Part shown: positions 1-64,000 of the stretch, piece by piece | Numbering within the stretch: the first letter of the stretch is position 1 | Layout of the letters: each line of letters starts with the position of its first letter | DNA from: Aureimonas altamirensis | GTDB taxonomy: Bacteria; Pseudomonadota; Alphaproteobacteria; Rhizobiales; Rhizobiaceae | Assembly: GCF_001463885.1 (NCBI RefSeq) | Contig: NZ_BBWQ01000005.1 | Coordinates: 186,001-250,000, forward strand | Direction: 5' to 3' | DNA length: 64,000 bases | Notes under the pieces: generated by a model | The model's database searches: none | Told to the model about the DNA's origin: nothing | The model's input: the letters and a program-made list of their open reading frames with translations, nothing else | Made by a program: the position numbers and the translations under genes

Positions 1-344
1 GGGCCAGCGGCGAAGAGGTGCGCGCGCAGCTTCTGGCGGCGCGGGCGATGATCCTGACAAGCTTTGCCGAAGGACTACCGGTAGTCATCATGGAAGCCTA
101 TGCGCTCGGCCGGCCGGTGCTGGCCACCGAGATCGCCGCTATCCCCGAACTGGTGAAGGAAGGGGAGACGGGCTGGCTCTTCGGCGCCGGCTCCGTCGAA
201 GATGCCGCCGATGCGATGCGCCGCTGCCTCGAGACGCCGGATGTCGCCTGCGAGGATATGGGCCGGCGCGGACAGGCGCTGGTGCGCCAGCGCCATGATC
301 TGTCGCGCGAGGCAGGTTACCTCGCCGAACTGTTCAGGGCCTGA
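1..344 (+). CDS. GT4-family glycosyltransferase, C-terminal part (cut by window start)
   Basis: The reading frame is open from base 3 and ends at the TGA at 342-344, so only about the last 113 residues are present and the true start lies outside the window. The visible part carries the GT-B C-terminal nucleotide-sugar signature of GT4 enzymes: the stretch SFAEGLPVVIMEAYALGRPV contains the E-x7-E motif, followed by A(T/S)xxxxIPELV and a glycine-rich GETGWLF segment. GT4 enzymes move a sugar from an activated nucleotide donor to a lipid or glycan acceptor at the inner face of the membrane. The substrate cannot be read. It converges on the GMC oxidoreductase gene with about 40 bases between the two stops, so it need not belong to the secondary-metabolite cluster. 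Confidence 0.85.
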   Translation, partial: ASGEEVRAQLLAARAMILTSFAEGLPVVIMEAYALGRPVLATEIAAIPELVKEGETGWLFGAGSVEDAADAMRRCLETPDVACEDMGRRGQALVRQRHDLSREAGYLAELFRA

Positions 345-374
345 AGGCCGGTTCCGAGACGGCTCCGGCAATGC

Positions 375-396
375 CGTCGCGGCTTAAGCCGCGACG
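375..396. terminator. 22-bp perfect palindrome at a convergent gene junction
   Basis: The core GTCGCGGCTTAAGCCGCGAC (376-395) is its own reverse complement, and one further pair extends it on each side. The TTAA centre holds the stop codon of the minus-strand oxidoreductase gene. It sits between two convergent genes, so a bidirectional transcript-ending hairpin is the likeliest role. There is no T-tract, so Rho-independent termination is not proven. A protein-binding palindrome is the alternative. Confidence 0.5.
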
Positions 397-2078
397 CTGC
401 CGCGCATGTTCACCTTGCGAAATGGCGTAACCTTGCCTTCGCTTTCCGCCGAAAGGCGGTTGGCAAGGCGCACGGCAAGGGCCATGGCCGTCAGGGTGGG
501 GTTGGCCTGACCCGAGGTCGGCAGAACCGCCGTGCTGGTGACGAACAGATTGGGCAGGTCGAAGCTGCGCAGATTGCCGTCGACGACACTGTCGCGGGCG
601 TTGGCGCCCATGCGGACCATGCCGATCTGGTGCGTGCCGTGCCGTGCCTGGGCCATGACGGCGGCCACACGCTCTTCGCGCGGCATGCGATAGTCGATCC
701 GGCCGAAGCCAGTCTTCTCCAGCCAGGTCTCGAACAAATCGTGCACCTTGACCACCGATTGGGCGTCCGAGCGCGGAAAACGCAGATCGATCTCCAGCCT
801 TGGCAATCCCAGCGCATCGGTCTTGTCGGTCAGCCAGACGCGGCTGAGCGGATCGGGACTATGCTCGGAATGATAGGACAGGCCGTAGCGCCGGTTGCGA
901 TTATGCACGAACAGGCCGGGCAGGCGCTCGCGACGGCCATAGCGGCGCATTAGGAAGCCGGCGGCCTGGGCCATCGCTTCCGGCGCACCCTTCAAGACGT
1001 TCTGCAGGTGCGCCCTGATCTCGCGCGGGGCATCGGGAATGTGCCGCCGGCGGATCGCCTCGGCGACGATGAGACGGCCGACAGGTCCCAGCGCCATCAC
1101 CAGATAGACGAGCGACAGGATGGGGCTGCCATGGCGCGGATCGGCCACAGGCGGCACCACCGGCCACAGAGCGGTGTTGAGGACGCCCTCTCGAAGCTGG
1201 GTCTCCATGCTGGGCACGAAGCGCCGGCGGACATAGGAACCGCTGTCGTGGACGAAGAAGTCGAAAGCCTTGTCGATATCGCCTGTCGCCATGGTGATGT
1301 CGGCGATCTCGCCGATCAGATGTCCCATGTAGTATCGGCCGAGAGGGCCATCGGGCCCGCCGAACAGGTTTGCATGCCGGCGCTGCGTCGCCAACAGAAG
1401 CCGGGCGCTTTCCAGCCCCCCGGCCGCGATGACGAGCCTGTCTACGCCGAGGCGCCGCCGTTCCCCGCCGTCGGCACGGACGATTTCCACGTCGCGCACC
1501 CGCCCATCGGGCGAAATGCCGATATCGGTGACGACGCAGCGCAGCCGGACATCGATCAGCGGGCTGCGGGCCAGAAGCTTGCGATGGGTGACATGAAGCT
1601 TCTGCTCGTTGGCCCAGCGCTCCAGCGTATCGAAGCTGAAGCTGTCGTCCGCGCAGGTGACGCCCGGGATCGGCGCGCTGTAGACGACGTCGCCGGCATC
1701 CGCGATCTGGCATGCCCGCGCGTAATGCGGGAATATATCGTCATACGAGATGGGCCAGTTCGCATTCACCAGGCCGGGCCTCGGAACGAAGTCGACCGGA
1801 TCGTAGATGACGCAGCGTGCGCCCCACAGGTTGGATGTACCGCCAAGCGCACGCGCCGTCGCCACGCTCATGTCGTCGTGCCGGTCGGGCGTCGCGAAGT
1901 CCGCTTCGGCCAGCGCCTGGATGGAGTCGGACTGGCGGTGACCGCCGGATTCCAGCAGCAGGACAGGTATCTTCAGTCGCTCAAGCTCGACTGCCAATGT
2001 AATGCCGACAGGTCCGGCCCCGACGATGCAAACGCCGGAAAAGGATGTCCCAAGGCCATCGAAATCATCGTGGATCAT
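384..2078 (-). CDS. GMC-family FAD-dependent oxidoreductase
   Basis: 564 residues. An N-terminal FAD dinucleotide-binding motif is visible in CIVGAGPVG (about residues 17-25) with the ribose-binding acid in LLLESGG (about 43). The C-terminal GMC_oxred_C region carries HGTHQIGMVRMG and, later, a P-T-S-G-Q-A-N-P-T-L-T segment holding the conserved Asn and the FAD-contacting end. Members oxidise alcohols or related CH-OH groups, passing electrons to FAD. The start gives an ATG directly before the flavin motif with normal spacing. No signal peptide is seen, so it should be cytoplasmic. It lies immediately downstream of the PKS on the same strand, about 220 bases away, and may act as a tailoring oxidase on that product. 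Its substrate is not deducible, and a role outside the cluster remains possible. Confidence 0.85.
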   Translation of the reverse strand: MIHDDFDGLGTSFSGVCIVGAGPVGITLAVELERLKIPVLLLESGGHRQSDSIQALAEADFATPDRHDDMSVATARALGGTSNLWGARCVIYDPVDFVPRPGLVNANWPISYDDIFPHYARACQIADAGDVVYSAPIPGVTCADDSFSFDTLERWANEQKLHVTHRKLLARSPLIDVRLRCVVTDIGISPDGRVRDVEIVRADGGERRRLGVDRLVIAAGGLESARLLLATQRRHANLFGGPDGPLGRYYMGHLIGEIADITMATGDIDKAFDFFVHDSGSYVRRRFVPSMETQLREGVLNTALWPVVPPVADPRHGSPILSLVYLVMALGPVGRLIVAEAIRRRHIPDAPREIRAHLQNVLKGAPEAMAQAAGFLMRRYGRRERLPGLFVHNRNRRYGLSYHSEHSPDPLSRVWLTDKTDALGLPRLEIDLRFPRSDAQSVVKVHDLFETWLEKTGFGRIDYRMPREERVAAVMAQARHGTHQIGMVRMGANARDSVVDGNLRSFDLPNLFVTSTAVLPTSGQANPTLTAMALAVRLANRLSAESEGKVTPFRKVNMRGSVAA

Positions 2079-2290
2079 ATGGGTTTTTCCGAGTGGTTGA
2101 GATGCCGACGCCGGAAAAAGGAGGCGGGGCTTTCTCGTAAAAAGGTTAAAATAATTCTACAAAACCGCATCTAAACAGCAGGTTGGGAAAGCTTGGTTGC
2201 AACACGGTTCAAGACGTTCGCATTGAACTGGAAAATAATCCCCGCTTCAATCTCTACTTTCACGGCATCGTTACAGAGTCTTTAGGGGTA

Positions 2291-2312
2291 GGCGGCGGAT
2301 CACTCCGCCGCC
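2291..2312 (-). terminator. Hairpin at the 3' end of the PKS gene
   Basis: GGCGGCGGA (2291-2299) and TCCGCCGCC (2304-2312) form a perfect 9-bp stem with a 4-base loop. The loop contains most of the PKS stop codon. On the minus strand no T-run follows, so it could end or stabilise the long PKS transcript rather than act as a classic intrinsic terminator. Confidence 0.45.
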
Positions 2313-5300
2313 ATCAGCATCCCGTCATCGTTGCCGCGCGCGGCCTCCGCTTCGGCCAGGCACTGGCGCATGCGTTGCGCCAGAACGCGCACGCAGGGCT
2401 CCAGCACCATTCCGTCATGGTCGCCCGGAACGATGGAGACGACCAGCTCGTCGACATGCGGCGTCCAACCATTGTCGTCCAGGACGATGGTGCGGCCTTC
2501 CTGCAGACGGCGGCCATCGCGCAGGCGGTAGACGACCTCCGGAACAGGACGGAACAGGTGCACCGTCCCGCCATAGGGCCGCACATTGTAGAGCTCGAGC
2601 GCACGGCGGAAGGCCGTCTCGATATTATGGTTGTGGAACTGCTCGCCGCCGGTCTCGCCGGCCGCGGCGGATTCGCGCTCGCGCTTCTCCTTTTCCCACA
2701 GCATGCGGTTGCGCCACCATTGCGAGACGAAGGACAGCTTGTTGCGCCGGATATCCTGCAACTTCATGTCGAAGCGGTCGATCTGGCTGATCGCCGGCTG
2801 CGTCGGCAAAGGCGTATCCAGCATGATGAGGCGCTCGACGGTTTCTCCCGCTTCCGTCAACTGACGCGCGATCTCGAATGCGGTGATGCCGCCACCCGAG
2901 AAGCCGCCCAGAAGGTAGGGTCCGTGCGGCTGCACCATGCGGATTTCCGCCAGTATGTCGGCGGCCGCGCCCTCGAACGTCTCGTGCGGAGCCTCCATCC
3001 CGTACAGTCCACGCGCCTGCAGCCCGTAGACGGGGCGGTCGGCGCCCAGATGCAATGCCAGATGGCGCAGGTTCAGGATGTTGCCGAACATGCCGGCGCA
3101 CAGGAAGAACGGCGTTGCCTTGGGATCGCGGCCGGGATGCATGGCCACCAGATGCGTCATGCGCGTGGCGGCCGCCGTTTCCGCGCCCGGGGTTGCAGTG
3201 GCTTCCTCGCCCTCGTCGGAGATGCCCGTCCTTTCGGCGATCAACCGCGCGCAGGCCGCGATGGTGGGCGCCTCGAACAGGACCGAGATGGGGAAGTCGA
3301 CGCCGTACTCCTGGCGGATCATGCGGAACAGGCGCACGGCGATCAGCGAGTGGCCGCCCATGTCGAAGAAGCTGTCGTCGACGCCGATTTCCTCGATGCC
3401 CAGCAATTCGCGCCAGAAGGCCGCAAGGCGGCGCTCCACCGAATTACGCGGCGCCACGTAATCGCGCTCCGAGGCCGGACGCTCGAAAAGCTGTGCCGGA
3501 CGGGCCGGTTCCGCAGCAGGCTGCGCCGCCCGGGCGATCAGCGCGTGCAGGTCGATCGACGAGATGATCGGCTGCGTTTCCTGGGTGGCCAGCGCTCTCT
3601 GCAGAAGCTGGAACCCTTCTGCCGGCCGTATGCCCTGCGCCACCTGCGCGGCAAGTGCCGCCACGGCCGGTGACAGGGACGGGGTCGTTGCCGGCGCCAG
3701 CGGGGCGGCGGCTTCGCCGCCGGCAAAGCCGGTATCGCTGGCAAGACGCTTGATGATGAAGCGCTCGATCTCCACCACGGCGACGCCGTCGGGGCCGGCC
3801 AACGTCACGTCGAAGGCGGCATAGCCCTCACCGAGGTCGTCGGCGTCGGCCAGGCGCAGATGGCTGTAGATCTGGCGCGGCAGGGCCGCGTGAACCTTGA
3901 TGCTGCCGTAGGATGCAGGCGCCCAAAGCACATCCGTCTCCCCGTAGCCGGGGATCAGCTCCATCGCGCAGCCCGTGGCGATGTCCATCAGGGCCGGATG
4001 CAGCAGCATGGCGTCGGCGCCGGCTTCCGGCGCCAGCGTCAGCTCGGCCAGCGCTTCGCCCTGGCCGAGGCCGAGCTGCTTGAGCACCCGCCAGCGCGGG
4101 CCGAAGCGGACATGGCCTTCCTGCGCGGCAACCAGCGAGCCGCCCTCCGGCGCTGCGCGCCGGTCCGGGCACCGCTCGAAGGCGGAGCGAACGTCGAGAG
4201 TGCCGGCCTTTCCGGCGCCGAAGCGCAGCGATGCCTCTGCGTGGCGCTGCCAGACCGTTCCGGCGCTCGCCGCCAGAATGGCGACGCGCCAGCCGTCCTT
4301 GCGCTTTTCCAGGCGGGTGCGCACGATCTTTTCTTCGCCGTCGGCCACGTCCAGCGGCCGCAGAAAGACGAGGTCCGATATGGTCAACTGCGACGGCAGC
4401 CCATATTCGCGCGCGGCTTCCACAATGAGTTCGATATAGCCGGTGCCCGGCAGAAGCGCCGTGCCCGATGTCAGCCGATGCTCGGACAAGAGCCAGTCGC
4501 GCTCGGGCGAAACGGTCCGCTCCAGCCAGTCGACGCCGTCGGCGTCGGCTTCCCACCGCTCGAAGAACGGGCCGTGGCGCACCGGCTGGCCGGTGGTGTC
4601 GGCGCGGGCGCGGCCCATGGCGCGTGCCGCAAGGCCGGTCTCGTCCCAGATGCCCCAGTGTACGGCCACCGTCTTGCGGTTGCTGCGGCCACGCTCGGCT
4701 TCGGCAAAGGCGTTCAGGTAGGCGTTGGCCGCAACGTAGTCCACCTGCCCGGCCGGGGCCGTATCGGTGCTCGTGGACGAGAAGAGGACAAGGAAATCCA
4801 GCGTTTCCCGGTCGAGCACGTCGGCCAGGACATTGGTGCCCAGTACCTTCGGGCTGAACACCTCTTCGATGTCCATATGCGTCTTCAGCGGGATCAGGTC
4901 ATCCTTGACGAGGCCGGCGGCATGGAACACTCCGTCGATGCGCCCGAAGGCGCGGCGGGTTTCTTCCACGGCGGCGGTCATCGCTTCCTGGTTGCCGACA
5001 TCGGCGGACAGGCACAGGACGTCGCCGCCTGCGGCCTCCATGGCCTCGACGGCTTCGATCAGCGTGCGCAGGCGGTCGCCCCGGGCCAGGGCATGCTTCA
5101 GGCTCGGCCATTCTTCGCGGGCAGGCAAAGCGCGGCGGCCGACCAGCGCGATGCGTGCCGCATGCCGCTCCACGAGCTGGCGGGCCAGCGCCAGCGGCAG
5201 GTCGCCGTGGCCGCCGGTGAACAGATAGACGCCGCCGGTGCGGTAGGGCACTTCGCCCGTCTCGGGCAGCTTCAGCGCCGCATGGCTGCGGCTCCAGCGC

Positions 5301-8300
5301 AGGCCCTTGCGCCACGCCACGATTTCGGATGCCGGCGCGCCGAGAAGCTCGTTCCACAGATCGTCGGGCGTCGTGCCGGATGCGGGTCCGGCCTCGGCCT
5401 TGCCCCGGACGAACAGGCCCCGGCGCTTTTCGGCACCGGAAGCCGCGCGCGGCAGGTCGAAATCGATGACGCGGACGGTGACGCCCGGCATCTCTTTCGG
5501 CAGGACCTGACAGGGGCCGAGAACGGTGGCCTTGTCCGGATAGGGCAGGGCCTCGTCGCCCACGCGCTGCATGCCGTTGGTGGCGACCGTCAGGTGCAGC
5601 GGGGCGGCGATGCCGGCGTCGGCCATCGCCTGCGACAGGTGCAGCAGGCTGTAGAAGCCGCATTCCTGGTTGCGGTGGAAGAAGCTGGAACCGGGGCGAT
5701 GCTTTTCGCCCTGCGTCAGCAGCCACAGATGGAGCATCTCGGTGGGCAGTTCGCCATCGGCGGCGAGCCCGCTGAACAGCGCGTCATAGCCCGACCGGTC
5801 GCCTTCCGGGCACACCACGTAGGAGTCCGGTCCGCGTTTGCCGAAATTGTCGCCCTGCCGCACCGTGGCCACACGGTGTCCGAGGGCGCGCAGGCGCCCG
5901 GTGATCTCGGCGCCGACGCCGGCTTCGTCCTCGAAGACGAGCCAGAAGCGCTTCGCCATCTCGCCATCGCTTTCGATGTCGGCGACGGAACGCTTCCAGA
6001 CCGGGCGGTAACCCCATTGCGACAGATCTTCCTGGCGCACCAGCGCCGGGGCGTCGGAGCCCTGCTGTTCGCGGGCGGCCGCCTCGATGAAGTAGCGGCG
6101 ATGCTGGAAGGCGTAGGTCGGCAGCGAGACGCGGCGGGCGCCCGGCGCGGTCCACAGACCGTCGAAATCGCCGGCCAGGCCGGTTGCCCAGAGGCGGCCG
6201 AGGGCGGCCATCAGGCTCAGCCGGTCGTCACCCTTCTCGTCGGCATGGGGCAGGGCGTTGACGATCTGGTTGGCGTCGATCGACCCCTGCGCCTTGGCAA
6301 GCGACGACAGGGCGCGGCCAGGGCCGACCTCGACATAGATGCGGGCCTTGTCCTGCGCCAGAAGCCCCATGCCCAGCGCAAACTGCACGGTGGAGCGCAG
6401 ATGGCGGCACCAGTAGAGCGGGTCGGTGGCTTCCGTGTCCGTCAGCCACGTTCCCGACAGGTTGGAAACGATGGGGATGCGCGGAGCGCCAAGACGGATC
6501 GTGCGAAGGAAAGCTTCGAAGCGCGGCAGGATCGCGTCGAGCATCCGCGAATGGGCGGCGATGTCGATGGGAACGCGCGTCGCGTCGATCCCGTCGGCGG
6601 CCAGCGACTGGCGGAACGCCTCCAGATCTTCGTTGAGGCCCGATACGACGCAGAACTGCGGCGCGTTGACCGAAGCAAGATCGAGCGCCTCGGGCAGGCG
6701 TGCCTTCAAGGCCGCCGGATCCATCGGCACGCTGAGCATGCCGCCGGGCGCGATGGTGGCGAAGAGTTCGCCGCGCAGCCGAACCAGGCGCACGGCATCG
6801 GCAAAGGAGAAGACGCCGGCAAGGCAGGCCGCCGCATTCTCGCCCATCGAATGGCCAATCAGCGCCTGCGGCTGGATGCCATGCGCCATCAGGTGCCGGC
6901 CGACGGCGATTTCGATGATGAGGATGGCGGGAAGCTGGACCGATGGCCTCAGAAGCGTCTCTGCCGCCTTCGTATCGCCGGCAGGCGCCTCGAGCCAGGC
7001 AGCGCGGATTTCGCGCGCGGCTTCCGGGGCAAGGGCGGCAAGCCCTTCCTCGACCGTGGCGCGGAAAGCCTTGTCCTCGGCGTAAAGGCGCGCCGCCATG
7101 CCGGTATGCTGTGCGCCGCCACCGGGGAACAGGAAGACCGCGCCGGCGGGGGCGTCGAGTGCCGTATGCGTGAAGGCGCGGCGCGTTTCGGCGTCGCCCA
7201 GCACCTCGATGGCGTCGCCGCGTCCACGCACGGCCACCACGCGCCGATGCTCGAACGTCTTGCGGCCGGTGGCCAGGGTAAAGGCCGTGTCTGCGAGGCT
7301 CAGCGAGGCATCCTGCTTCAGCCGCGCCGACAGGCGCGCGACGGCGCCGTCGAGCGCCTTGCGGTTGCGGGCGGAGAACACCAGAAGGCGCGGGGCGTTG
7401 TCGTTGTCGGCGGTGTCCGTACGTCCGCCGCCATGGCCGGCCGGGGCCTGCTCCAGAATGACGTGGGCATTGGTGCCGCCGACGCCGAGAGAGTTGACGG
7501 CGGCGCGCCGGGGGGCGCCCAGATCGGTCCACGCGTTGAGCCGGTCGTTGACGACGAAGGGGCTGTCGGCGAAGGGAATGGACGGGTTGGGCTTTTCGTA
7601 GTTGAGGCTGGGCGGCACCATTGCGTGCTTGACCACCAGGGCGGCCTTGATGAGGCCGACCACACCGGCCGCCGTATCGAGATGGCCGATATTGGTTTTC
7701 ACCGAGCCGATGCGGCAGAAGCCGGTTTTGTCGGTGCCCTGACGGAAGGCCTGCGTCAGCGCCTCCACCTCGATCGGATCGCCGAGATAGGTGCCGGTGC
7801 CGTGGCATTCGACATAGCCGATCGTTTCGACATCCAGCCCGGAAAGAACCTGGGCCTCCACGATGGCCTCGGCCTGGCCGGAGACGCTGGGTGCGAGGTA
7901 GCCGGCCTTGGTGCCGCCGTCATTGTTGATGGCGCTGGCCTTGATGACCGCATGGATGACGTCGCCATCGGCGATGGCATCGGACAGACGCCGCAACGCG
8001 ACGATGGCGACGCCGCTGCCGAACACCGTGCCGGCGGCACGATGGTCGAAGGCGCGGCAATGGCCGTCGGGCGACAGGATCTCGCCGTCCTGGAACGTAT
8101 AGCCGCGGCGGTGCGGCAGCTCGATCGTCACGCCGCCGGCCAGCGCCATGTCGCACTCGCCGCTCATCAGGCTCTGGCAGGCATAGTGCACGCCGACGAG
8201 CGAGGTGGAGCAGGCGGTCTGCACATTCACGCTGGGGCCGCGCAGATCGAAGGTGAAGGAGGCGCGCGTGGACAGGAAGTCCTTGTCGTTGCCGGTGTGC

Positions 8301-8755
8301 CGCAGCAGGAACATGCCGGTGTCTTCCACCAGCTGCCGATTGCTGCAGACATTGAAGTAGAAATAGCTGCCCATGCCGCAGCCGGCGAAGACGCCGACGG
8401 GGCCGGCGGTGGCGTCGGGCGTGCGCCCGGCATCTTCCATCGCCTCCCAGGCGCATTCCAGGAACTGGCGATGCTGCGGGTCCATGATGGCCGCTTCCTT
8501 GGGGCTGAGCCCGAAGAAGTCCGCATCGAACTGCTCCATATCGGCAAGGTCGGCAGCGCGGGGCACGTAATTGGGGTGGTGGATGCGGTCGGGTGATTCC
8601 CCCGCCTCGATCAGCTCTTCACGGCTGAGGGTGCGGATCGATTCCACTCCGTTGCAGAGATTGTCCCAGAACTCCTGCACGTTCCTGGCGCCAGGTACGC
8701 GCAGCGCCATGCCGACAATGGCAATGTCGTTGGGTGAAATCGTCTCGTTGGCCAT
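2300..8755 (-). CDS. Modular type I polyketide synthase, KS-AT-KR-DH-ACP-TE
   Basis: 2151 residues from the ATG at 8755, which has GGAG just upstream; an ATG at 8788 has no ribosome site. Domains in order (approximate residues): ketosynthase 9-435 with Cys in TACSTSL (182), His in ECHGTGT (318) and His in NIGHL (358); acyltransferase 540-830 with GHSMGE nucleophile Ser636; a linker or structural ketoreductase half 915-1165; ketoreductase 1175-1370 with TGGHGDLPLALA, Ser-Ser in LFSSTS and Tyr1340; dehydratase 1420-1670 with His1426 in EHRLTSGTALLP and Asp1591 in HPALMD; acyl carrier protein 1775-1840 with Ser1803 in DMGGHSL; thioesterase 1880-2140 with Ser1953 in GGFSGGG and His2113 in GDHDGM. 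All catalytic residues I looked for are present. The ketoreductase precedes the dehydratase, the reverse of the usual module. AT type is unclear: GHSMG leans to malonyl, but the specificity loop reads IAAHS. It probably accepts the acyl chain from the divergent NRPS. Confidence 0.95.
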   Translation of the reverse strand: MANETISPNDIAIVGMALRVPGARNVQEFWDNLCNGVESIRTLSREELIEAGESPDRIHHPNYVPRAADLADMEQFDADFFGLSPKEAAIMDPQHRQFLECAWEAMEDAGRTPDATAGPVGVFAGCGMGSYFYFNVCSNRQLVEDTGMFLLRHTGNDKDFLSTRASFTFDLRGPSVNVQTACSTSLVGVHYACQSLMSGECDMALAGGVTIELPHRRGYTFQDGEILSPDGHCRAFDHRAAGTVFGSGVAIVALRRLSDAIADGDVIHAVIKASAINNDGGTKAGYLAPSVSGQAEAIVEAQVLSGLDVETIGYVECHGTGTYLGDPIEVEALTQAFRQGTDKTGFCRIGSVKTNIGHLDTAAGVVGLIKAALVVKHAMVPPSLNYEKPNPSIPFADSPFVVNDRLNAWTDLGAPRRAAVNSLGVGGTNAHVILEQAPAGHGGGRTDTADNDNAPRLLVFSARNRKALDGAVARLSARLKQDASLSLADTAFTLATGRKTFEHRRVVAVRGRGDAIEVLGDAETRRAFTHTALDAPAGAVFLFPGGGAQHTGMAARLYAEDKAFRATVEEGLAALAPEAAREIRAAWLEAPAGDTKAAETLLRPSVQLPAILIIEIAVGRHLMAHGIQPQALIGHSMGENAAACLAGVFSFADAVRLVRLRGELFATIAPGGMLSVPMDPAALKARLPEALDLASVNAPQFCVVSGLNEDLEAFRQSLAADGIDATRVPIDIAAHSRMLDAILPRFEAFLRTIRLGAPRIPIVSNLSGTWLTDTEATDPLYWCRHLRSTVQFALGMGLLAQDKARIYVEVGPGRALSSLAKAQGSIDANQIVNALPHADEKGDDRLSLMAALGRLWATGLAGDFDGLWTAPGARRVSLPTYAFQHRRYFIEAAAREQQGSDAPALVRQEDLSQWGYRPVWKRSVADIESDGEMAKRFWLVFEDEAGVGAEITGRLRALGHRVATVRQGDNFGKRGPDSYVVCPEGDRSGYDALFSGLAADGELPTEMLHLWLLTQGEKHRPGSSFFHRNQECGFYSLLHLSQAMADAGIAAPLHLTVATNGMQRVGDEALPYPDKATVLGPCQVLPKEMPGVTVRVIDFDLPRAASGAEKRRGLFVRGKAEAGPASGTTPDDLWNELLGAPASEIVAWRKGLRWSRSHAALKLPETGEVPYRTGGVYLFTGGHGDLPLALARQLVERHAARIALVGRRALPAREEWPSLKHALARGDRLRTLIEAVEAMEAAGGDVLCLSADVGNQEAMTAAVEETRRAFGRIDGVFHAAGLVKDDLIPLKTHMDIEEVFSPKVLGTNVLADVLDRETLDFLVLFSSTSTDTAPAGQVDYVAANAYLNAFAEAERGRSNRKTVAVHWGIWDETGLAARAMGRARADTTGQPVRHGPFFERWEADADGVDWLERTVSPERDWLLSEHRLTSGTALLPGTGYIELIVEAAREYGLPSQLTISDLVFLRPLDVADGEEKIVRTRLEKRKDGWRVAILAASAGTVWQRHAEASLRFGAGKAGTLDVRSAFERCPDRRAAPEGGSLVAAQEGHVRFGPRWRVLKQLGLGQGEALAELTLAPEAGADAMLLHPALMDIATGCAMELIPGYGETDVLWAPASYGSIKVHAALPRQIYSHLRLADADDLGEGYAAFDVTLAGPDGVAVVEIERFIIKRLASDTGFAGGEAAAPLAPATTPSLSPAVAALAAQVAQGIRPAEGFQLLQRALATQETQPIISSIDLHALIARAAQPAAEPARPAQLFERPASERDYVAPRNSVERRLAAFWRELLGIEEIGVDDSFFDMGGHSLIAVRLFRMIRQEYGVDFPISVLFEAPTIAACARLIAERTGISDEGEEATATPGAETAAATRMTHLVAMHPGRDPKATPFFLCAGMFGNILNLRHLALHLGADRPVYGLQARGLYGMEAPHETFEGAAADILAEIRMVQPHGPYLLGGFSGGGITAFEIARQLTEAGETVERLIMLDTPLPTQPAISQIDRFDMKLQDIRRNKLSFVSQWWRNRMLWEKEKRERESAAAGETGGEQFHNHNIETAFRRALELYNVRPYGGTVHLFRPVPEVVYRLRDGRRLQEGRTIVLDDNGWTPHVDELVVSIVPGDHDGMVLEPCVRVLAQRMRQCLAEAEAARGNDDGMLMAAE

Positions 8756-9041
8756 CTCGCTCCGCCCGCAAATGTTTAGAAAATCCATTGCGCGGCGAAA
8801 ACGTCACGGTGCCGCTGGCGACAGGAGTAAGCCTTCGGGCGGTGCGCGTCATGATAGCATTTGGAAAGATCGGGCTTATGCCGAAGGGATAAAATAGCGG
8901 ACCTTGCTACCGCTTCCGAAGTAGGGCCTACCGCCGACACCATCCTTCCGACGTCGCCGGAAGTGCAAATTGATCTTTCTGTCGGGGCTTGCCCATAGTC
9001 CGCAAGATATTTTCTCGAAAGTATATTCGGAGCCGATTGCG
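8756..9041. promoter_or_regulatory. Divergent control region between PKS and NRPS genes
   Basis: This 286-base gap separates two megasynthase genes transcribed outward, so it should hold both promoters. It contains an inverted repeat TTCCG-7-CGGAA at 8946-8962, a near-palindrome GTAGGGCCTAC at 8921-8931 and a locally AT-rich stretch near 8888-8896. No convincing spaced -35/-10 pair was found and no regulator gene sits in the cluster. A shared operator is possible but unproven. Confidence 0.4.
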
Positions 9042-12000
9042 ATGGCCGTATTTCAGTGTGTCCTTGTCGGGGACGAATCCCTTCTTGTCGAATGTGCCCG
9101 CCGCCTGACGGGGCGTGGCCATGCCATCGCAGCCATCGTGACCGCCTCGGGCCCCGTGCGCCAATGGGCCGAGGGCAGCGGCATCAAGGTTCTGGAGTGG
9201 GGAAGCGACCTCAGCGAGACGCTGGCTTCGCATGATTTCGACTATCTGTTCAGCATCGCCAATCTTCGCATGATCCCGCAGAGCGTGTGGCAGCGTGCCC
9301 GCCGTGGCGCCATCAACTTCCACGATGGTCCGCTGCCCCGATACGCCGGTCTGAACACGCCGAGCTGGGCGCTGCTGGCCGGTGAGGAACGCCACGGCAT
9401 CACCTGGCATTCGATCACCGACGGCATCGACGAAGGCGGCATCTATGCGCGGGCCGATTTCGAGATCGCGCCCGACGATTCGGCGCTGACGCTGAACACG
9501 AAATGCTTCGAAGCCGGCCTGGCGGCCTTTGCCGACATGCTGCCGGGCCTCGAGGACGGCTCGCTGCGGCCCGTGCCGCAGGACTTTACCGACCGCCAGC
9601 TCTTCATGCGCCAGAAGCGGCCGCAACGCCTGGGCGCCATCGCCTTCGAGGACGGGGCCGAGGCCGCCTCCTGCATGGTCCGGGCGCTCAGCTTCGGCGA
9701 CGGTTACCGCAACCCGCTTGCGACACCCAAGATCGTGTCCGACACGGCCATCTTCACCGTAACCGCGCTCGACATCGTCGATGGCGCATCGCGGGGCGTG
9801 CCGGGAACCGTCATGGGCTTCGAGGGCACTGCGGCCGTGATCGCGACGGCCGACCGGCCCATCCGTGTCGAAGCGCGCTGCCCGAAGGGACTGCCGATCG
9901 CCTCGGTGCTTTCGGTGGGACAGATCCTGCCGCGCATGGGCGAAGGACAGGCCGAGCGCCTGCTGGCGACCGGCGAGGAAGCCGCAGCCCACGAAGGCTT
10001 CTTCCGCAACCGCTTCGCAACGCTGATCGACCTCGACATTCCCGGCGACAGCCGCGCATCCGGCCCGGCGGACATGCGGACGCTTGCTCTGGCACCGAGC
10101 GTTACCCCGGCCGCGGTTGTCGCGTTTCTTTACCGCCTGACGGGAGAAACGAATTTCGACATCGCCCATGTCTCGGAAACCGAGCTTGCGGCCGCGCGCA
10201 GTTTCCCGGGCTTCTTCCGCGAAGCTTTGCCGCTGCGCGTACAACTTTCGGGGGATGAAACTCCGGCGGCGTTTTCCGAGCGTTTCGAGCAGCGCGCTGT
10301 CGCGCTGGTTAAGCGCGGCATCTGTGCCGCCGACCTTCCGGCCCGCACCCCCGGTGCAACCGATGCAGAGCTTTCAGTCGCTCTGTCCTATGGCATGGAG
10401 CCGGTTGCCGGCGCCGCGCTGACCTTCGCCTTCGCCAACGGTCGATCTGCCCTGATCCATGATCGCAACCGCATTGGCGACGAGGCGGCCGATACGCTTG
10501 CAGGCCGCGTTGCGGTGCTGGCCGGCTCGTTCAACGCGGTCCAGCGCATGCAGGACCTGCCGTTGATGACGTCGGAAGAGCGCAACCGCATCCTGTACGG
10601 GCTGAACGAATCGGAACGCCAGTACGACCGCACCGCCACCATGCACGGGATGATCGAGGCGCAGGTGGACCGCACACCCCATGCGCCCGCCGTCGCCGCC
10701 GGGGCAAGCGAGCTGACCTACCGCGCGCTGGACGAGCGGGCCAACCGTATCGCCCATGCGCTGCGCGCGGCCGGGGCCGGCCCAGACGTGCTGATCGGGC
10801 TGCATGTGGAGCGGGGCGTGGACCTGGTTGCCGGGGCGCTGGCCATCCACAAGGCCGGTTCCGCCTATGTGCCGCTGGACCCGCATTTCCCGGCCGAGCG
10901 CCTTGCGATGATGGTCGAGGACAGCGCGGCCCCCGTCGTGCTGACGGAGCGTGCGCTGCAGGACTCGCCGGCCTTGGCGGGTGTCCGTACGCTGGTCATC
11001 GAGGATTTGCTGGCGGGCGACTGGCCGGCCGAGCGGCCGGCTTCCGGCGTCGCCCCGCACAACCTTGCCTATGTCATCTTCACATCCGGCTCCACCGGCC
11101 GTCCCAAAGGCGTGATGGTGGAGCATCGCAACGTCGTCAATTTCCATGTCGGCATGGACGACAGGATCCAGGGCATGGACGCCGCCGGCCAGAAGGTCTG
11201 GCTGGCCGTCACCAGCCTGTCCTTCGACATTTCCGTGCTGGAGCTGTTCTGGACACTGGCGCGCGGCTTCAAGGTGGTCGTCTATCGCGGCGAAGGCGAG
11301 GGCGCATCCGCCCCGGCCCTGGCAGGCACGTCGAAGGTGCTGGATTTCGGCCTGTTCTACTGGGGCAACGACGATGGCGTCGGGCCGGCCAAGTATCGGC
11401 TGCTGCTCGAGGGGGCCCGGTTTGCCGACGAGCACGGTTTCCAGTCGATCTGGACGCCGGAGCGCCATTTCCATGCCTTCGGCGGACCGTACCCGAACCC
11501 GGCCGTCACCGGTGCGGCCGTGGCCTCGATCACCCGCAACCTGGCCATCCGCGCCGGCAGTTGCGTTCTGCCGCTGCACCATCCGCTGCGTGTGGCGGAA
11601 GAATGGGCCGTCCTCGACAATCTCAGCGACGGGCGCGTCGGCCTGGCCTTCGCGTCCGGCTGGATGCCCGAGGATTTCGCGCTGCGCCCCGAAAACGCGC
11701 CGCCGCACAACAAGAGCGCCATGCTGCGCGATGTGGATACGGTGCGCCGGCTGTGGCGCGGCGAAGCGGTGGAGTTCGACTTCGGGGCCGGCAAGGCCTC
11801 CTATGTCACGCAGCCGCGCCCGGTGCAGAAGGAACTGCCGGTCTGGATCACCACCGCCGGCAACCCCGATACCTACCGCGAAGCGGCGCGCGCCGGGGCA
11901 AACGTGCTCACCCATCTTCTCGGCCAGTCCATCGAGGAGCTTGCCGGCAAGATCCGCATCTATCGCGATACGCTGCGCGAATGCGGCCGCAACCCGGACG

Positions 12001-13631
12001 ACTACAAGGTCACGCTGATGCTGCATACGCTGATCGGCGACAACCGGGAAAGCGTGCGTGACATGGCCCGTGGGCCGATGAAGGCCTACCTGAAAAGCGC
12101 GGCTGCCCTGATCAAGCAGTACGCCTGGGCCTTCCCGGCGTTCAAGCGGCCGGCGGGCGCCGCACAGGCGATGGATATCGACCTGCGCTCGCTGACCGAG
12201 GAAGAGACGGACGCGATCCTGGAATTCGCCTTCCAGCGCTATTTCGAGGATTCCGGCCTGTTCGGCACTATCGAGGACGGCGCCAGGCGGCTGGACGAGA
12301 TATCCGCCATCGGCGTCGACGACGTCGCCTGCCTCATCGATTTCGGCGTGGCAAGCGACGCCGTGCTGGAAGGCCTCAGGCCTCTGGCCGCGCTGGTTGC
12401 CCGCAACCGGGCCGGGGGCACCGGGACCGCCGTGCCGGCCGGCGCGGAGGGCGAGGGTTTCGCCAGCCTCATCCGCCGCCACGGCGTAACGCATATGCAG
12501 TGCACGCCGTCGATGGCGCGCATGTTCCTCGATTCCGCCGACAACCGGAATGCCCTTGCCTCGGTGTGCCACCTCTTCATCGGTGGCGAGGCGTTGCACG
12601 GCTCGCTCGTCAGGGAGCTCAGCTCCATCTCGGGCGCCACCGTGGAAAACATGTACGGGCCGACGGAAACCACCATCTGGTCGTCCACCCTTACGGCCCG
12701 GGCACAGGACGGTGTCGTACCGCTGGGCCGACCTATCGCCAATACGCAGCTTTACGTGCTGGACGGCGCGGGCGAGCCCGTGCCGACCGGCACCCCGGGC
12801 GAGCTCTATATCGGCGGAGACGGGGTCACGCGCGGCTATCTCGGCCGTGCCGACCTGACAGCGGAGCGCTTCGTGCCGAACCCGTTTGCCGGTGGGCGCA
12901 TGTACCGGACGGGCGATCTCGCCTGCCTGACGGCCGATGGCGTTCTCAACTTCCTCGGACGGGCCGACCATCAGGTCAAGGTGCGCGGCTATCGCATCGA
13001 GCTTGGCGAAATCGAGACGCGGCTGAATGCGCTTCCGGGCGTTGCCGAAGCGGTGGTGATCGCGCGGGAGGACCGCAAGGACGACATAAGGCTGGTTGCC
13101 TATCTGCGCTTCGACGGTGCGGCCGTGCCGGATGCGACGTTGCGGAGCGAGCTTGCGCGCGATCTGCCGGACTACATGCTGCCGGCCCACTATGTGGCCA
13201 TGACGGCATTCCCCCTGACGCCGAACGCCAAGGTGGACCGCAAGCTGCTGCCAAAGCCGGAAGCGGCAGCGTCGGCAGAGCCGGCCTCGACCTACGAGGC
13301 ACCGGACAACGCCGTCCAGCGCGCCGTGGTGGAAGTTTTCCAGCGTATATTGGGTGTCGAGCGCGTGGGGCTGAACGACAGTTTCTTCGCCCTTGGCGGC
13401 CACTCGCTGCTGGCGGTGCAGGCGCATCGCGAGTTGAAGGCCGGTGTTGCCCCGGCGCTGACCATCACCGATCTGTTCCGCTTCCCCACGGCCGGGGGCC
13501 TTGCCGCCCATATCAGCGGCGACAGCAAGGCGGACGAGCGCTTGAACCGGGTGGCCGATCGTGCTGCCATGCGCCGCAACGCCATGAACGAACGGCGCGC
13601 CGGCTTCGGGCGCGTGCGGGAGACGGGATGA
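9042..13631 (+). CDS. NRPS: formyltransferase / truncated C / A domain interrupted by luciferase-like monooxygenase / PCP
   Basis: 1529 residues from the ATG at 9042, chosen because GGAG lies at 9029-9032; a TTG 72 bases upstream has no support. Residues 1-290 form a methionyl-tRNA-formyltransferase-like domain with Asn92 and His94 in INFHDGPLP and Asp130 in DGIDEGG. About 345-510 matches only the C-terminal half of a condensation domain; no HHxxxDG exists. The adenylation domain starts near 530: A3 [12 protein letters not shown] (680-691), A4 FDISVLE (728-734). A roughly 360-residue FMN-type luciferase-like monooxygenase of the MupA/Atu3671 kind (764-1123, starting [10 protein letters not shown]) interrupts it before A5 MYGPTE (1204), A7 YRTGDL (1288) and A10 NAKVDRK. 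The carrier domain has Ser1455 in LGGHSL. An Arg-rich tail of about 50 residues follows. My hand-read specificity code is DILQFGMIWK, close to the glycine code as I recall it. Known N-terminal formyltransferase NRPSs formylate the first amino acid, so this is probably the initiation module for the PKS. Confidence 0.93.
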
Positions 13632-14287
13632 CATTTCTGCCGGGCCTGTTCGGCCCTGCCATCGCCACCGCGGAAGCCCTTCCACCCTATTCGGAGGAAG
13701 GGCTTCTGCCGTTGGAGGAGGCGTTCGTCGCCCGCGCCGTGGGCCGGCGCCGGGCCGAGTTCGCCACGGGGCGGGTTTTGGTGCGGCGGGCGCTGGCCAC
13801 ACTGGGCGAGGCGCCGGTGGCAATTGCGGCCGGCGCGGACAGATCCCCACGCTGGCCCGACGGCATCGTCGGCAGCATCAGCCATTCGTCGGCGCTGTGC
13901 GGGGTGGCGCTCGGCCGCAAGGCGGACGGGGTCCGTCTTGTCGGACTGGACATCGAGCTGGCCGAGCCCCTGCCGCAGGACCTTTGGGAAACCGTTCTGA
14001 CACCGGCGGAGCATGAGACACTGTCCGCCATGCCTGCGGCCGAAGCCGGGCTTGCCGCCCGCGTGATCTTCAGCGCCAAGGAGTGCGTCTACAAGGCGCA
14101 GTATCCGGTAAGCGGGGTGTTGTTCGGCTTCGAGATGTTCGAGGTGGCGCTGGATATGCCGGGGGAATCGTTTCGGGCGGCCTGGCAGGGCGATGTCGGC
14201 CCGTTCAATGCGGGGCTGACATGGCATGGCCGCCTGCGCGTGGCGGGCGGCCATGTCGTCACCGGCTTTGCGGATATGACCGGCTGA
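13628..14287 (+). CDS. 4'-phosphopantetheinyl transferase (EntD/Sfp superfamily)
   Basis: 219 residues. The ATG overlaps the NRPS stop in the sequence ATGA, indicating translational coupling. Family signatures are clear: [12 protein letters not shown] near 46-56, [13 protein letters not shown] near 83-95, the magnesium-binding pair Asp108 and Glu110 in VGLDIELAE, and [13 protein letters not shown] with Lys151, Glu152 and Lys156. These match EntD-type enzymes, which attach phosphopantetheine from CoA to the conserved serine of carrier domains. Coupling to the NRPS implies that it activates the PCP (Ser1455) and probably the ACP of the divergent PKS (Ser1803). It converges on the RraA-like gene with a single base between the stop codons, so the cluster ends sharply here. 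Confidence 0.93.
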
Positions 14288-14288
14288 T

Positions 14289-15008
14289 TCAGCGGCCGGC
14301 CTTCGCGCGCCAATCCGCAAAGAGCGCCAGATTGGCTTCGTCCGTGGCCGGATAAAGCCCGATGATGGTATGGCCCTGCCTGACGCGCTCCGTCACGAAA
14401 TCCTCATAGGCAGTCATCTCCACCGCTTCGTCGGCGATCTCGTCGGCGATCTCGGCAGGAATGATAATGACGCTGTCATCGTCTCCGACGACGATGTCGC
14501 CGGGAAACACCGGAACGTCGCCGCAGCCGATGGGAACGTCGATGTCGATGGCCTCATGCAAGGTCAGGTTGGTGGGCGAGGATGGCCGGTTGTGATAGGC
14601 CGGGATATCGAGATCGCCGATGGACGCGGCATCCCGAAAGCCGCCATCCGTCACCACGCCCGCGCCGCCGCGCATCATCAGGCGCGTGATGAGGATGTCG
14701 CCGGCGCTTGCCGCGCGCGGGTCCTTGCGGCTGTCCATCACCAGGACGCACCCTTCAGGGCATGTCTCGATGGCAAGGCGTTGCGGGTGTTTCGGATTGC
14801 GAAAGACGTTCATGGGGTTGCGGTCCTCGCGCGCCGGCATGTAGCGCAGCGTGAATGCCGGCCCCACCATGTTGCGCCCCTTCGGCTTGAGAGGGCGGAC
14901 ATCCTGGATCGTCTGGTTGCGCAGTCCGCGCTTGTACAACGCGGAGCAAAGCGTCGCCACCGAAACGCCCATCAGCTTCTCCCGGGTGGCCGGGTTCATC
15001 GTCGTCAT
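14289..15008 (-). CDS. RraA-fold aldolase-like protein (HMG/CHA aldolase family)
   Basis: 239 residues. The ATG at 15008 has GAGGGA at suitable distance and lies 11 bases after the dehydratase stop. The RraA fold is recognisable: CSALYKRGLRNQ near the N-terminus, GDILITRLMMRGGAGVV and VTDGGFRDAASI. Arg125 and Asp126 in GGFRD correspond to the Arg-Asp pair that class II pyruvate aldolases of this fold need and that the RNase E inhibitor RraA does not require. The C-terminal VFPGDIVVGDDDSVIIIP is also typical. Members cleave 4-hydroxy-2-oxo acids to pyruvate plus an aldehyde or oxo-acid. Sitting last in an operon with an IlvD/Edd dehydratase and an importer, it probably splits the 2-oxo acid made by the dehydratase. 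An RNase-regulator role is unlikely here. Confidence 0.85.
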   Translation of the reverse strand: MTTMNPATREKLMGVSVATLCSALYKRGLRNQTIQDVRPLKPKGRNMVGPAFTLRYMPAREDRNPMNVFRNPKHPQRLAIETCPEGCVLVMDSRKDPRAASAGDILITRLMMRGGAGVVTDGGFRDAASIGDLDIPAYHNRPSSPTNLTLHEAIDIDVPIGCGDVPVFPGDIVVGDDDSVIIIPAEIADEIADEAVEMTAYEDFVTERVRQGHTIIGLYPATDEANLALFADWRAKAGR

Positions 15009-15019
15009 GCTCGTGTCCC

Positions 15020-16783
15020 TCAATTGATGGCAGGTTCGGGCGTCGGGCCGCCGTAATCGGCCCGCAGGAAATCGAAGTCGCAGCCCTTGTCGGCCTGCTC
15101 GATATGCTTGGAAAACATCAGTCCGTATCCGCGGCCGTATCGCGGCTCCGGCGGCGTCCATGCCGCCCGGCGTCGGGCCAGCTCCTCGTCCGGCACGCGC
15201 ATGTCCAGCCGGCGTGCGGGGATGTCCAGTTCCACCATATCTCCGGTCTCCAGCAGCGCCAGCGGCCCGCCGACATAGGCTTCCGGCGCGATATGAAGCG
15301 CACAGGCACCGAAGGATGTGCCCGACATGCGGGCGTCCGAAAGGCGCACCATGTCGCGCAGGCCAAGCTTCAAGAGGGCCTTCGGCATGGGGATCATGCC
15401 CCATTCCGGCATGCCGGGTCCGCCTTGCGGGCCGGCATTGCGCAAAACCAGCACCGTGTCCGGGGTCATCGGATAATCCGGGTCGTCGATGATGGCCTTC
15501 AGTTCCGCGTAGGAATTGGCCACCAGCGCCGGGCCGGAATGCCGATGGAATTTCGGGTCGCAGGCCGCCGGTTTGATGACTGCCCCGTCCGGGCAGAGAT
15601 TTCCCTTCAGGACGGCGAGGGAGCCCTCCGCATAGACCGGTTTCGACAGCGGGCGGATGACGTCCTCATTATAGATTTTGACGGTCTCGAGCCCCTCGAC
15701 CAGAGGGCGCCCCGTTACCGTGATCGCCGAGGGGTCCAGCTTGACGCCAAGCTGTTTCATCAGCGCGCGCAGGCCCCCGGCGTAGTAGAAATCCTCCATC
15801 AGGTAGGTCGTGCCGGATGGCCTGATATTGGCGATCACCGGTGTCGTCCGGCCGATGCGGTCGAGGTCGTCAAGCTCCAGCGGTATGCCGGCGCGCCGCG
15901 CCATCGCGATCAGATGGATGATCGCGTTGGTAGAGCAACCGGTGGCCATCGCAACGGTGACCGCGTTGCGCACCGCCGCCTCGGTGATGATCTTGTCGGG
16001 CGTCAAATCTTCCCAGACCATGTCGACGATACGTCGGCCGCACTGCGTGGACATGCGTTGATGGCCGGCATCGGCGGCCGGGATGGACGATGCGCCAGGC
16101 AGGGTCAGGCCCATCGCGTCGGCAATGGCCGTCATGGTGGAGGCCGTACCCATGGTCATGCAATGACCGTAGGATCGGGCAATCCCGCCCTCGATACCTG
16201 TCCACTCTTCCTTGCTGATCGTGCCGGCCCGACGCTCGTCCCAATATTTGAAGCCGTCGGTGCCGGAGCCGAGATACTTGCCGGCATAATTGCCGCGCAG
16301 CATCGGCCCGGCCGGGAGGTAGATGAAGGGTATCCCCATCGATACCGCGCCCATCACAAGGCCCGGCGTGGTCTTGTCGCAGCCGCCCATCAGCACGGCG
16401 CCGTCGACGGGGTGCGAGCGCAGCAGCTCTTCCGTCTCCATGGCCAGCATGTTCCGGTAGAGCATGGTGGTGGGCTTGACGAAATTCTCCGACAGCGACA
16501 GCGCCGGCAGCTCCATCGGAAATCCTCCGGCCTGGAGGATGCCGCGCTTCACCCACTCGACACGGTCCTTGAAATGCATGTGGCAGGGCTGGGCGTCCGA
16601 CCAGGTATTGAGGATCGCGATGATTGGCCGGCCTTCCCAGTCGACCGGGTCGTAGCCCATCTGCATCGTGCGCGACCGGTGCCCGAAGGAGCGCTGATCG
16701 TCGGGCACCATCCATCTGGCGGACCGCAACTCCGCATAGGTCTTCCTGCGGCCTGTCATGTCGTTTGCGGGTGCGTCGCTCAT
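15020..16783 (-). CDS. IlvD/Edd-family dehydratase, probably sugar-acid type
   Basis: 587 residues. The ATG at 16783 overlaps the permease stop (ATGA) and is preceded by AAGGA. Three iron-sulfur cysteines are visible: Cys67 in NTWSDAQPCHMHFK, Cys135 in MGGCDKTTPG and Cys208 in SYGHCMTMGTAS. The C-terminal RLSDARMSGTSFGAC holds the catalytic serine loop. The sequence resembles the aldonate/arabinonate branch more than branched-chain dihydroxyacid dehydratase, as judged by length and the TWSDAQPCHMH context; this is a judgement by eye. The reaction would be removal of water from a 2,3-dihydroxy acid to give a 2-oxo-3-deoxy acid. The operon (importer, dehydratase, RraA-like aldolase) supports catabolism rather than amino-acid biosynthesis. 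The substrate is unknown. Confidence 0.88.
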   Translation of the reverse strand: MSDAPANDMTGRRKTYAELRSARWMVPDDQRSFGHRSRTMQMGYDPVDWEGRPIIAILNTWSDAQPCHMHFKDRVEWVKRGILQAGGFPMELPALSLSENFVKPTTMLYRNMLAMETEELLRSHPVDGAVLMGGCDKTTPGLVMGAVSMGIPFIYLPAGPMLRGNYAGKYLGSGTDGFKYWDERRAGTISKEEWTGIEGGIARSYGHCMTMGTASTMTAIADAMGLTLPGASSIPAADAGHQRMSTQCGRRIVDMVWEDLTPDKIITEAAVRNAVTVAMATGCSTNAIIHLIAMARRAGIPLELDDLDRIGRTTPVIANIRPSGTTYLMEDFYYAGGLRALMKQLGVKLDPSAITVTGRPLVEGLETVKIYNEDVIRPLSKPVYAEGSLAVLKGNLCPDGAVIKPAACDPKFHRHSGPALVANSYAELKAIIDDPDYPMTPDTVLVLRNAGPQGGPGMPEWGMIPMPKALLKLGLRDMVRLSDARMSGTSFGACALHIAPEAYVGGPLALLETGDMVELDIPARRLDMRVPDEELARRRAAWTPPEPRYGRGYGLMFSKHIEQADKGCDFDFLRADYGGPTPEPAIN

Positions 16784-17649
16784 TCCTTCATGCCCCATTT
16801 CAGGATCGTATGGCGTTCGATGGTCTGGAAGACGACGTTCTCGACGATCAGGCCGATGACGATAACGGTGAGAAGTCCGGCGAAGACGGCCGGGATATCC
16901 AGCAGGTTGCGGTTCTCGAAAATGAACCAGCCAAGCCCGCCTTGCCCGGACGAGACGCCGAAGACGAGTTCCGCCGCGATCAATGTCCGCCATGCGAAGG
17001 CCCAGCCGATCTTGAGACCGGTCATGATCGAGGGGAACGCGGCGGGCACCAGAATTCGCGTGACGTAGGCAAAGCCCGTCAGGCCATAATTGGCGCCGAC
17101 CATGCGCAACGTCCGCGATACGCCCAGAAAGCCCGCATGGGTGTTCAGCGCTACGGCCCACAGCACCGAATGGACCAGAACGAACACCAGGCTCGATGCA
17201 CCGAGGCCGAACCAGATCAACGCCAGCGGAAGCAGCGAGATCGCCGGCAGCGGGTTGAACATCGCCGTCATCGTTTCAAGGAAGTCCGTGCCGATGCGGG
17301 TGTTGATGGCCAGCACCGTCAGCAACGCGGCAAGCAGCGTGCCGGCGACGTAGCCCATCAGCAATATCTGCAACGTCGTCCAGATGCGGGCAGGGAGCGT
17401 GCCGTCGGCCATGCGGTCGTAAAGCGCGGTCAGCGTGTCCGACAGGGTCGGGAACAGCAGCGGGTTGTCGAGGTAGCTTGCGTAGGTCTGCCAGATCAGC
17501 GCCAGAACGAGGATCAGCAGCGTCTTGCGGACGGCGCCGATGCCCCAGACCAGCTCGACGGGGCTGAGCTTCTGCTCTACCGCCGCGACATTGGCGCCCG
17601 GTGCGCCCGGCGCGCCGGATTGCGCAAGTAAGATTTGCGGCTTGCCCAT
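16780..17649 (-). CDS. ABC transporter permease (TauC/SsuC/NMT1-type)
   Basis: 289 residues from the ATG at 17649, five bases after the ATPase stop. About six hydrophobic segments are visible, beginning with LLILVLALIWQTYASYL, and the cytoplasmic EAA loop appears around TRILVPAAFPSIMTGLKIGWAFAW. This belongs to the binding-protein-dependent permeases paired with TauA/SsuA/NMT1 receptors, which import sulfonates, nitrate-like anions, pyrimidine precursors or aromatic acids. It should form a homodimer in the inner membrane with the adjacent ATPase. Its stop overlaps the dehydratase start, so transport and catabolism are tightly co-translated. Confidence 0.9.
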   Translation of the reverse strand: MGKPQILLAQSGAPGAPGANVAAVEQKLSPVELVWGIGAVRKTLLILVLALIWQTYASYLDNPLLFPTLSDTLTALYDRMADGTLPARIWTTLQILLMGYVAGTLLAALLTVLAINTRIGTDFLETMTAMFNPLPAISLLPLALIWFGLGASSLVFVLVHSVLWAVALNTHAGFLGVSRTLRMVGANYGLTGFAYVTRILVPAAFPSIMTGLKIGWAFAWRTLIAAELVFGVSSGQGGLGWFIFENRNLLDIPAVFAGLLTVIVIGLIVENVVFQTIERHTILKWGMKE

Positions 17650-17654
17650 GGCGC

Positions 17655-18470
17655 TCACTCCGTGTGGCCGGGTTCGGAAAAGAGAAGGTCGTGGATCTCG
17701 CGCTCGAGCTGGCCGGCGCTTCCGTCCTCCACATTGGCGCCGTCGACATCGACGACCTCGGCCTTTACGCGGCCGGGGTGAGGAGACAGAAGCAGGATGC
17801 GGTTGGAGATCTTGATCGCCTCGGCGATCGAATGGGTCACGAAGATGACGGTAAACTGCGTGTCGTCCCACAGTTGCAGCAACTCGTCCTGCATCTGCCG
17901 CCTTGTCAGCGCGTCGAGCGCCGCGAAGGGCTCGTCCATCAACAGGATATCGGGCTGCATCGCCATGCCGCGGGCGATTGCCACCCGCTGCTTCATGCCG
18001 CCGGACAAGGTGTGGGGATAGCTGTCGATGGCACGCGTCAGCTTGACCTTGTCGATATAGGCGCGGGCGCGTTCCTCGGCCTCCCGGGCCGGCAGTTTGC
18101 GGGCTACCGTCAGCGGAAACATGACGTTCTCCAGCACCGTCTTCCACGGCATGAGCTGGTCGAACTCCTGGAAGACCATCATCCGGTCGGGCCCGGGCCG
18201 CGTCACTTCGCGGCCATTGATGTGGATCGAGCCGCTGACCGGCTTCATGTAGCCGCCGACTGCCTTGAGCAGGGTGGATTTACCGCAGCCCGATGGGCCC
18301 AGCAGAACGAAGCGGTCCGATTTGCGGACGTCGAAGGAAACGTTTTCCGTCGCCGTCACCAGCAGGTTCGGCGTCTTGTAGCGCAGCGTCACATCGCGGA
18401 CGTCGAGCAGGGGCGCGTCCGTTTGCGCCCGAACCCTGTCCGGCTTGGCAGGTGCCACGGACTGGAGCAT
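17655..18470 (-). CDS. ABC transporter ATP-binding protein (TauB/SsuB-type)
   Basis: 271 residues. The ATG at 18470 has AAGGAG eight bases upstream. Walker A is LLGPSGCGKSTLL (about 59-71), the signature is LSGGMKQRVAIARG, and Walker B is ILLMDEPFAALDALTR followed by the switch His in VTHSIAEA. It powers the importer formed with the permease just downstream and the binding protein just upstream. The class serves NMT1/TauA-type receptors, and the substrate is set by the receptor, not by this subunit. Confidence 0.93.
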   Translation of the reverse strand: MLQSVAPAKPDRVRAQTDAPLLDVRDVTLRYKTPNLLVTATENVSFDVRKSDRFVLLGPSGCGKSTLLKAVGGYMKPVSGSIHINGREVTRPGPDRMMVFQEFDQLMPWKTVLENVMFPLTVARKLPAREAEERARAYIDKVKLTRAIDSYPHTLSGGMKQRVAIARGMAMQPDILLMDEPFAALDALTRRQMQDELLQLWDDTQFTVIFVTHSIAEAIKISNRILLLSPHPGRVKAEVVDVDGANVEDGSAGQLEREIHDLLFSEPGHTE

Positions 18471-18504
18471 GGCCGGTCTCCTTGAGGATGATGGATGGTG
18501 AAGA

Positions 18505-18540
18505 CGCCGCCGCGCTCGCCATTGCGAAGCGGCGACGGCG
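18505..18540 (-). other. GC-rich intercistronic hairpin after the binding-protein gene
   Basis: CGCCGCCGC at 18505-18513 can pair with GCGG and CGGCG segments at 18529-18540 (one small bulge), with further partial pairing inside. It lies between the receptor gene and the ATPase gene of one operon. Such hairpins often raise receptor output by protecting the upstream message or attenuating the downstream one; that role is inferred. Confidence 0.4.
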
Positions 18541-18548
18541 GGGTCGGC

Positions 18549-19553
18549 TCAGTTTCCGTTGAGGTCTGCCGATTCCGGCAGGTAGTAGTCCGTCCAGGCT
18601 GCCGGCATCGTCTTCAGGGTGCCGATCTTGTAGAGGTGCGAGGCGAACTGCATGGTTCCCTGCGGGTCGGTGCGGAACTCGTCCAGCATGTGCGGCTGGT
18701 TCATCATCGCCATCAGATCGTCGAGCGAGGTCTGGTCGCCCGACACCGCCTTGTAGGCTTCCAGCGCGGAGCGCGGGTCGGCCTTGATCGCCTCGATCGC
18801 CTCTTCGGTGGCTTCGCGTACGGCCTTGACGATAACCGGATTGGCCTCGGCAAAGGCCGTCGTGGTGAAAAAGGTCGCCTGGGTAAGAGAGCCGCCGATG
18901 ATCTCGCGGGAATCGGTAACCGCGTGCACGCCCTCCTGTTTCAGCTCGGTGTACTGGAAGGGCGGTGCGGAGAAGTGGTTCTTCACCTCGTGTGTCGGGT
19001 TGGCGATGGCCGCCACCGCATCCGGATGGCCGAGCTGGACCGTGTTCGGATCGAACCGGCGAACCTCGTCGTCACCATATTGTTTGGCCGCCGCCATCTG
19101 GAGAAGGATGGCCTGCGTGGAAACGCCGACCGTCGGCACCGCGATCTTGTCGGTCGGACCGATATCGTCCAGCGATTGGATGCGCGGATCGTTCGACACC
19201 ATGATCACCGGCTGCGCCGAGCTCGTGACGATGCCCTTCACCCGGCCTCGGGTGCGGTCCCACAGCAGGAGCAGATTGCCGGTCCCGGTATTGACGATGT
19301 CCACATTGCCGGCCAGCAGCGCATCCGTCTGCGCGCCGCCGCCTGAAAAGGTGCGCCAGGCCACGGTGACGCCGTCCAGGCCATCTTCGGCGGCGTGCTT
19401 TTCGATCAGCTTGCGCGTCTCCATCACATGGCTGGCCAGATAGAGGATACCCGGCTGCCGCGTGATCGAGATCGTCGTCTTTTCCTGGGCCGCCAATGAT
19501 CCCGTCACGCCGAACGTCAGGGCGACGGCGGCAAGGCCGCGTAGCAAGTTCAT
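18549..19553 (-). CDS. ABC transporter substrate-binding protein (NMT1/TauA-like)
   Basis: 334 residues with a Sec signal peptide: MNLLRG, a hydrophobic run to about residue 18, then SLAAQ as a probable cleavage site near 21. The mature part follows the periplasmic-binding fold of the NMT1/SsuA/TauA group, with TRQPGILYLASHVMETRKLI at the start and GGGAQTDALLAGNVDIVNTG, the typical ligand-loop segment. It captures a small anionic or aromatic ligand in the periplasm for the permease/ATPase pair downstream. It is first in a five-gene operon (receptor, ATPase, permease, dehydratase, aldolase), divergent from a GntR regulator. The ligand is unknown; the dehydratase suggests a hydroxylated carboxylic acid. 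Confidence 0.88.
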   Translation of the reverse strand: MNLLRGLAAVALTFGVTGSLAAQEKTTISITRQPGILYLASHVMETRKLIEKHAAEDGLDGVTVAWRTFSGGGAQTDALLAGNVDIVNTGTGNLLLLWDRTRGRVKGIVTSSAQPVIMVSNDPRIQSLDDIGPTDKIAVPTVGVSTQAILLQMAAAKQYGDDEVRRFDPNTVQLGHPDAVAAIANPTHEVKNHFSAPPFQYTELKQEGVHAVTDSREIIGGSLTQATFFTTTAFAEANPVIVKAVREATEEAIEAIKADPRSALEAYKAVSGDQTSLDDLMAMMNQPHMLDEFRTDPQGTMQFASHLYKIGTLKTMPAAWTDYYLPESADLNGN

Positions 19554-19616
19554 GTCGATGATCCTCCCGGTTTCGGTGACTGAACACCGTTCCGCCCTCC
19601 CAGGCGCCGGTCATAG

Positions 19617-19638
19617 ATACACTAAAACATCAGTGCAT
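19617..19638. promoter_or_regulatory. Candidate operator for the divergent GntR regulator
   Basis: ATACACT (19617-19623) and AGTGCAT (19632-19638) form a 7-bp inverted repeat with one mismatch and an 8-base spacer. It sits in the 134-base gap between the importer/dehydratase operon and the GntR gene. FCD-type GntR proteins commonly bind such a site to repress both their own gene and the divergent operon. That this protein binds here is an inference. Confidence 0.5.
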
Positions 19639-19687
19639 CAACCTCGAATTTGTGTTACCGGTCGGCGTCACTTGGAGGAAGGCATCC

Positions 19688-20434
19688 ATGCGCCCATCGA
19701 CCATCGTGCTCGACCGCTCACGGCAGGTCGCCGTTCAGGTCTACGAGATTCTGCGCGAGCGGATCCTAGCGGTGGAGCTGGCGCCGGGGGCGTTGCTGGT
19801 TCGGGGTGACATTCAGGAAGAGTTCGGCGTCAGCCAGACGCCCGTGCGCGATGCGCTTCTGCGCCTGCAGGAAGAGGGGCTTGTCGATATCTTTCCGCAG
19901 CACGCGACGCTCGTTTCGCGGATCGACATCGGCCATGCCCGGCAGGCGCAGTTTCTGCGGCTGTCGCTGGAGCTCGAGGCGGTCCGCCGGCTGTCGGCCG
20001 ATTCGCCGGCTGAAACGGCTGCCGAACTGGCAGAGGTTCTGGAGCAGCAGGACAGGGTGGCCGACCCGTCGACCCACGACCGGTTCGATGCGCTGGACCG
20101 CGATTTCCACCGTGTGCTGTACGCGCGCAGCGGCAATCTCGGCCTGTGGCGCATGATGCGTACGCGCTCGACGCACCTCGACAGGTTGCGGCGGCTGAAC
20201 CTGCCGATGCCTGGCAAGATGCAGGCTGTCCTGGAAGATCACCGCGCGATCGTGCGGGCGGTGGAGGCCGCAAACCGCTCGGGCGAGGCCGAGCAGGCGA
20301 TGCGGCGTCACCTTTCGGGAACGCTCGCGATGGTGGATGCGATCAGCGACCGGTATCCCGAATTCGTCCTGAGGGACGATGAGGGCGCTGTCGTCCGACG
20401 CGCCGAACCCGGCAGGGTCGCTGCCGGGCTCTGA
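19688..20434 (+). CDS. GntR-family transcriptional regulator, FadR/FCD subfamily
   Basis: 248 residues. The ATG at 19688 has GGAGGA upstream; a GTG 36 bases earlier is less likely. The winged helix is at about 12-75 (VQVYEILRERILAVELAPGA, then GVSQTPVRDALLRLQEEGLV). A helical FCD effector domain follows at about 85-220, with the metal-site pattern DRDFHRVLYARSGN and later HR/H residues in LEDHRAIVRAV and MRRHLSGT. FCD regulators usually repress until a carboxylic acid binds. Its divergence from the receptor/dehydratase operon makes it the likely substrate sensor for that pathway. A CCCGGCAG/CTGCCGGG hairpin lies inside the last codons (20408-20428), close to the convergent gene end. Confidence 0.9.
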   Translation: MRPSTIVLDRSRQVAVQVYEILRERILAVELAPGALLVRGDIQEEFGVSQTPVRDALLRLQEEGLVDIFPQHATLVSRIDIGHARQAQFLRLSLELEAVRRLSADSPAETAAELAEVLEQQDRVADPSTHDRFDALDRDFHRVLYARSGNLGLWRMMRTRSTHLDRLRRLNLPMPGKMQAVLEDHRAIVRAVEAANRSGEAEQAMRRHLSGTLAMVDAISDRYPEFVLRDDEGAVVRRAEPGRVAAGL

Positions 20435-20450
20435 TCGGTTGTACCGAGCC

Positions 20451-21872
20451 TTAGTAGGCCGATTTGGACGAGATCATTTCCACGACCGTCCGGAAGATGA
20501 TGCGGATATCCAGCATGAACGACCAATTGTGGATGTACCACAAATCATGCGTCAGCCGCTCTTCCATGTGCGTCAGCGTCGGCGTTTCGCCCCGGCAGCC
20601 ATTGATCTGCGCCCAGCCCGTCAGGCCCGGCTTGGCGTGGCGGCGGAACGTGTATTTCTTCAGGAGCTGGTCGTATTCCTTGTCGTGCGCCACGGCATGC
20701 GGCCGGGGCCCGACAATCGACATCTGCCCGCACAGGACGTTCCAGAACTGCGGCAGCTCGTCGATGCTCTTGGCCCGGATGAAGGCGCCGACACGCGTGA
20801 TGCGGTCGTCGTTGCGCCGCGCCTGGGTGACCGTCTCGCCATCTTCCATGACGCGCATGGAGCGGAACTTGGCGATGCGGAACGCCTCGTTGTTGTAGCC
20901 GCGCCGGGACTGACGGAAGAAGACCGGGCCGCGACTGTCGATCTTGATCGCAATCGCCACCACCACGAACAGCGGCGCCAGGAAAGCCAGCGCGGCCGAG
21001 GCGAAGACGATGTCGAAGGCGCGCTTCATGGCCCGCTCGGCAAGCGTCAGCGGCCGGCGCTGGATCTCGAAGGCGATATTGTCGCCGATATGGCGCACCG
21101 GCTGCGCGATCAGGCCCGCGGCAAAGTCGTTGACGACAAGCTTGATCGGCAGGGGCAGGGCACGCAGCTCGGTCAGGAGCTGATCCATCATCGGCAGGTT
21201 GCCGGCGGGCGTGGCCACCATGACCTCGTCGACCGAGAAGCCGATGCCCGCGCTGAACGCACCCGAAAGCGCCGTGAAATCGTCGTTCGGGCAGCGCAGC
21301 ACATGGTGGATCGACAGGCCGTAGCGGGCCACGTCGGCGGCCATCTTGTCGTAGTCGAAGGATTCGCCGCAGATCAGGAGCACGCGCTTCATCTGGAACA
21401 GGCCGTGCGCCATGGCCGTATGCAGATGGCGCCGCCAGACGATGCGGCTGACGGTCAGCACCGTCATCGCCAGCAGCATGAAGGCCAGCATGGACGCGCG
21501 CGAGAAGATCTCGCCGATCTTCAGGAAGAAGGCGACGCTGGCCAGGAAGGCCATGATGCCCACCCCGGCCAGGAGGATGGCCCGAAACTGCGTGCCGAAC
21601 GACAGAAGCGCGGTCGGCTTGTAGAGGCCGCAGGCGCTCATGGTCAGCACGAAGGCGGCGGCCAGCGTGATGCCGACGCCGATCCACGGGGAGGGGTCGA
21701 TGAGAACGCCGAAAGCCAGCCAGTGATAGGCGATCCCGGCGGTGATGCTGCTGCCGACGATCAACACGACATCCAGCACGGCGGCGACCGTGGCTATGGT
21801 GTCGTAGTTCAGCGTCCGGCCTTGCCGCCGCCTTGCGGCGAGCTTGAGGTGGGTGGTTTCGATCAGCGCCAT
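20451..21872 (-). CDS. Undecaprenyl-phosphate sugar phosphotransferase (WcaJ/ExoY-type initiating enzyme)
   Basis: 473 residues from the ATG at 21872. Four N-terminal membrane segments are visible between about 25 and 140, then a Rossmann-like middle region (LLICGESFDYDKMAADVARYG), then a fifth hydrophobic segment (FDIVFASAALAFLAPLFVVV). The C-terminal bacterial sugar transferase domain has GPVFFRQSRRGYNN, FRIAKFRSMR, SIDELPQFWNVL, GPRP and KPGLTGWAQING. These are the hallmarks of polyisoprenyl-phosphate hexose-1-phosphate transferases, which load the first sugar-phosphate onto undecaprenyl phosphate at the inner membrane. It should start the exopolysaccharide repeat unit. Length fits WcaJ-like proteins rather than the short ExoY form. 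Confidence 0.93.
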   Translation of the reverse strand: MALIETTHLKLAARRRQGRTLNYDTIATVAAVLDVVLIVGSSITAGIAYHWLAFGVLIDPSPWIGVGITLAAAFVLTMSACGLYKPTALLSFGTQFRAILLAGVGIMAFLASVAFFLKIGEIFSRASMLAFMLLAMTVLTVSRIVWRRHLHTAMAHGLFQMKRVLLICGESFDYDKMAADVARYGLSIHHVLRCPNDDFTALSGAFSAGIGFSVDEVMVATPAGNLPMMDQLLTELRALPLPIKLVVNDFAAGLIAQPVRHIGDNIAFEIQRRPLTLAERAMKRAFDIVFASAALAFLAPLFVVVAIAIKIDSRGPVFFRQSRRGYNNEAFRIAKFRSMRVMEDGETVTQARRNDDRITRVGAFIRAKSIDELPQFWNVLCGQMSIVGPRPHAVAHDKEYDQLLKKYTFRRHAKPGLTGWAQINGCRGETPTLTHMEERLTHDLWYIHNWSFMLDIRIIFRTVVEMISSKSAY

Positions 21873-21997
21873 GTCGGGCTCGCGGTGTGGGGCCGTCCGT
21901 CCGGCTGCGGTTCGCGCCTGGACGGGGCTGTCAACGGGTAATGGGTTCGATGGTCTGCGGTGGCGCGCCCTTTCGGGCGCGGCCTTGCGGTCCGGCC

Positions 21998-23215
21998 TCA
22001 GGGCCGGGCCTCGGTCGTGCTCTCGGCACGGTTGCGGTCTGTGCGAACCCAGCCCGCCGAATGGCGGCGCAGGATGAGCTTGTTGACGTAAAGCGGGATC
22101 TTGCCGAGCGCGTAGGTGGCGATGTGGCCGAAGGCCCGTGCCGGAAGGATAGACCGTCCGTACTTTGCCCACCCGATCAGCGAGGCCCCGACCACGAAGG
22201 CCAGGTTGAAGGCGGCCAGAAGGAAGGCGCCCACGGAGCCGGTGATCATCGCGAACAGCGCCGTAACGCCGAACATCATGATCAGGAGCAGCAGCAGAAG
22301 CGTCAGCGGCGGCACCATCATGTCGAGCGACAGGACGAGCGCCCCCGGCTGGCGCAGGATGCCCGGCTTGAAGAAGCCGGCGATCGCATTGCCCAGCATG
22401 GACAGATGGCCGTTTTCCCAGCGCGAGCGCTGCGAACGTATCCCCTGCTCGGTGCAGGGGAACTCGCTGGTCACATAGGCGTCTTCGCACAGGAACGGCG
22501 CATAGCCCTCCACTGCCAGATCGAGGCCCAGCTTCAGGTCTTCGGTCAGGTGCCCGTTCGCAAGGTCGACGGTTTCGATGGCCTTCCAAGGGAAAGCCAT
22601 GCCGGTGCCCATCAACTGGTTGGGCAGCCCCAGGCGACGCAGGCCCAGCGGCCGTGCGAGGCACTTGATGACGTAGGCGAAAGCCGCAACCTGGGTTTCG
22701 ATGGGCGCCCCCTTCGGGGCGGTCATCAGGTATACGGCCTGGGCCGGCTTGTCGGTCTCCGCGACCTGGCGGGCGAGCATGTCGATCGCGCCGTCGGACA
22801 GGCGGCAATCCGCATCCAGGATGATCAGGCACTCGGCGGGGTTCTTGGCGACATAGGCGACGCCGGCATCGAGCGCATAGCCCTTGCCGCGCTTCTGCGT
22901 ATCGTATCGCTCCACCACCTCGACACCGGCCGCCCGTGCAATGGCGGCCGTCCTGTCTTCGCAGTTGTCGGCTACCACGACGACGCGGTCACCCTCTGCA
23001 AGTTGGGGAAGAAGCGCGGCGATGGTGCCGCCGATGTTGTCTTCCTCGTTATGTGCCGGCACAACGATCGCGACGCTGGGGCGCGGCACGGCGATGGCCC
23101 GGTTGGGCTTGCGCTTGGCGAGGATACCGGAGGCGATTTCCGTCCCGTATACGACGGTGGGAACGGCAAGTGCGCCGTTCAACGCCAGAAAAAACATGTT
23201 CAGCAATTGCGCCAC
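21998..23215 (-). CDS. Membrane glycosyltransferase, GT2 family
   Basis: 405 residues. An N-terminal hydrophobic segment precedes the GT-A domain: VAIVVPAHNEEDNIGG, VVADNCEDRT, ILDADCRLS (the DxD metal motif), TEDLKLG (catalytic acid) and QRSRWENGHL (QxxRW). Three or more C-terminal membrane helices follow, starting VLSLDMMVPPLTLLLLLL. The DxD / ED / QxxRW set is that of membrane beta-glycosyltransferases, some of which are processive. It probably adds a sugar to the lipid-linked repeat unit. It lies upstream of the initiating transferase gene on the same strand, 125 bases away, and likely shares its transcript. Confidence 0.9.
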   Translation of the reverse strand: MAQLLNMFFLALNGALAVPTVVYGTEIASGILAKRKPNRAIAVPRPSVAIVVPAHNEEDNIGGTIAALLPQLAEGDRVVVVADNCEDRTAAIARAAGVEVVERYDTQKRGKGYALDAGVAYVAKNPAECLIILDADCRLSDGAIDMLARQVAETDKPAQAVYLMTAPKGAPIETQVAAFAYVIKCLARPLGLRRLGLPNQLMGTGMAFPWKAIETVDLANGHLTEDLKLGLDLAVEGYAPFLCEDAYVTSEFPCTEQGIRSQRSRWENGHLSMLGNAIAGFFKPGILRQPGALVLSLDMMVPPLTLLLLLLIMMFGVTALFAMITGSVGAFLLAAFNLAFVVGASLIGWAKYGRSILPARAFGHIATYALGKIPLYVNKLILRRHSAGWVRTDRNRAESTTEARP

Positions 23216-23527
23216 GAGAGAGCCCCCGGGTCTGCCTGTTCAAGGCTTTGAAAACGAGGCAAGAATCCCAAGATGGAGGCTTTGCAACAAGCTGTCCTTC
23301 GGCATTAGGGGAGGGCCAATGCGTGCCCGTCCGTACCTATCCTTTCAGGTCGCGGATGAACCTAAAGTTGCATAGAGGGCGTATCGGAAGATGCCGGCGG
23401 TGGTAATAGGAGGCTTGCTTGCACCGCTTTTGCTGGGTTTGGCGGTGTCATGGCACCCCCCAAGGCAAGCGCCGCCGTTACGAATCGAGCATGGCGGCCA
23501 GCCACCGTGCCCCAAAGGCGTAGGGCA
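23216..23527. other. Non-coding gap between two GT2 genes on the minus strand
   Basis: About 310 bases. I see no convincing gene, hairpin or repeat. A short plus-strand frame from 23391 with a hydrophobic start lacks a usable ribosome site and runs into the downstream coding region, so I do not call it. The promoter for the minus-strand pair starting at 23215 is presumably here. Confidence 0.4.
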
Positions 23528-24505
23528 TCACTTATATTCGATGAGTTGCCGTCTGCGACCGCGAAACCGGTTCCACTCGTAACTGGCGATACCCTGAAGT
23601 TCGGGAAATTTTCCTAGGACGAGAAAGGTCGCATGCGCCCAGTTATCGGCATTGCCTGCGCCCTGCCGCATGGCCATGCGGGCAACCTGCACAGGATAGA
23701 TGCCGAGCAACAGCAGGCCGGCGGGATGCACGGTTGCCGCTGCCAATGCTGCCGCGGGTATGGCGCCGCCCCAGATGCAGGCGCGCGAGACGCTGCGCTT
23801 CCATATTCCGTGCGGCGAGCCTGCGTGCATGCGCGCCACTTCCGCAAAGGCGTGTCCGCCGCGCACGTTACGGCGCCACCATTGAGAGAAGCGCGTCATG
23901 GCGGCGTCGTGCCGCGTCATCTCCGACGCGATCCGGAAAATGCGCCATCCGGCCGTGCGCAGCCTGACGCAGAGCTCGGGCTCTTCACCCGCTATCAGGG
24001 CCGGGTTGAATCCGCCCACCGCGTCGAATGCCCTGGACCGCACCAGGAAATCGCCGCCGCATTCCTGCTGCTCGCCGGCGGGGACATTCCACTCCCGGTC
24101 GGTCATCGCATTATAGACGGACGCTTCCGGGCGGCGCTCGCGCCGGCGGCCGGCAACGATGGCGACGTCGTCGTGGGTGTCCAGGAACGCGCGGGCGTCG
24201 TCGAGCCAGCCTTCGGCAAGCTCGCAATCGCCATCCACGAACTGGACATAGCCGAGCCCCGGCGCCACGGCGGCCAGCTGGGCGCAACCGGCATTGCGGG
24301 CGCGCGCGGCGGTGAAGGGCTGTGTCATATCCAGCCGCTCGACGATCGCCCCCATCCCTTCGGCCATTTCCGGACTGCCGTCCGTCGAGCCGGAGTCTAC
24401 ATAGACGGTGCTGCGTATGTGGGGGCCAAGCGAGCGCAGGCAGGCAGCAAGGCGCGGGCCTTCATTGCGTCCGATGACGACGATGCCGATATCGCGGCCG
24501 CTCAT
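23528..24505 (-). CDS. Glycosyltransferase, GT2 family
   Basis: 325 residues from the ATG at 24505, preceded by CAGGAG. The GT-A core is clear: IGIVVIGRNEGPRLAACLRS, VYVDSGSTDGS, FTAARARNAGC, FVDGDCELAEGW (the DxD motif) and GEEPELCVRLR. The C-terminal part holds a hydrophobic stretch near 255-285 that may anchor it. It resembles the GT2 enzymes of exopolysaccharide loci that elongate lipid-linked oligosaccharides at the inner membrane. Donor and acceptor cannot be read. It is divergent from the export operon beginning at 24826. Confidence 0.88.
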   Translation of the reverse strand: MSGRDIGIVVIGRNEGPRLAACLRSLGPHIRSTVYVDSGSTDGSPEMAEGMGAIVERLDMTQPFTAARARNAGCAQLAAVAPGLGYVQFVDGDCELAEGWLDDARAFLDTHDDVAIVAGRRRERRPEASVYNAMTDREWNVPAGEQQECGGDFLVRSRAFDAVGGFNPALIAGEEPELCVRLRTAGWRIFRIASEMTRHDAAMTRFSQWWRRNVRGGHAFAEVARMHAGSPHGIWKRSVSRACIWGGAIPAAALAAATVHPAGLLLLGIYPVQVARMAMRQGAGNADNWAHATFLVLGKFPELQGIASYEWNRFRGRRRQLIEYK

Positions 24506-24825
24506 ATTCGTCTCCTGAAACCGATCCGGACAATCCGGATTGTGAGTCGACGCACGGCAAAGTTGCAACTACGCGGCGGGGAATTTGCTCACGGCGCAAG
24601 GATGCCCTGTCGCCATGCCCGCCAGAAGTCCGTCAGTGGAGGTGCATCGGGCCTTCGGATGCGCCGGACGGAGGGGCGTCTAATGCTAATTGCGTACGGG
24701 TAAACGGGCCGTACTTCAATTAGTTTCGCAGCAGTTAAGCAGTGCGGGAGGCCACGTGTCCACCGGCCTGCATCAAGCTCATTCAAGACCGATCATCGGG
24801 AATTCATTTCGCCCGGAGCCGCCCC
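24506..24825. promoter_or_regulatory. Divergent control region of the exopolysaccharide locus
   Basis: This 320-base gap lies between a minus-strand GT2 gene and the plus-strand export operon. Its main structure is the long interrupted inverted repeat at 24686-24723, listed separately. The section 24680-24735 is AT-richer than its surroundings, as expected for promoters. No gene or second repeat was found. Confidence 0.45.
24686..24723. promoter_or_regulatory. Long interrupted inverted repeat, candidate operator
   Basis: CTAATTG-c-GTACGG (24686-24699) faces CCGTAC-tt-CAATTAG (24709-24723) across a 9-base spacer, giving 13 matched pairs. It sits about 100 bases upstream of the export operon start. 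The size and symmetry suit a dimeric transcription factor controlling export and GT genes. An RNA hairpin in a leader is the alternative. The bound protein is unknown. Confidence 0.5.
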
Positions 24826-26055
24826 ATGCGATTCATGTCTTTCATTATGTCTCTTTGCCTTCTGGTTGTGGCAACCGGTGCAAAGGCCGAACCTTACAAA
24901 CTCCAGCCCGGCGATACGCTCGAAGTCTGGGTAGCCCAGGACGAGCGGATGAACCGCGAGGCGATCATCAGCCCCGACGGCACGCTGTCGCTGCCGCTCG
25001 TCGGGCAGATCGCAGCCCAGGACCTGACGGTCGACCAGCTCGAGCAGGAATTGTCGCAGAAGCTTGCCGGCTTCTTCAAGGGCGAGTTGAACCTTTCGGT
25101 GATGCTGCAGCCCGGTGCCCAGCACATGCCGATGATCTACGTTGTCGGCGATGTCGACGCGCCGGGGTCGTTCCCCTACCGGCCCACGATGACGGTGCTT
25201 CACGCCGTGACGGTGGCTGGCGGCCTGTATCGCACGCCGATGGAAGCGCGCGATCAGGACCGTGCGCTGGTCGTCGAGAACCAGCTTGCCGAGACGCGGC
25301 GGCAGATTGCGGACACCACATTGCGCATTGCGCGGCTGAACGCCGAACTGGCAGGACGCCAGGAGATCGAGCTTCCCGCCGGCGCCTTGCCCGAGATGTC
25401 CGAGATCGAGCGGCAGAACCTTCTGGAACGCGAGCGGCAGGTGCTGAAAGCCAATATCGACGAGGTGAACGCCCAGCGTAATGCCCAGACGCAGCTAAGC
25501 ACCCTCGGCGACTCCGGCATCGAAGCGCTCCGCCGTCGCATGGAAAGCGTCAACCGCCGCATCGACCTGGCCAATCAGCGCCTGGCATCCACCTCGGCGC
25601 TGGTCGCCAAGGGCTTGTCGCATGCCTCCGCCAAGCTGGAGCTGGAAGCGGAAGTTGCCGAGCTGAGCGAGCAGGGCGACGAGCTGCAGAACGATTTGAG
25701 CGCCCTCGAAGGCGCCAACCTGACCGAGAAGACGCGGGTTGATACCTACCTCAACGAGCGTCAGGCCCGCCTGCTTTCCGAATTGCATGACAATGAGCGC
25801 CAGCTTCAGTCGGCCAAGGCCACGCTGATCCAGGACGAGCGGGTCATGTCGATCTACACCAACAGTGAGATCTCGGAGCGTCGCGGCATCGAGGCACATT
25901 ACTCGATCATGCGCTCGCAGGACGGCGACGTCAGCGAGGTGCCGGCCACCGAAACGACCCTGCTTCGGCCGGGAGACCTGGTGCGCGTGGCCTATCAGCG
26001 CAACGGCCAGCGGTCTGCGTCCATCGACGGAACCCAGGCGGGCGGCAGTAACTGA
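24826..26055 (+). CDS. ExoF-like polysaccharide export protein (SLBB domain plus coiled coil)
   Basis: 409 residues from the ATG at 24826 with GGAG at 24815-24818. A Sec signal peptide ends in GAKA-EP near residue 20; there is no lipobox cysteine. The N-terminal polysaccharide export motif is YKLQPGDTLEVWVAQDE, and an SLBB-type segment follows (VVGDVDAPGSFPYRPTMTVL). A long Glu/Arg/Gln-rich coiled coil spans roughly 140-355, and the end has a second LRPGDLVRV. This layout matches rhizobial ExoF-like proteins, which link the inner-membrane copolymerase to the outer-membrane exit, rather than the lipoprotein Wza. It heads a four-gene export operon. Confidence 0.85.
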   Translation: MRFMSFIMSLCLLVVATGAKAEPYKLQPGDTLEVWVAQDERMNREAIISPDGTLSLPLVGQIAAQDLTVDQLEQELSQKLAGFFKGELNLSVMLQPGAQHMPMIYVVGDVDAPGSFPYRPTMTVLHAVTVAGGLYRTPMEARDQDRALVVENQLAETRRQIADTTLRIARLNAELAGRQEIELPAGALPEMSEIERQNLLERERQVLKANIDEVNAQRNAQTQLSTLGDSGIEALRRRMESVNRRIDLANQRLASTSALVAKGLSHASAKLELEAEVAELSEQGDELQNDLSALEGANLTEKTRVDTYLNERQARLLSELHDNERQLQSAKATLIQDERVMSIYTNSEISERRGIEAHYSIMRSQDGDVSEVPATETTLLRPGDLVRVAYQRNGQRSASIDGTQAGGSN

Positions 26056-26111
26056 CGCCCTGCCGGCGAACCCCTCATCCTTACGGCGGCCTCCCACCGA
26101 TGGAGCGTGGC

Positions 26112-27653
26112 ATGGAAAACGATATCCTCAACAACATCAGATACTATGTGGAACTGGCCCTGCGCCGTCCCCTGGCAGCAATCCTGCCCGCCATCGCAGT
26201 GGTGCTCATCGGCCTCGTGGTCGTGCTGCAATTGCCGCGCACCTATACGTCGGAGGCCATCATCGAGGTTCGCTCCAACCAGGGGCCGAACCCGCTGATC
26301 GCCTCGACCGTCGGCACCGAGCGCCTGCAGTTCATCGAGCAGCGCGTCCTGGCGCGAGACCAGCTCCTGGCCTTCGTCAATCGCCTGAACCTGTATCCCG
26401 ATATCCGCAGCACCATGTCGGACTCGCGCCTGGCAGAGATGGTGCGGCGCGACATATCGATCATCCCGCTGGCGACCGAGGAATCGCAGCAATTCGTGGG
26501 GCGCTCGATCTTCCGTCTGCGGTTCTCCTACGGTGACAGGGAGCTGTCGGCCCAGGGCGCCACGGAGCTTGTGGACATGATCATCCGCGAGAACCGCAAA
26601 AGCCGCACGAACACCGCTGCCGACACATCGCAGTTCCTGGAGCGCGAAGTTGCCGCTCTGTCGAACGGCCTTGCCGAGCGCGACACGGCCTGGCGCAACT
26701 TCCTGGAGCAGAACGGCGACGCGCTGCCCAGCCGGGTCACGGCCCTCGTTGCGGAGTTGAACACCCGCGAGCAGGACCTGGCAGAGGTGAACCGCCAGAT
26801 CGGCACCCTCGACGACGAGATCAGCCTTCTTGAAGCGCAGTACCGCTGGAATGCGCCTCTGGCCGACACGGCCTCCGCCGCCCGCCAGCGCCAACTGGAC
26901 GAGCTGAAGGGCGAGCTGGCCGCAAAGTCCTCCGCCATGTCCGACGCCCATCCGGAAATCCGCAGCCTGCGCTCGCGCATCGAATCCCTCGAGGGGCAGA
27001 TCGCCAGCGCCGCCGCCGCGACCGCCGGCACCGACCCTGCGACCCTGTCGCCGGAACTCGGCCTGATTTCCGAGCGTATCGAACTGTCGAAGCCGCGCCG
27101 CGCGGGGCTGGTGCAGCAGCAGGGCGAACTGACCTCGCGCATCGATTGGCTGAAGGCCACGATCGCCCGTGCGCCGGAAGTGGAATCGCAGATGGCGGCG
27201 CTCGAGCGTGACCGCACGGCCGCCCAGCGCAGCCTGGAAGACATGCGCTCCAAGCTTGACACCGCCCGCGTCGGCCTGCGCCTCGAGGAAGACCAGAACG
27301 TCGATCAGATCCAGGTGGTGGAAGCGCCCGAGGTGCCCCGCTACCCGAGTGCGCCCAGCCGCACCAAGATGATGCTTCTGGTGCTTGCCGCGGCCGGCGC
27401 AGCCGGCGCCGCCTGCCTGTACCTGTCCGACAAGATGGACAAGTCCATCCGCGGTGCCTTCGACCTGCGCCGCTCTCTGGAAGGGCAGTCGCTGGTGGTC
27501 ATTCCCGACATGCATCCGCGGGGCGGCGGGCTGATGCGCCGTATCGGCCTGGTTTCCTCTCTTATGATCTTCGTTGTCGCCGCGGGGCTGGCCACCGGCC
27601 AGCCCGCTTCCCCGCAGCCCCGTGAACCCATCGCGCCCAGCGTCGTTGCCTGA
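26112..27653 (+). CDS. Wzz/GumC-like polysaccharide copolymerase
   Basis: 513 residues from the ATG at 26112, which has GGAG six bases upstream; an ATG at 26100 is possible but has no site. It has a Wzz-type N-terminus with a membrane helix at about 21-41 (LAAILPAIAVVLIGLVVVLQ), a periplasmic region with long coiled coils at about 160-400, and a second helix near 420-437. Unusually, a third hydrophobic helix follows near 477-495 (IGLVSSLMIFVVAAG) and a Pro-rich tail. The protein controls chain length and couples polymerisation to export. It precedes a tyrosine-kinase homologue, as copolymerase genes often do. Confidence 0.85.
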   Translation: MENDILNNIRYYVELALRRPLAAILPAIAVVLIGLVVVLQLPRTYTSEAIIEVRSNQGPNPLIASTVGTERLQFIEQRVLARDQLLAFVNRLNLYPDIRSTMSDSRLAEMVRRDISIIPLATEESQQFVGRSIFRLRFSYGDRELSAQGATELVDMIIRENRKSRTNTAADTSQFLEREVAALSNGLAERDTAWRNFLEQNGDALPSRVTALVAELNTREQDLAEVNRQIGTLDDEISLLEAQYRWNAPLADTASAARQRQLDELKGELAAKSSAMSDAHPEIRSLRSRIESLEGQIASAAAATAGTDPATLSPELGLISERIELSKPRRAGLVQQQGELTSRIDWLKATIARAPEVESQMAALERDRTAAQRSLEDMRSKLDTARVGLRLEEDQNVDQIQVVEAPEVPRYPSAPSRTKMMLLVLAAAGAAGAACLYLSDKMDKSIRGAFDLRRSLEGQSLVVIPDMHPRGGGLMRRIGLVSSLMIFVVAAGLATGQPASPQPREPIAPSVVA

Positions 27654-27664
27654 GGACAATTTCC

Positions 27665-28474
27665 ATGGATCGTGTGACTGAAGCACTTCAGCGGGCGCGC
27701 TCGCTTCCGGCGATGACCCCGGCTCCGCTGCCGCAGGCAAGCGGCCAGCGCGATGCGCGGGCCCACCGTGCCCAGCGTGTCAGCTCTCTTTTCCAGCTTG
27801 ACGGCGGCATCGCCCAGCTCGATGGCGCCAAGGAGGTGCAGCCCCATGCGCCCGCGCCGCACCGGCTGCTTGCAGCCAATGTCATCGCCTTCGACAAGTC
27901 GGAACCGCGGACACGTGCCTACGATGTCCTGCGCAACCATCTTCTGACGCTGATCGCGGCCGACATACCGCAGGTCGTGGCCGTAACTGCGCCGACTCCC
28001 GGATGCGGCGTCACCGTCACCTGCGCCAATCTGGCCTTTTCCATTGCGCGGGCGCGCAAGCAGACCGTCGTGGTGATCGACCTGAAGCCGAAGGCGAAGG
28101 CCGGCGGCCTTGCCGAGGTGCTGAGCCTGCCGCGCGTGAAGCCGGCCGCCGACAGCACCATCGTGGACCGCGTCCGCCGCGTGCGGGCCGGGGGCGCCGT
28201 CGTCAACATGCTGACGCCTCCGGACGATGCCGATATCCCGGCCTTCGTGGACATGGTCAAGCGGGACCTGCGGCCGGACGTCCTGCTTCTGGATACACCG
28301 CCGCTCCTGGTCGGCGACGACGCGGCGCAGATCTTGCCGGTCGCGGACCTCGTGCTTCTGGTGGTCGCGGTGGGGCAGTCCTCTGTCTCCGAGCTGGAGA
28401 CGTGCAAGTCGTTTTTGCCGGCGAGCGCCAAGCTCCAGGTTTTGATGAACAAGGCGCGGCCGCACGGCATGTAA
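27665..28474 (+). CDS. BY-kinase/CpsD-like P-loop protein with degenerate nucleotide site
   Basis: 269 residues, 11 bases after the copolymerase gene. The fold is that of bacterial tyrosine kinases of the CpsD/Wzc C-terminal type: ...EPRTRAYDVLRNHLLTLI, the beta-strand VVAVTAPTPG, then ANLAFSIARARKQTVVVIDL and VLLLDTPPLLVGDDA (Walker B, Asp210). The Walker A loop, however, reads PTPGCGVTVT at 110-119, where PGEGKT/S is expected, so the lysine is a valine and the acid is a cysteine. The Walker A' motif is VVVIDLKPKAK, lacking the usual D-x-D. There is no C-terminal tyrosine cluster. It may bind but not hydrolyse ATP, or serve as a structural partner of the copolymerase. The frame is intact and codon use matches its neighbours, so it is not an ordinary pseudogene. 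Confidence 0.75.
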   Translation: MDRVTEALQRARSLPAMTPAPLPQASGQRDARAHRAQRVSSLFQLDGGIAQLDGAKEVQPHAPAPHRLLAANVIAFDKSEPRTRAYDVLRNHLLTLIAADIPQVVAVTAPTPGCGVTVTCANLAFSIARARKQTVVVIDLKPKAKAGGLAEVLSLPRVKPAADSTIVDRVRRVRAGGAVVNMLTPPDDADIPAFVDMVKRDLRPDVLLLDTPPLLVGDDAAQILPVADLVLLVVAVGQSSVSELETCKSFLPASAKLQVLMNKARPHGM

Positions 28475-28519
28475 GCCGGCGGCCCGAAATGCAACGGCTA
28501 CCGCCAAAGGAGCCATTTC

Positions 28520-29368
28520 ATGTATGAGTCCTATTTCGGATTGCGCGAAAAGCCATTTTCCATTCTTCCGGATCCGCGTTTTCTGTATTTCAGCCGTAAC
28601 CACCAGATGGCATTTTCGATGCTGGAATACGGCATCATCAACCAGGCCGGCTTTACCGTCGTCACCGGGGCCATCGGCTCCGGCAAGACGACGCTTATCC
28701 GCCAGCTTCTGGGCTGTCTCGGGCCGGATGTGCGTACGGGCCTTATCAGCCACACGCCGCGCAACAACAGCCCGATGCTGCAGTGGATCCTGATGGCCTT
28801 CAACCAGCCCTTCGAGGAGGGCTCCTACGCGGGCCTCTACAAGCGCTACTCGGAGTTCGTTACATCCGAATACGAGCGGCACGGCCGCGTCGTGCTGATC
28901 GTCGACGAGGCGCAGAACCTCGATGCGGAACGGCTGGAAGAGCTGCGTATGCTCTCCAACGTCAACACCGACGAGATGATGATGCAGCTTATCCTGGTGG
29001 GACAGCCCGAATTGCGGGCCACCCTTCAGGGGCCGGGCATGGAGCAGTTCGCCCAGCGTGTTTCATCCGACTTCAACCTGCCGGCCTTGCAGGCGACGGA
29101 AGCGATGTTCTACTTCGATCATCGCCTGCGCGTGGCGGGCTGCGAGCGGGAGCTCTTCTCCAACGAGGCGAAGCGCATGATCCACGAGGACTCCAAGGGC
29201 GTGCCGCGCCTGATGAACGTCCTTGCCGACCGCTGCCTCGTCTATGCCTATGCGGAAGAGGCCTCCATGGTAACGCCTCGCATCGTCAACCAGGTCATCG
29301 CCGACCGCGCCCAGCACGGCGTCTTCGGCTCGCGGATCGAGGCGATGCCGGTGGCCGGTACGATCTAG
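28520..29368 (+). CDS. ExeA/GspA-like AAA ATPase (exopolysaccharide/XrtA-type ATPase)
   Basis: 282 residues with AAAGGAG upstream of the ATG. The start MYESYFGLREKPFSILPDPR is the standard opening of this family. Walker A is GAIGSGKTTLIRQLL (about 51-65), Walker B is VLIVDEAQNLDAE and the sensor region is LVGQPELRATL. Homologues occur with secretion systems (ExeA) and with exosortase-linked polysaccharide loci. No exosortase or PEP-CTERM gene is in this window. With the kinase homologue upstream lacking its catalytic lysine, this may be the only active P-loop NTPase of the export operon. It ends the operon and is followed by a very strong hairpin. Confidence 0.85.
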   Translation: MYESYFGLREKPFSILPDPRFLYFSRNHQMAFSMLEYGIINQAGFTVVTGAIGSGKTTLIRQLLGCLGPDVRTGLISHTPRNNSPMLQWILMAFNQPFEEGSYAGLYKRYSEFVTSEYERHGRVVLIVDEAQNLDAERLEELRMLSNVNTDEMMMQLILVGQPELRATLQGPGMEQFAQRVSSDFNLPALQATEAMFYFDHRLRVAGCERELFSNEAKRMIHEDSKGVPRLMNVLADRCLVYAYAEEASMVTPRIVNQVIADRAQHGVFGSRIEAMPVAGTI

Positions 29369-29401
29369 CTACTGGCCTCAAGGCATCCACAGACCCTATC
29401 C

Positions 29402-29440
29402 AACGCAGAAGGGGCGGCCATTGGCCGCCCCTTCTGCGTT
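29402..29440. terminator. 39-base near-perfect palindrome between convergent operons
   Basis: The 19-base arm AACGCAGAAGGGGCGGCCA (29402-29420) is exactly complementary to 29422-29440, with one base between the arms. In RNA it would fold into a very stable GC-rich stem with a small loop. It lies 34 bases after the export operon and about 100 bases before the stop of the minus-strand flippase gene. There is no U-tract on either strand. A bidirectional terminator is most likely. Confidence 0.7.
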
Positions 29441-29538
29441 CGTGTGATCCAATCGCGTGCTGCTTGGCTTGGCTTGATTTTGCGGGGTGGTGCCGCGCGC
29501 CCTGCGCCGGAACCCTCTGGCGCCCGTGCAGCCGGCCC

Positions 29539-30918
29539 TCAGGCCGCCCAGCCCAGCGCCCGGGCTCCGGCCAGCACCAGATAGCCAAGCAGCAGGCCAA
29601 GGCCGACGGCGGGGATGACGACCCCTTCGAAACGCCAGTCGAACAGACGGTGGCGGATCTTGAAGGCATAGGCGATCGGCCAGGACGAGAATTGCGCGGC
29701 GACGATCGCCGCCAGCGCACCTTCGAGGCCGAACAGCGAGTGCCCGACCGGCAGTCCGACCACCAGGACGACGAGGCGGATGGCGTTCGTGCACAGATAG
29801 TAGCCCATCCGCTTGGTGGCCATGTAGCACTGCTCGGTGACGCAGAACTTCATGCCGACGAGGCCGATGGCCAGAAGCGACAGCATGGTGCCGGATTCCG
29901 CGTAGCGCGGATCGTAGAGGATCGAGACGATCAGCGGCGCGGTGACGAAAAGACCGCCGGCACAGATGCCCAGCACCGCATCGGCGCCGGCCTGGAAGGT
30001 GAAGTAGCTTTTGCGGAAAGCTGCGGCATCGGTGCGCGTCAACTCGCTGAGCGCGGGAAAGGCGACTGTGCCGGCCAGCGTGTTGACGGCTGTCTGGAAG
30101 ACGCTGAGCAGAAGCGCGGCAATGGCATAAAGGCCGAGCACATGCGCATCCACGAGGCCGCCGAGGATCAGCCTGTCGCCGGTGGTGAACAGCACGCCGA
30201 TCAGCGACGATACGAAGATCCAGCGTCCGAAACCGAAGATTTCGGTCCAGGACTCCTTGTCCCAGCCGATGCGGTTTGCATGGCCCGGCAGCACCAGATG
30301 GCTGGCCGCCATGCGGATGAAGGCCGCGAACAGCGAGCCCAGCACCAGCGCCCAGATCGACGGCCAGGTATAGGCCAGCGCCAGGGTGACGACGAAACCC
30401 GCCATCTGAGCGCCGAATTCCAGCTCGGTCAGGCGGCGCAGTTGCAGGTTACGCCGCGCTTCGTGGATGCGAGTGGATTCAAGCCCCTGCAGCACGGCGG
30501 CGAAGGTGCCGACCACCAGCACGAACGGCAGTCGCGGATCGACATAGACCGTGTCGGCCGCGAAGACGCCAAGCGGCGCAAGCACCGCGATGACGATCGC
30601 CAGTACGATGGCGAGGCTCCAGATGAACAGGCCACGCGCGATCTGGACGGTCCACGCCGTGTTGAGGAAGGTGGGGTCGCTGCCGCGCTTGTGTACGATG
30701 ACGTTCTGGCCGATGCCGAGATCGGACAGCAGCGCCAGGGCGACGGCCAGCACACCCACGACCGCCATGACGCCGAAGGCTTCCGGCAGCAGCAGCCGGG
30801 TCAGCACCATGTTGCTGACCATGCGCACGCCGAGCGAGGCGCCGAACTGGCCCATGCTCCAGGCTCCGGCGGATGACACCCTGCGGCGGAGCGGACGTTC
30901 CATGGCTTCTGCCGTCAT
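29539..30918 (-). CDS. Polysaccharide flippase, Wzx/WzxC-type (MOP superfamily)
   Basis: 459 residues with roughly 12-14 hydrophobic helices. The N-terminus SSAGAWSMGQFGASLGVRMVSNMVLTRLLLPEAFGVMAVV is cut here only in description; its key marks are the SxGAW and LTRLLxPExFG patterns of oligosaccharide flippases. It moves undecaprenyl-linked repeat units across the inner membrane. It lies nine bases downstream of the polymerase gene on the same strand. Together with that gene and the copolymerase it marks a Wzx/Wzy-dependent pathway. No unusual residues were noted. Confidence 0.88.
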   Translation of the reverse strand: MTAEAMERPLRRRVSSAGAWSMGQFGASLGVRMVSNMVLTRLLLPEAFGVMAVVGVLAVALALLSDLGIGQNVIVHKRGSDPTFLNTAWTVQIARGLFIWSLAIVLAIVIAVLAPLGVFAADTVYVDPRLPFVLVVGTFAAVLQGLESTRIHEARRNLQLRRLTELEFGAQMAGFVVTLALAYTWPSIWALVLGSLFAAFIRMAASHLVLPGHANRIGWDKESWTEIFGFGRWIFVSSLIGVLFTTGDRLILGGLVDAHVLGLYAIAALLLSVFQTAVNTLAGTVAFPALSELTRTDAAAFRKSYFTFQAGADAVLGICAGGLFVTAPLIVSILYDPRYAESGTMLSLLAIGLVGMKFCVTEQCYMATKRMGYYLCTNAIRLVVLVVGLPVGHSLFGLEGALAAIVAAQFSSWPIAYAFKIRHRLFDWRFEGVVIPAVGLGLLLGYLVLAGARALGWAA

Positions 30919-30927
30919 GCTGGTGCC

Positions 30928-32502
30928 TCAAGCGTCATTGGTGCGAGAAAGGGCGGTGGCCGGTGCCGCGGCGCCGCTATGTGCATAGGCGCCCGTACCG
31001 ATGACGCGCATCCCCTGCGAGGCGACCGCCGTTTCACCCATCGTGGCCATGCGCACCATGCCGACACCGAAGCCGGCCATGATCCAGTAGATGAACGGGA
31101 TGTAGGATACGCTGCTGACGGTGGCGATTGTCACCAGTGTCGCGGCCATGATGGCCAGCCACTGGCGTGCGGGCTCCGCCAACGCATTGCGGCGGAACGC
31201 CATCGGCAGGACGGACAGGCCCGTCAGCGCGAAGATGAGAATGAAGATCGCGAGCGTCAGCAGGCCGAATTCGAGGGCAATGGCGACATAGGTGTTCACC
31301 ACGTCGATGATGCCCTGGCCCTGCCGCATCACCAGCATCTCGGGCTCGTTCAGGAATTCGGCCGCGCCGAAGATCGGGTGCCGGCCGATGATGGCCATCG
31401 AATTGTCGATGAGCTGCTGGCGATATTCGACATTGTTGTTTTCCACGGTGCCGACGAAAGGCAGGTAGCGGATGATCTTGTCGCCGAGCGGCGACATCAG
31501 GACGGGGATCAGAGCGAGCCCGCCCAGCATTGTAGCCTGCACGCCGGTCGATACGGCCTTGGGGCGCGCCAGAAGATAGACGACCAGCATGATCGCCGCG
31601 CCCACCCATGGCCCGCGCGACAGGCTGGTGACAAGGCCGATGGCAAAAGCCGCGAAGATACCCATCACCACCATGGTGCGCTTTTCCCGCGTCATCAGGG
31701 ATAGCATGCAGCCCATGGCGATCATGCACATGAAGCCGAAGGCGATCGCCTCGATCGCCGGCCCGGCCGAGCGCAGCATGCCGTCTCGAAACAGGTAGAA
31801 TTGCACCATCTCTGCCCCCCATCCCTGGGCGACGACATTGAAGAGCCGCCACTGACGGATGAACTCGATGACGCCGATGACGGGAAAGGACAGCGTTCCG
31901 AACACGAAGGCCATGTAACCCTTGCGGATATCGCCGACCGTCGTCATGCAACGGCTGAAGACGAAGTAGGGCACGCCGATTTCCAACACGTTGGTGATCA
32001 GGCGGCGGACCGTGTCGGTCACGGTTGCTTCGCTGTGCCGGAACGTCAGCACGGTGATGAGAAAGACGAAGCTGACGACGAGCGTATCGACGATCTTCAG
32101 GCGCGGCGGCACGGCCTGCCGCAGCAGGGCCGGCAAAAGCGGAAGCAGGATGGCGGCCGACAGGATGCGCTGGGGCGTCAGGTCGAGCAGCGTGTTGATG
32201 CCGGCGAAGCCCGGCATGCGGATCACCAGATTGGGCGCGGTGAACATCAGCACGATAAACAGATAGGGCCGTTCTTCGGGCGGCAGCTTGCGCGCCGAGA
32301 CAAGGGCGATGACGAAGAGGCAGGCCCCGTAGGCAAAGAAGTTCCGAACCAGGAAGACCGCCACCGTGGCGGCGACCCAACTGCCGATCCAGACGCGGAT
32401 CGTCTCGCGATCGACGATGCCGGTGGCGATCCGTGCCGCGATGGCGAACATCGCGAGCGTGCCGGCAAGGATGTATGTGACGGCTGAAATGGACTCGCCC
32501 AT
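30928..32502 (-). CDS. O-antigen-ligase/Wzy-like polysaccharide polymerase
   Basis: 524 residues from the ATG at 32502, which has AAGGAG nine bases upstream. About a dozen hydrophobic helices are visible, and the Wzy_C/O-antigen-ligase signature TSLSRGPWVGAAIMLVVYLL lies near 300-320. A large periplasmic-type loop follows (YLPFVGTVENNNVEYRQQLI and NSMAIIGRHPIFGAAEF), typical of the family. It would polymerise flipped repeat units on the periplasmic side. It is followed nine bases later by the flippase gene and is divergent from a GT2 gene. Confidence 0.87.
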   Translation of the reverse strand: MGESISAVTYILAGTLAMFAIAARIATGIVDRETIRVWIGSWVAATVAVFLVRNFFAYGACLFVIALVSARKLPPEERPYLFIVLMFTAPNLVIRMPGFAGINTLLDLTPQRILSAAILLPLLPALLRQAVPPRLKIVDTLVVSFVFLITVLTFRHSEATVTDTVRRLITNVLEIGVPYFVFSRCMTTVGDIRKGYMAFVFGTLSFPVIGVIEFIRQWRLFNVVAQGWGAEMVQFYLFRDGMLRSAGPAIEAIAFGFMCMIAMGCMLSLMTREKRTMVVMGIFAAFAIGLVTSLSRGPWVGAAIMLVVYLLARPKAVSTGVQATMLGGLALIPVLMSPLGDKIIRYLPFVGTVENNNVEYRQQLIDNSMAIIGRHPIFGAAEFLNEPEMLVMRQGQGIIDVVNTYVAIALEFGLLTLAIFILIFALTGLSVLPMAFRRNALAEPARQWLAIMAATLVTIATVSSVSYIPFIYWIMAGFGVGMVRMATMGETAVASQGMRVIGTGAYAHSGAAAPATALSRTNDA

Positions 32503-32807
32503 GGCGGGCCGCTCCTTGATGAAAAGACGCCCGCGCGCGAGCGAATACAAAATTTGTCGTAATGATTGTTAGGCCACCGCCTACCACCACCACAACACGG
32601 TCGATGGGGTATGCCATTCCACCGATGGCAGGATGCCTTCACCCGTTTGGCCAAGTCGCGCAACGGGCTGCCGGTCCGGCATAACGGGGGACAGGGCCCG
32701 CTTTCCGCCCGCTGATCCGTCGCCGCTCCGTGGTGTCCCGGTTCTCGCGGCGGATCTGTCGGGCCTCTGGTTCCTGCAACGGCCGACACCCGGAGAAGGC
32801 GCACCTT
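32503..32807. other. Divergent gap between polymerase and GT2 genes
   Basis: About 305 bases that should hold two outward promoters. A short AT-rich patch lies at 32548-32572. I found no inverted repeat of useful length, no EcfG-type motif and no small gene. Confidence 0.4.
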
Positions 32808-33788
32808 ATGAAGCTCAGCGTCGTCATAGTGAATTACCGTACGCCCGGGCTGGTCCTCGATGCCGTGGCGTCGCTGCTTGACGACGACACGTTGCCGGGC
32901 GGAACGCGCATTCTGGTTGTCGATGGGGCATCCGGCGACGACTCGGTCGCACGTTTTTCTGCGGCCATCGGCGAGCGCGCATGGGCCGACCGGGTAGAGC
33001 TGCTACCCCTTACGGTGAATGGCGGTTTCGCCTTCGCCAACAACCGGGGCATCGAACATCTTCGCGCCAGGGGCCAGCTGTCCGAATACACGCTGATGCT
33101 GAACCCGGACACCTATGTACGGCCGGGTGCCGCGCGTGCCCTCGTGGACTTCATGGACGCCAATCCGCGCGCCGGAATAGCCGGCAGCCGCCTGGAGGAT
33201 CCGGACGGCACGATGCAGTCCTGCGCGTTCCGGTTTCCCAATCCGCTGGGCGAGTTCGAAAGCGAAGTCCGCTTCGGTCCGGCCAGCCGTATCCTGAAAC
33301 GCTTTACCAACGTTCAGCCGACCGGCGATGCGCCGCAGCGCGTCGGCTGGGTCAGCGGCGCCAGCTTCATGGTGCGGCAGGAGATGCTGGCCGAAATCGG
33401 CCTGATGAGCGAAGACTACTTCCTGTACTATGAGGAGGTGGATTTCTGCCTGCGCGCGGCCCGCGCCGGGTGGGAGTGCTGGCACGTGCCGGAAAGCCGC
33501 GTGGTGCATCTTGTCGGCCAATCCACAAACGTAACGCGCCGGACGTCGAAGCCGTCGCGCCGACCGCGCTACTGGTTCGAATCCCGCCGTCATTACTTCA
33601 TGTCCAATCATGGCCGCACCTATGCGGTGCTTGCCGACCTGGCGTGGCTTTCGGGCTTCGGCCTGCGGCGCGTCAGGCGGCCGCTCAGGCGCGGCGGCGA
33701 CGATGTGCCGCCGCATCTGTTCAAGGATTTCCTGCGCCACAGCGCCTTGCGGGCATCGGCCGAAGGCCGGGGAAGCCGTGGAGACTAG
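32808..33788 (+). CDS. Glycosyltransferase, GT2 family (WbbL/rhamnosyltransferase-like)
   Basis: 326 residues from the ATG at 32808. The upstream GGAGA is somewhat distant, but this start places the first beta strand (KLSVVIVNYRTPGLVL) at the N-terminus as expected. Further motifs are VVDGASGDDSV, NGGFAFANNRGIEHL, LNPDTYVRPGA (metal-binding region), WVSGASFMVRQEML and DYFLYYEEVDFCLRA. These are typical of WbbL-type enzymes that add rhamnose or similar sugars to lipid-linked acceptors. It is first in a four-gene plus-strand group ending at 37143; the next gene starts directly after its stop. Confidence 0.9.
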   Translation: MKLSVVIVNYRTPGLVLDAVASLLDDDTLPGGTRILVVDGASGDDSVARFSAAIGERAWADRVELLPLTVNGGFAFANNRGIEHLRARGQLSEYTLMLNPDTYVRPGAARALVDFMDANPRAGIAGSRLEDPDGTMQSCAFRFPNPLGEFESEVRFGPASRILKRFTNVQPTGDAPQRVGWVSGASFMVRQEMLAEIGLMSEDYFLYYEEVDFCLRAARAGWECWHVPESRVVHLVGQSTNVTRRTSKPSRRPRYWFESRRHYFMSNHGRTYAVLADLAWLSGFGLRRVRRPLRRGGDDVPPHLFKDFLRHSALRASAEGRGSRGD

Positions 33789-35324
33789 ATGATGCTCAAT
33801 CGACGCCGTTTCCTTTTTGCCGCATTCGCTTCACTCGCCGTTCCCGGCGTGTTCGAGGTCGCGCGCACGGCGCGTGCCGCACAGCGCGGGTCGGGGCTGG
33901 GCCTCAACCTTGTCGGCCTGCCGTACTGGACCACGGAGCACCCGTTCACCAACCTGGCCGCAAGCGCATCGCGCTGGCGCGTGCAGCGCGTGAACGCCCC
34001 ATTCACCTGGGACGATCCGCTGCCGCCCATGACGGACGATCGCTATCCGCGAACGATCCCGCCCGGCACGTTCCTCGAATCCTTCCTGATCCACACCAAG
34101 TACCGCAGCCACCTGCCATCCAACCTGACGGTGCGATACGACGGCCGGGGCCGGATCGGCTATTATGGCGGCGCCGTGCTGCTCGACCGCGGCGAGGGCT
34201 TCGACCGCATCCGCATCAACCACACCGATGCCCCCGTCATCGCGCGCCTGTATGAGACCGATCCCGACAACCCGCTGCACAATCTGCGCCTCCTCGAGCA
34301 GGCGGACGGCGGCGGCGATCTGTTCCGCGAGGCCTTCCTGAACCGCCTCGAGGGTATGCAGGCCCTGCGCTTCATGGATTGGGGCCAGACGAACGACTCG
34401 CCGCTCCAAAGCTGGGACCAGCGGCCGAAACCCGGCATGTTCGATCTGGCCGACCGCGGCATTCCGGTGGAAACGATGGTTGCGCTGGCAAACCGGACGG
34501 GCATCGCGCCCTGGTTCACCATTCCGCATCTGGCCGATGACAACTATGCAGAGCAGATGGCGCAACTGGTGCGCGAGCAGCTCGACCCCGCACTGCCGCT
34601 CTATGTGGAGTATTCCAACGAGGTCTGGAACGAGATCTTCAAGCAGGCCGCGTATGCCCGGGAAGAGGGATTGCGCCTTGGCCTTTCGAGCGACCCGTTC
34701 GAAGCGCAGCTCAAATATCACGGCCAACGCTCCAGCGAGGTGATCTGGACCTTCCGTCGCGTCTTTGGCGCCGATGCGAAGCGCGTCAAGGGCGTATTCG
34801 CGGGGCAGGCGGAGAACCCGTGGACCGTGGATGTCGTCCTGTCGTCGCAGCAAGCGCGCGACAATGCCGACCTGATCGCGATCGCTCCGTATTTCGGCTA
34901 CAGCTACGGCACGCCGGATCGCGCGAAGGATGTGTCGCAATGGTCTCTCGACCGGCTCTTCGCCGAGCTGGAAAAGGACCTGGCAGGGCGAACGCGCGAC
35001 ATGATGCGCGCCCAGAGCGAGACGGCCAAAAGGCTGGGCCTGCCGCTTGCGGCCTACGAAGCCGGGCAGCACCTTGCCGGCGTTGCCGGCCAGGAAAACG
35101 ATGAGCGGCTTGTCGCCCTGTTCATCGCGGCCAACCGCGATCCGCGCATGGGCCAGCTCTATCGCACCTACCTCGATAGCTGGAAGGCGGCGGGCGGCGG
35201 CCTGATGGTGCTCTACACCTCCATGTACGATCCGGGAAAGTGGGGCTCGTGGGGGCTTCTGGAGCACGAGGGAGAGACGACGTCACCGAAATGGGAGGCG
35301 GTGCACGGCCATATCAATGCGTAA
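33789..35324 (+). CDS. Tat-exported glycoside-hydrolase-like protein (clan GH-A-like)
   Basis: 511 residues. The start lies immediately after the GT2 stop, with GGAG inside the preceding gene. A twin-arginine signal is clear (LNRRRFLFAAFASLAVPG), with probable cleavage near residue 31. The mature part has an N-terminal beta-rich region (about 35-160) and then a barrel-like region. It carries EYSNEVWNEIF, where Asn277-Glu278 fits the acid/base NE pair of clan GH-A, and AAYEAGQH, where Glu424 could be the nucleophile. Family assignment is not certain by eye, but periplasmic cleavage of the polysaccharide is a reasonable role. Similar proteins are often just labelled cellulose-binding. It may trim, release or edit the polymer. 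Confidence 0.65.
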   Translation: MMLNRRRFLFAAFASLAVPGVFEVARTARAAQRGSGLGLNLVGLPYWTTEHPFTNLAASASRWRVQRVNAPFTWDDPLPPMTDDRYPRTIPPGTFLESFLIHTKYRSHLPSNLTVRYDGRGRIGYYGGAVLLDRGEGFDRIRINHTDAPVIARLYETDPDNPLHNLRLLEQADGGGDLFREAFLNRLEGMQALRFMDWGQTNDSPLQSWDQRPKPGMFDLADRGIPVETMVALANRTGIAPWFTIPHLADDNYAEQMAQLVREQLDPALPLYVEYSNEVWNEIFKQAAYAREEGLRLGLSSDPFEAQLKYHGQRSSEVIWTFRRVFGADAKRVKGVFAGQAENPWTVDVVLSSQQARDNADLIAIAPYFGYSYGTPDRAKDVSQWSLDRLFAELEKDLAGRTRDMMRAQSETAKRLGLPLAAYEAGQHLAGVAGQENDERLVALFIAANRDPRMGQLYRTYLDSWKAAGGGLMVLYTSMYDPGKWGSWGLLEHEGETTSPKWEAVHGHINA

Positions 35325-35369
35325 CCCAATTTTAATGTGTTTTTTCAAGGGATTTTCAGGGCGGCGGCA

Positions 35370-36395
35370 ATGTCGGATTTAAACGAGAGCAACATGATCT
35401 GGGCAGATTCGACAAGCGGCCGGCTGCTTGAGGTGATCGATGCGCGCATCGCGGCCATCGGGCTCGATCTTGACGGCCTTACCGTTCTGACCGACGCGCG
35501 GACCGAGGAGGATTTCGTCACCATTCTCCTGGCGGCGCGGGCCGGGGCCCGGCGTATCGTTGCGGCCGCGCCGGCCCGGGCGACCGTTCGCAGCGCCCAG
35601 GTGGAAGCGATGTTGCGGCGCCTGAACGCCGAGGAAACGCTGACCAGCGAGATCGAATTCGTGCAGGGGCTGACCGCCGATATGGCCTCCGGCGTGGATA
35701 TCGTGGCTGTCGAGCGCCAATCCTCGCTCATCAAGCCGGCATTGCTGAGCCTGATGCCATCCAGGTCGGTTCTGGCGATGCTGTTCGATTGCCGCGGGGC
35801 GGTTTCGGGCGGCCTCGACGCGCGGCAGCGCGATGCCTACGACCTCAAGGTCGCCGGCGCAGACCTTGCGGACCGCGATTCCGGTGTCGCCGACTATCTG
35901 GCTCCGCTCTGCCTTCTGCAGATCGCCCAGGCCGGTGTCGATCCGATGGGCGCGCGATGCCTGCTTCTGTGCGACAACGAGATGAAAGGGCTTCTGGCAA
36001 CCGGCCTGCAGGGCGCGGGCGCGGACGTCGTCATCCGGCCTTCGCTGGCCGAGGTCTCGGAAGGCTCGTTCGATTTCGTGGTTCTGGCGATGACGCCGTC
36101 GCGTGATTATCGCCTGGATCTCGCCGACGTTTCCCGGCTGCCGGACCTGATACCCGCCGGTATGGTGGTTCAGTTCTGGGGCGATATCGACCGCAGTGCG
36201 GCGCGCTACTTCTCGGTGGATATCTGGCCGCCGGTTCATCCCGGACGCGGGCAGATGGGCATCAGGCTGGCCGCGCTTGGCTCCGAGCCTGTCGTCGCCA
36301 TTCGTGCACAGGCCCTGCAATCCGCCACGCTGGCGCTCAAGCGCGACTATCCGCAAGAGGGTGTCCCGCCTGAGCGGCTGGCGGCAACGGCCTGA
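35370..36395 (+). CDS. Uncharacterised Rossmann-like protein of the exopolysaccharide locus
   Basis: 341 residues from the ATG at 35370; an ATG 33 bases upstream is less likely and one at 35394 is also possible. I do not recognise the family. Two similar alpha/beta halves are suggested: LTVLTDARTEEDFVTILLAA with ARAGARRIVAAAPARAT, and GARCLLLCDNEMKGLLATGL with QGAGADVVIRPS, both looking like strand-turn-helix nucleotide-binding units without a clear GxGxxG. No signal peptide or membrane segment is seen. It lies between a secreted hydrolase gene and a GT25-like gene, so a role in sugar-nucleotide or polymer modification is possible but not shown. Confidence 0.7.
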   Translation: MSDLNESNMIWADSTSGRLLEVIDARIAAIGLDLDGLTVLTDARTEEDFVTILLAARAGARRIVAAAPARATVRSAQVEAMLRRLNAEETLTSEIEFVQGLTADMASGVDIVAVERQSSLIKPALLSLMPSRSVLAMLFDCRGAVSGGLDARQRDAYDLKVAGADLADRDSGVADYLAPLCLLQIAQAGVDPMGARCLLLCDNEMKGLLATGLQGAGADVVIRPSLAEVSEGSFDFVVLAMTPSRDYRLDLADVSRLPDLIPAGMVVQFWGDIDRSAARYFSVDIWPPVHPGRGQMGIRLAALGSEPVVAIRAQALQSATLALKRDYPQEGVPPERLAATA

Positions 36396-36447
36396 GGCGG
36401 CGGGCGTGCGCTGGCAGCCGCATAACCCCGTATCGGGCATATTCGAC

Positions 36448-37143
36448 ATGGTGCGCGTCATTGCGATGTCGCAGCATGCGGACCGCAGGCGCGAGTTTTC
36501 GGCCCAGCTTCGCAGGCTGGGCCTTTCGCCGGAAGTGCTCCCCGACCTCGTGCACGAGGCGGTCGCCCCCGAACATCCATCCGGCATCCGGCCGCTCGGG
36601 CCCGGAGCGCGGCTGCAGGCGCACCGCGATGTCGTGGATGCCTTCCTAGCATCCGGCCGTGGCTCGCTGCTGCTGATCCAGGACGATGCCGTGTTTGCGG
36701 GCGCCGAGCGCGGCCGGATCCCGGCCGTTCTGCTGTCGCTGTCGCAACAGCGCTGGGACCTTTTCTTCGGCGAGGCGCCGGGCCTGACGGCCGGGCGGTT
36801 GTCCGTGTCTTTCCTCGCGCCGGACGGGCCTGCCGGGCAGTGCCAGGTGGTCGGTCTATCGCGGGCCGCCGCAATCGAACTTGCGGTGTTCCTGCGCGAT
36901 TGGCCCCCGGGCGATCAGGCGGGTGACGCCTTCTCGGTGGAAAATGGCTACCAGGCCTTTCGACGGATGTTCCCGACGTTCACCAGCCTGGCCGCCACGC
37001 CGCGCGTGGTTGCGCGTCGCAGCCCGACCAGTGAGGCCGTTGCAACGGCACGCTCGCCGCTGATGTCGACGTTCTTAAGCCTCGGGCGGCGCGCCCGCGA
37101 GATCAAGCGTGGCCGCAAGCCGGGTCACGATCCGCGCCTGTAG
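36448..37143 (+). CDS. GT25-like (LPS-type) glycosyltransferase
   Basis: 231 residues from the ATG at 36448. A GTG at 36406, closer to the previous stop, is a real alternative. The pattern VRVIAMSQHADRRREFSAQL, then LGLSPEVLPDLVHEAV, an ARLQAHRDVVDAFLASG helix and LLLIQDDAVFAG follows GT25 enzymes (R-R in the first helix, an acid-rich DD in place of the EDD motif). GT25 proteins add galactose or related sugars to surface glycans. The reduced acidic motif makes activity uncertain. It is last in the plus-strand exopolysaccharide group and borders the AT-rich accessory patch. Confidence 0.65.
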   Translation: MVRVIAMSQHADRRREFSAQLRRLGLSPEVLPDLVHEAVAPEHPSGIRPLGPGARLQAHRDVVDAFLASGRGSLLLIQDDAVFAGAERGRIPAVLLSLSQQRWDLFFGEAPGLTAGRLSVSFLAPDGPAGQCQVVGLSRAAAIELAVFLRDWPPGDQAGDAFSVENGYQAFRRMFPTFTSLAATPRVVARRSPTSEAVATARSPLMSTFLSLGRRAREIKRGRKPGHDPRL

Positions 37144-37284
37144 TCAGCCCTCGATCATTCAGCGCCAACATTTCAACTTCGGCAAAGGCGAGATGGGATG
37201 GGACGGTGCCTAGGAGGTTTTGGTTAGCCACGCCGGGAAAGCCTACTAATTAGCCAGCAAGATTTGGAAGCAATGAACTGCGAC

Positions 37285-38979
37285 CTAGGTAGACGATAGA
37301 TCAAATATATGCTTGCTCATCGATGGATTTTTAAACAAGACGGCAAGAAACTTGTTTGGATATTCTTTTTCCAGCTCGTTGACCATAGAATTATAAACTC
37401 TTTTGCAGATCGATTCGATATCTATTTTCGGCTCATGAATAGAAAAATCATGAATCGGCTTGGATAGGAGATCGCTGCTAATATTCTTAAAAACGGACGC
37501 TGCAAGTATACGGTTGCCATGAATAAGGACTCCCCAAGGATATCCACTACGTTTGGAAACTTCTTTCTTCTTATTTTCTATCCATAAATCAATTTTGCGT
37601 TGCACAACTGTAGAGTTAAAAGCTTTGGCTCCGCTGAGCGACGGATTGAAAATAGCCTTATAAGGCGCGCGTGTAATATCACCGAAAAACCTTCCGATAC
37701 CTGTTTTAAGCTGCACGGCTAGCGACGCGTCGGCAGCTGCACAGGCTAGAGCGGTTGTGACCTCGATGATGTCACAAGAGCGGTCCGAGGGAATAAAGGT
37801 ATCGCTTCGCAGGAATTGATACTCGATATCCTCGATTCCCATTTCTTGCTGCAGTCTTGACTGCTGAGGATCCTGTGCGGCGAAATCGCGTCCCTCGACG
37901 CGATTTTGCAAATTGTTTGTACGTGTTACCTCGGCGCCGAAGTTATTTGGTGCCCCGTTCAACAGAATAATACGAATGGGGACACGTACTTTCCCTAGTT
38001 TCTCGTCTTGTTCTATTCTTCCGAGAGTGCTCACCGTCTGGGCGCCGTTTACGATGGATGCGCCCTGAAACTCAAATATACCAGCGGTACGCGAGGCGGC
38101 CGACCTAGGCGCTTTGAGAGAAGTTTCCGCAATGAGCGTTATGCCGTTATTATAGTACCAGAAGTGATCAGGATCGCTTGTGGCCGTTTGCCGGATTTGT
38201 TCATTTACATCGGTTGACCCCAGCGAGTGCCGTATGTTTTTTGCGACCAGCCGTCGGCCATATGTTGTCCACCAATCTTTTAACTGGAGCCCGTCGATTG
38301 ATCCAACATATGCAGGGTAAGGTGTTGTGACGTGCGACCATTCATAGATATTTGCCTGAAGGTTAATTGCTTCCCCCACGGCACTGCTCGCAAGTCGAGC
38401 GTACACCTCCGACAATCCAAAAACCTGCTTACTAGCCATAGGCTCGTCGCCAAGTGCGACCCCAGCATTCAGTTCTTTAAGAATTCGGTCGAGATTTGTT
38501 GTGCCATGCGGAGCTAAAACGCTCGCGCCAGTTGAGATCAAGACAATGGAAATTGTCGCGCCTGGTGTCAGCAGCGCTTGGCTGACCTCTGCAAATCTGG
38601 CATGCAGTCTTGAGCCGAAGTGATCCATCTCATCCTCAACGAGGTCTTTAACCCCATTGGCGAATGCAGCAAGGTCTTTCGCCTCAGGCTCGCCGGTGCC
38701 TGCCTTAATCCATTTTGATTGAACAACAATTATGCGTTTATCGGCGGCTTCGTGGAACACGGCATCCAGACCGTTGTCGTCGCCGCCATCCCAGACTGCT
38801 GATGCTGCCTCTTGTTCGGAGCAACCTGTTTCGTTGAAGACCGCAAAGGCGGCTAGGCAGCGACTTAGAATTTTTACGCGTCGCTCGGGGTCATTAGGGC
38901 CGATATCGTGCAGGTCGAGGTGCTGTTCGAATAGCCCCAAAAGCTTTGATTCTGTTTGTCTTACTTTTAACGACGACAT
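37285..38979 (-). CDS. AIPR-family protein (abortive phage infection type) with nuclease-like N-terminus
   Basis: 564 residues. Base composition is clearly AT-richer than both flanks, suggesting transfer. The AIPR core is recognisable: KNIRHSLGSTDVNEQI, then DHFWYYNNGITLIAE with Asn277-Asn278-Gly279, then GASIVNGAQTVSTL at about 307-319. In front there is a restriction-endonuclease-like stretch, DDNGLDAVFHEAADKRIIVV then QSKWIK, where Asp72 and Gln87-Ser88-Lys89 fit a PD-(D/E)xK fold of the Mrr/QxK type. AIPR proteins were named from plasmid-borne abortive infection. It stands alone, with no methylase, toxin partner or integrase nearby. A nuclease-based anti-phage role is likely but untested. 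Confidence 0.82.
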   Translation of the reverse strand: MSSLKVRQTESKLLGLFEQHLDLHDIGPNDPERRVKILSRCLAAFAVFNETGCSEQEAASAVWDGGDDNGLDAVFHEAADKRIIVVQSKWIKAGTGEPEAKDLAAFANGVKDLVEDEMDHFGSRLHARFAEVSQALLTPGATISIVLISTGASVLAPHGTTNLDRILKELNAGVALGDEPMASKQVFGLSEVYARLASSAVGEAINLQANIYEWSHVTTPYPAYVGSIDGLQLKDWWTTYGRRLVAKNIRHSLGSTDVNEQIRQTATSDPDHFWYYNNGITLIAETSLKAPRSAASRTAGIFEFQGASIVNGAQTVSTLGRIEQDEKLGKVRVPIRIILLNGAPNNFGAEVTRTNNLQNRVEGRDFAAQDPQQSRLQQEMGIEDIEYQFLRSDTFIPSDRSCDIIEVTTALACAAADASLAVQLKTGIGRFFGDITRAPYKAIFNPSLSGAKAFNSTVVQRKIDLWIENKKKEVSKRSGYPWGVLIHGNRILAASVFKNISSDLLSKPIHDFSIHEPKIDIESICKRVYNSMVNELEKEYPNKFLAVLFKNPSMSKHIFDLSST

Positions 38980-39092
38980 GCTTCTGACACCCCCGAATCC
39001 CTCTAACTTTGTGTATCGAAAATGATCAGAATGGAAGCGGAATCGCCTAATCAGCGCGTCGGCGATTGGCCAGCCTGCACCTTCCTGAATCT

Positions 39093-39110
39093 CGCTTAAT
39101 TCAGTAAGCG
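39093..39110. other. Short inverted repeat upstream of the small conserved gene
   Basis: CGCTTA (39093-39098) and TAAGCG (39105-39110) pair across six bases. It lies between the divergent AIPR gene and the small plus-strand gene. It could be an operator or a weak hairpin. I put little weight on it. Confidence 0.25.
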
Positions 39111-39146
39111 AAGGCGATCGATCACTCCATCTGACGCGGCCGTGAA

Positions 39147-39172
39147 GGAACCGTGCTTATCCGGCATGGGTT
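39147..39172 (+). promoter_or_regulatory. Possible EcfG-type stress promoter
   Basis: GGAAC at 39147-39151 is followed after 18 bases by GTT at 39170-39172. That equals GGAAC-N17-gGTT against the alphaproteobacterial EcfG consensus GGAAC-N16/17-cGTT. It lies about 30 bases before an AGGAGG site and TTG start. The -10 first base deviates, so this is weaker than the site at 59732. Confidence 0.35.
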
Positions 39173-39203
39173 GGCTTTCTGTAACAACAGACAGGAGGTG
39201 GCG

Positions 39204-39511
39204 TTGAGCACCCGTATCAAGGACGAAGAGCGTGTTCTGGAAATGCGGAACGTGAGTTGGTGGGCGAGACCCATCACCCCCATATCCGTTCCATCGGTGA
39301 CGCAGAGCTGCGCGATCTGCTGACGCGCCTGCGCGAACGTCGCGATCGTGCGCAATCGCTGGCCGCCAAGGCTCGGCGGGATGCAAGGCGCGGTGGAGGC
39401 GGATTCGACCACTCCAACTCCGGCATGCGCCAGAAGTCCGGCCTCCTGGCGGAGGCCGTGCGCCGGGTCAATAAGGAAGCAGCAAGACGCGGGGCCGGGC
39501 AGGAGGCCTGA
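39204..39511 (+). pseudogene. Small conserved protein, probably frameshifted
   Basis: Two frames seem to make one gene. Upstream, AGGAGG at 39193-39198 precedes a TTG at 39204 opening STRIKDEERVLEMRNVSW, which soon ends. In the +2 frame from about 39257, a helical basic stretch follows: IRSIGDAELRDLLTRLRERR, then DRAQSLAAKARRDARRG and RQKSGLLAEAVRRVNKEAAR, ending at 39511. The latter looks like a small Hyphomicrobiales hypothetical protein in which an (R/E)RDRA helix is followed by K-x(n)-L-x-x-A-x-x-R-V-N. A single-base change near 39250-39258 would join them. Alternatively the gene starts at the TTG at 39257 (84 residues). Function is unknown. Confidence 0.45.
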
Positions 39512-39561
39512 GCGCCCATTGCCGACGCCGGATTGCCACAGCCTCGCCTGACGGTGTATCC
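39488..39561 (+). repeat. 74-bp direct repeat, copy 1
   Basis: Matches 40128-40201 with one mismatch (39519 T against 40159 A), offset 640 bases. This copy covers the last codons and stop of the small conserved gene plus the following non-coding bases. Together the copies bracket the GNAT gene. Confidence 0.9.
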
Positions 39562-39664
39562 GGCTCTCGCTCCGGCGCCTTTGGATGAGCTCCCAACGAG
39601 GGGGCGCACACGCAGAGTGCGTCCCTTTGAAAACGGAGCCGACCCACCGGACCGTGAGGAACTC

Positions 39665-40117
39665 TTGAACATCGTCAATCTTGCCGACTTCCCGCATTTC
39701 GCAGACACGGTTGCAGACCGCGGCTGGAAAGCCTGGTTTGCGGATGGAAGCATGACGATCGAAGAGTATCGAAACAGGGTCGAACCGATGCTGTCGCCCA
39801 AGGGGGTTCCGTTCTGCCTCGTTGCGGAGCAAGGGTGCGTATATGCTGGCTCCGTACTCGTCATAGAGAGCGACATGGAGGAGCGGCCGCAATACGCCCC
39901 ATGGATCGCGGCGTTGTGGGTCGATCCGGATCATCGCGGGAACGGTGTTGGACGACAGTTGCTGTCCGCCGCGTCCGAACACGCCTTCGATCTGGGTCAT
40001 CGTTCGTGCTACCTATGCACGATACCCGATAATGACGAGTTTTATCTCGGAAGCGGATTTGAGCTTCTGGAAAGCCATGTCGATGGTCTTAACATCTTCG
40101 TCAAATCGCGGCGTTAG
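39665..40117 (+). CDS. GNAT-family N-acetyltransferase
   Basis: 150 residues from a TTG at 39665 with GAGGA at 39656-39660. Longer in-frame starts run back into the direct repeat and lack family features. The acetyl-CoA loop is PDHRGNGVGRQLLSAA (about 87-102), fitting R/Q-x-x-G-x-G/A, followed by a typical C-terminal strand (YLGSGFELLES). The N-terminal part (IVNLADFPHFADTVADRGWK) resembles small-molecule GNATs with an FxxWFxxxxTxEEY helix. It would acetylate an amine; the acceptor is not deducible. It is enclosed by two 74-bp direct repeats, pointing to acquisition or duplication as a unit. Confidence 0.75.
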   Translation: MNIVNLADFPHFADTVADRGWKAWFADGSMTIEEYRNRVEPMLSPKGVPFCLVAEQGCVYAGSVLVIESDMEERPQYAPWIAALWVDPDHRGNGVGRQLLSAASEHAFDLGHRSCYLCTIPDNDEFYLGSGFELLESHVDGLNIFVKSRR

Positions 40118-40127
40118 CGGGCCAGGG

Positions 40128-40201
40128 CGCGGGGCCGGGCAGGAGGCCTGAGCGCCCAATGCCGACGCCGGATTGCCACAGCCTCGCCTGACGGTGTATC
40201 C
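40128..40201 (+). repeat. 74-bp direct repeat, copy 2
   Basis: Second copy of 39488-39561, with one mismatch. It carries the tail of the small conserved gene without its body, directly upstream of tRNA-Leu. It is best explained as the far end of a duplication or insertion that brought in the GNAT gene. Confidence 0.9.
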
Positions 40202-40271
40202 CGCTGTCGTCCAGCTCCGTCGGACGGGCGTCTCCGAAAGGGGATTCGCCCGCCGCCCTCGGAGCGGGCCG

Positions 40272-40356
40272 GCGGGCTTGGCGAAATGGTAGACGCAAGA
40301 GACTTAAAATCTCTCGGGGACTCCCCGTGCGGGTTCGAGTCCCGCAGCCCGCACCA
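40272..40356 (+). tRNA. tRNA-Leu (UAA)
   Basis: 85 bases including an encoded CCA. The acceptor stem GCGGGCT pairs exactly with AGCCCGC (40346-40352), followed by A and CCA. The anticodon stem AGAGA/TCTCT encloses the loop CTTAAAA, giving anticodon TAA at 40305-40307. A class II variable arm (GGGGACTCCCC region) and a TTCGAGT T-loop are present. It reads leucine UUA codons. No partial copy of its 3' end was found in the window. Confidence 0.95.
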
Positions 40357-40385
40357 GTTTCTTTGATCGAGGATCCGGAGCGCGC

Positions 40386-42221
40386 ATGACGAGCAATCGC
40401 AGCAACCAGCCCCATTCGACGCGGCGCAGCTTTGCCGATATGGCGTCCGAACTCGTCGATGTCGCGATGGGCCGTCGCCCCGCCGACATCGTCGTGCGCA
40501 ACGCCCGCTGGGTGAACGTGCATTCGGGCGAGATCATCCCCGCCACGGATATCGCCGTCAGCGGCGGGCGCTTCGCCTATTGCGGCCCCGATGCCTCGCA
40601 CGCCATCGGCCCGCAAACACGGATCGTGGATGCTGGCGGGCGGTACATCGTACCGGGCCTGTGCGACGCCCACATGCATGTGGAAAGCGGCATGGTCACC
40701 GTGACGGAGTTTTGCCGTGCCGTGATCCCGCACGGCACGACATCCATGTTCATCGACCCGCACGAAATCGCCAATGTCCTCGGCCTTGCGGGCGTGCGCC
40801 TGATGCATGACGAGGCGCTGGCCCAGCCGGTGAACGTCTATGTGCAGATGCCGTCCTGCGTACCGTCCGCCCCTGGGCTCGAACTGGCTGGCGCCACCAT
40901 CACGCCGGATGACGTGGCGGAAGCGATGACATGGCCGGGCATTATCGGCCTTGGCGAAGTGATGAACTTTCCGGGCGTCGCCGCCAACGATCCGACCATG
41001 GTCGGCGGTATCGCCGCCACGGTCCGTGCCGGCAAGACGGTTGGCGGGCATTACGCCTCGCCGGACCTTGGATTGCCGTTCCACGGCTATGTCGCCGGCG
41101 GCCCGCAGGACGACCATGAAGGCACGCGGATGGAGGATGCGGCCGCCCGCGTGCGCCAAGGCATGAAGGCGATGCTGCGTCTCGGCTCGGCCTGGTACGA
41201 TGTGGCCGAGCAGGTGAAGGCCATCACCGAACTCGGCCTGGATAGCCGCAACTTCATCCTGTGTACCGATGACAGCCACTCCGGAACATTGGTCCATGAC
41301 GGACACATGAACCGCGTCGTGCGGCACGCCATTGCGCAAGGGCTGAAGCCTGTGACCGCCATTCAGATGGCGACGCTGAACACGGCCGAGCATTTCGGGC
41401 TGGAGCGCGAGATCGGCTCCATAACACCCGGCCGCCGGGCCGACTTCCTGATCGTGTCCAACCTTGCGGAATTGTCCATCGACATGGTTTTCGCGGGCGG
41501 GCGCAAGCTGGCCGAGGCCGGACGCCTGCTAGAAGACATGCCGGCCTATGCCTATCCGGAGAGCGCACGGCAGACCGTGCGCATGAAACGCGACCTGACG
41601 GCCGATGACTTTGCCGTGCCGGCGCCGGCCGGCGCCAATTCCGTGACGGCGCGCGTTATCGGCGTGGTGGAAAACCAGGCGCCGACACGCAAGGCAGAGG
41701 CGCGCCTTGCCGTTGTGTCCGGCTTGGTCGAAAGCGATGTGGAACAGGATGTCGCTCATATCGCCCTGGTCGAGCGGCACCGCGCCACCGGCGGCGTCAC
41801 CAACGCATTCGTGTCCGGCTTCCGCTACGAAGGGAGTTGCGCGCTTGCCTCCACCGTCGCGCATGACAGCCACCACATGATCGTGGTCGGCACCGACCGG
41901 GAAAACATGGCGTTGGCGGCAAACCGGCTGCGGGCCGTGGGGGGCGGGGTGGTCTTCTACGCCGACGGGCAGGAAAAGGCCCTCGTGGAGATGCCCATCG
42001 CCGGGCTGATGTCGGACGAACGCGCCGAGATCGTCGCCGAAAAGGCAACGGCCCTTCTGGAGGCGATGCGCCGGTCCGGCTGCACGCTGAACAACGCCTA
42101 TATGCAGCACTCGCTGCTGGCGCTGGTGGTGATCCCCTCGCTGCGGATCTCCGATCAGGGGCTGATCGATGTGGACAGCTTTCGCAAAGTGCCGCTTTTC
42201 GTAGAGGATGAAACGGGTTGA
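40386..42221 (+). CDS. ade: Adenine deaminase
   Basis: 611 residues. An amidohydrolase-superfamily enzyme of the bacterial adenine deaminase type: ADIVVRNARWVNVHSGEI opens the N-terminal beta sandwich, GLCDAHMHVES holds His96 and His98 of the metal site, HGTTSMFIDPHEIANVLG is the family-specific loop, GEVMNFPG follows, and TDDSHSG supplies the catalytic Asp near 285. The C-terminal domain has GGVTNAFVSGF and STVAHDSHHMIVVG, also typical. It converts adenine to hypoxanthine plus ammonia with Fe/Mn, in purine salvage. It starts about 30 bases after the tRNA gene. Length agrees with the family (around 580-610). Confidence 0.93.
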   Translation: MTSNRSNQPHSTRRSFADMASELVDVAMGRRPADIVVRNARWVNVHSGEIIPATDIAVSGGRFAYCGPDASHAIGPQTRIVDAGGRYIVPGLCDAHMHVESGMVTVTEFCRAVIPHGTTSMFIDPHEIANVLGLAGVRLMHDEALAQPVNVYVQMPSCVPSAPGLELAGATITPDDVAEAMTWPGIIGLGEVMNFPGVAANDPTMVGGIAATVRAGKTVGGHYASPDLGLPFHGYVAGGPQDDHEGTRMEDAAARVRQGMKAMLRLGSAWYDVAEQVKAITELGLDSRNFILCTDDSHSGTLVHDGHMNRVVRHAIAQGLKPVTAIQMATLNTAEHFGLEREIGSITPGRRADFLIVSNLAELSIDMVFAGGRKLAEAGRLLEDMPAYAYPESARQTVRMKRDLTADDFAVPAPAGANSVTARVIGVVENQAPTRKAEARLAVVSGLVESDVEQDVAHIALVERHRATGGVTNAFVSGFRYEGSCALASTVAHDSHHMIVVGTDRENMALAANRLRAVGGGVVFYADGQEKALVEMPIAGLMSDERAEIVAEKATALLEAMRRSGCTLNNAYMQHSLLALVVIPSLRISDQGLIDVDSFRKVPLFVEDETG

Positions 42222-42301
42222 GTGTCCGGCATCGAAGGCTTAGAGCGTAAGAACCGGGCGGTACACTCGCCGCCAGTGACAAGACAGCACTCGGATCATC
42301 C

Positions 42302-43555
42302 ATGGACAAGCAATCATTCAGGGAGGGCGTCGCCAGGGCGGAAGATGCATTGCGTCGGCTTTTCCCCGCTACGCCCCTGCAGCGCAACGAGCATCTCTCC
42401 AAGCAGTTCGGGGCGAAGATTTACCTGAAGCGCGAGGACCTCACGCCGGTCCGGTCCTACAAGATCCGCGGTGCTTTCAATTTCATGCGCAAGCGGCTGG
42501 AAGCCGGGGAGGCCTCCGCCAAATTCTGCTGCGCGTCGGCCGGCAACCACGCGCAGGGGTTTGCCTTCGCCTGCCGCTATTTCGGGCTGAAGGGGCGCAT
42601 CTTCATGCCCGTCACCACGCCGCAGCAGAAGATCGACAAGACCCGCATCTTCGGCGGCGATGCCATCGAGATCGAACTGATCGGCGACTTTTTCGACGAT
42701 TGCTATGCCGCGGCGAAACGCTATTCGCAGGACAGCGGTGCCGCCATGGTGCCGCCCTTCGACCATGAGGATATCGTGGAAGGGCAGGCCAGCGTTGCGC
42801 TGGAGATCGAGCGCCAGCTCAAGGGCGAATTGCCCGACATGATCGTCATGCCGGTCGGCGGCGGGGGCCTTGCCTCCGGCGTGACGTCCTATTTTTCCGG
42901 GCCCGACGCACCCGATTTCCGCTTTGTGGAGCCGCTTGGCGCGCCCAGCCTGAAGACGAGCCTTACCGAAGGGCGCCGCATGCGCATGCCGCAGATCGAC
43001 GGGTTCGTCGATGGCGCCGCCGTGGCCGAGATCGGCGCCCTCCCGTTCGAACTTCTGGGCGGCTTCCCGGCCGACCACGTGATCCTGTCGCCCGAAGGGC
43101 GGCTTTGCCAGACCATGCTGGAGATGCTCAACGTCGAGGGCATCGTGCTGGAGCCGGCCGGCGCGCTGTCCATCGACGCGCTTCGTTCCCTGCGCAACGT
43201 CATCGCGGGAAAGACGGTCGTCTTGGTGGTTTCCGGCGGAAATTTCGATTTCGAGCGTCTGCCGGACGTCAAGGAACGCGCCTTGCGCTTCGAGGGCCTG
43301 AAGAAGTACTTCGTGCTGCGGCTGGCGCAGAGGCCCGGCGCCCTGAAAGACTTCCTCAACCTGCTGGGTCCCGACGACGATATCGCCAGGTTCGAATATC
43401 TGAAGAAGTCGGCGCGCGATTTCGGTTCGATCCTTCTGGGTATCGAAACGAAGGACGCCAAAAATTTCGACGGGCTTCTGCAGCGCTTCGAGGCCGATGG
43501 CATCCGCTATCAGGACATTACCGAAAACCAGGTCATCGCCGATCTCCTGATCTGA
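42302..43555 (+). CDS. ilvA: Threonine ammonia-lyase (short, ACT-like form)
   Basis: 417 residues. Fold II PLP enzyme: YLKREDLTPVRSYKIRGAFN holds the Schiff-base Lys54, ASAGNHAQGFAFA binds the phosphate side, and VGGGGLASG is the glycine loop. The C-terminal about 80 residues (KYFVLRLAQRPGALKDFLNL onward) form a single ACT-like regulatory domain, so it is the shorter catabolic/biosynthetic type rather than the long two-ACT form. It deaminates threonine to 2-oxobutyrate, the first step to isoleucine. It stands as a single gene and converges on the hydrolase gene with nine bases between the stops. Confidence 0.92.
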   Translation: MDKQSFREGVARAEDALRRLFPATPLQRNEHLSKQFGAKIYLKREDLTPVRSYKIRGAFNFMRKRLEAGEASAKFCCASAGNHAQGFAFACRYFGLKGRIFMPVTTPQQKIDKTRIFGGDAIEIELIGDFFDDCYAAAKRYSQDSGAAMVPPFDHEDIVEGQASVALEIERQLKGELPDMIVMPVGGGGLASGVTSYFSGPDAPDFRFVEPLGAPSLKTSLTEGRRMRMPQIDGFVDGAAVAEIGALPFELLGGFPADHVILSPEGRLCQTMLEMLNVEGIVLEPAGALSIDALRSLRNVIAGKTVVLVVSGGNFDFERLPDVKERALRFEGLKKYFVLRLAQRPGALKDFLNLLGPDDDIARFEYLKKSARDFGSILLGIETKDAKNFDGLLQRFEADGIRYQDITENQVIADLLI

Positions 43556-43564
43556 CGGGATCGC

Positions 43565-44578
43565 TCAGGGCAGGGATGCGATCCAGTCCGCGATGGCATC
43601 TGCCACGCGTTGGCTGGTTTGCGGCGAGCGCAGATCGCCGGCGATCAGGTGTTGCGAGGGATCGGTGGAATCATCGATCTGCAGCACCTGATGCGGGCCG
43701 CCCCACTGGTTGGCGGCCTCCAGCGTTACCGAGGCATCCACCACCTTGTCGGCCGGCGACAGGATGAAGAGCGCCGGAGTGCGGATCGAAGCGAAATCGA
43801 CGGCCGCTGCCGCCTGCGCAAGTGCGGCCATGGGCAGCAGCGCCACGGTGGGGAACCCCCGCGTCCAGCCATAGGTGTCCGCTGCCTCGTCGGCGGGCTG
43901 GCTTCGTGGCGCCTCGCCATAGGTGTCGCCATGCAGGAAGGGTACGATCTGCCGCGCATACGGCATGGTCAAGAGAAAGCTCCGCCAATCGCGAACGGCG
44001 AAATTGGGCGACACCAGAACCACGCCGGCCACCCCGTCCAGCATTCCCGGCAGGCTGGCGCCGTAGGCCGTCAACGCGCCGCCGGTGGATGTTCCGATGA
44101 TGACCACCTTTTCGCCGATGCGCCGACCGATGGCGACGGCCTCCGAGAGATCGTCCAGCCAGTCGCCGACGCTGGCCTCGGCCATCGCCGCTTCGTTGCG
44201 GCCGTGCCCTGCCAGCCGCGTATAGAAGAGGTTGGCGCCGAGTTTGCGGGCGATCATGTCGGGCACGGGCCGCAACTCGGCCTTGCTGGCCGAAAAGCCA
44301 TGGATATACACGATGGCCAAAGGCGTCCGGGCGCGCGATGCCGGATAGGCCCAGACGATCTCCTTGGCCGCATCGGGGCGAAGATTGGGTATGTCGGCCT
44401 CTTGCGCCGCCAGCCATGCCGATATGTCGGGGCCGATATCCTGGGCCGAAAACGCGGATGTCCGTGCCACCGGCTCACGCGGGCCGAGTGTCCAGAACGC
44501 GGCCGCGCCAAGGATGACTGCCGAAACGGCAACGGCCGCCATGGCAAGGCGGCGTCTGACGGTGTGCGAAGCGATCAT
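43565..44578 (-). CDS. Alpha/beta hydrolase with N-terminal membrane anchor or signal
   Basis: 337 residues. A basic N-terminus and hydrophobic helix (about 9-30) suggest export or anchoring. The fold is clear: AIVYIHGFSASKAELRPV (oxyanion loop), VIIGTSTGGALTAYG with nucleophile Ser164, LFILSPADKVVDAS with the acid, and SQHLIAGDL with the base His near 314. The target ester or lipid cannot be named; it resembles monoacylglycerol-lipase-like enzymes. Its ATG overlaps the stop of the upstream nucleotidase gene (ATGA), implying joint translation. Confidence 0.85.
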   Translation of the reverse strand: MIASHTVRRRLAMAAVAVSAVILGAAAFWTLGPREPVARTSAFSAQDIGPDISAWLAAQEADIPNLRPDAAKEIVWAYPASRARTPLAIVYIHGFSASKAELRPVPDMIARKLGANLFYTRLAGHGRNEAAMAEASVGDWLDDLSEAVAIGRRIGEKVVIIGTSTGGALTAYGASLPGMLDGVAGVVLVSPNFAVRDWRSFLLTMPYARQIVPFLHGDTYGEAPRSQPADEAADTYGWTRGFPTVALLPMAALAQAAAAVDFASIRTPALFILSPADKVVDASVTLEAANQWGGPHQVLQIDDSTDPSQHLIAGDLRSPQTSQRVADAIADWIASLP

Positions 44579-46464
44579 GGCAGCGTCATCCTGTATCGGA
44601 CATAGCCTTCTTCGGTCATTCCCTGTGCCACGGGGGCAAAGCCGGCGATTTCATGCAGATGGTGGGCGGCCCCTGGCCCGGTATCGAAATTTACCCTCGC
44701 GCCGCCGGTTTCGGCAAAGCACCATATCGGGCGTTCATGGCATTCTACGGTTCCGCAATCGGCGATGTAGGCCGCAAGGATATCGCGATTGGCCGCGTGC
44801 GACGATGCGACGACCCGCTCCATGCCGAGCCCGGGGAAATGCCCGCCGCCGGACGCGCGAAAGCTGTTCGTCACCACCAGAAAGCGCTGCTCCGGCATCA
44901 CCGGTTGGTCCTTGTATTGCAGGGCGCCGATGCGGCGCGAACCATCGGGCGCGGGCTTGCCGTCGATGTCGTAACGCGCCGGCACCGCAAGATTTATCCG
45001 ATAGGTCAGGCCGTCTATCACATCGAAATTGTAGGGGACCGCGCCGGGGAGCAGCAGTGGCCGGACGATTCCGTCCGCCGCCATGGTGGAAAAAATGCTG
45101 GCCGACATTTCCAGCCATTCGGCCAGTTCGTCGCCGGACATGTCCACCACCTGCAACTCGTTCGGATAGCTGTAGAGGTCCGACACGTTGCGAATGGCCA
45201 GCGGACCGGCTGGGATGTCTGTGTAGTTTGCCGGGCCGCCACGGCCGCCCGCCTTGAACAGCGATGCCGCGCACAGGAGAGGCCGTTCGTCCAGCGGGCC
45301 GCCGGCGAGCATGCGTCTGGCGTGCCAAAGCTGCGCTTCGCTAACGAGTTGCAGTGCGCATGTCGGCTTCAGGACCGAAAAATACGAATGGAGCGGTGCC
45401 AGCGTCGTGCCGATGGGCTGGCGGATATAGGCAAGTGTGCCTTCATGGGCGGCTGACGCTGCATCGAGCACGGCCTTGTCGCTTTGCACCAGCGGTATCG
45501 CGCCGTCCGCGCTTCTACGGCTGATGGGATGCAGCCGGGCGGTTGCGGCCTCGACCGTCCAGCGCGTGCCCTCGCGCTTCAAGGCGAGGTCGATGGCGCC
45601 GACCTCCGACCCGCCAAAGCCGGGCATGACGCAGGGTAGGCCGTGAACAAGGCCTGCGTCCGCGTCGACGCCGGCAACGGCTGCAAAATCCTTGCCGGGA
45701 AGGCGCAAATGCTGATGCCCGGCAATGATGGCGTCGATCCCCGCCACGCCCGCAAGCGCGAGTGCCGCGTTTTCCTGCATCATGCCATCGGTCGACGGAT
45801 CGATCCCCGTATGGGCCAGCGCGACGATCAGATCGGCGCCTTCGGCCCGCATACGCGGCACGACATCCCGGGCCGTGGCGACGATGTCATGGCTGACGAC
45901 CACGCCGTCCAGATGATGCGCATTCCACTTCGTCACCTGCGGCGGAAGCAGGCCCAGAACGCCGATGCGGATCGGGACCCGGTCTCCGCTATACAATGTC
46001 AGATGCCGATCGAGTATGACGTGAGGAGACCAGAAAGGGCGAAATGTGCCGGCGGTTCTAAGGTTTGCGCACAGGAGCGGAAAGCCGGCATCCGCCAGAG
46101 ACTGGGCAAGGAACGGCAAGCCCCAGTCGAACTCGTGATTGCCGAGGCTGGCCGCGTCGTAGCCAAGCTGCCGCATGACCGAAACCATAGGGTGGCGCCA
46201 GCCCTGTTCCGCGGCGCTCTTCTGGGCGAAATCGCCAAGCGGATTGCCTTGCAGGAAATCGCCATTGTCGAAGAGCAGGCAGTTGGCTGCGCCCTGCCGC
46301 AGTTGCGCTATGCAGCTTGCGGCGCGTGCCAGGCCCACCGAATGCGTCTCCCGGTCCACGAAGTAGTCGTACGGATAGATGCAGGCGTGCAGATCGCTCG
46401 TCGCAAGGATGCGGAGCGTGGCGCGCGCGGCGCCAGCATCGCCGGAGATAACCGCCTGCGCCAT
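44575..46464 (-). CDS. 2',3'-cyclic-nucleotide phosphodiesterase / 3'-nucleotidase (CpdB-like)
   Basis: 629 residues from the ATG at 46464; a GTG at 46497 is possible. A calcineurin-like metallophosphatase domain comes first: LATSDLHACIYPYD, DNGDFLQGNPLGDF, SLGNHEFDWGLPF and IIAGHQHLRLPG with the metal ligands. A 5'-nucleotidase C-terminal domain follows (about 330-600), with FRASGGGHFPGL as the substrate loop. CpdB enzymes act in the periplasm on cyclic and 3'-nucleotides, but no signal peptide is visible here. That makes it either cytoplasmic or mis-started. It lies in a run with a GNAT gene upstream and the alpha/beta hydrolase downstream. Confidence 0.88.
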   Translation of the reverse strand: MAQAVISGDAGAARATLRILATSDLHACIYPYDYFVDRETHSVGLARAASCIAQLRQGAANCLLFDNGDFLQGNPLGDFAQKSAAEQGWRHPMVSVMRQLGYDAASLGNHEFDWGLPFLAQSLADAGFPLLCANLRTAGTFRPFWSPHVILDRHLTLYSGDRVPIRIGVLGLLPPQVTKWNAHHLDGVVVSHDIVATARDVVPRMRAEGADLIVALAHTGIDPSTDGMMQENAALALAGVAGIDAIIAGHQHLRLPGKDFAAVAGVDADAGLVHGLPCVMPGFGGSEVGAIDLALKREGTRWTVEAATARLHPISRRSADGAIPLVQSDKAVLDAASAAHEGTLAYIRQPIGTTLAPLHSYFSVLKPTCALQLVSEAQLWHARRMLAGGPLDERPLLCAASLFKAGGRGGPANYTDIPAGPLAIRNVSDLYSYPNELQVVDMSGDELAEWLEMSASIFSTMAADGIVRPLLLPGAVPYNFDVIDGLTYRINLAVPARYDIDGKPAPDGSRRIGALQYKDQPVMPEQRFLVVTNSFRASGGGHFPGLGMERVVASSHAANRDILAAYIADCGTVECHERPIWCFAETGGARVNFDTGPGAAHHLHEIAGFAPVAQGMTEEGYVRYRMTLP

Positions 46465-46474
46465 GTTACGATTT

Positions 46475-47053
46475 TCAGGCCACCCCTGGAGCGGCACGAC
46501 CGGATGGCGATGAGAGCCCGTCGTCGTCGGCCTCCGGATCGGTGAAGCCGATGGTCACCACCTCGCGCACCGACAGCGGGCGGAAGCCCATCTTGCGGTA
46601 CAAGGGCAGGGCGGCGGGATGGTCGAGCGTGTTGGTTTCCACCACCAGTCCGTTCGGCCCATCCTCGAAGCCGGCCGTGATGGCCTTGGACAGCAGGAAC
46701 CGGGCAAGCCCGCGCCCACGAAACTCCGGCATCGTGGCAAAGTGGACAAGTCGCGTCTGGCGCGGGGCACGGCCGACATCCAGCTCGAACCAGCCGGCGG
46801 GCGCCCCATCGCAATACAGGACCTGCAGCCGGACATTGGGTGCATGCACCTCGCGCGCCAATTCCCGGTCGCCCAGGCAGCGCGATGTCCAGTGGTGCGG
46901 CCGCCCGACGCGGTAGAGATAGCGGTAGAAGGCAAGCGGAATGGTCCGCACGCGGAGAAGGTCCAGCCGCCCGGCATGCTCGGGCATCGGGGTCTCTGCG
47001 TCGGGAAGCGAATGCAGCACAAGCTGCGTCACTTCGGTCTTGATTGTCGTCAC
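46475..47053 (-). CDS. GNAT-family N-acetyltransferase
   Basis: 192 residues. The acetyl-CoA loop is MPEFRGRGLARFLLSKAI (about 108-125). The end of the domain is NTLDHPAALPLYRKMGFRPL, the usual GNAT C-terminal pattern. The N-terminal region (YRYLYRVGRPHHWTSR) resembles a GNAT subgroup seen in Alphaproteobacteria. The substrate is unknown. It is ten bases upstream of the nucleotidase start and four bases after the sulfurtransferase stop on the same strand, so these genes probably share a transcript. Confidence 0.85.
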   Translation of the reverse strand: MTTIKTEVTQLVLHSLPDAETPMPEHAGRLDLLRVRTIPLAFYRYLYRVGRPHHWTSRCLGDRELAREVHAPNVRLQVLYCDGAPAGWFELDVGRAPRQTRLVHFATMPEFRGRGLARFLLSKAITAGFEDGPNGLVVETNTLDHPAALPLYRKMGFRPLSVREVVTIGFTDPEADDDGLSSPSGRAAPGVA

Positions 47054-47057
47054 ACCT

Positions 47058-47915
47058 TCACCTCGTTACGGCCGGGCCCGTCTCTACGGGCGTATCCCCA
47101 TGCGAGCCCCATTCCGTCCACGACCCATCATACAGCTTCGCACCGCGGTTGCCGAGTGATTCCAGAGCCAGATTGATGACGGCCGCCGTCACGCCGGATC
47201 CGCAGGTGGTGACGACCGGAGCGTCCGGATCTATCCCCGCATCGCTGAATGCCGCGCGCAGTGCCGCCTCGTCCTTCAGCCGGCCATCGGCCTGGAGCTC
47301 GCCGAAGGGCAGCGAAGATGCGCCGGGCATGTGGCCGGAACGCACCCCTGCGCGGGGCTCCGGTGCGCTGCCGGAAAACCGTTCGGCCGAGCGCGCATCG
47401 GCAATCCGGACCGTTCCGGTGTCGACGATGCGACGCATCTCCGCAAGGCTGACGACGGCGCTGCCGGGGTCGATTGCGTCGAATTGCGCCGGCTTGGGGT
47501 GGGCCGGGCCGGATTGCGTCGGCAGGCCGGCCGCCTGCCATGCCGGCAACCCGCCATCCAGAACGCGGACGTCGCGTGCGCCGAACACACGCAGCATCCA
47601 CCAGACGCGCGCGGCGGAGAAGAGGCCCATGCCGTCATAGACGACGATCCTGTCGTTGGCGGACAGACCCAGTGCGCCGGCCGCCTGCGAAAAGATGGCC
47701 GGAGACGGCAGGGTGTGCGGCAGGCTCGACTGCGGATCGACGACGGCATCCTGATCGAAGAAGACGGCACCGGGAATATGCGCGGCCTCGAACTTGGCGC
47801 GGGCATCGCGGTTTTGTGCCGGCAGGTACCAGGAGGCGTCGACAATGCGCACGTCGCCGGCGCTGGATGCCGCCGCCAGTTCCTGCGGCGATAGGAGTGT
47901 GCTGTACCGGCTCAC
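47058..47915 (-). CDS. sseA: 3-mercaptopyruvate/thiosulfate sulfurtransferase
   Basis: 285 residues with two rhodanese domains. The first (about 8-125) is inactive, ending VRVLDGGLPAWQAAG. The second (about 150-280) has the active loop CGSGVTA with Cys238. The CG(S/T)GVTA loop is diagnostic for mercaptopyruvate sulfurtransferases. It transfers sulfur from 3-mercaptopyruvate to a thiol or cyanide acceptor in the cytoplasm. It lies 17 bases downstream of a cysteine synthase gene, making a small sulfur-amino-acid unit. Confidence 0.92.
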   Translation of the reverse strand: MSRYSTLLSPQELAAASSAGDVRIVDASWYLPAQNRDARAKFEAAHIPGAVFFDQDAVVDPQSSLPHTLPSPAIFSQAAGALGLSANDRIVVYDGMGLFSAARVWWMLRVFGARDVRVLDGGLPAWQAAGLPTQSGPAHPKPAQFDAIDPGSAVVSLAEMRRIVDTGTVRIADARSAERFSGSAPEPRAGVRSGHMPGASSLPFGELQADGRLKDEAALRAAFSDAGIDPDAPVVTTCGSGVTAAVINLALESLGNRGAKLYDGSWTEWGSHGDTPVETGPAVTR

Positions 47916-47932
47916 GGTTTAGGCCCCTCGTG

Positions 47933-48970
47933 TCACGCAGCTTCGAACGGAATGTCGAAGCTCGGCTCTTTGCCCAACCAGTCCGGTTGCGGAAGATCCT
48001 TCGTCTTCAGGAAATCCGCATTGTAGAGTTTCGACTGGTAGCGGTTTCCGTAGTCGCAAAGCACGGTGACGATGGTGTGGCCCGGCCCCATCTCGCGCGC
48101 CATGCGGATGGCGCCGGCAATGTTGACGCCCGACGATCCGCCGAGGCAGAGCCCTTCCTCAAGTACGAGATCGAACAGGATGGGCAGGGCTTCCGCGTCC
48201 GGCACCTGGCAGACGAAGTCCGGCTCGAAGCCGTCGAGATTGGCGGTGATGCGCCCCTGGCCGATGCCTTCGGTAATGGACGAGCCTTCCGACTTCAGCT
48301 CTCCATCCTTGTAGAAGCTATAGAGGGCGGCGCCCATCGGGTCGGCAAGGCCGATGCGCACATGGCCGGAATGCCGCTTCAGGCCGGCTGCGGTTCCGGC
48401 CAGCGTGCCGCCCGTACCGACAGAGCAGATGAAACCATCGAGCTGGCCGCCGGTCTGCTGCCAGATCTCCTCTGCCGTCGTCACGATATGGCCGTCGCGA
48501 TTGGCAACATTGTCGAACTGGTTGGCCCAGATGGCGCCGTCCGCATGGCTGCGCGTGATCTGCTCGGCAAGCCTGCCCGAAACCTTCACGTAGTTGTTGG
48601 GGTTGCGGTAGGGCACCGCGGGCACTTCCAGCAACTCCGCACCCATAAGGCGGAGCGCGTCTTTCTTTTCCTGTGATTGGGTGTCGGGGATCACGATCAC
48701 GGTCCGGTAGCCGAGCGCGTTCGCCACCAGCGTCAGGCCGATGCCGGTATTGCCGGCAGTACCTTCCACGATGATGCCGCCCGGCTGGATCAGGCCCCTG
48801 GCTTCAGCATCGCGGATGATGAACAGGCCCGCCCGGTCCTTGATCGACTGGCCGGGGTTCATGAACTCGGCCTTGCCCCAGATCTCGCACCCCGTTTCCT
48901 CGGACGCGCGCCGCAGGCGGATCAACGGCGTATTGCCGATGGCGTCGATGACGGAAAGGTTTCGTTCCAT
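47933..48970 (-). CDS. Cysteine synthase (CysK-like)
   Basis: 345 residues from the ATG at 48970; a start 45 bases upstream adds residues without homology. Fold II PLP enzyme: IGNTPLIRLRRASEETG, NPGQSIKDRAG with Lys44, EGTAGNTGIGLTLVANALGY and VGTGGTLAG. It is longer than classical CysK (about 310), with an extra C-terminal segment (LYNADFLKTKDLPQPDWLG), as in the rhizobial cysteine-synthase-A-like group. It forms cysteine from O-acetylserine and sulfide. It is in tandem with the sulfurtransferase gene. Confidence 0.88.
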   Translation of the reverse strand: MERNLSVIDAIGNTPLIRLRRASEETGCEIWGKAEFMNPGQSIKDRAGLFIIRDAEARGLIQPGGIIVEGTAGNTGIGLTLVANALGYRTVIVIPDTQSQEKKDALRLMGAELLEVPAVPYRNPNNYVKVSGRLAEQITRSHADGAIWANQFDNVANRDGHIVTTAEEIWQQTGGQLDGFICSVGTGGTLAGTAAGLKRHSGHVRIGLADPMGAALYSFYKDGELKSEGSSITEGIGQGRITANLDGFEPDFVCQVPDAEALPILFDLVLEEGLCLGGSSGVNIAGAIRMAREMGPGHTIVTVLCDYGNRYQSKLYNADFLKTKDLPQPDWLGKEPSFDIPFEAA

Positions 48971-49072
48971 TTGGGCTTCCGCTCGTGGTCGGCATTGCAA
49001 CTCGAATCGCCGCAAGCCTAGATCATCGGACAGGTTGGCGAAACGTCTTGTGTCGTATCGGCCGGCGACCGG

Positions 49073-50521
49073 TTACCGTGTCGCCTGGAAGGCGGCGTTG
49101 GCGCGGTCGCGCGCCTCCTTGTGCTCCACGATCGGCCGTGGATAGGTTTTGCCCAGCGCGACGCCCGCCTTTTCCAGTGTATCGCCGTCGGCTTCCCATG
49201 GGGCGTGGATCGCCTCGTTGGGGAGGTCCGAAAGCTCGGGCACGAAGCTACGAATGTACTCGCCTTCGGGGTCGAAGTCGCGGCTCTGCTTGATCGGGTT
49301 GAAGATGCGGAAGAAGGGCTGGGCATCGGCGCCTGTCCCGGCGATCCACTGCCATTGCGATGTGTTGTTGGCCTCGTCCCCATCCACCAGCGTATCCCAG
49401 AACCAGGCTTCGCCCTCCCGCCAGTCGATGAGCAGGTCCTTCGTCAGGAACGATCCGACGATCATGCGCACGCGGTTATGCATCCACCCCATCTGCCAGA
49501 GCTGGCGCATGCCGGCATCCACGATCGGATATCCCGTCTGGCCGGTCTGCCATTTCTTCAGGTCGCCGGCGGCATTACGCCACTTCAGTTTGTTGAAGCG
49601 CGGGTTGAAGTTATCCGTCCCAAGCTTCTGGAAATGATAAAGAAGATGGTGGTTGAAGTCGCGCCAGATCAGTTCGCGGCGAAACGTTTGCCGGTCCTTG
49701 TCGGGAATGGATTTGCGGCGACGGGCGTACTCCTCGGCAACCGTCAAAGCGCGGAGCGGCGAAATCTCGCCGAAATGCAGATGCGGCGACAGGCGGGAGG
49801 TCAGGTCTTCGGACGGCTTGTTGCGCCCTTCCTCGTAACCGGCAAGCAGCTCATCGCAAAAATGCGACAACCGCTCCTGCGCCCGGGTTTCTCCCGGAGT
49901 CCATTCCGATTCGAAACCCTTTGCCCAATTGGGGGCGGTCGGCAGCAGCTTCCATGTATCGAGGCTTTCGGAGCGCGGGAAATGCTCGGGCGCTGCCAGC
50001 CTGGATGGCGGGTCGATGGGGTGGCGATAATCGTCCAGCCCGGCGCTGACCGTTTTCATGAAGGGCGTATAGACCTTGTAGAAGCCATCGCTTCCGGTCT
50101 TCACCTGATCTGGGTCGTGCAGCAGCGCAGCTTCGAAGCACTCGACATCGACATCCTCGAAGCGCGTTTCCAACTTGCCATCGACGCTGACCGCTTCGGG
50201 CCCATAGCGTCGGTTGAAGTAAAGCGCGGTGGCGCCGCTTTTCGACAGAATGTCCTCCAGCACGGCCAAGGCATCGCCACGGCGCAACACAAGGCGAGAT
50301 CCGAGTTTGTCGAAGGCGGCGGACAGCTCTTTCAGCGAATGGTGCAGCCACCATTTATGGGCGCTGCCATAGGGCCGCACGGGCGCATTCTCGTCAGCCA
50401 GGATAAAAAGCGGGATGACGGGACGTCCGGATTCCGCCGCATGGGCGAGGGCCGGGTTGTCATCTAGCCGCAGATCGTGACGCAGCCACACCACGATGGG
50501 CTGCCCCTGTTCTTTTGCCAT
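49073..50521 (-). CDS. phrB: Deoxyribodipyrimidine photolyase
   Basis: 482 residues. The N-terminal antenna domain starts VVWLRHDLRLDDNPALAHAA. The FAD-binding domain has LSPHLHFGEISPLRA, RRELIWRDFNHHLL, TGYPIVDAGMRQLWQMGWMH, NRVRMIVGSFLTKDLL, DWREGEAWF and DGDEANNTSQWQWIAGTG. This set is that of class I CPD photolyases, which split cyclobutane pyrimidine dimers using blue light. Cryptochrome-like function is less likely given the full DNA-lesion pocket. It is divergent from dusA. Confidence 0.93.
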   Translation of the reverse strand: MAKEQGQPIVVWLRHDLRLDDNPALAHAAESGRPVIPLFILADENAPVRPYGSAHKWWLHHSLKELSAAFDKLGSRLVLRRGDALAVLEDILSKSGATALYFNRRYGPEAVSVDGKLETRFEDVDVECFEAALLHDPDQVKTGSDGFYKVYTPFMKTVSAGLDDYRHPIDPPSRLAAPEHFPRSESLDTWKLLPTAPNWAKGFESEWTPGETRAQERLSHFCDELLAGYEEGRNKPSEDLTSRLSPHLHFGEISPLRALTVAEEYARRRKSIPDKDRQTFRRELIWRDFNHHLLYHFQKLGTDNFNPRFNKLKWRNAAGDLKKWQTGQTGYPIVDAGMRQLWQMGWMHNRVRMIVGSFLTKDLLIDWREGEAWFWDTLVDGDEANNTSQWQWIAGTGADAQPFFRIFNPIKQSRDFDPEGEYIRSFVPELSDLPNEAIHAPWEADGDTLEKAGVALGKTYPRPIVEHKEARDRANAAFQATR

Positions 50522-50689
50522 GCCGGTTGCGCTCGCTCCGATGGGTCACCAGCGGCAGGAGATAGCGCAATTCCCGCCGCATACCATGGCCATTTCGTGG
50601 AGTGGTTTCGATTGGCCGGGAGTGTTAAGGAATGGCCGAGACAGAGGCCAGACACCGGTGCTGACCGTCAGGCGCATCTGGAGTTAATC

Positions 50690-51682
50690 ATGCGTTATGA
50701 AGAGCTTGGCGGCACCGGTGTATTCGCCGTTGCACCCATGATCGACTGGACTGACAGGCATTGCCGGTACTTTCACCGGCAGATGAGCGCGCATGCGCGG
50801 CTGTTTACCGAGATGGTGGTTGCGGACGCCGCCATCCACGGCCCACGGGCGCGGTTGCTGGAGTTCGATGCCATGGAGCATCCCGTGGTGCTGCAGCTCG
50901 GCGGTTCCGATCCGGCCAAGCTGGCCGAAGCGGCGCGCATCGGCGCGGGTTTCGGCTATGACGAAATCAACCTGAATGTCGGTTGCCCGTCCGACAGGGT
51001 GCAATCCGGCGCGTTCGGCGCATGCCTGATGCTGCAGCCCGCTCTGGTTGGCGCTTGCGTCGCGGCAATGAAGGGCGCCGTTGCCGTGCCCGTTACCGTC
51101 AAATGTCGTATCGGCGTCGACGATCAGGATCCGGAGCCTGCGCTGGATGCACTGGCCGATGCCGTTTTCGACGCCGGGGCGGATGGCCTGTGGGTGCATG
51201 CCCGCAAGGCGTGGCTGCAGGGGCTGAGCCCCAAGGAAAACCGCGAGATTCCACCCTTGGACTATGGCCGCGTCCAACGGCTTAAGGTCCGCCTGCCGGA
51301 CAGGTTCATCGGCATCAATGGCGGCATCGGGCAGGTCGCAGCGGCCAAGCCTCTGCTGGACGGGCTCGATGGGGTGATGCTGGGGCGTGCCGCCTACCAG
51401 AACCCGGCCGATCTTTTGACGGTCGATCCGCTTCTGTTCGGCAAACCCGCGCCCTCGTCATCGCTGGCCGAAGTGGTGGGGAAGATGGCGGACTATGCCG
51501 GGGCGCATGTCGCGGCCGGCGGAAAGCTCTCGCATGTCACGCGGCACATGCTGGGCCTCTTCAACGGCCTTCCCGGGGCGCGGCAGTGGCGGCAGATCCT
51601 GTCCGAACGCTCGGTGCGGCCCGATGCCGGCCCCGAGCTTCTGTTCGAAGCCATGGCCGGGGTGGAACTGGCTGCAGCCTGA
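50690..51682 (+). CDS. dusA: tRNA-dihydrouridine synthase A
   Basis: 330 residues from the ATG at 50690 with GGAG six bases upstream. The upstream in-frame stretch overlaps the divergent photolyase gene and has no homology. Features: VFAVAPMIDWTDRHCRYFHR, LTEM-like LFTEMVVADAAIHG, LQLGGSDPAKLAEAA, NLNVGCPSDRVQSGAFGACLM with catalytic Cys99 and VTVKCRIGVDDQDP. These identify DusA, the FMN enzyme reducing U20/U20a of tRNA. Length is normal for the family. Confidence 0.94.
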   Translation: MRYEELGGTGVFAVAPMIDWTDRHCRYFHRQMSAHARLFTEMVVADAAIHGPRARLLEFDAMEHPVVLQLGGSDPAKLAEAARIGAGFGYDEINLNVGCPSDRVQSGAFGACLMLQPALVGACVAAMKGAVAVPVTVKCRIGVDDQDPEPALDALADAVFDAGADGLWVHARKAWLQGLSPKENREIPPLDYGRVQRLKVRLPDRFIGINGGIGQVAAAKPLLDGLDGVMLGRAAYQNPADLLTVDPLLFGKPAPSSSLAEVVGKMADYAGAHVAAGGKLSHVTRHMLGLFNGLPGARQWRQILSERSVRPDAGPELLFEAMAGVELAAA

Positions 51683-51722
51683 CGCTAGCCCCGGCAAGAT
51701 AGACGGGCTCTGGCCAAGCGGC

Positions 51723-52433
51723 TTATCTGTCGGTCAGGATCAGGCGGTCGCCGCGAAACTCCACCGAGGCAAGCTGGCCTAGAAAGCTCATGCCCAGCAG
51801 GCCGACGCCGATGGCGTCGTTTTCGGTCACCAGGGCAGATACGTTGCGCCGCTCGATAGGGCCCACCGACACGCTATCCAGCCGCACCATGGCAGCGGAG
51901 GCCACGCCGTTGGCGGTCCGCACCTGTGCGTCGTAGGACAGGCCGTCGACATCGATGCCGACACGCCTTGCGGTATCCCTGTCGAGGGCGACGGTGCTTG
52001 CACCGGTATCCACCAGCACCGGCAACTCCACCCCGTTGATGGTGGCGTCGACGCGGAAGTGGCTGTCGAAACCCCGGCCGACCGAGACCTGGAGGTTGTC
52101 GCCATTGCCGCTTGCAACGATCCGTCCGGGCATCAGGGCGCCAAGCATCCGCTCTCCGACCGAGCGGAATTCGTTGGAGTAGGCATAGACGCCCACCAGC
52201 ACCACGAAGGCTATGACCCATAGAAGGGCGTTGCGGACCGCTTCCGCAAACCGCCCGCGAAAGGCCACGATGACCGTTCCACCCACTGCCGTCAGGATCG
52301 CGCCGAGATAGACGAGCTGCGCGAAGTCATCTTCGCTGAGGCCGGCGATCATACCATCGGTGTTCAGGAGCAGAAGTGCCAGCCCGATGCCCAGAAGGGC
52401 GAGGAGCAGCATAAGCACGCCGCCATTCCTCAT
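51723..52433 (-). CDS. Membrane-bound retropepsin-like aspartic protease (TIGR02281 type)
   Basis: 236 residues. Three hydrophobic segments lie at about 5-23, 40-57 and 70-86. A single aspartic-protease domain of the retroviral type follows, with the catalytic triplet VDTGAST (Asp142) and a second-half LGMSFLGQLASVEFRGDRL. Alphaproteobacterial proteins of this kind are conserved but little studied; they should dimerise at the membrane with the protease domain in the periplasm. It converges on dusA. The target is unknown. Confidence 0.85.
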   Translation of the reverse strand: MRNGGVLMLLLALLGIGLALLLLNTDGMIAGLSEDDFAQLVYLGAILTAVGGTVIVAFRGRFAEAVRNALLWVIAFVVLVGVYAYSNEFRSVGERMLGALMPGRIVASGNGDNLQVSVGRGFDSHFRVDATINGVELPVLVDTGASTVALDRDTARRVGIDVDGLSYDAQVRTANGVASAAMVRLDSVSVGPIERRNVSALVTENDAIGVGLLGMSFLGQLASVEFRGDRLILTDR

Positions 52434-52639
52434 CGGCAGGATTCCGGAAAGCCAAACTTGTGGGGCGGCCTCAAACTGGTCTCCTGCATGGCGTGATGCT
52501 CAGGCGAAGATGTAGGTTGCGCGGCCGCGTCGTGCAAACGCCAGCACCTGCAACTTGCGTAAAGTTGACCGGACATGCACAAGCTTGGCTGCGGCGGCTT
52601 GCGCCCCGCGGCGACAGTGGCATCGACAAGGCACAGAAC

Positions 52640-53122
52640 ATGGATCGGCTCGACAAGAAAATCCTTCGGCTTCTGCAGGCGGACGCAACGCTTGCCGTTG
52701 CCGATATCGCCAAACGCGTCGGGCTTTCCACCACGCCGTGCTGGCGCCGCATCCAGAAGCTGGAAGAAGAGGGCGTCATCCGGCGCCGGGTCGCGATTCT
52801 CGACCCGCAGAAGGTGAATGCCCGCGTTACGGTGTTCGTGTCCGTGCGCACCTCCTCGCACAGCAACGAATGGTTGCTGCGCTTTTCGGAAGTGGTCGCC
52901 GAGTTTCCGGAGGTCGCCGAGTTCTATCGCATGAGCGGCGATGTCGATTACCTGCTGCGCGTGGTGGTGCCCGATATTGCCGCCTATGATGCCTTCTACA
53001 AGAAGCTGATCTCAAGGATCGAGATCCGTGACGTATCGTCTTCTTTCGCGATGGAGCAGATCAAGTACACGACCGAACTGCCCCTCGATTATCTCGTGCT
53101 CGACAAGGATCAGCGCGACTAG
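52640..53122 (+). CDS. Lrp/AsnC-family transcriptional regulator
   Basis: 160 residues from the ATG at 52640. Helix-turn-helix region: LDKKILRLLQADATLAVADI, then KRVGLSTTPCWRRIQKLEEE (about 2-45). The RAM/AsnC effector domain follows at about 65-150 (VTVFVSVRTSSHSNEWLLRF and MSGDVDYLLRVVVPDI). Lrp-type proteins sense amino acids. It converges on the dehydrogenase gene (14 bases between the stops) that follows a polar amino-acid importer, so control of that group is plausible but unproven. Confidence 0.9.
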   Translation: MDRLDKKILRLLQADATLAVADIAKRVGLSTTPCWRRIQKLEEEGVIRRRVAILDPQKVNARVTVFVSVRTSSHSNEWLLRFSEVVAEFPEVAEFYRMSGDVDYLLRVVVPDIAAYDAFYKKLISRIEIRDVSSSFAMEQIKYTTELPLDYLVLDKDQRD

Positions 53123-53136
53123 CGCGCTGCCCCGGG

Positions 53137-54006
53137 CTACCGTTCCAGCCGCGCCAGCAAAGAAGACGTATCCCACCGCGCCCCGCCCATGGCGATGACT
53201 TCGGCGTAGAACTGGTCGATAAGCGCCGTTACCGGAAGCGAAGAGCCATTGGCTTTGGCCTCTTCCAGGCAGATGCCGAGATCCTTGCGCATCCATTCGG
53301 CGGCGAAGCCGAAATCGTACTTCTGCTCGATCATCGTCTTGTGGCGGTTTTCCATCTGCCAGGAGCCGGCGGCACCCTTGGAGATGACGGACACCACCTT
53401 TTCGATGTCGAGGCCGGCATTGCGGCCGAACTGGACCGCCTCTGCCAGGCCCTGGACCAGGCCGGCAATGCAGATCTGGTTCATCATCTTGGCAAGCTGG
53501 CCGGAGCCCACCGGCCCCATCAGCCCGACCATGCGGGCATAGGCGTCGATGACGGGCCTTGCATCTTCGAAGGTCTTTTCGTCGCCGCCCACCATCACGG
53601 TCAGCACGCCGTTTTCGGCACCGGCCTGGCCGCCCGAAACCGGCGCATCCAGAAAGCGGCCACCCGCCTTTTCCACGGCCTCGCCAAGCTCACGGGCAAG
53701 ATGGGCGGAGGCGGTCGTATTGTCGATCAGGACCGCGCCGCCCTTCAAACCCGCAAGGATGCCATCAGCGCCATAGACGACGGAGCGGACATCGTCGTCA
53801 TTGCCGACGCACATGAAAACGTAATCGGCACCCTCTGCCGCTTCGCGCGGTGTTTCGGCCGCGCGGCCGCCGAACGCGTCGGCCCATTTGCGGGCCTTTT
53901 CCACAGTGCGGTTGTAGACGGCGGTCTCGTGGCCACCCTTTCGGGCCAGATGGCCCGCCATCGGATAGCCCATGACGCCGAGGCCGATGAATGCAACTTT
54001 AGCCAT
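53137..54006 (-). CDS. 3-hydroxyisobutyrate-dehydrogenase-family NAD(P) oxidoreductase
   Basis: 289 residues from the ATG at 54006 with AAGGA upstream. An N-terminal Rossmann fold is present (KVAFIGLGVMGYPMAGHLAR), followed by the substrate loop FLDAPVSGGQAGAENG and the catalytic-lysine helix GPVGSGQLAKMMNQICIAG. The beta-hydroxyacid dehydrogenase family oxidises 3-hydroxy acids such as 3-hydroxyisobutyrate, tartronate semialdehyde or 3-hydroxypropionate; I cannot pick one. It lies 78 bases downstream of the importer permease gene on the same strand. Confidence 0.88.
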   Translation of the reverse strand: MAKVAFIGLGVMGYPMAGHLARKGGHETAVYNRTVEKARKWADAFGGRAAETPREAAEGADYVFMCVGNDDDVRSVVYGADGILAGLKGGAVLIDNTTASAHLARELGEAVEKAGGRFLDAPVSGGQAGAENGVLTVMVGGDEKTFEDARPVIDAYARMVGLMGPVGSGQLAKMMNQICIAGLVQGLAEAVQFGRNAGLDIEKVVSVISKGAAGSWQMENRHKTMIEQKYDFGFAAEWMRKDLGICLEEAKANGSSLPVTALIDQFYAEVIAMGGARWDTSSLLARLER

Positions 54007-54084
54007 GCGTTCCTTCCCATGCGACTCGCAGCTTTGCGCCAGCATGGCATGCCGGGCAGGCAGTTTCACGGCCTAATGCCCGAT

Positions 54085-54873
54085 CTAGCGTTTCAGGTGG
54101 CGCGTCAGCCGCTTTTCCACGATCACCGTCAGGTTGCGCACCGTCTCGACGATCAGAAGGTAGATTACCGCCGCCCACACATAGGTCTGGAAATCGTAGG
54201 TCTGGCTGTAGGCCCGCCGCGTGACGCCGAACAGGTCGAAGACCGTGACGATAGCGATGATCGCGGATGTCTTCACCATCAGGATCAGCTCGTTGGCATA
54301 AGGCCGCAAAGCCACCATGAGCGCCTGCGGCAGGATCACCTTGAAGAAGGCGACGGTGCCTGAAAGCCCGAGCGATTTGGCACCTTCCCATTGGCCGGAC
54401 GGAACGCTCTGGATCGCCCCGCGCAGGATTTCCGCCTGGTAGGCCGCGGTGTTGAGAACCATGGCGAAGATGGCGCAAAACCACGCGTCTCGGAAAAACC
54501 ACCAAAGCCCGACCGTTTCGAAGGCCCCCCGGAAGCTGGCGAAGCCGTAATAGATCAAAAAGATCTGCGCGATGAAGGGCGTGCCGCGGAAGAAGCTGAC
54601 GAAGCCGTAGGACAGCGTGCGGCTGATCCGGTTTCTGGACACGCGACCGAAGGCGATGGGCACCGACAGTGCCGCGCCGAAGATGAAGGAGATGAAGACG
54701 AACTGGATCGTGACCCAGAGCCCATCCAGATAGCGCCCACCATAACGCTCGAACAAGGTAGGGTTGTAGGCGGAATAGAGATACCAGACCAGGGCCGCCG
54801 CTGCGAGCACCCAGAACGCCAGCGCCGCGATGCCGATGAGGCCCGGTCGCTGCCGGACGGTCGAGGCGCTCAT
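54085..54873 (-). CDS. Polar amino-acid ABC transporter permease (HisM-type)
   Basis: 262 residues. The ATG at 54873 overlaps the stop of the other permease gene (ATGA). Five or so membrane helices are seen, with the EAA-type loop ILRGAIQSVPSGQWEGAKSL and GLSGTVAFFKVILPQAL. It pairs with the HisQ-type partner to form the channel of a polar amino-acid importer. No ATP-binding subunit is encoded beside it. Confidence 0.9.
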   Translation of the reverse strand: MSASTVRQRPGLIGIAALAFWVLAAAALVWYLYSAYNPTLFERYGGRYLDGLWVTIQFVFISFIFGAALSVPIAFGRVSRNRISRTLSYGFVSFFRGTPFIAQIFLIYYGFASFRGAFETVGLWWFFRDAWFCAIFAMVLNTAAYQAEILRGAIQSVPSGQWEGAKSLGLSGTVAFFKVILPQALMVALRPYANELILMVKTSAIIAIVTVFDLFGVTRRAYSQTYDFQTYVWAAVIYLLIVETVRNLTVIVEKRLTRHLKR

Positions 54874-55580
54874 CGGGCCATCACTCCGCGGTTCGACCAC
54901 CGCTCGAGCCGTGCGATGCCGGCGCCGGAAACGAAGGTGAGAATGAGAAACAGCACACAGGCCAACCCGAAGAACAGGAAGGGCTCGCGCGTGACACGCG
55001 CGGCGATGCTGGTCTGCCGCAGGATGTCGGCAAGGCCGATGACGGAGACGAGCGCGGTATCCTTCAGAAGGTTCTGCCAGCAGTTCGAAAGCCCGGGCAG
55101 GGCATGGCGGGCAAGCTGCGGAAAGGTGATCTTGTAGAAGATGGCAAAGCGATGCAGCCCAAGCGAACGCCCCGCTTCGGCCTGGCCCGCCGGTATCGCC
55201 TGGAAGGCCGATAGGAAGACTTCCGAGGCGAAGGCCGAGAAGACCATGCCCAGCGCTATCATGCCGGCAATGAAGCTGGAGATCGTCAGCGCGGGCAGGC
55301 CGGCCGCGCCAAAGGCGGAATTGATGAGCGATTGTCCGCCGTAATAGACGAGAAACAGCGTGAGCAATTCGGGCAGGCCACGGAAGATGGTCGTATAGAT
55401 GTTGGCCGACAGGCGCAGGGCCGGGTCCTCGGCGCGCTTCGCCAGTGCCAGCAGGAGGCCCAACCCAAGGCCCAGCGGCAGCGTGGCCAGCGACAGGGAT
55501 ACGGTGATGCCGACACCGGACAGGATTTCATCACCCCAACCGGCATCGCCATAGGCAAGCAAGGAAAGAACGTCGTTCAT
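54870..55580 (-). CDS. Polar amino-acid ABC transporter permease (HisQ-type)
   Basis: 236 residues with about five membrane helices, starting GVGITVSLSLATLPLGLGLG. The EAA loop is FLSAFQAIPAGQAEAGRSLG then LHRFAIFYKITFPQLAR. It belongs to the HisQ/ArtQ group and forms a heterodimer with the overlapping downstream permease. It follows the binding-protein gene by 60 bases. Confidence 0.9.
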   Translation of the reverse strand: MNDVLSLLAYGDAGWGDEILSGVGITVSLSLATLPLGLGLGLLLALAKRAEDPALRLSANIYTTIFRGLPELLTLFLVYYGGQSLINSAFGAAGLPALTISSFIAGMIALGMVFSAFASEVFLSAFQAIPAGQAEAGRSLGLHRFAIFYKITFPQLARHALPGLSNCWQNLLKDTALVSVIGLADILRQTSIAARVTREPFLFFGLACVLFLILTFVSGAGIARLERWSNRGVMAR

Positions 55581-55640
55581 GGAGAAACCATGTCGGCGGC
55601 AGGGCCGCGCCGGACATCATGCCCGGCGCAGCCCTGCAGC

Positions 55641-56438
55641 TCAGTCGCCGTAGACGTCGAAGTCGAAATACTTGGCCTGCACCTTCTGGTACTCGCCGTT
55701 CTCGCGGATGGCCACGATGGCTTCGTCGAACATGGACTTCAGCTTGTCGCTGCCCTTGCGCAGCGCAATCCCGGCGCCCTGACCGTAGATATCCTCGTTC
55801 ACGGGCATCTGTGCCAGCACTTTGCAGCAGGCGCCCGCGTCGCTCTTGAGCCACTCCGAAAGAACGACGATGTCGTCCGACACCGCGTCGACGCGGCCGT
55901 TTTCGATGTCAAGCTTGTATTCTTCCGCGGTCGGGTACACCCGCACGTCGGCGTCCGGAAAGAAGAACTCCGCTGCCTGCGAGTGCGTCGTGCCGCCCTG
56001 CACGCCGATGACCTTGCCTGCGAGGGCTTCGGGGGTGGCCTCGGTCAGCTCGCTGTCCTTGGGCACAGCGATCGCGCCCGGCGTGTTGTAGTATTTGTTG
56101 GTGAAGAGCACCTGCTCCGAGCGCTCCGGCGTGATCGACATGGAAGCCACGATGGCGTCGAAGCGGCCGTTCTGCAGCGCGGGGATGATGCCGTCCCAGT
56201 CGGACGTCACGAAGGTGCAGGTAACCTGCATCTGCGTGCAGAGCGCCCGGGTGATGTCGATGTCGAATCCCTCGAGTTCACCGGCGGAATTGAGGAAGTT
56301 GAAGGGGGGATAGGCGCCCTCGGTGCCGATCCGGATTTCCGTCCAGGTCTTGTCGGCGTCCGACTCCTGGGCGCTTGCGGGGCCGGCGACGATGGCAAGA
56401 GCCGCGGTGGCCAGGAGTAGCCGGTGAATAAGGTGCAT
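55641..56438 (-). CDS. Polar amino-acid ABC transporter substrate-binding protein (ArgT/HisJ-like)
   Basis: 265 residues with a Sec signal peptide (LLLATAALAIVAGPASA-QES, cleavage near 24). The mature part has the SBP_bac_3 pattern: IRIGTEGAYPPFNFLNSAGE, LEGFDIDITRALCTQMQV, DWDGIIPALQNGRFDAIVAS and MSITPERSEQVLFTNKYYNT. A second-domain Cys pair (GACCKVLAQ) is unusual. The TEGAYPPFN/DWDGIIPAL motifs are those of lysine/arginine/ornithine- or histidine-binding proteins. It heads the importer operon. Confidence 0.9.
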   Translation of the reverse strand: MHLIHRLLLATAALAIVAGPASAQESDADKTWTEIRIGTEGAYPPFNFLNSAGELEGFDIDITRALCTQMQVTCTFVTSDWDGIIPALQNGRFDAIVASMSITPERSEQVLFTNKYYNTPGAIAVPKDSELTEATPEALAGKVIGVQGGTTHSQAAEFFFPDADVRVYPTAEEYKLDIENGRVDAVSDDIVVLSEWLKSDAGACCKVLAQMPVNEDIYGQGAGIALRKGSDKLKSMFDEAIVAIRENGEYQKVQAKYFDFDVYGD

Positions 56439-56539
56439 ATCCCCAAAACCTCATTAAGACGTTGCAATGAGCAGCACTACTTATAAGCGTGCCGCATTAT
56501 TCCGCGATACTGCCTGTTTCGTCGCAAATGGCAACCTAG

Positions 56540-57154
56540 TCATTCGCCCAGTGGGGGCGTCAGATGCGCGCTGGCGGTATGGAGATCGTCGGGCCGGTTG
56601 ACGTTGAAGAATGGGTCTATCCCTTCGCCGGGCCGAAAGTCTTCTACGTCGAAGCCCTGCAAGTGGGCATAGTCCAGCACGGAGCGCCGACAGCCGGGCG
56701 TCTCCAGATAGACGCCGAGCCCGGACAACGCGTCCATCGGCCACAGCGAGGCCGTCGGGTGCAGCCGGCCGCCGCTGCGGGCAATGCGCACGCGCCCCGG
56801 CGACCGCGTCATACGGGCCACGAACTCCTTCGGCAGAAAGGGCGTGTCGGCCGGTGCGAAGAGGATGTGTCCAGCCTGTGGACAACCGGTGGACAGATGC
56901 GCATGCACGGCCTCCATGCCGGCCAGCGGCCCCAGCCTTTCCGGACGCAGATCCGGCGCCAGCGGCAGCCCGAACCGCTCGTACCCTTCGTTCAAGGGGC
57001 TGTTGATGAGCAGTGGATGAACCTGGCCCTCCAGACGCTCGATGACGTAGGCCAGAAGCGGTTTCCCGGCAAGTTCCACCAAGGGTTTGGGCACGTTGGA
57101 TGGCTGCATGCGCGATCCTGCGCCGCCGGCAAGGATGGCGCCGGCAATGGTCAT
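56540..57154 (-). CDS. mobA: Molybdenum cofactor guanylyltransferase (MobA-like)
   Basis: 204 residues from the ATG at 57154, which overlaps the MFS gene stop (ATGA). The nucleotidyltransferase opening AGAILAGGAGSRM is followed by a Lys in NVPKPLVEL. The middle has LAPADTPFLPKEF (magnesium-binding Asp) and the end has DPFFNVNRPDDL, typical for MobA. MobA transfers GMP to molybdopterin to make the guanine dinucleotide form. moaA lies 3.7 kb away on the same strand, supporting this over other NTP transferases. Confidence 0.82.
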   Translation of the reverse strand: MTIAGAILAGGAGSRMQPSNVPKPLVELAGKPLLAYVIERLEGQVHPLLINSPLNEGYERFGLPLAPDLRPERLGPLAGMEAVHAHLSTGCPQAGHILFAPADTPFLPKEFVARMTRSPGRVRIARSGGRLHPTASLWPMDALSGLGVYLETPGCRRSVLDYAHLQGFDVEDFRPGEGIDPFFNVNRPDDLHTASAHLTPPLGE

Positions 57155-58359
57155 GTCCGCAGCCGCCGGAATGCAAGCACGACGCCGGCCGCGCCCAGGG
57201 CCGCCATGAGGATGGCGACGGCTGTCGGAGAATGCGCAAGGTTGGAGGCGAGGGCCGAGGCGGCGGCCCCACCGCCGATCTGCACTGCGCCAAGAAGGCC
57301 GGCCGCCGCGCCCGCGGCCTCTGGCCGGACGGATACGCCGCCGGCCGTCGAGGTGGGAACGGCAAGCCCGTTGCCGAGCCCGACAAAAAGCATCGGCAGG
57401 AACAGGGCGGCTGCCGAAAGATGACCGGACAGGAACAGCGTCAGCGGCGGCAGCGTCGACGCGAAGGTGATGATGGAGCCGACCCGCATCAACCGTTCGA
57501 GACCGAGGCGTGCCGAAAGGCGGCCCGTGATGAAATTGCCGAGTATGTAGCCCATGGAGCAGGCCATGAACCACAGGCCGTACCCTGCCGGGCTCATGCC
57601 GAGCTGATGCGAGGCGATGAACGGTGCGCCCCCGAGGAAGGTGAAGAAGACCGCCGAAACGAGCGTTGCCGTGCCCGCATAACGCCAGAAGCCCGGCGCT
57701 CCGATCAGCAGGCGGTAGGCGCCGAATTGCGCGCGCACGGGCGCGCTCGTCGCCTTCGCGGTTTCCGGAAGATAGGCCCAGATCATCGTCAGGGTCACGA
57801 CGCCGAAGACGACGAGCAGCCAGAAGACGGAGTGCCAGCCGAGAAGGCTGTCCATGACACCGCCGAGCGCCGGTCCGATCAGCGGGGCGACGGCAAGGCC
57901 CATCGTGACGTAGCCGATCATGCTGGCGGCGCGGTCGCGCGGGAACAGGTCGCGCACGACAGCACGCGACAGGGCAATGCCGGTTGCGCTGCCCGCCTGG
58001 ATAACCCGGCCGGCCAGAAAGGCCGCGGCGCTTTCTGCGGCAATGCAGATCAGGGTGCCGGCCAGAAACAGCACCATGCCGGCCAGCATGACGGGACGCC
58101 GCCCATACCGGTCGGACAGGGGGCCGGCGATGAGCTGCACGGCCGCGACCGTCACGAGATACAGCGACAGGCCCAGGGCCACGGTGCCGGGCGCCGCATC
58201 CAGATGCCCCGCAATGGAGGCCATCGACGGAATGAAGATGTTGATGGCCAGCGGCGAAAGCGCCGATGCCAGCATGAGCGCAAGGATGAAGCTGACCGAT
58301 GGCTTGAAGGGCTGCGCCGCCGTCGGCGGCTGCGTCTGCTGGGTGGCTCTCGTATCCAT
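57151..58359 (-). CDS. MFS drug-resistance transporter, Bcr/CflA type
   Basis: 402 residues with about 12 hydrophobic helices. Motif A is present as GPLSDRYGRRPVMLAG (about 80-95), and the Bcr/CflA-specific start (FIPSMASIAGHLDAAPGTVA) and helix-5 region (ALGGVMDSLLGWHSVFWLL) are clear. It is a proton-driven exporter of drugs or metabolites. It is translationally linked to the flanking genes: its ATG shares a base with the upstream transporter stop, and its own stop overlaps the mobA start. Confidence 0.9.
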   Translation of the reverse strand: MDTRATQQTQPPTAAQPFKPSVSFILALMLASALSPLAINIFIPSMASIAGHLDAAPGTVALGLSLYLVTVAAVQLIAGPLSDRYGRRPVMLAGMVLFLAGTLICIAAESAAAFLAGRVIQAGSATGIALSRAVVRDLFPRDRAASMIGYVTMGLAVAPLIGPALGGVMDSLLGWHSVFWLLVVFGVVTLTMIWAYLPETAKATSAPVRAQFGAYRLLIGAPGFWRYAGTATLVSAVFFTFLGGAPFIASHQLGMSPAGYGLWFMACSMGYILGNFITGRLSARLGLERLMRVGSIITFASTLPPLTLFLSGHLSAAALFLPMLFVGLGNGLAVPTSTAGGVSVRPEAAGAAAGLLGAVQIGGGAAASALASNLAHSPTAVAILMAALGAAGVVLAFRRLRT

Positions 58360-59282
58360 CAGTGTACCTGCGCCTTGATAATCTTCACCATGCGGCGGCG
58401 TCGCTCGCGGTAGATGGTGTAGAGACCCGACAAGACCACGATGATGGAGCCGACGCTGGACCAGAAATCCGGCAACTCGCCGAAGACGAGGAAGCCGAGG
58501 ATGATGGCGAAGAGAAGCGCCGTATAGCGGAACGGCGCAACGAAGCCGACATCGCCCCCGCGCAGCGCCGCTACGATCACCACATATCCTGCCGACAGCA
58601 GAAGGGCCGCCGCCGCCATCAGCGCCAGATGCGTGGCGGTGACGGGCGCGACACCGGTAAAGGGCGTCAGGACGGCCCCGAGCACCGTGATGGTTGCCGC
58701 CGTGATGGCTGCGACGGTTATCGAGGACAGGCCCTTCGGCATGCGGCGTGTGGCCAGATCGCGCGCGGCGGAGGTGACGACCGACAGGAGCACGGCGATG
58801 GAATAGATGGAGAAACCCTCCATGCCGGGACGCACGATGATGACCACGCCGATGAAGCCGATGAAGGTGGCGGTCCAGCGCCGCCAGCCCACCGACTCGC
58901 CGAGAAAGAGCGCGGCCCCGACGGTTACCACCAGCGGCAGGGCCTGGTAGATGGCCGAGGCATTGGCGATCGGCATGTTGGCCAGCGCCAGCATGAACAG
59001 GAACGTGGTTCCTGCATCGGCCAGGGTGCGGACGATCAGATACGGGTTCGTCAGTGCGGACAGCGAGGGAAGGGCCTTGCGGTGCCAGGCGATGGCGAAC
59101 AGCAGCAGGCAGACCATCGCGCCCCGGATGGCGATCACCTGGGCGGCCGACATGTCCTGCATGATGATCTTGGTCAGCGTATCGTTGACGACGAACAGCG
59201 CCGTCGAGCCGATCATCATCAGGCTGGCGCGCAGATTGTCTGCGGCGCTTGCCGATTCGACGGTTTGTCTGGCGATGGACAC
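58359..59282 (-). CDS. EamA/DMT-family transporter
   Basis: 307 residues with ten predicted helices in two EamA repeats (about 15-145 and 160-290). Markers are GSTALFVVNDTLTKII at the start and ANASAIYQALPLVVTVGAAL at the end of the first repeat. DMT proteins of this type export amino acids, purines or other metabolites. Substrate is unknown. Its TGA shares a base with the following MFS start. Confidence 0.88.
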   Translation of the reverse strand: MSIARQTVESASAADNLRASLMMIGSTALFVVNDTLTKIIMQDMSAAQVIAIRGAMVCLLLFAIAWHRKALPSLSALTNPYLIVRTLADAGTTFLFMLALANMPIANASAIYQALPLVVTVGAALFLGESVGWRRWTATFIGFIGVVIIVRPGMEGFSIYSIAVLLSVVTSAARDLATRRMPKGLSSITVAAITAATITVLGAVLTPFTGVAPVTATHLALMAAAALLLSAGYVVIVAALRGGDVGFVAPFRYTALLFAIILGFLVFGELPDFWSSVGSIIVVLSGLYTIYRERRRRMVKIIKAQVH

Positions 59283-59395
59283 GCGGTCACCTGGCGCGGA
59301 GGGCGGATGGAGCAGGCGCCGCGAACTCCCTCCCTGGTCATGAGTCCCCGGCGATAATCAGGCTTACTTCGCTTTTTGGGCGATGACGAGCCACC

Positions 59396-59433
59396 GCCAA
59401 AAAAAATGCCGCTGCAACAGGCAGCGGCATTTT
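59396..59433 (-). terminator. Rho-independent terminator of the glycine-zipper lipoprotein gene
   Basis: On the minus strand a 13-bp stem (59433-59421 pairing with 59415-59403, core ATGCCGCTGC/GCAGCGGCAT) with a 5-base loop is followed by a run of eight T (59406-59399). It starts about 22 bases after the stop. This is the cleanest intrinsic terminator in the window. Confidence 0.92.
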
Positions 59434-59454
59434 CGAGCGATAGGGAAAAGACCC

Positions 59455-59667
59455 TTAGTAGGTGTTGCGGCCGATCAACGCGCCTGCACCTGCGCCGCCG
59501 AGGCCGCCGATGAGGGCACCCGTGCCGCCACCCACTGCATTGCCGACTGCCGCGCCGCCGACACCGCCGATTGCCGCGCCGCTGACCGTACGTTCGGTCT
59601 GCGTGCAGCCTGCGGTGATCATCACGACGGCGGCCAGCGCCAGAACCGGCTTCAAAGTCTTCTTCAT
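59455..59667 (-). CDS. Small glycine-zipper lipoprotein
   Basis: 70 residues with a well-placed AAGGAG upstream. A lipoprotein signal peptide is clear: MKKTLKPVLALAAVVMITAG followed by Cys21 at the lipobox. The mature 50 residues are a glycine zipper: AAIGGVGGAAVGNAVGGG, then ALIGGLGGAGAGALIG, alternating small residues that form a membrane-inserting helix pair. Such proteins sit in the outer membrane and are often stress-induced. An EcfG-type promoter upstream and a strong terminator make it a single-gene unit. Confidence 0.88.
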   Translation of the reverse strand: MKKTLKPVLALAAVVMITAGCTQTERTVSGAAIGGVGGAAVGNAVGGGTGALIGGLGGAGAGALIGRNTY

Positions 59668-59731
59668 CCTTACGGAACTCCTTATGGAATTTGGCTAAAG
59701 CCGCGCGTGGCGACCGTTCATCGGTTTTTAG

Positions 59732-59756
59732 AACGGCGGTGTCCCCCACGCGTTCC
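59732..59756 (-). promoter_or_regulatory. EcfG-type general-stress promoter
   Basis: Read on the minus strand, GGAAC (59756-59752) is followed by exactly 16 bases and CGTT (59735-59732). This is the full alphaproteobacterial EcfG consensus, GGAAC-N16/17-CGTT. It lies 65 bases before the lipoprotein ATG, leaving a leader of about 55-60 bases. Confidence 0.75.
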
Positions 59757-59813
59757 AACACGTAAACTTGTATCCCGAATGCGCGCAAAATGCGGCGATT
59801 GGGCGCGGAGCCG

Positions 59814-60809
59814 TCAACCGCCGGTAACGGACATCGTACGGGAAACGGCCGGTTGCCGCGTCTGCCTGTCGATCACGAAGTCATGTCCCTTGGGCTTGCG
59901 CAGGATGGCGTCGTCGATCACGCGATGAAGCAGCTCGTCGCCTTCGGACGCGCGCAACGGGCCGCGCAGGTCGGCCGCATCGTCCTGGCCGAGGCACATA
60001 TACAGCGTGCCCGTGCAGGTGATGCGGACGCGGTTGCAGCTTTCGCAGAAATTATGGGTCATCGGCGTGATGAAGCCCAATCGCCCGCCGGTTTCCGCAA
60101 TGTCGAAGTAGCGGGACGGCCCGCCTGTCCGGTGGTTCGACTCCGTCAGGGTAAAGCCGTGCCGGGCGGCAAGATCGTGACGCAGCATGGACAGGGGAAG
60201 GTAACTGTCGGTCCGGTCCTCGCCTATGTCGCCCATCGGCATCGTTTCGATGAGGGTCAGGCCGAGGCCGAGCCCGTGGGCCCAGCGGATCATGTCCGGA
60301 ATTTCGCCCTGGTTGAAGTTCTTCAGCGCGACGGTGTTGATCTTGACGTCGATGCCGGCGCGCCGTGCTGCGGCGATGCCATCCATCACGCGGTCGAATT
60401 CACCGCGGCGGGTGATCATGCGGAACTTGTCGGGATCGAGCGTATCGAGGGAAACGTTCAGCCGGCGCACGCCGCAGGCCGCAAGCTCGTCCGCATGGGC
60501 GGCCAGTTGCGTGCCGTTGGTGGTCAGCGTCAGCTCCGACAGGGCGCCGCTATCCAGATGCCGCGACAGGCTGCGCACCAGCGACATCACGTTCTTGCGC
60601 ACAAGCGGCTCGCCGCCCGTCAGCCGAAGGCGCTTGACGCCGCGCTCGACGAAGGCGGTGCACAGCCGGTCCAGCTCCTCGAGCGTCAGCAGCTCGCGGC
60701 GCGGCAGAAACTCCATATGCTCGGACATGCAGTACACGCAGCGCAGGTCGCACCGGTCCGTTACCGACACACGCAGATACGAAATCTGCCGTCCGAAAGG
60801 ATCGATCAT
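59814..60809 (-). CDS. moaA: GTP 3',8-cyclase (molybdenum cofactor biosynthesis protein A)
   Basis: 331 residues from the ATG at 60809; a start 81 bases upstream is possible, since some rhizobial MoaA have such N-terminal tails. Radical SAM cluster: Cys20, Cys24 and Cys27 in [11 protein letters not shown]. The second cluster lies in [14 protein letters not shown] near 250-262. Both ends are typical: [18 protein letters not shown] and the C-terminal Gly-Gly (VTGG). It converts GTP to 3',8-cyclo-dihydro-GTP, the first step of molybdopterin synthesis. It is divergent from the DUF971 gene. Confidence 0.94.
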
Positions 60810-60936
60810 ACTGCCGTTCCGGCTGGGGGTCGGCGCAAGGGCCGCTGCTGGGGACACGATGCTTCCTGTTCTTCTGCCTGTTGTCAGCAATGTGGAAGGG
60901 CGTTACCCCATGGTCAAGATCGGTACGGAGAGTTGT

Positions 60937-61296
60937 ATGAGCGACAAGGTGGCGGCGCCAGTGAAGATTGCGGTGACACGTGATCGCCGCACGCTGAAGG
61001 TGACGGGTTCCGATGGCGTCGAGCATGCCTTCACGGCCGAGATGCTGCGTGTCCATTCCCCTTCGGCCGAGGTGCAGGGCCATTCCGCGGAGCAGAAGGT
61101 CACCGTCGGCGGCAAGCGCGACGTTGCCATAGCGGACATCCTGCCCGTCGGCCACTACGCCATCCGCATCGTCTTCGATGACCGGCACGACACCGGCATA
61201 TTCACCTGGAAGTATCTTGCCGAGCTCGGGCGCGATCAGGATCGCCTGTGGCAGGTCTATCTGGATGAGCTGGCCGAAAAGGGCCTCAGCCGTTGA
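60937..61296 (+). CDS. DUF971 (gamma-butyrobetaine-hydroxylase-like N-terminal domain) protein
   Basis: 119 residues from the ATG at 60937 with GGAG at 60927-60930. It is a single DUF971 domain: LKVTGSDGVEHAFTAEMLRV with an S-x-(A/S)-E-V segment, then VAIADILPVGHYAIRIVFDD and GIFTWKYLAELG. In larger proteins this fold precedes carnitine-type hydroxylases; stand-alone copies occur beside molybdenum or iron-sulfur genes, as here. Function is unknown. Its end overlaps the convergent Anbu gene by 11 bases. Confidence 0.87.
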   Translation: MSDKVAAPVKIAVTRDRRTLKVTGSDGVEHAFTAEMLRVHSPSAEVQGHSAEQKVTVGGKRDVAIADILPVGHYAIRIVFDDRHDTGIFTWKYLAELGRDQDRLWQVYLDELAEKGLSR

Positions 61297-62035
61297 CCTG
61301 CGCGTTCGGCAGGAAGGGAGGGAGGCGGTCGAACGCTTCCTTCAGCGCCCCGGACCAGCCATCCGAGATGGTCTGGTAATAGGGATCGCGCTCGTCGAAC
61401 CGCTGGTGATACCCTGCCTCGAGCGTGCCGGACCGATAGGTCTGCAGGTCGATGGGAAGCCCGACCGAAAGGTTGGACTTGATGGTCGAATCGAATGACA
61501 CCAGAAGCAGTTTGACGGCTTCCTCCAGCGACATGGAATGGTCGTAGGTGCGGACGAGGATCGGCCGTCCGTATTTGTGTTCGCCGATCTGGAAGAAGCG
61601 GTTGTCGGCACCCGCCTCGATAAAGTTGCCTTCGGGGTAGATCATGAACAGGCGCGGCGCGCCGCCCTTGATCTGGCCACCCAGAAGGAAGGTTCCGGCA
61701 AAGCGGCTATCGGCCTGCTGGCCGGACGGCGTCGTATAGGAGATGACTTCCTTGAGCGTCTCGCCCACCAGCTTGGCCGTCTGGAACATGGAGGGCTGCT
61801 CGAACAGCGAGGGGTTGCGCTGCGAGGGATGCAACCCGCGCTCTTCCAGCAGAGAGATCGCGGCCTGGGTCGTTGCCAGATTGCCGGCCGACAGAAGGCA
61901 CAGGAAGCGGTCACCGGGGCGGGACCAGACCTTCATCTTGGTCACGGTGGAAATGTTGTCGACACCCGCATTGGTGCGCGTGTCCGACATGAAGACGAGA
62001 CCCTGATCGAGAAGCAGGCCGACGCAATAGGTCAT
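61286..62035 (-). CDS. Anbu-type proteasome-like peptidase
   Basis: 249 residues. The Ntn-hydrolase opening is M-T-Y-C-V-G, so removal of Met would expose the nucleophile Thr2. Conserved parts are LLLDQGLVFMSDTRTNAGVD, KMKVWSRPGDRFLCLLSAGN, GTFLLGGQIKGG and EGNFIEAGADNRFFQIGEHK. These identify the Anbu (ancestral beta subunit) family of bacterial proteasome-like proteins, which assemble into helical or ring oligomers of uncertain activity. It lies downstream of alpha-E and ATP-grasp genes, its usual partners. Catalytic targets are unknown. Confidence 0.9.
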   Translation of the reverse strand: MTYCVGLLLDQGLVFMSDTRTNAGVDNISTVTKMKVWSRPGDRFLCLLSAGNLATTQAAISLLEERGLHPSQRNPSLFEQPSMFQTAKLVGETLKEVISYTTPSGQQADSRFAGTFLLGGQIKGGAPRLFMIYPEGNFIEAGADNRFFQIGEHKYGRPILVRTYDHSMSLEEAVKLLLVSFDSTIKSNLSVGLPIDLQTYRSGTLEAGYHQRFDERDPYYQTISDGWSGALKEAFDRLPPFLPNAQVNG

Positions 62036-62068
62036 TCTAATACCCGTAAAAACCGGCTTCGACGCCCG

Positions 62069-62098
62069 AAAAAGGACCCGCCAGCCTGAACGGGCTGG
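62069..62098 (-). terminator. Possible terminator between alpha-E and Anbu genes
   Basis: On the minus strand CCAGCC (62098-62093) and GGCTGG (62086-62081) form a 6-bp stem with a 6-base loop. A run of five T (62073-62069) follows after seven bases. The separation from the stem makes it weak; it may attenuate Anbu expression. Confidence 0.3.
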
Positions 62099-62195
62099 AC
62101 CCGGAGTATTTCAAACCACTTTAAATTCCTACAATCGCGGACGCTAAGACAACAAGAGCCGGCATGCCAGCAATCGGCAGTTATCAAACGAAAAG

Positions 62196-63137
62196 TCAGC
62201 TATGGAAGCGGTAGGTCCGGGCGATCTCGTCGGACAGGCGGTTGTTTTCCAGGATGAACCATTCCAGGAATTCGTGGAGGCCGCCATCGATGATGTCGCC
62301 GACGGTGGTTTCCTCCAGCCGTTTGGCGATGGACCGGGCGATCTCGTCGCAATCATGCGCCTCGCCGTAGGTGCGCGACAGATAGCTGAGGCTTTCCTCG
62401 ATCAGCCGGTAGCAATAGGCAAGTGAGCGCGGCATGCGCCGGTTGAGAATCAGAAAGTCGACGATATCCACGGCCTTCAGCTCGGCGTCGTATTCCCACG
62501 CATAGGAGCGCAGCGCCGACACCGACCGCAGGATCGAGCCCCATTGATAATTGTCGAGCGAGGAGCCGACATAGGAGTGCTGCGGCAGCAGCACCCAGTA
62601 TTTCACATCCAGGATGCGCGCCGTGTTATCCGCCCGCTCGAGGAAGGTGCCGATGTTGCAGAAGTCGAAGATCTCGTTGCGCAGCATGGTGCCGTAGAAC
62701 GAGCCACGGATCAGCGCGCAGCGCTGCTTGATCAGTTCCAGAAGGGCCGGCAGGTCCGTGATCGGACGGGACAGCCGGTCGCGCAGCAGCATCCAGCTTT
62801 CGTTGAGCGCTTCCCAGGTCTCGCGCGTCAGGGCGGTGCGCACCATGCGCCCGTTGGTGCGCGCGGTGGCGAGAGAGTTGAGGATGCTGGACGGGTTAGC
62901 CGGATCGCGCAGCATGAACTCGGCGATCAGGTCGGGGTCGAGCACATCGTGCCGCGCCTGATAGGCATCCAGCACGCCCGCCGTGACCAGAACCGAGTTC
63001 CACTCGTCCGCATCGGCCGACAGGTTGGTCAGCGACAATCTCAGGCCCGCATCGATCAGGCGCGCCGTGTTTTCGGCGCGCTCGATATAGCGCTGCATCC
63101 AGAAAAGTCCGTTCGCGGTACGTCCCAATAGCGGCAT
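62196..63137 (-). CDS. Alpha-E domain protein
   Basis: 313 residues, all-helical. The start LLGRTANGLFWMQRYIERAE is followed by NTARLID, and SLLGRTANGLFW-E-R-E-type motifs recur around a later FLERADNTARILDVKYW (about 170-186). These paired R-A/E-x-x-A-R-x-x-D motifs define the alpha-E family, which accompanies circularly permuted ATP-grasp enzymes and Anbu or transglutaminase-like proteases, a system proposed to make and cleave peptide-like tags. It starts four bases after the ATP-grasp stop. Confidence 0.9.
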   Translation of the reverse strand: MPLLGRTANGLFWMQRYIERAENTARLIDAGLRLSLTNLSADADEWNSVLVTAGVLDAYQARHDVLDPDLIAEFMLRDPANPSSILNSLATARTNGRMVRTALTRETWEALNESWMLLRDRLSRPITDLPALLELIKQRCALIRGSFYGTMLRNEIFDFCNIGTFLERADNTARILDVKYWVLLPQHSYVGSSLDNYQWGSILRSVSALRSYAWEYDAELKAVDIVDFLILNRRMPRSLAYCYRLIEESLSYLSRTYGEAHDCDEIARSIAKRLEETTVGDIIDGGLHEFLEWFILENNRLSDEIARTYRFHS

Positions 63138-63141
63138 CGGA

Positions 63142-64000
63142 TCAGTCCTCCAGCACCCAGGTATCCTTGGTGCCGCCGCCCTGGCTGGAATTCACCACGA
63201 GAGAACCTTCCTTCAATGCAACGCGCGTGAGCCCGCCGGGTATGATCTTGACCTCGTCGCTGACCAGCACGAACGGCCTGAGGTCCACGTGGCGGGGCGC
63301 AAGGCCCGCCTCCGTCAGGATCGGCACGGTGGACAGCGCCAGCGTCGGCTGTGCGATATAGTTGGCCGGCCGCTCTCTGAGCTTGGCCGCGAAGGCTTCG
63401 CACTCCGCACGGGAGGCCGCCGGGCCTACAAGCATGCCGTAGCCGCCGGAGCCGTGCACCTCCTTGACGACGAGCTCTTCCAGATGCTCGAGAACATAGG
63501 CAAGGCTGTCTTCCTCGGCGCAGCGCCAGGTGGGCACGTTGTGCAGGATCGCGTCCCGGCCCGAATAGAATTTCACGATATCGGGCATGTAGGAATAGAT
63601 CGCCTTGTCGTCGGCAATGCCCGTGCCCGGCGCGTTGGCGATGGTGATGCCGCCATTGCGGTACACATCCATGATGCCCGGCACGCCCAGTAGCGAATCC
63701 GGATTGAAGGCGAGGGGGTCCAGGAAGGCGTCGTCGACGCGGCGATACAGGACGTCGATCGGCAGATAACCCTTGGTGGTGCGCATCGCGATGCGGCCGT
63801 CGATGCATTTCAGGTCGGCGCCCTCGACCAGCTCGACGCCCATCTGGTCTGCCAGGAAGGCATGCTCGTAATAGGCCGAGTTGTGGATGCCGGGCGTCAG
63901 CACGGCGATCCGCGCCTGGCCTTCGCAGGCTGTCGGCGCAACGCGCGCCAGCGAGCGGCGTAGATGGCGCGGATAGTTTTCCACCGGCCTGACGCGGTTC
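63142..64000 (-). CDS. Circularly permuted ATP-grasp type 2 protein (5' part outside window)
   Basis: The frame is open through the window edge; about 286 C-terminal residues are seen. A GTG within it is not taken as the start, because the reading continues upstream as RVRPVENYPRHL, typical for the family. Features: IAVLTPGIHNSAYYEHAFLA, VLYRRVDDAFLDPLAFN, NAPGTGIADDKAIYSYMP, EEDSLAYVLEHLEELVVKEV with the ATP-binding lysine, GSGGYGMLVGP and NSSQGGGTKDTWVL. Such enzymes are predicted peptide or amide ligases. It heads the alpha-E/Anbu unit. Confidence 0.9.
   Translation of the reverse strand, partial: NRVRPVENYPRHLRRSLARVAPTACEGQARIAVLTPGIHNSAYYEHAFLADQMGVELVEGADLKCIDGRIAMRTTKGYLPIDVLYRRVDDAFLDPLAFNPDSLLGVPGIMDVYRNGGITIANAPGTGIADDKAIYSYMPDIVKFYSGRDAILHNVPTWRCAEEDSLAYVLEHLEELVVKEVHGSGGYGMLVGPAASRAECEAFAAKLRERPANYIAQPTLALSTVPILTEAGLAPRHVDLRPFVLVSDEVKIIPGGLTRVALKEGSLVVNSSQGGGTKDTWVLED

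Follow-up and report, generated by a model that had tools for sequence, protein, structure and literature searches.

The 64,000-nucleotide stretch of Aureimonas altamirensis DNA analysed here (the window) carries a two-enzyme NRPS-PKS line. The NRPS (9042..13631, plus strand) consists of a formyltransferase, half a condensation (C) domain, an A domain interrupted by an FMN luciferase-like monooxygenase, and a PCP, while the PKS (2300..8788, minus strand) has the order KS-AT-KR-DH-ACP-TE. An Sfp-type PPTase (13628..14287, plus strand) overlaps the NRPS stop codon by ATGA, in agreement with the coupling proposed in an earlier sequence-only reading of this DNA, and of 69 PPTase matches on the same strand as the NRPS, 64 begin between -350 and 60 nt from its end. 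Every gene listed in that reading was found where it had been placed. A GMC-family oxidoreductase (384..2078, minus strand), which had been counted as a core part, is better regarded as accessory and is not conserved alongside the cluster: among 80 relative loci, a close relative occurs in only three, a weak relative in one and a different GMC protein in 13, with a weak match in one of 31 control stretches.

The NRPS open reading frame opens at a TTG at 8970, from which residues are numbered, although the ATG at 9042 is the more likely start, with methionine at this position in 54 of 81 aligned rows. A promoter and terminator scan of 8700-9100 returned no candidate. NRPS domains were called with Pfam and NCBIfam models, which recovered the predicted N-terminal formyltransferase, single A domain and single PCP, and catalytic residues are retained in all rows that reach them, both in the 81 NRPS rows and in the 66 PKS rows. 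The formyltransferase (9042..9932, plus strand) has an ArnA/Fmt fold spanning residues 25-321, with a Formyl_trans_N match of 66.2 bits at residues 79-187. Its N116, H118 and D154 are invariant in 81/81 rows, and its predicted fold aligns with the ArnA formyltransferase 2bln_A over 283 residues (Z 25.9, 2.6 Å). The following stretch (9951..10613, plus strand; residues 328-548), which the sequence-only reading did not list, represents a condensation domain reduced to its C-terminal half, with the formyltransferase occupying the place of the N-terminal one. This middle domain was modelled alone, the formyltransferase having filled the match list of the first structure model; all 50 structural matches shown belong to the condensation superfamily (Z 15.1-16.8), and residues 237-450 of EntF match the same region at E 1.5e-6.

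The two parts of the A domain (residues 563-777 and 1151-1363, plus strand) carry the code DILQ[MFLY]GMIWK in 81/81 rows, the last position missing in one of them. This code appears glycine-like when set beside DILQLGLIWK, which we take to be a glycine reference code. The inserted monooxygenase (11346..12395, plus strand; residues 793-1142) lies between motifs A4 and A5, scores 468.6 bits against TIGR04020 (cut-off 244.45) and is the most conserved region of the NRPS, with a mean identity of 71%. The PCP (residues 1452-1515, plus strand) retains its serine in 80 of 81 rows, with a gap in the remaining one.

In the PKS, KS (residues 20-398), AT (551-823), KR (1186-1383), DH (1421-1684), ACP (1787-1850) and TE (1895-2016) were all identified with Pfam and NCBIfam models. 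An alignment of the window protein with 65 of 75 relatives, from which shorter rows were left out, retains the KS C/H/H, AT Ser, KR Tyr/Asn, DH His/Asp, ACP Ser and TE Ser/Asp residues in 66/66 rows; the TE His is present in 65 rows and falls in a gap in one. The Pfam/NCBIfam scan found no ER domain, and KR and DH are intact. One round of extension, with reduction and dehydration before release by the TE, as previously envisaged, fits these intact domains, and iteration is also compatible with them.

The setting of the line, absent from the sequence-only reading, is a Wzx/Wzy-type exopolysaccharide locus. The window opens with the 3' end of a GT4 glycosyltransferase gene (1..344, plus strand) that starts 852 bases before it. 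On the other side of the cluster lie an initiating sugar transferase of the WbaP type (Bac_transf; 20451..22832, minus strand) and GT2 glycosyltransferases at 21998..23215 and 23528..24568 (both minus strand). They are followed by a Wza-like export protein (24742..26055, plus strand), a Wzz/Wzc-like chain-length protein (26100..27653, plus strand) with a weak Pfam match under the cut-off, and a probable tyrosine autokinase-like ATPase (27665..28474, plus strand), read by eye and without a Pfam match. A Wzx flippase (29539..30918, minus strand), a Wzy-like polymerase (Wzy_C; 30928..32550, minus strand) and a further GT2 glycosyltransferase (32730..33788, plus strand) complete the set. The frames of the sugar transferase and the first of these GT2 genes overlap, and one of the two starts probably lies later. 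Between the NRPS-PKS line and these genes, an ABC transporter with an NMT1-like binding protein occupies 17655-19553, a stretch unmatched in the close relative L011. Plus-strand frames at 14370-19346 were considered as TonB/ABC genes and rejected; the five scanned have no Pfam family, and the minus-strand frames are the genes. No acyltransferase able to attach an acyl unit was identified within the window.

The link with polysaccharide genes recurs across relatives. With phmmer, at least one such gene was found near the cluster in 79 of the nearest 80 relatives, the best 80 of 541 places at tblastn E <= 1e-3 (many of which may be ordinary NRPS genes), compared with none in 31 control stretches (20 kb long in 28 cases, short in 3) that were placed by hand, non-randomly, at round coordinates in seven genomes. 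At least three polysaccharide genes occur in 68 of the 80 relatives, a gene other than the GT2 of the PKS-NRPS operon in 76, and one that is no glycosyltransferase in 70; the phmmer seeds were drawn from the window and from positive loci, and some true glycosyltransferases were missed, as in L130. Nine loci have fewer than two polysaccharide genes, eight of them being stretches shorter than 17 kb. The exception, L082 (26.7 kb), carries only the operon GT2, and the 7-kb stretch L039 has no polysaccharide gene. In all 45 same-direction loci, PKS and NRPS flank a GT2 gene. In five of the 80 loci the available stretch contains no PKS, and three of these (L029, L031 and L033) have nearly 10 kb upstream.

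Because seed choice, control placement and the best-80 selection limited this first comparison, a second one used curated Pfam models in 24 of the 80 genomes, hand-picked and mostly named isolates. Within 30 kb of the cluster, Wzx was found in 19/24 genomes and a sugar transferase in 20/24, where rounded genome sizes and uniform placement give expectations of 0.94 and 0.92, respectively. At least one of the two is present in 23/24, the single miss being G142 (L080).

The closest solved structure to the NRPS, its best PDB match, is linear gramicidin synthetase LgrA, in which an N-terminal formyltransferase acts in cis on the aminoacyl-PCP within an F-A-T module. Both proteins share the N-terminal formyltransferase, which keeps its catalytic N/H/D in the NRPS and would formylate the aminoacyl-PCP there as well. 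In LgrA, however, the A domain follows directly, whereas the NRPS places half a C domain between the two, splits its A domain with a monooxygenase, carries a glycine-like code and is followed by a PKS. The formylglycine starters of oxazolomycin, conglobatin and tolytoxin also place a formyltransferase and a glycine-type starter before a PKS. Their A domains are not known to contain a monooxygenase, nor these lines to lie in a polysaccharide locus. The top-scoring solved relative of the inserted domain is the PuwE monooxygenase domain (PDB 6ket, E 2.5e-106). In the accessible text of PMC4219810, the PuwE oxygenase is assigned to 2-hydroxylation of a carrier-bound chain and sits between PKS and NRPS modules, unlike the A-domain insertion found here. 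The myxothiazol, melithiazol and solanimycin (SolF) lines, according to the descriptions accessible in PMC10204066 and PMC11342130, have a flavin monooxygenase inside a glycine A domain. These enzymes act mid-elongation or at the chain end, whereas the one in the NRPS would act at the very start, with formyl as the sole acyl group.

According to the same accessible descriptions, such A-domain monooxygenases are reported or proposed to hydroxylate the alpha carbon of glycine (PMC10204066, PMC11342130), and for this reason the starter is likely N-formyl-alpha-hydroxyglycyl, or glyoxylyl once formamide leaves. Together with the glycine-like code in 81/81 rows and the invariant formyltransferase residues, this favours the formylated, oxidised small amino acid that had been predicted as the starter. 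To our knowledge, no product, structure or mutant of the NRPS-PKS line has been described. In the scheme that we infer, which covers substrate, step order, extension number and attachment, the A domain would load the PCP with glycine, and the formyltransferase would formylate its amine, giving the smallest N-acyl-glycyl thioester. The inserted monooxygenase would then hydroxylate the alpha carbon, and the resulting N-formyl-alpha-hydroxyglycyl unit would either persist or split into formamide and a glyoxylyl thioester. The PKS would add a single CoA-activated extender unit, probably malonyl, and then reduce and dehydrate it. Finally, the TE would free a four-carbon acyl group or hand it to a sugar acceptor or, alternatively, to a carrier on which the glycosyltransferases and Wzx/Wzy export system encoded alongside would draw. 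Since published myxothiazol/melithiazol chemistry allows loss of the N-formyl group after hydroxylation, the final product may be without formamide.

The exopolysaccharide setting moves the likely role of the line from a stand-alone natural product to serving the polysaccharide. That the line sits in secreted-polysaccharide clusters of many bacteria suggests that its product chemically decorates the cell's coat of sugars and is not a free antibiotic of the classical kind. Synthesis of a short acyl unit for the exopolysaccharide is the reading we tentatively prefer, at a little under an even chance. Against it count the failure to identify an attaching acyltransferase in the window, the loci L039 and L082 with their poor polysaccharide content, and the five loci in which no PKS was seen. 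An elaborated form of it is improbable and offered as speculation: an NRPS/PKS acyl group would sit on each polysaccharide repeat unit, with the formyltransferase, in place of the catalytic C-domain half, capping glycine for the monooxygenase. Formamide loss would then give glyoxylyl, from which the PKS would build a reactive acyl group of four carbons, an enal or a hydroxy-aldehyde; this group, or else its N-formyl hemiaminal, could link the chains of the coat to one another or serve as its anchor.

Should polysaccharide decoration be its role, the line would exemplify, in nature, an NRPS-PKS that works for a glycan of the cell surface, with Hyphomicrobiales, Rhodobacterales and Hydrogenophaga as the carriers. 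Genome-mining programs would in that event be counting a system for tailoring surface glycans as a source of free natural products. With two proteins, the line is also a compact subject for work on formylated starters and on A domains split by a monooxygenase, and we regard its fusion of a formyltransferase to half a C domain as an unusual event in the evolution of modules. Capsule clusters that contain PKS genes are already described in the accessible part of PMC3908369. An NRPS-PKS in an exopolysaccharide locus was not found in the openly accessible literature (including PMC12815270, PMC12971057, PMC4062626, PMC10204066, PMC11342130 and PMC4219810), an absence that carries little weight.

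The capsule-cluster PKSs wcbR and rkpA have a role in the lipid anchor, and an iterative PKS could likewise build a longer, unsaturated or polyunsaturated, acyl chain that anchors the polysaccharide. The gene setting is similar, as a type I PKS gene in wcbR/rkpA clusters accompanies the genes that make and export capsular polysaccharide (PMC3908369, accessible part), and a single-module PKS with intact KR and DH and no ER found could iterate. Yet the accessible text of that paper mentions no NRPS partner, and it would be odd for a lipid to begin with a formylglycine/monooxygenase starter made for the purpose; this explanation is improbable. Very improbable is a siderophore or other metal chelator, either hydroxamate-like (N-hydroxy-N-formylglycine) or an alpha-hydroxy acid. 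It draws on the naming of TIGR04020 after MupA/Atu3671, the latter presumably belonging to the fabrubactin line of Agrobacterium. The alpha-hydroxycarboxylates of fabrubactin are proposed to come from FbnE (PMC12971057, accessible part). The low standing of the chelator reading follows from the TonB receptors, of which the genome has nine and the window's contig none; in addition, the setting is one of polysaccharide genes, and the nearby ABC transporter comes with an NMT1-like binding protein, in a stretch unmatched in L011.

An unlikely reading, though the strongest of the rivals, has the line produce a small molecule that is secreted in free form, perhaps after glycosylation by the adjacent glycosyltransferases, with the polysaccharide genes as neighbours or sugar suppliers. 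The TE could release a free acid, and three Hydrogenophaga loci (L046, L048 and L049) encode a further large NRPS-like protein downstream, which in L046, the one scanned, reads AMP-ligase-PCP-C-A-PCP-TE. Against this explanation and in favour of a polysaccharide-bound acyl unit, flippase and initiating sugar-transferase genes recur beside the cluster across several orders, and the window holds a Wzx/Wzy export set. Distant kin with the same starter also lend the free molecule some support: L115/L116 and L128/L129 (41-42% identity) lie away from polysaccharide seeds, L128, scanned in full, has an additional C-A-PCP ahead of the TE, and L131 (48% identity) has no seed match. L130 (46% identity) likewise has no seed match, yet Pfam models identify GT4, epimerase and DegT genes there.

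The hybrid NRPS-PKS line encoded in the window (bases 186001-250000 of contig C5, in a genome of 4.19 Mb) most plausibly serves the polysaccharide of the same locus, because the pairing of one starter module with one PKS module is found again and again beside polysaccharide export genes in several orders. The sequence-only reading had described a cluster starting from a formylated, oxidised small amino acid, and every gene it listed is present. The NRPS (9042-13631, + strand) has the order formyltransferase, half C domain, A domain containing a monooxygenase, and PCP, while the divergent PKS (2300-8788, - strand) has the order KS-AT-KR-DH-ACP-TE. From the PKS start (8788) to the ATG at 9042, the likely NRPS start, there are 253 bases; at the other end, the NRPS stop codon is overlapped by the PPTase start (13628-14287, + strand) in an ATGA at 13628.

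Pfam and NCBIfam models recognise in the window NRPS a formyltransferase and a two-piece A domain with a luciferase-like monooxygenase in between. This insert lies C-terminal to FDISVLELF (A-domain motif A4) and ahead of GPTE (A5). Across 80 relatives it is the best-conserved part of the protein (71% mean identity to the window); the A halves average 56% and 64%, the PCP 61% and the formyltransferase core 54%. The ten positions of the A-domain code, in GrsA numbering, were assigned by motif and read DILQFGMIWK in the window; the glycine code is DILQLGLIWK. The pattern DILQ[MFLY]GMIWK occurs in 81/81 aligned rows, the last position being missing in one, and in six relatives from the family search, one of which (locus L112) is identical to L016.

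PMC10204066 and PMC11342130 attribute hydroxylation at the alpha carbon of glycine to monooxygenase domains embedded in glycine A domains. The resulting carbinolamide breaks down in myxothiazol and melithiazol, yielding an amide plus a glyoxyl thioester, and is retained without splitting in solanimycin B. The top-scoring solved relative of the monooxygenase is PuwE (6ket), whose line has a monooxygenase domain assigned to a 2-hydroxyl in PMC4219810. These published cases agree with the inserted domain acting as an alpha-hydroxylase. A formyl group would be the smallest N-acyl cap at the start of the line, which may be the reason for formylation; the published substrates of such monooxygenases are N-acyl-glycyl units.

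Structural models place a formyltransferase fold at residues 25-321 (AlphaFold model of residues 1-560, pLDDT 88.8), with ArnA, Fmt and the hydrolase domains of 10-formyl-THF dehydrogenase as nearest structures. Residues 328-548, modelled separately (pLDDT 95.9), match the C-terminal half of condensation-superfamily domains: the 50 matches listed, which are C domains plus a few X, terminal and pyochelin-synthetase entries, have Z 15.1-16.8 over 185-214 residues with rmsd 2.7-3.9 A. A sequence profile concurs (EntF 237-450, E 1.5e-6). In ordinary C domains, the catalytic HHxxxDG motif sits in the N-terminal half. Here the formyltransferase occupies the site before the half domain, leaving no room for that half; the simplest origin would be replacement of the N-terminal half by the formyltransferase.

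PKS residues conserved in 66/66 aligned rows are KS Cys/His/His, AT Ser, KR Tyr/Asn, DH His/Asp, ACP Ser and TE Ser/Asp; the TE His is present in 65, with a gap in the remaining one. The AT motif, IAAHS, does not discriminate between extender units, and a profile domain scan of the window PKS found no ER domain. After a single extension the acyl group would be unsaturated and four carbons long; instead of extending once, the PKS may iterate. In the more distant relative L128, the KS-AT-KR-DH-ACP block is kept and a C-A-PCP module is inserted ahead of the TE, the window PKS aligning to both sides of the addition, so the starter and the first extension act together as a unit that can be reused. 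This variant line, in L128 (8588-17854) and L129 (8222-17458), has the formylglycine/monooxygenase starter of the window; in L128, the copy subjected to a domain scan, it continues KS-AT-KR-DH-ACP-C-A-PCP-TE, and L129 has a protein of similar length. Neither stretch has matches to the polysaccharide seeds, the phmmer queries taken from the window and positive loci.

The polysaccharide link was assessed among relatives in genome contigs, where 552 stretches matched, 541 of them at tblastn E <= 1e-3. Many of these 541 are perhaps ordinary NRPS genes; the analysis used the 80 best. These 80 comprise Hyphomicrobiales, Rhodobacterales, seven Hydrogenophaga, one Novosphingobium bin and one myxococcal bin. 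PKS and NRPS run in the same direction in 45, are divergent in 28 and otherwise arranged in 2; in 5 the stretch lacks a PKS. Every one of the 45 same-direction loci has a GT2 gene separating the PKS from the NRPS; a profile search detected 39 of these genes, and BLAST the other 6, at 55-64% identity. By seed search, at least one polysaccharide gene occurs in 79/80 relatives and at least three in 68/80, compared with 0/31 control stretches (568 kb from 7 genomes of the same family). Without counting the operon GT2, 76/80 loci still have such a gene, and 70/80 have one other than a glycosyltransferase. In a separate test with curated Pfam models on whole genomes, 19/24 genomes have a Wzx no farther than 30 kb from the NRPS and 20/24 a Bac_transf at that range (0.94 and 0.92 expected, assuming uniform placement); 23/24 have one or the other. 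Two protein families that carry a GHS motif close to the N terminus (L027:19333-20259 and L014:16589-17671) are also found, either being present in 32/80 loci; the members scanned, from L027 and L046, have no Pfam match. By eye they are SGNH-like, making them candidate esterases or acyltransferases acting on the polysaccharide.

At the 5' edge of the window, a GT4 glycosyltransferase gene of the polysaccharide locus (-852 to 344, beginning outside the window) adjoins the cluster. Past 14289-20434 follow an initiating sugar transferase, GT2 genes, a Wza-like export protein, a weak Wzz-like protein, Wzx, Wzy and a further GT2. The interval itself, between PPTase and sugar transferase, encodes an RraA-like aldolase, an IlvD/EDD dehydratase, an ABC transporter with an NMT1-like binding protein and a GntR/FCD regulator; since the close relative L011 has no match at the corresponding place, it is probably an inserted island for sugar-acid use. 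The 511-aa product of 33789-35324, which begins like a signal peptide and matches no Pfam family, has relatives in 20/80 polysaccharide loci and resembles by eye a secreted glycoside hydrolase. An AIPR-domain gene (37285-38979), near a tRNA-Leu gene (40272-40356) where G+C falls to about 57-59%, may serve in defence and belong to an island.

The nearer kin show the polysaccharide tie. Of the six same-family members besides the window's, L111 has one polysaccharide gene, L114 two, L112 five and L113 at least six; seed search found none in L115 and L116 (41-42% identity). In L131 (48%) the seeds also found none, and in L130 (46%) they missed GT4, epimerase and DegT genes that Pfam detects. Among the 80, L082 has no polysaccharide gene besides the operon GT2 in 26.7 kb of sequence, and L039 none in 7 kb. 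Kin of this kind indicate that the starter is not tied to polysaccharide loci throughout. The closest printed precedent found comes from capsule clusters, with their wcbR/rkpA type I PKS (PMC3908369); the literature searched, which included few subscription papers, yielded no description of an NRPS partner or formylglycine starter for such loci.

At E <= 1e-100 the NRPS occurs in 7/121 sampled family genomes and 7/385 genomes of the class sample, the window's genome being counted in each, and is thus an accessory trait. The window's NRPS is 94-95% identical to that of Aureimonas altamirensis A31, the two pairing in the tree with full support, so an Aureimonas is the most likely host. Ectorhizobium quercum BDR2-2 has two equally scoring NRPS places (C11:853487-858127 and C16:316001-320641), each with an equal-scoring Wzx nearby, so either the locus is duplicated or the assembly is at fault. 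The NRPS tree (FastTree, midpoint root) groups all seven Hydrogenophaga, which are Betaproteobacteria, in a single clade among Rhodobacterales, a placement that suggests transfer; the myxococcal bin falls in the same half of the tree (support 91), and bins may be contaminated. Three Hydrogenophaga loci (L046, L048 and L049) encode an extra protein of 1975-2003 aa downstream of the NRPS, which in L046 (18146-24073), the copy subjected to a domain scan, reads AMP-ligase-PCP-C-A-PCP-TE.
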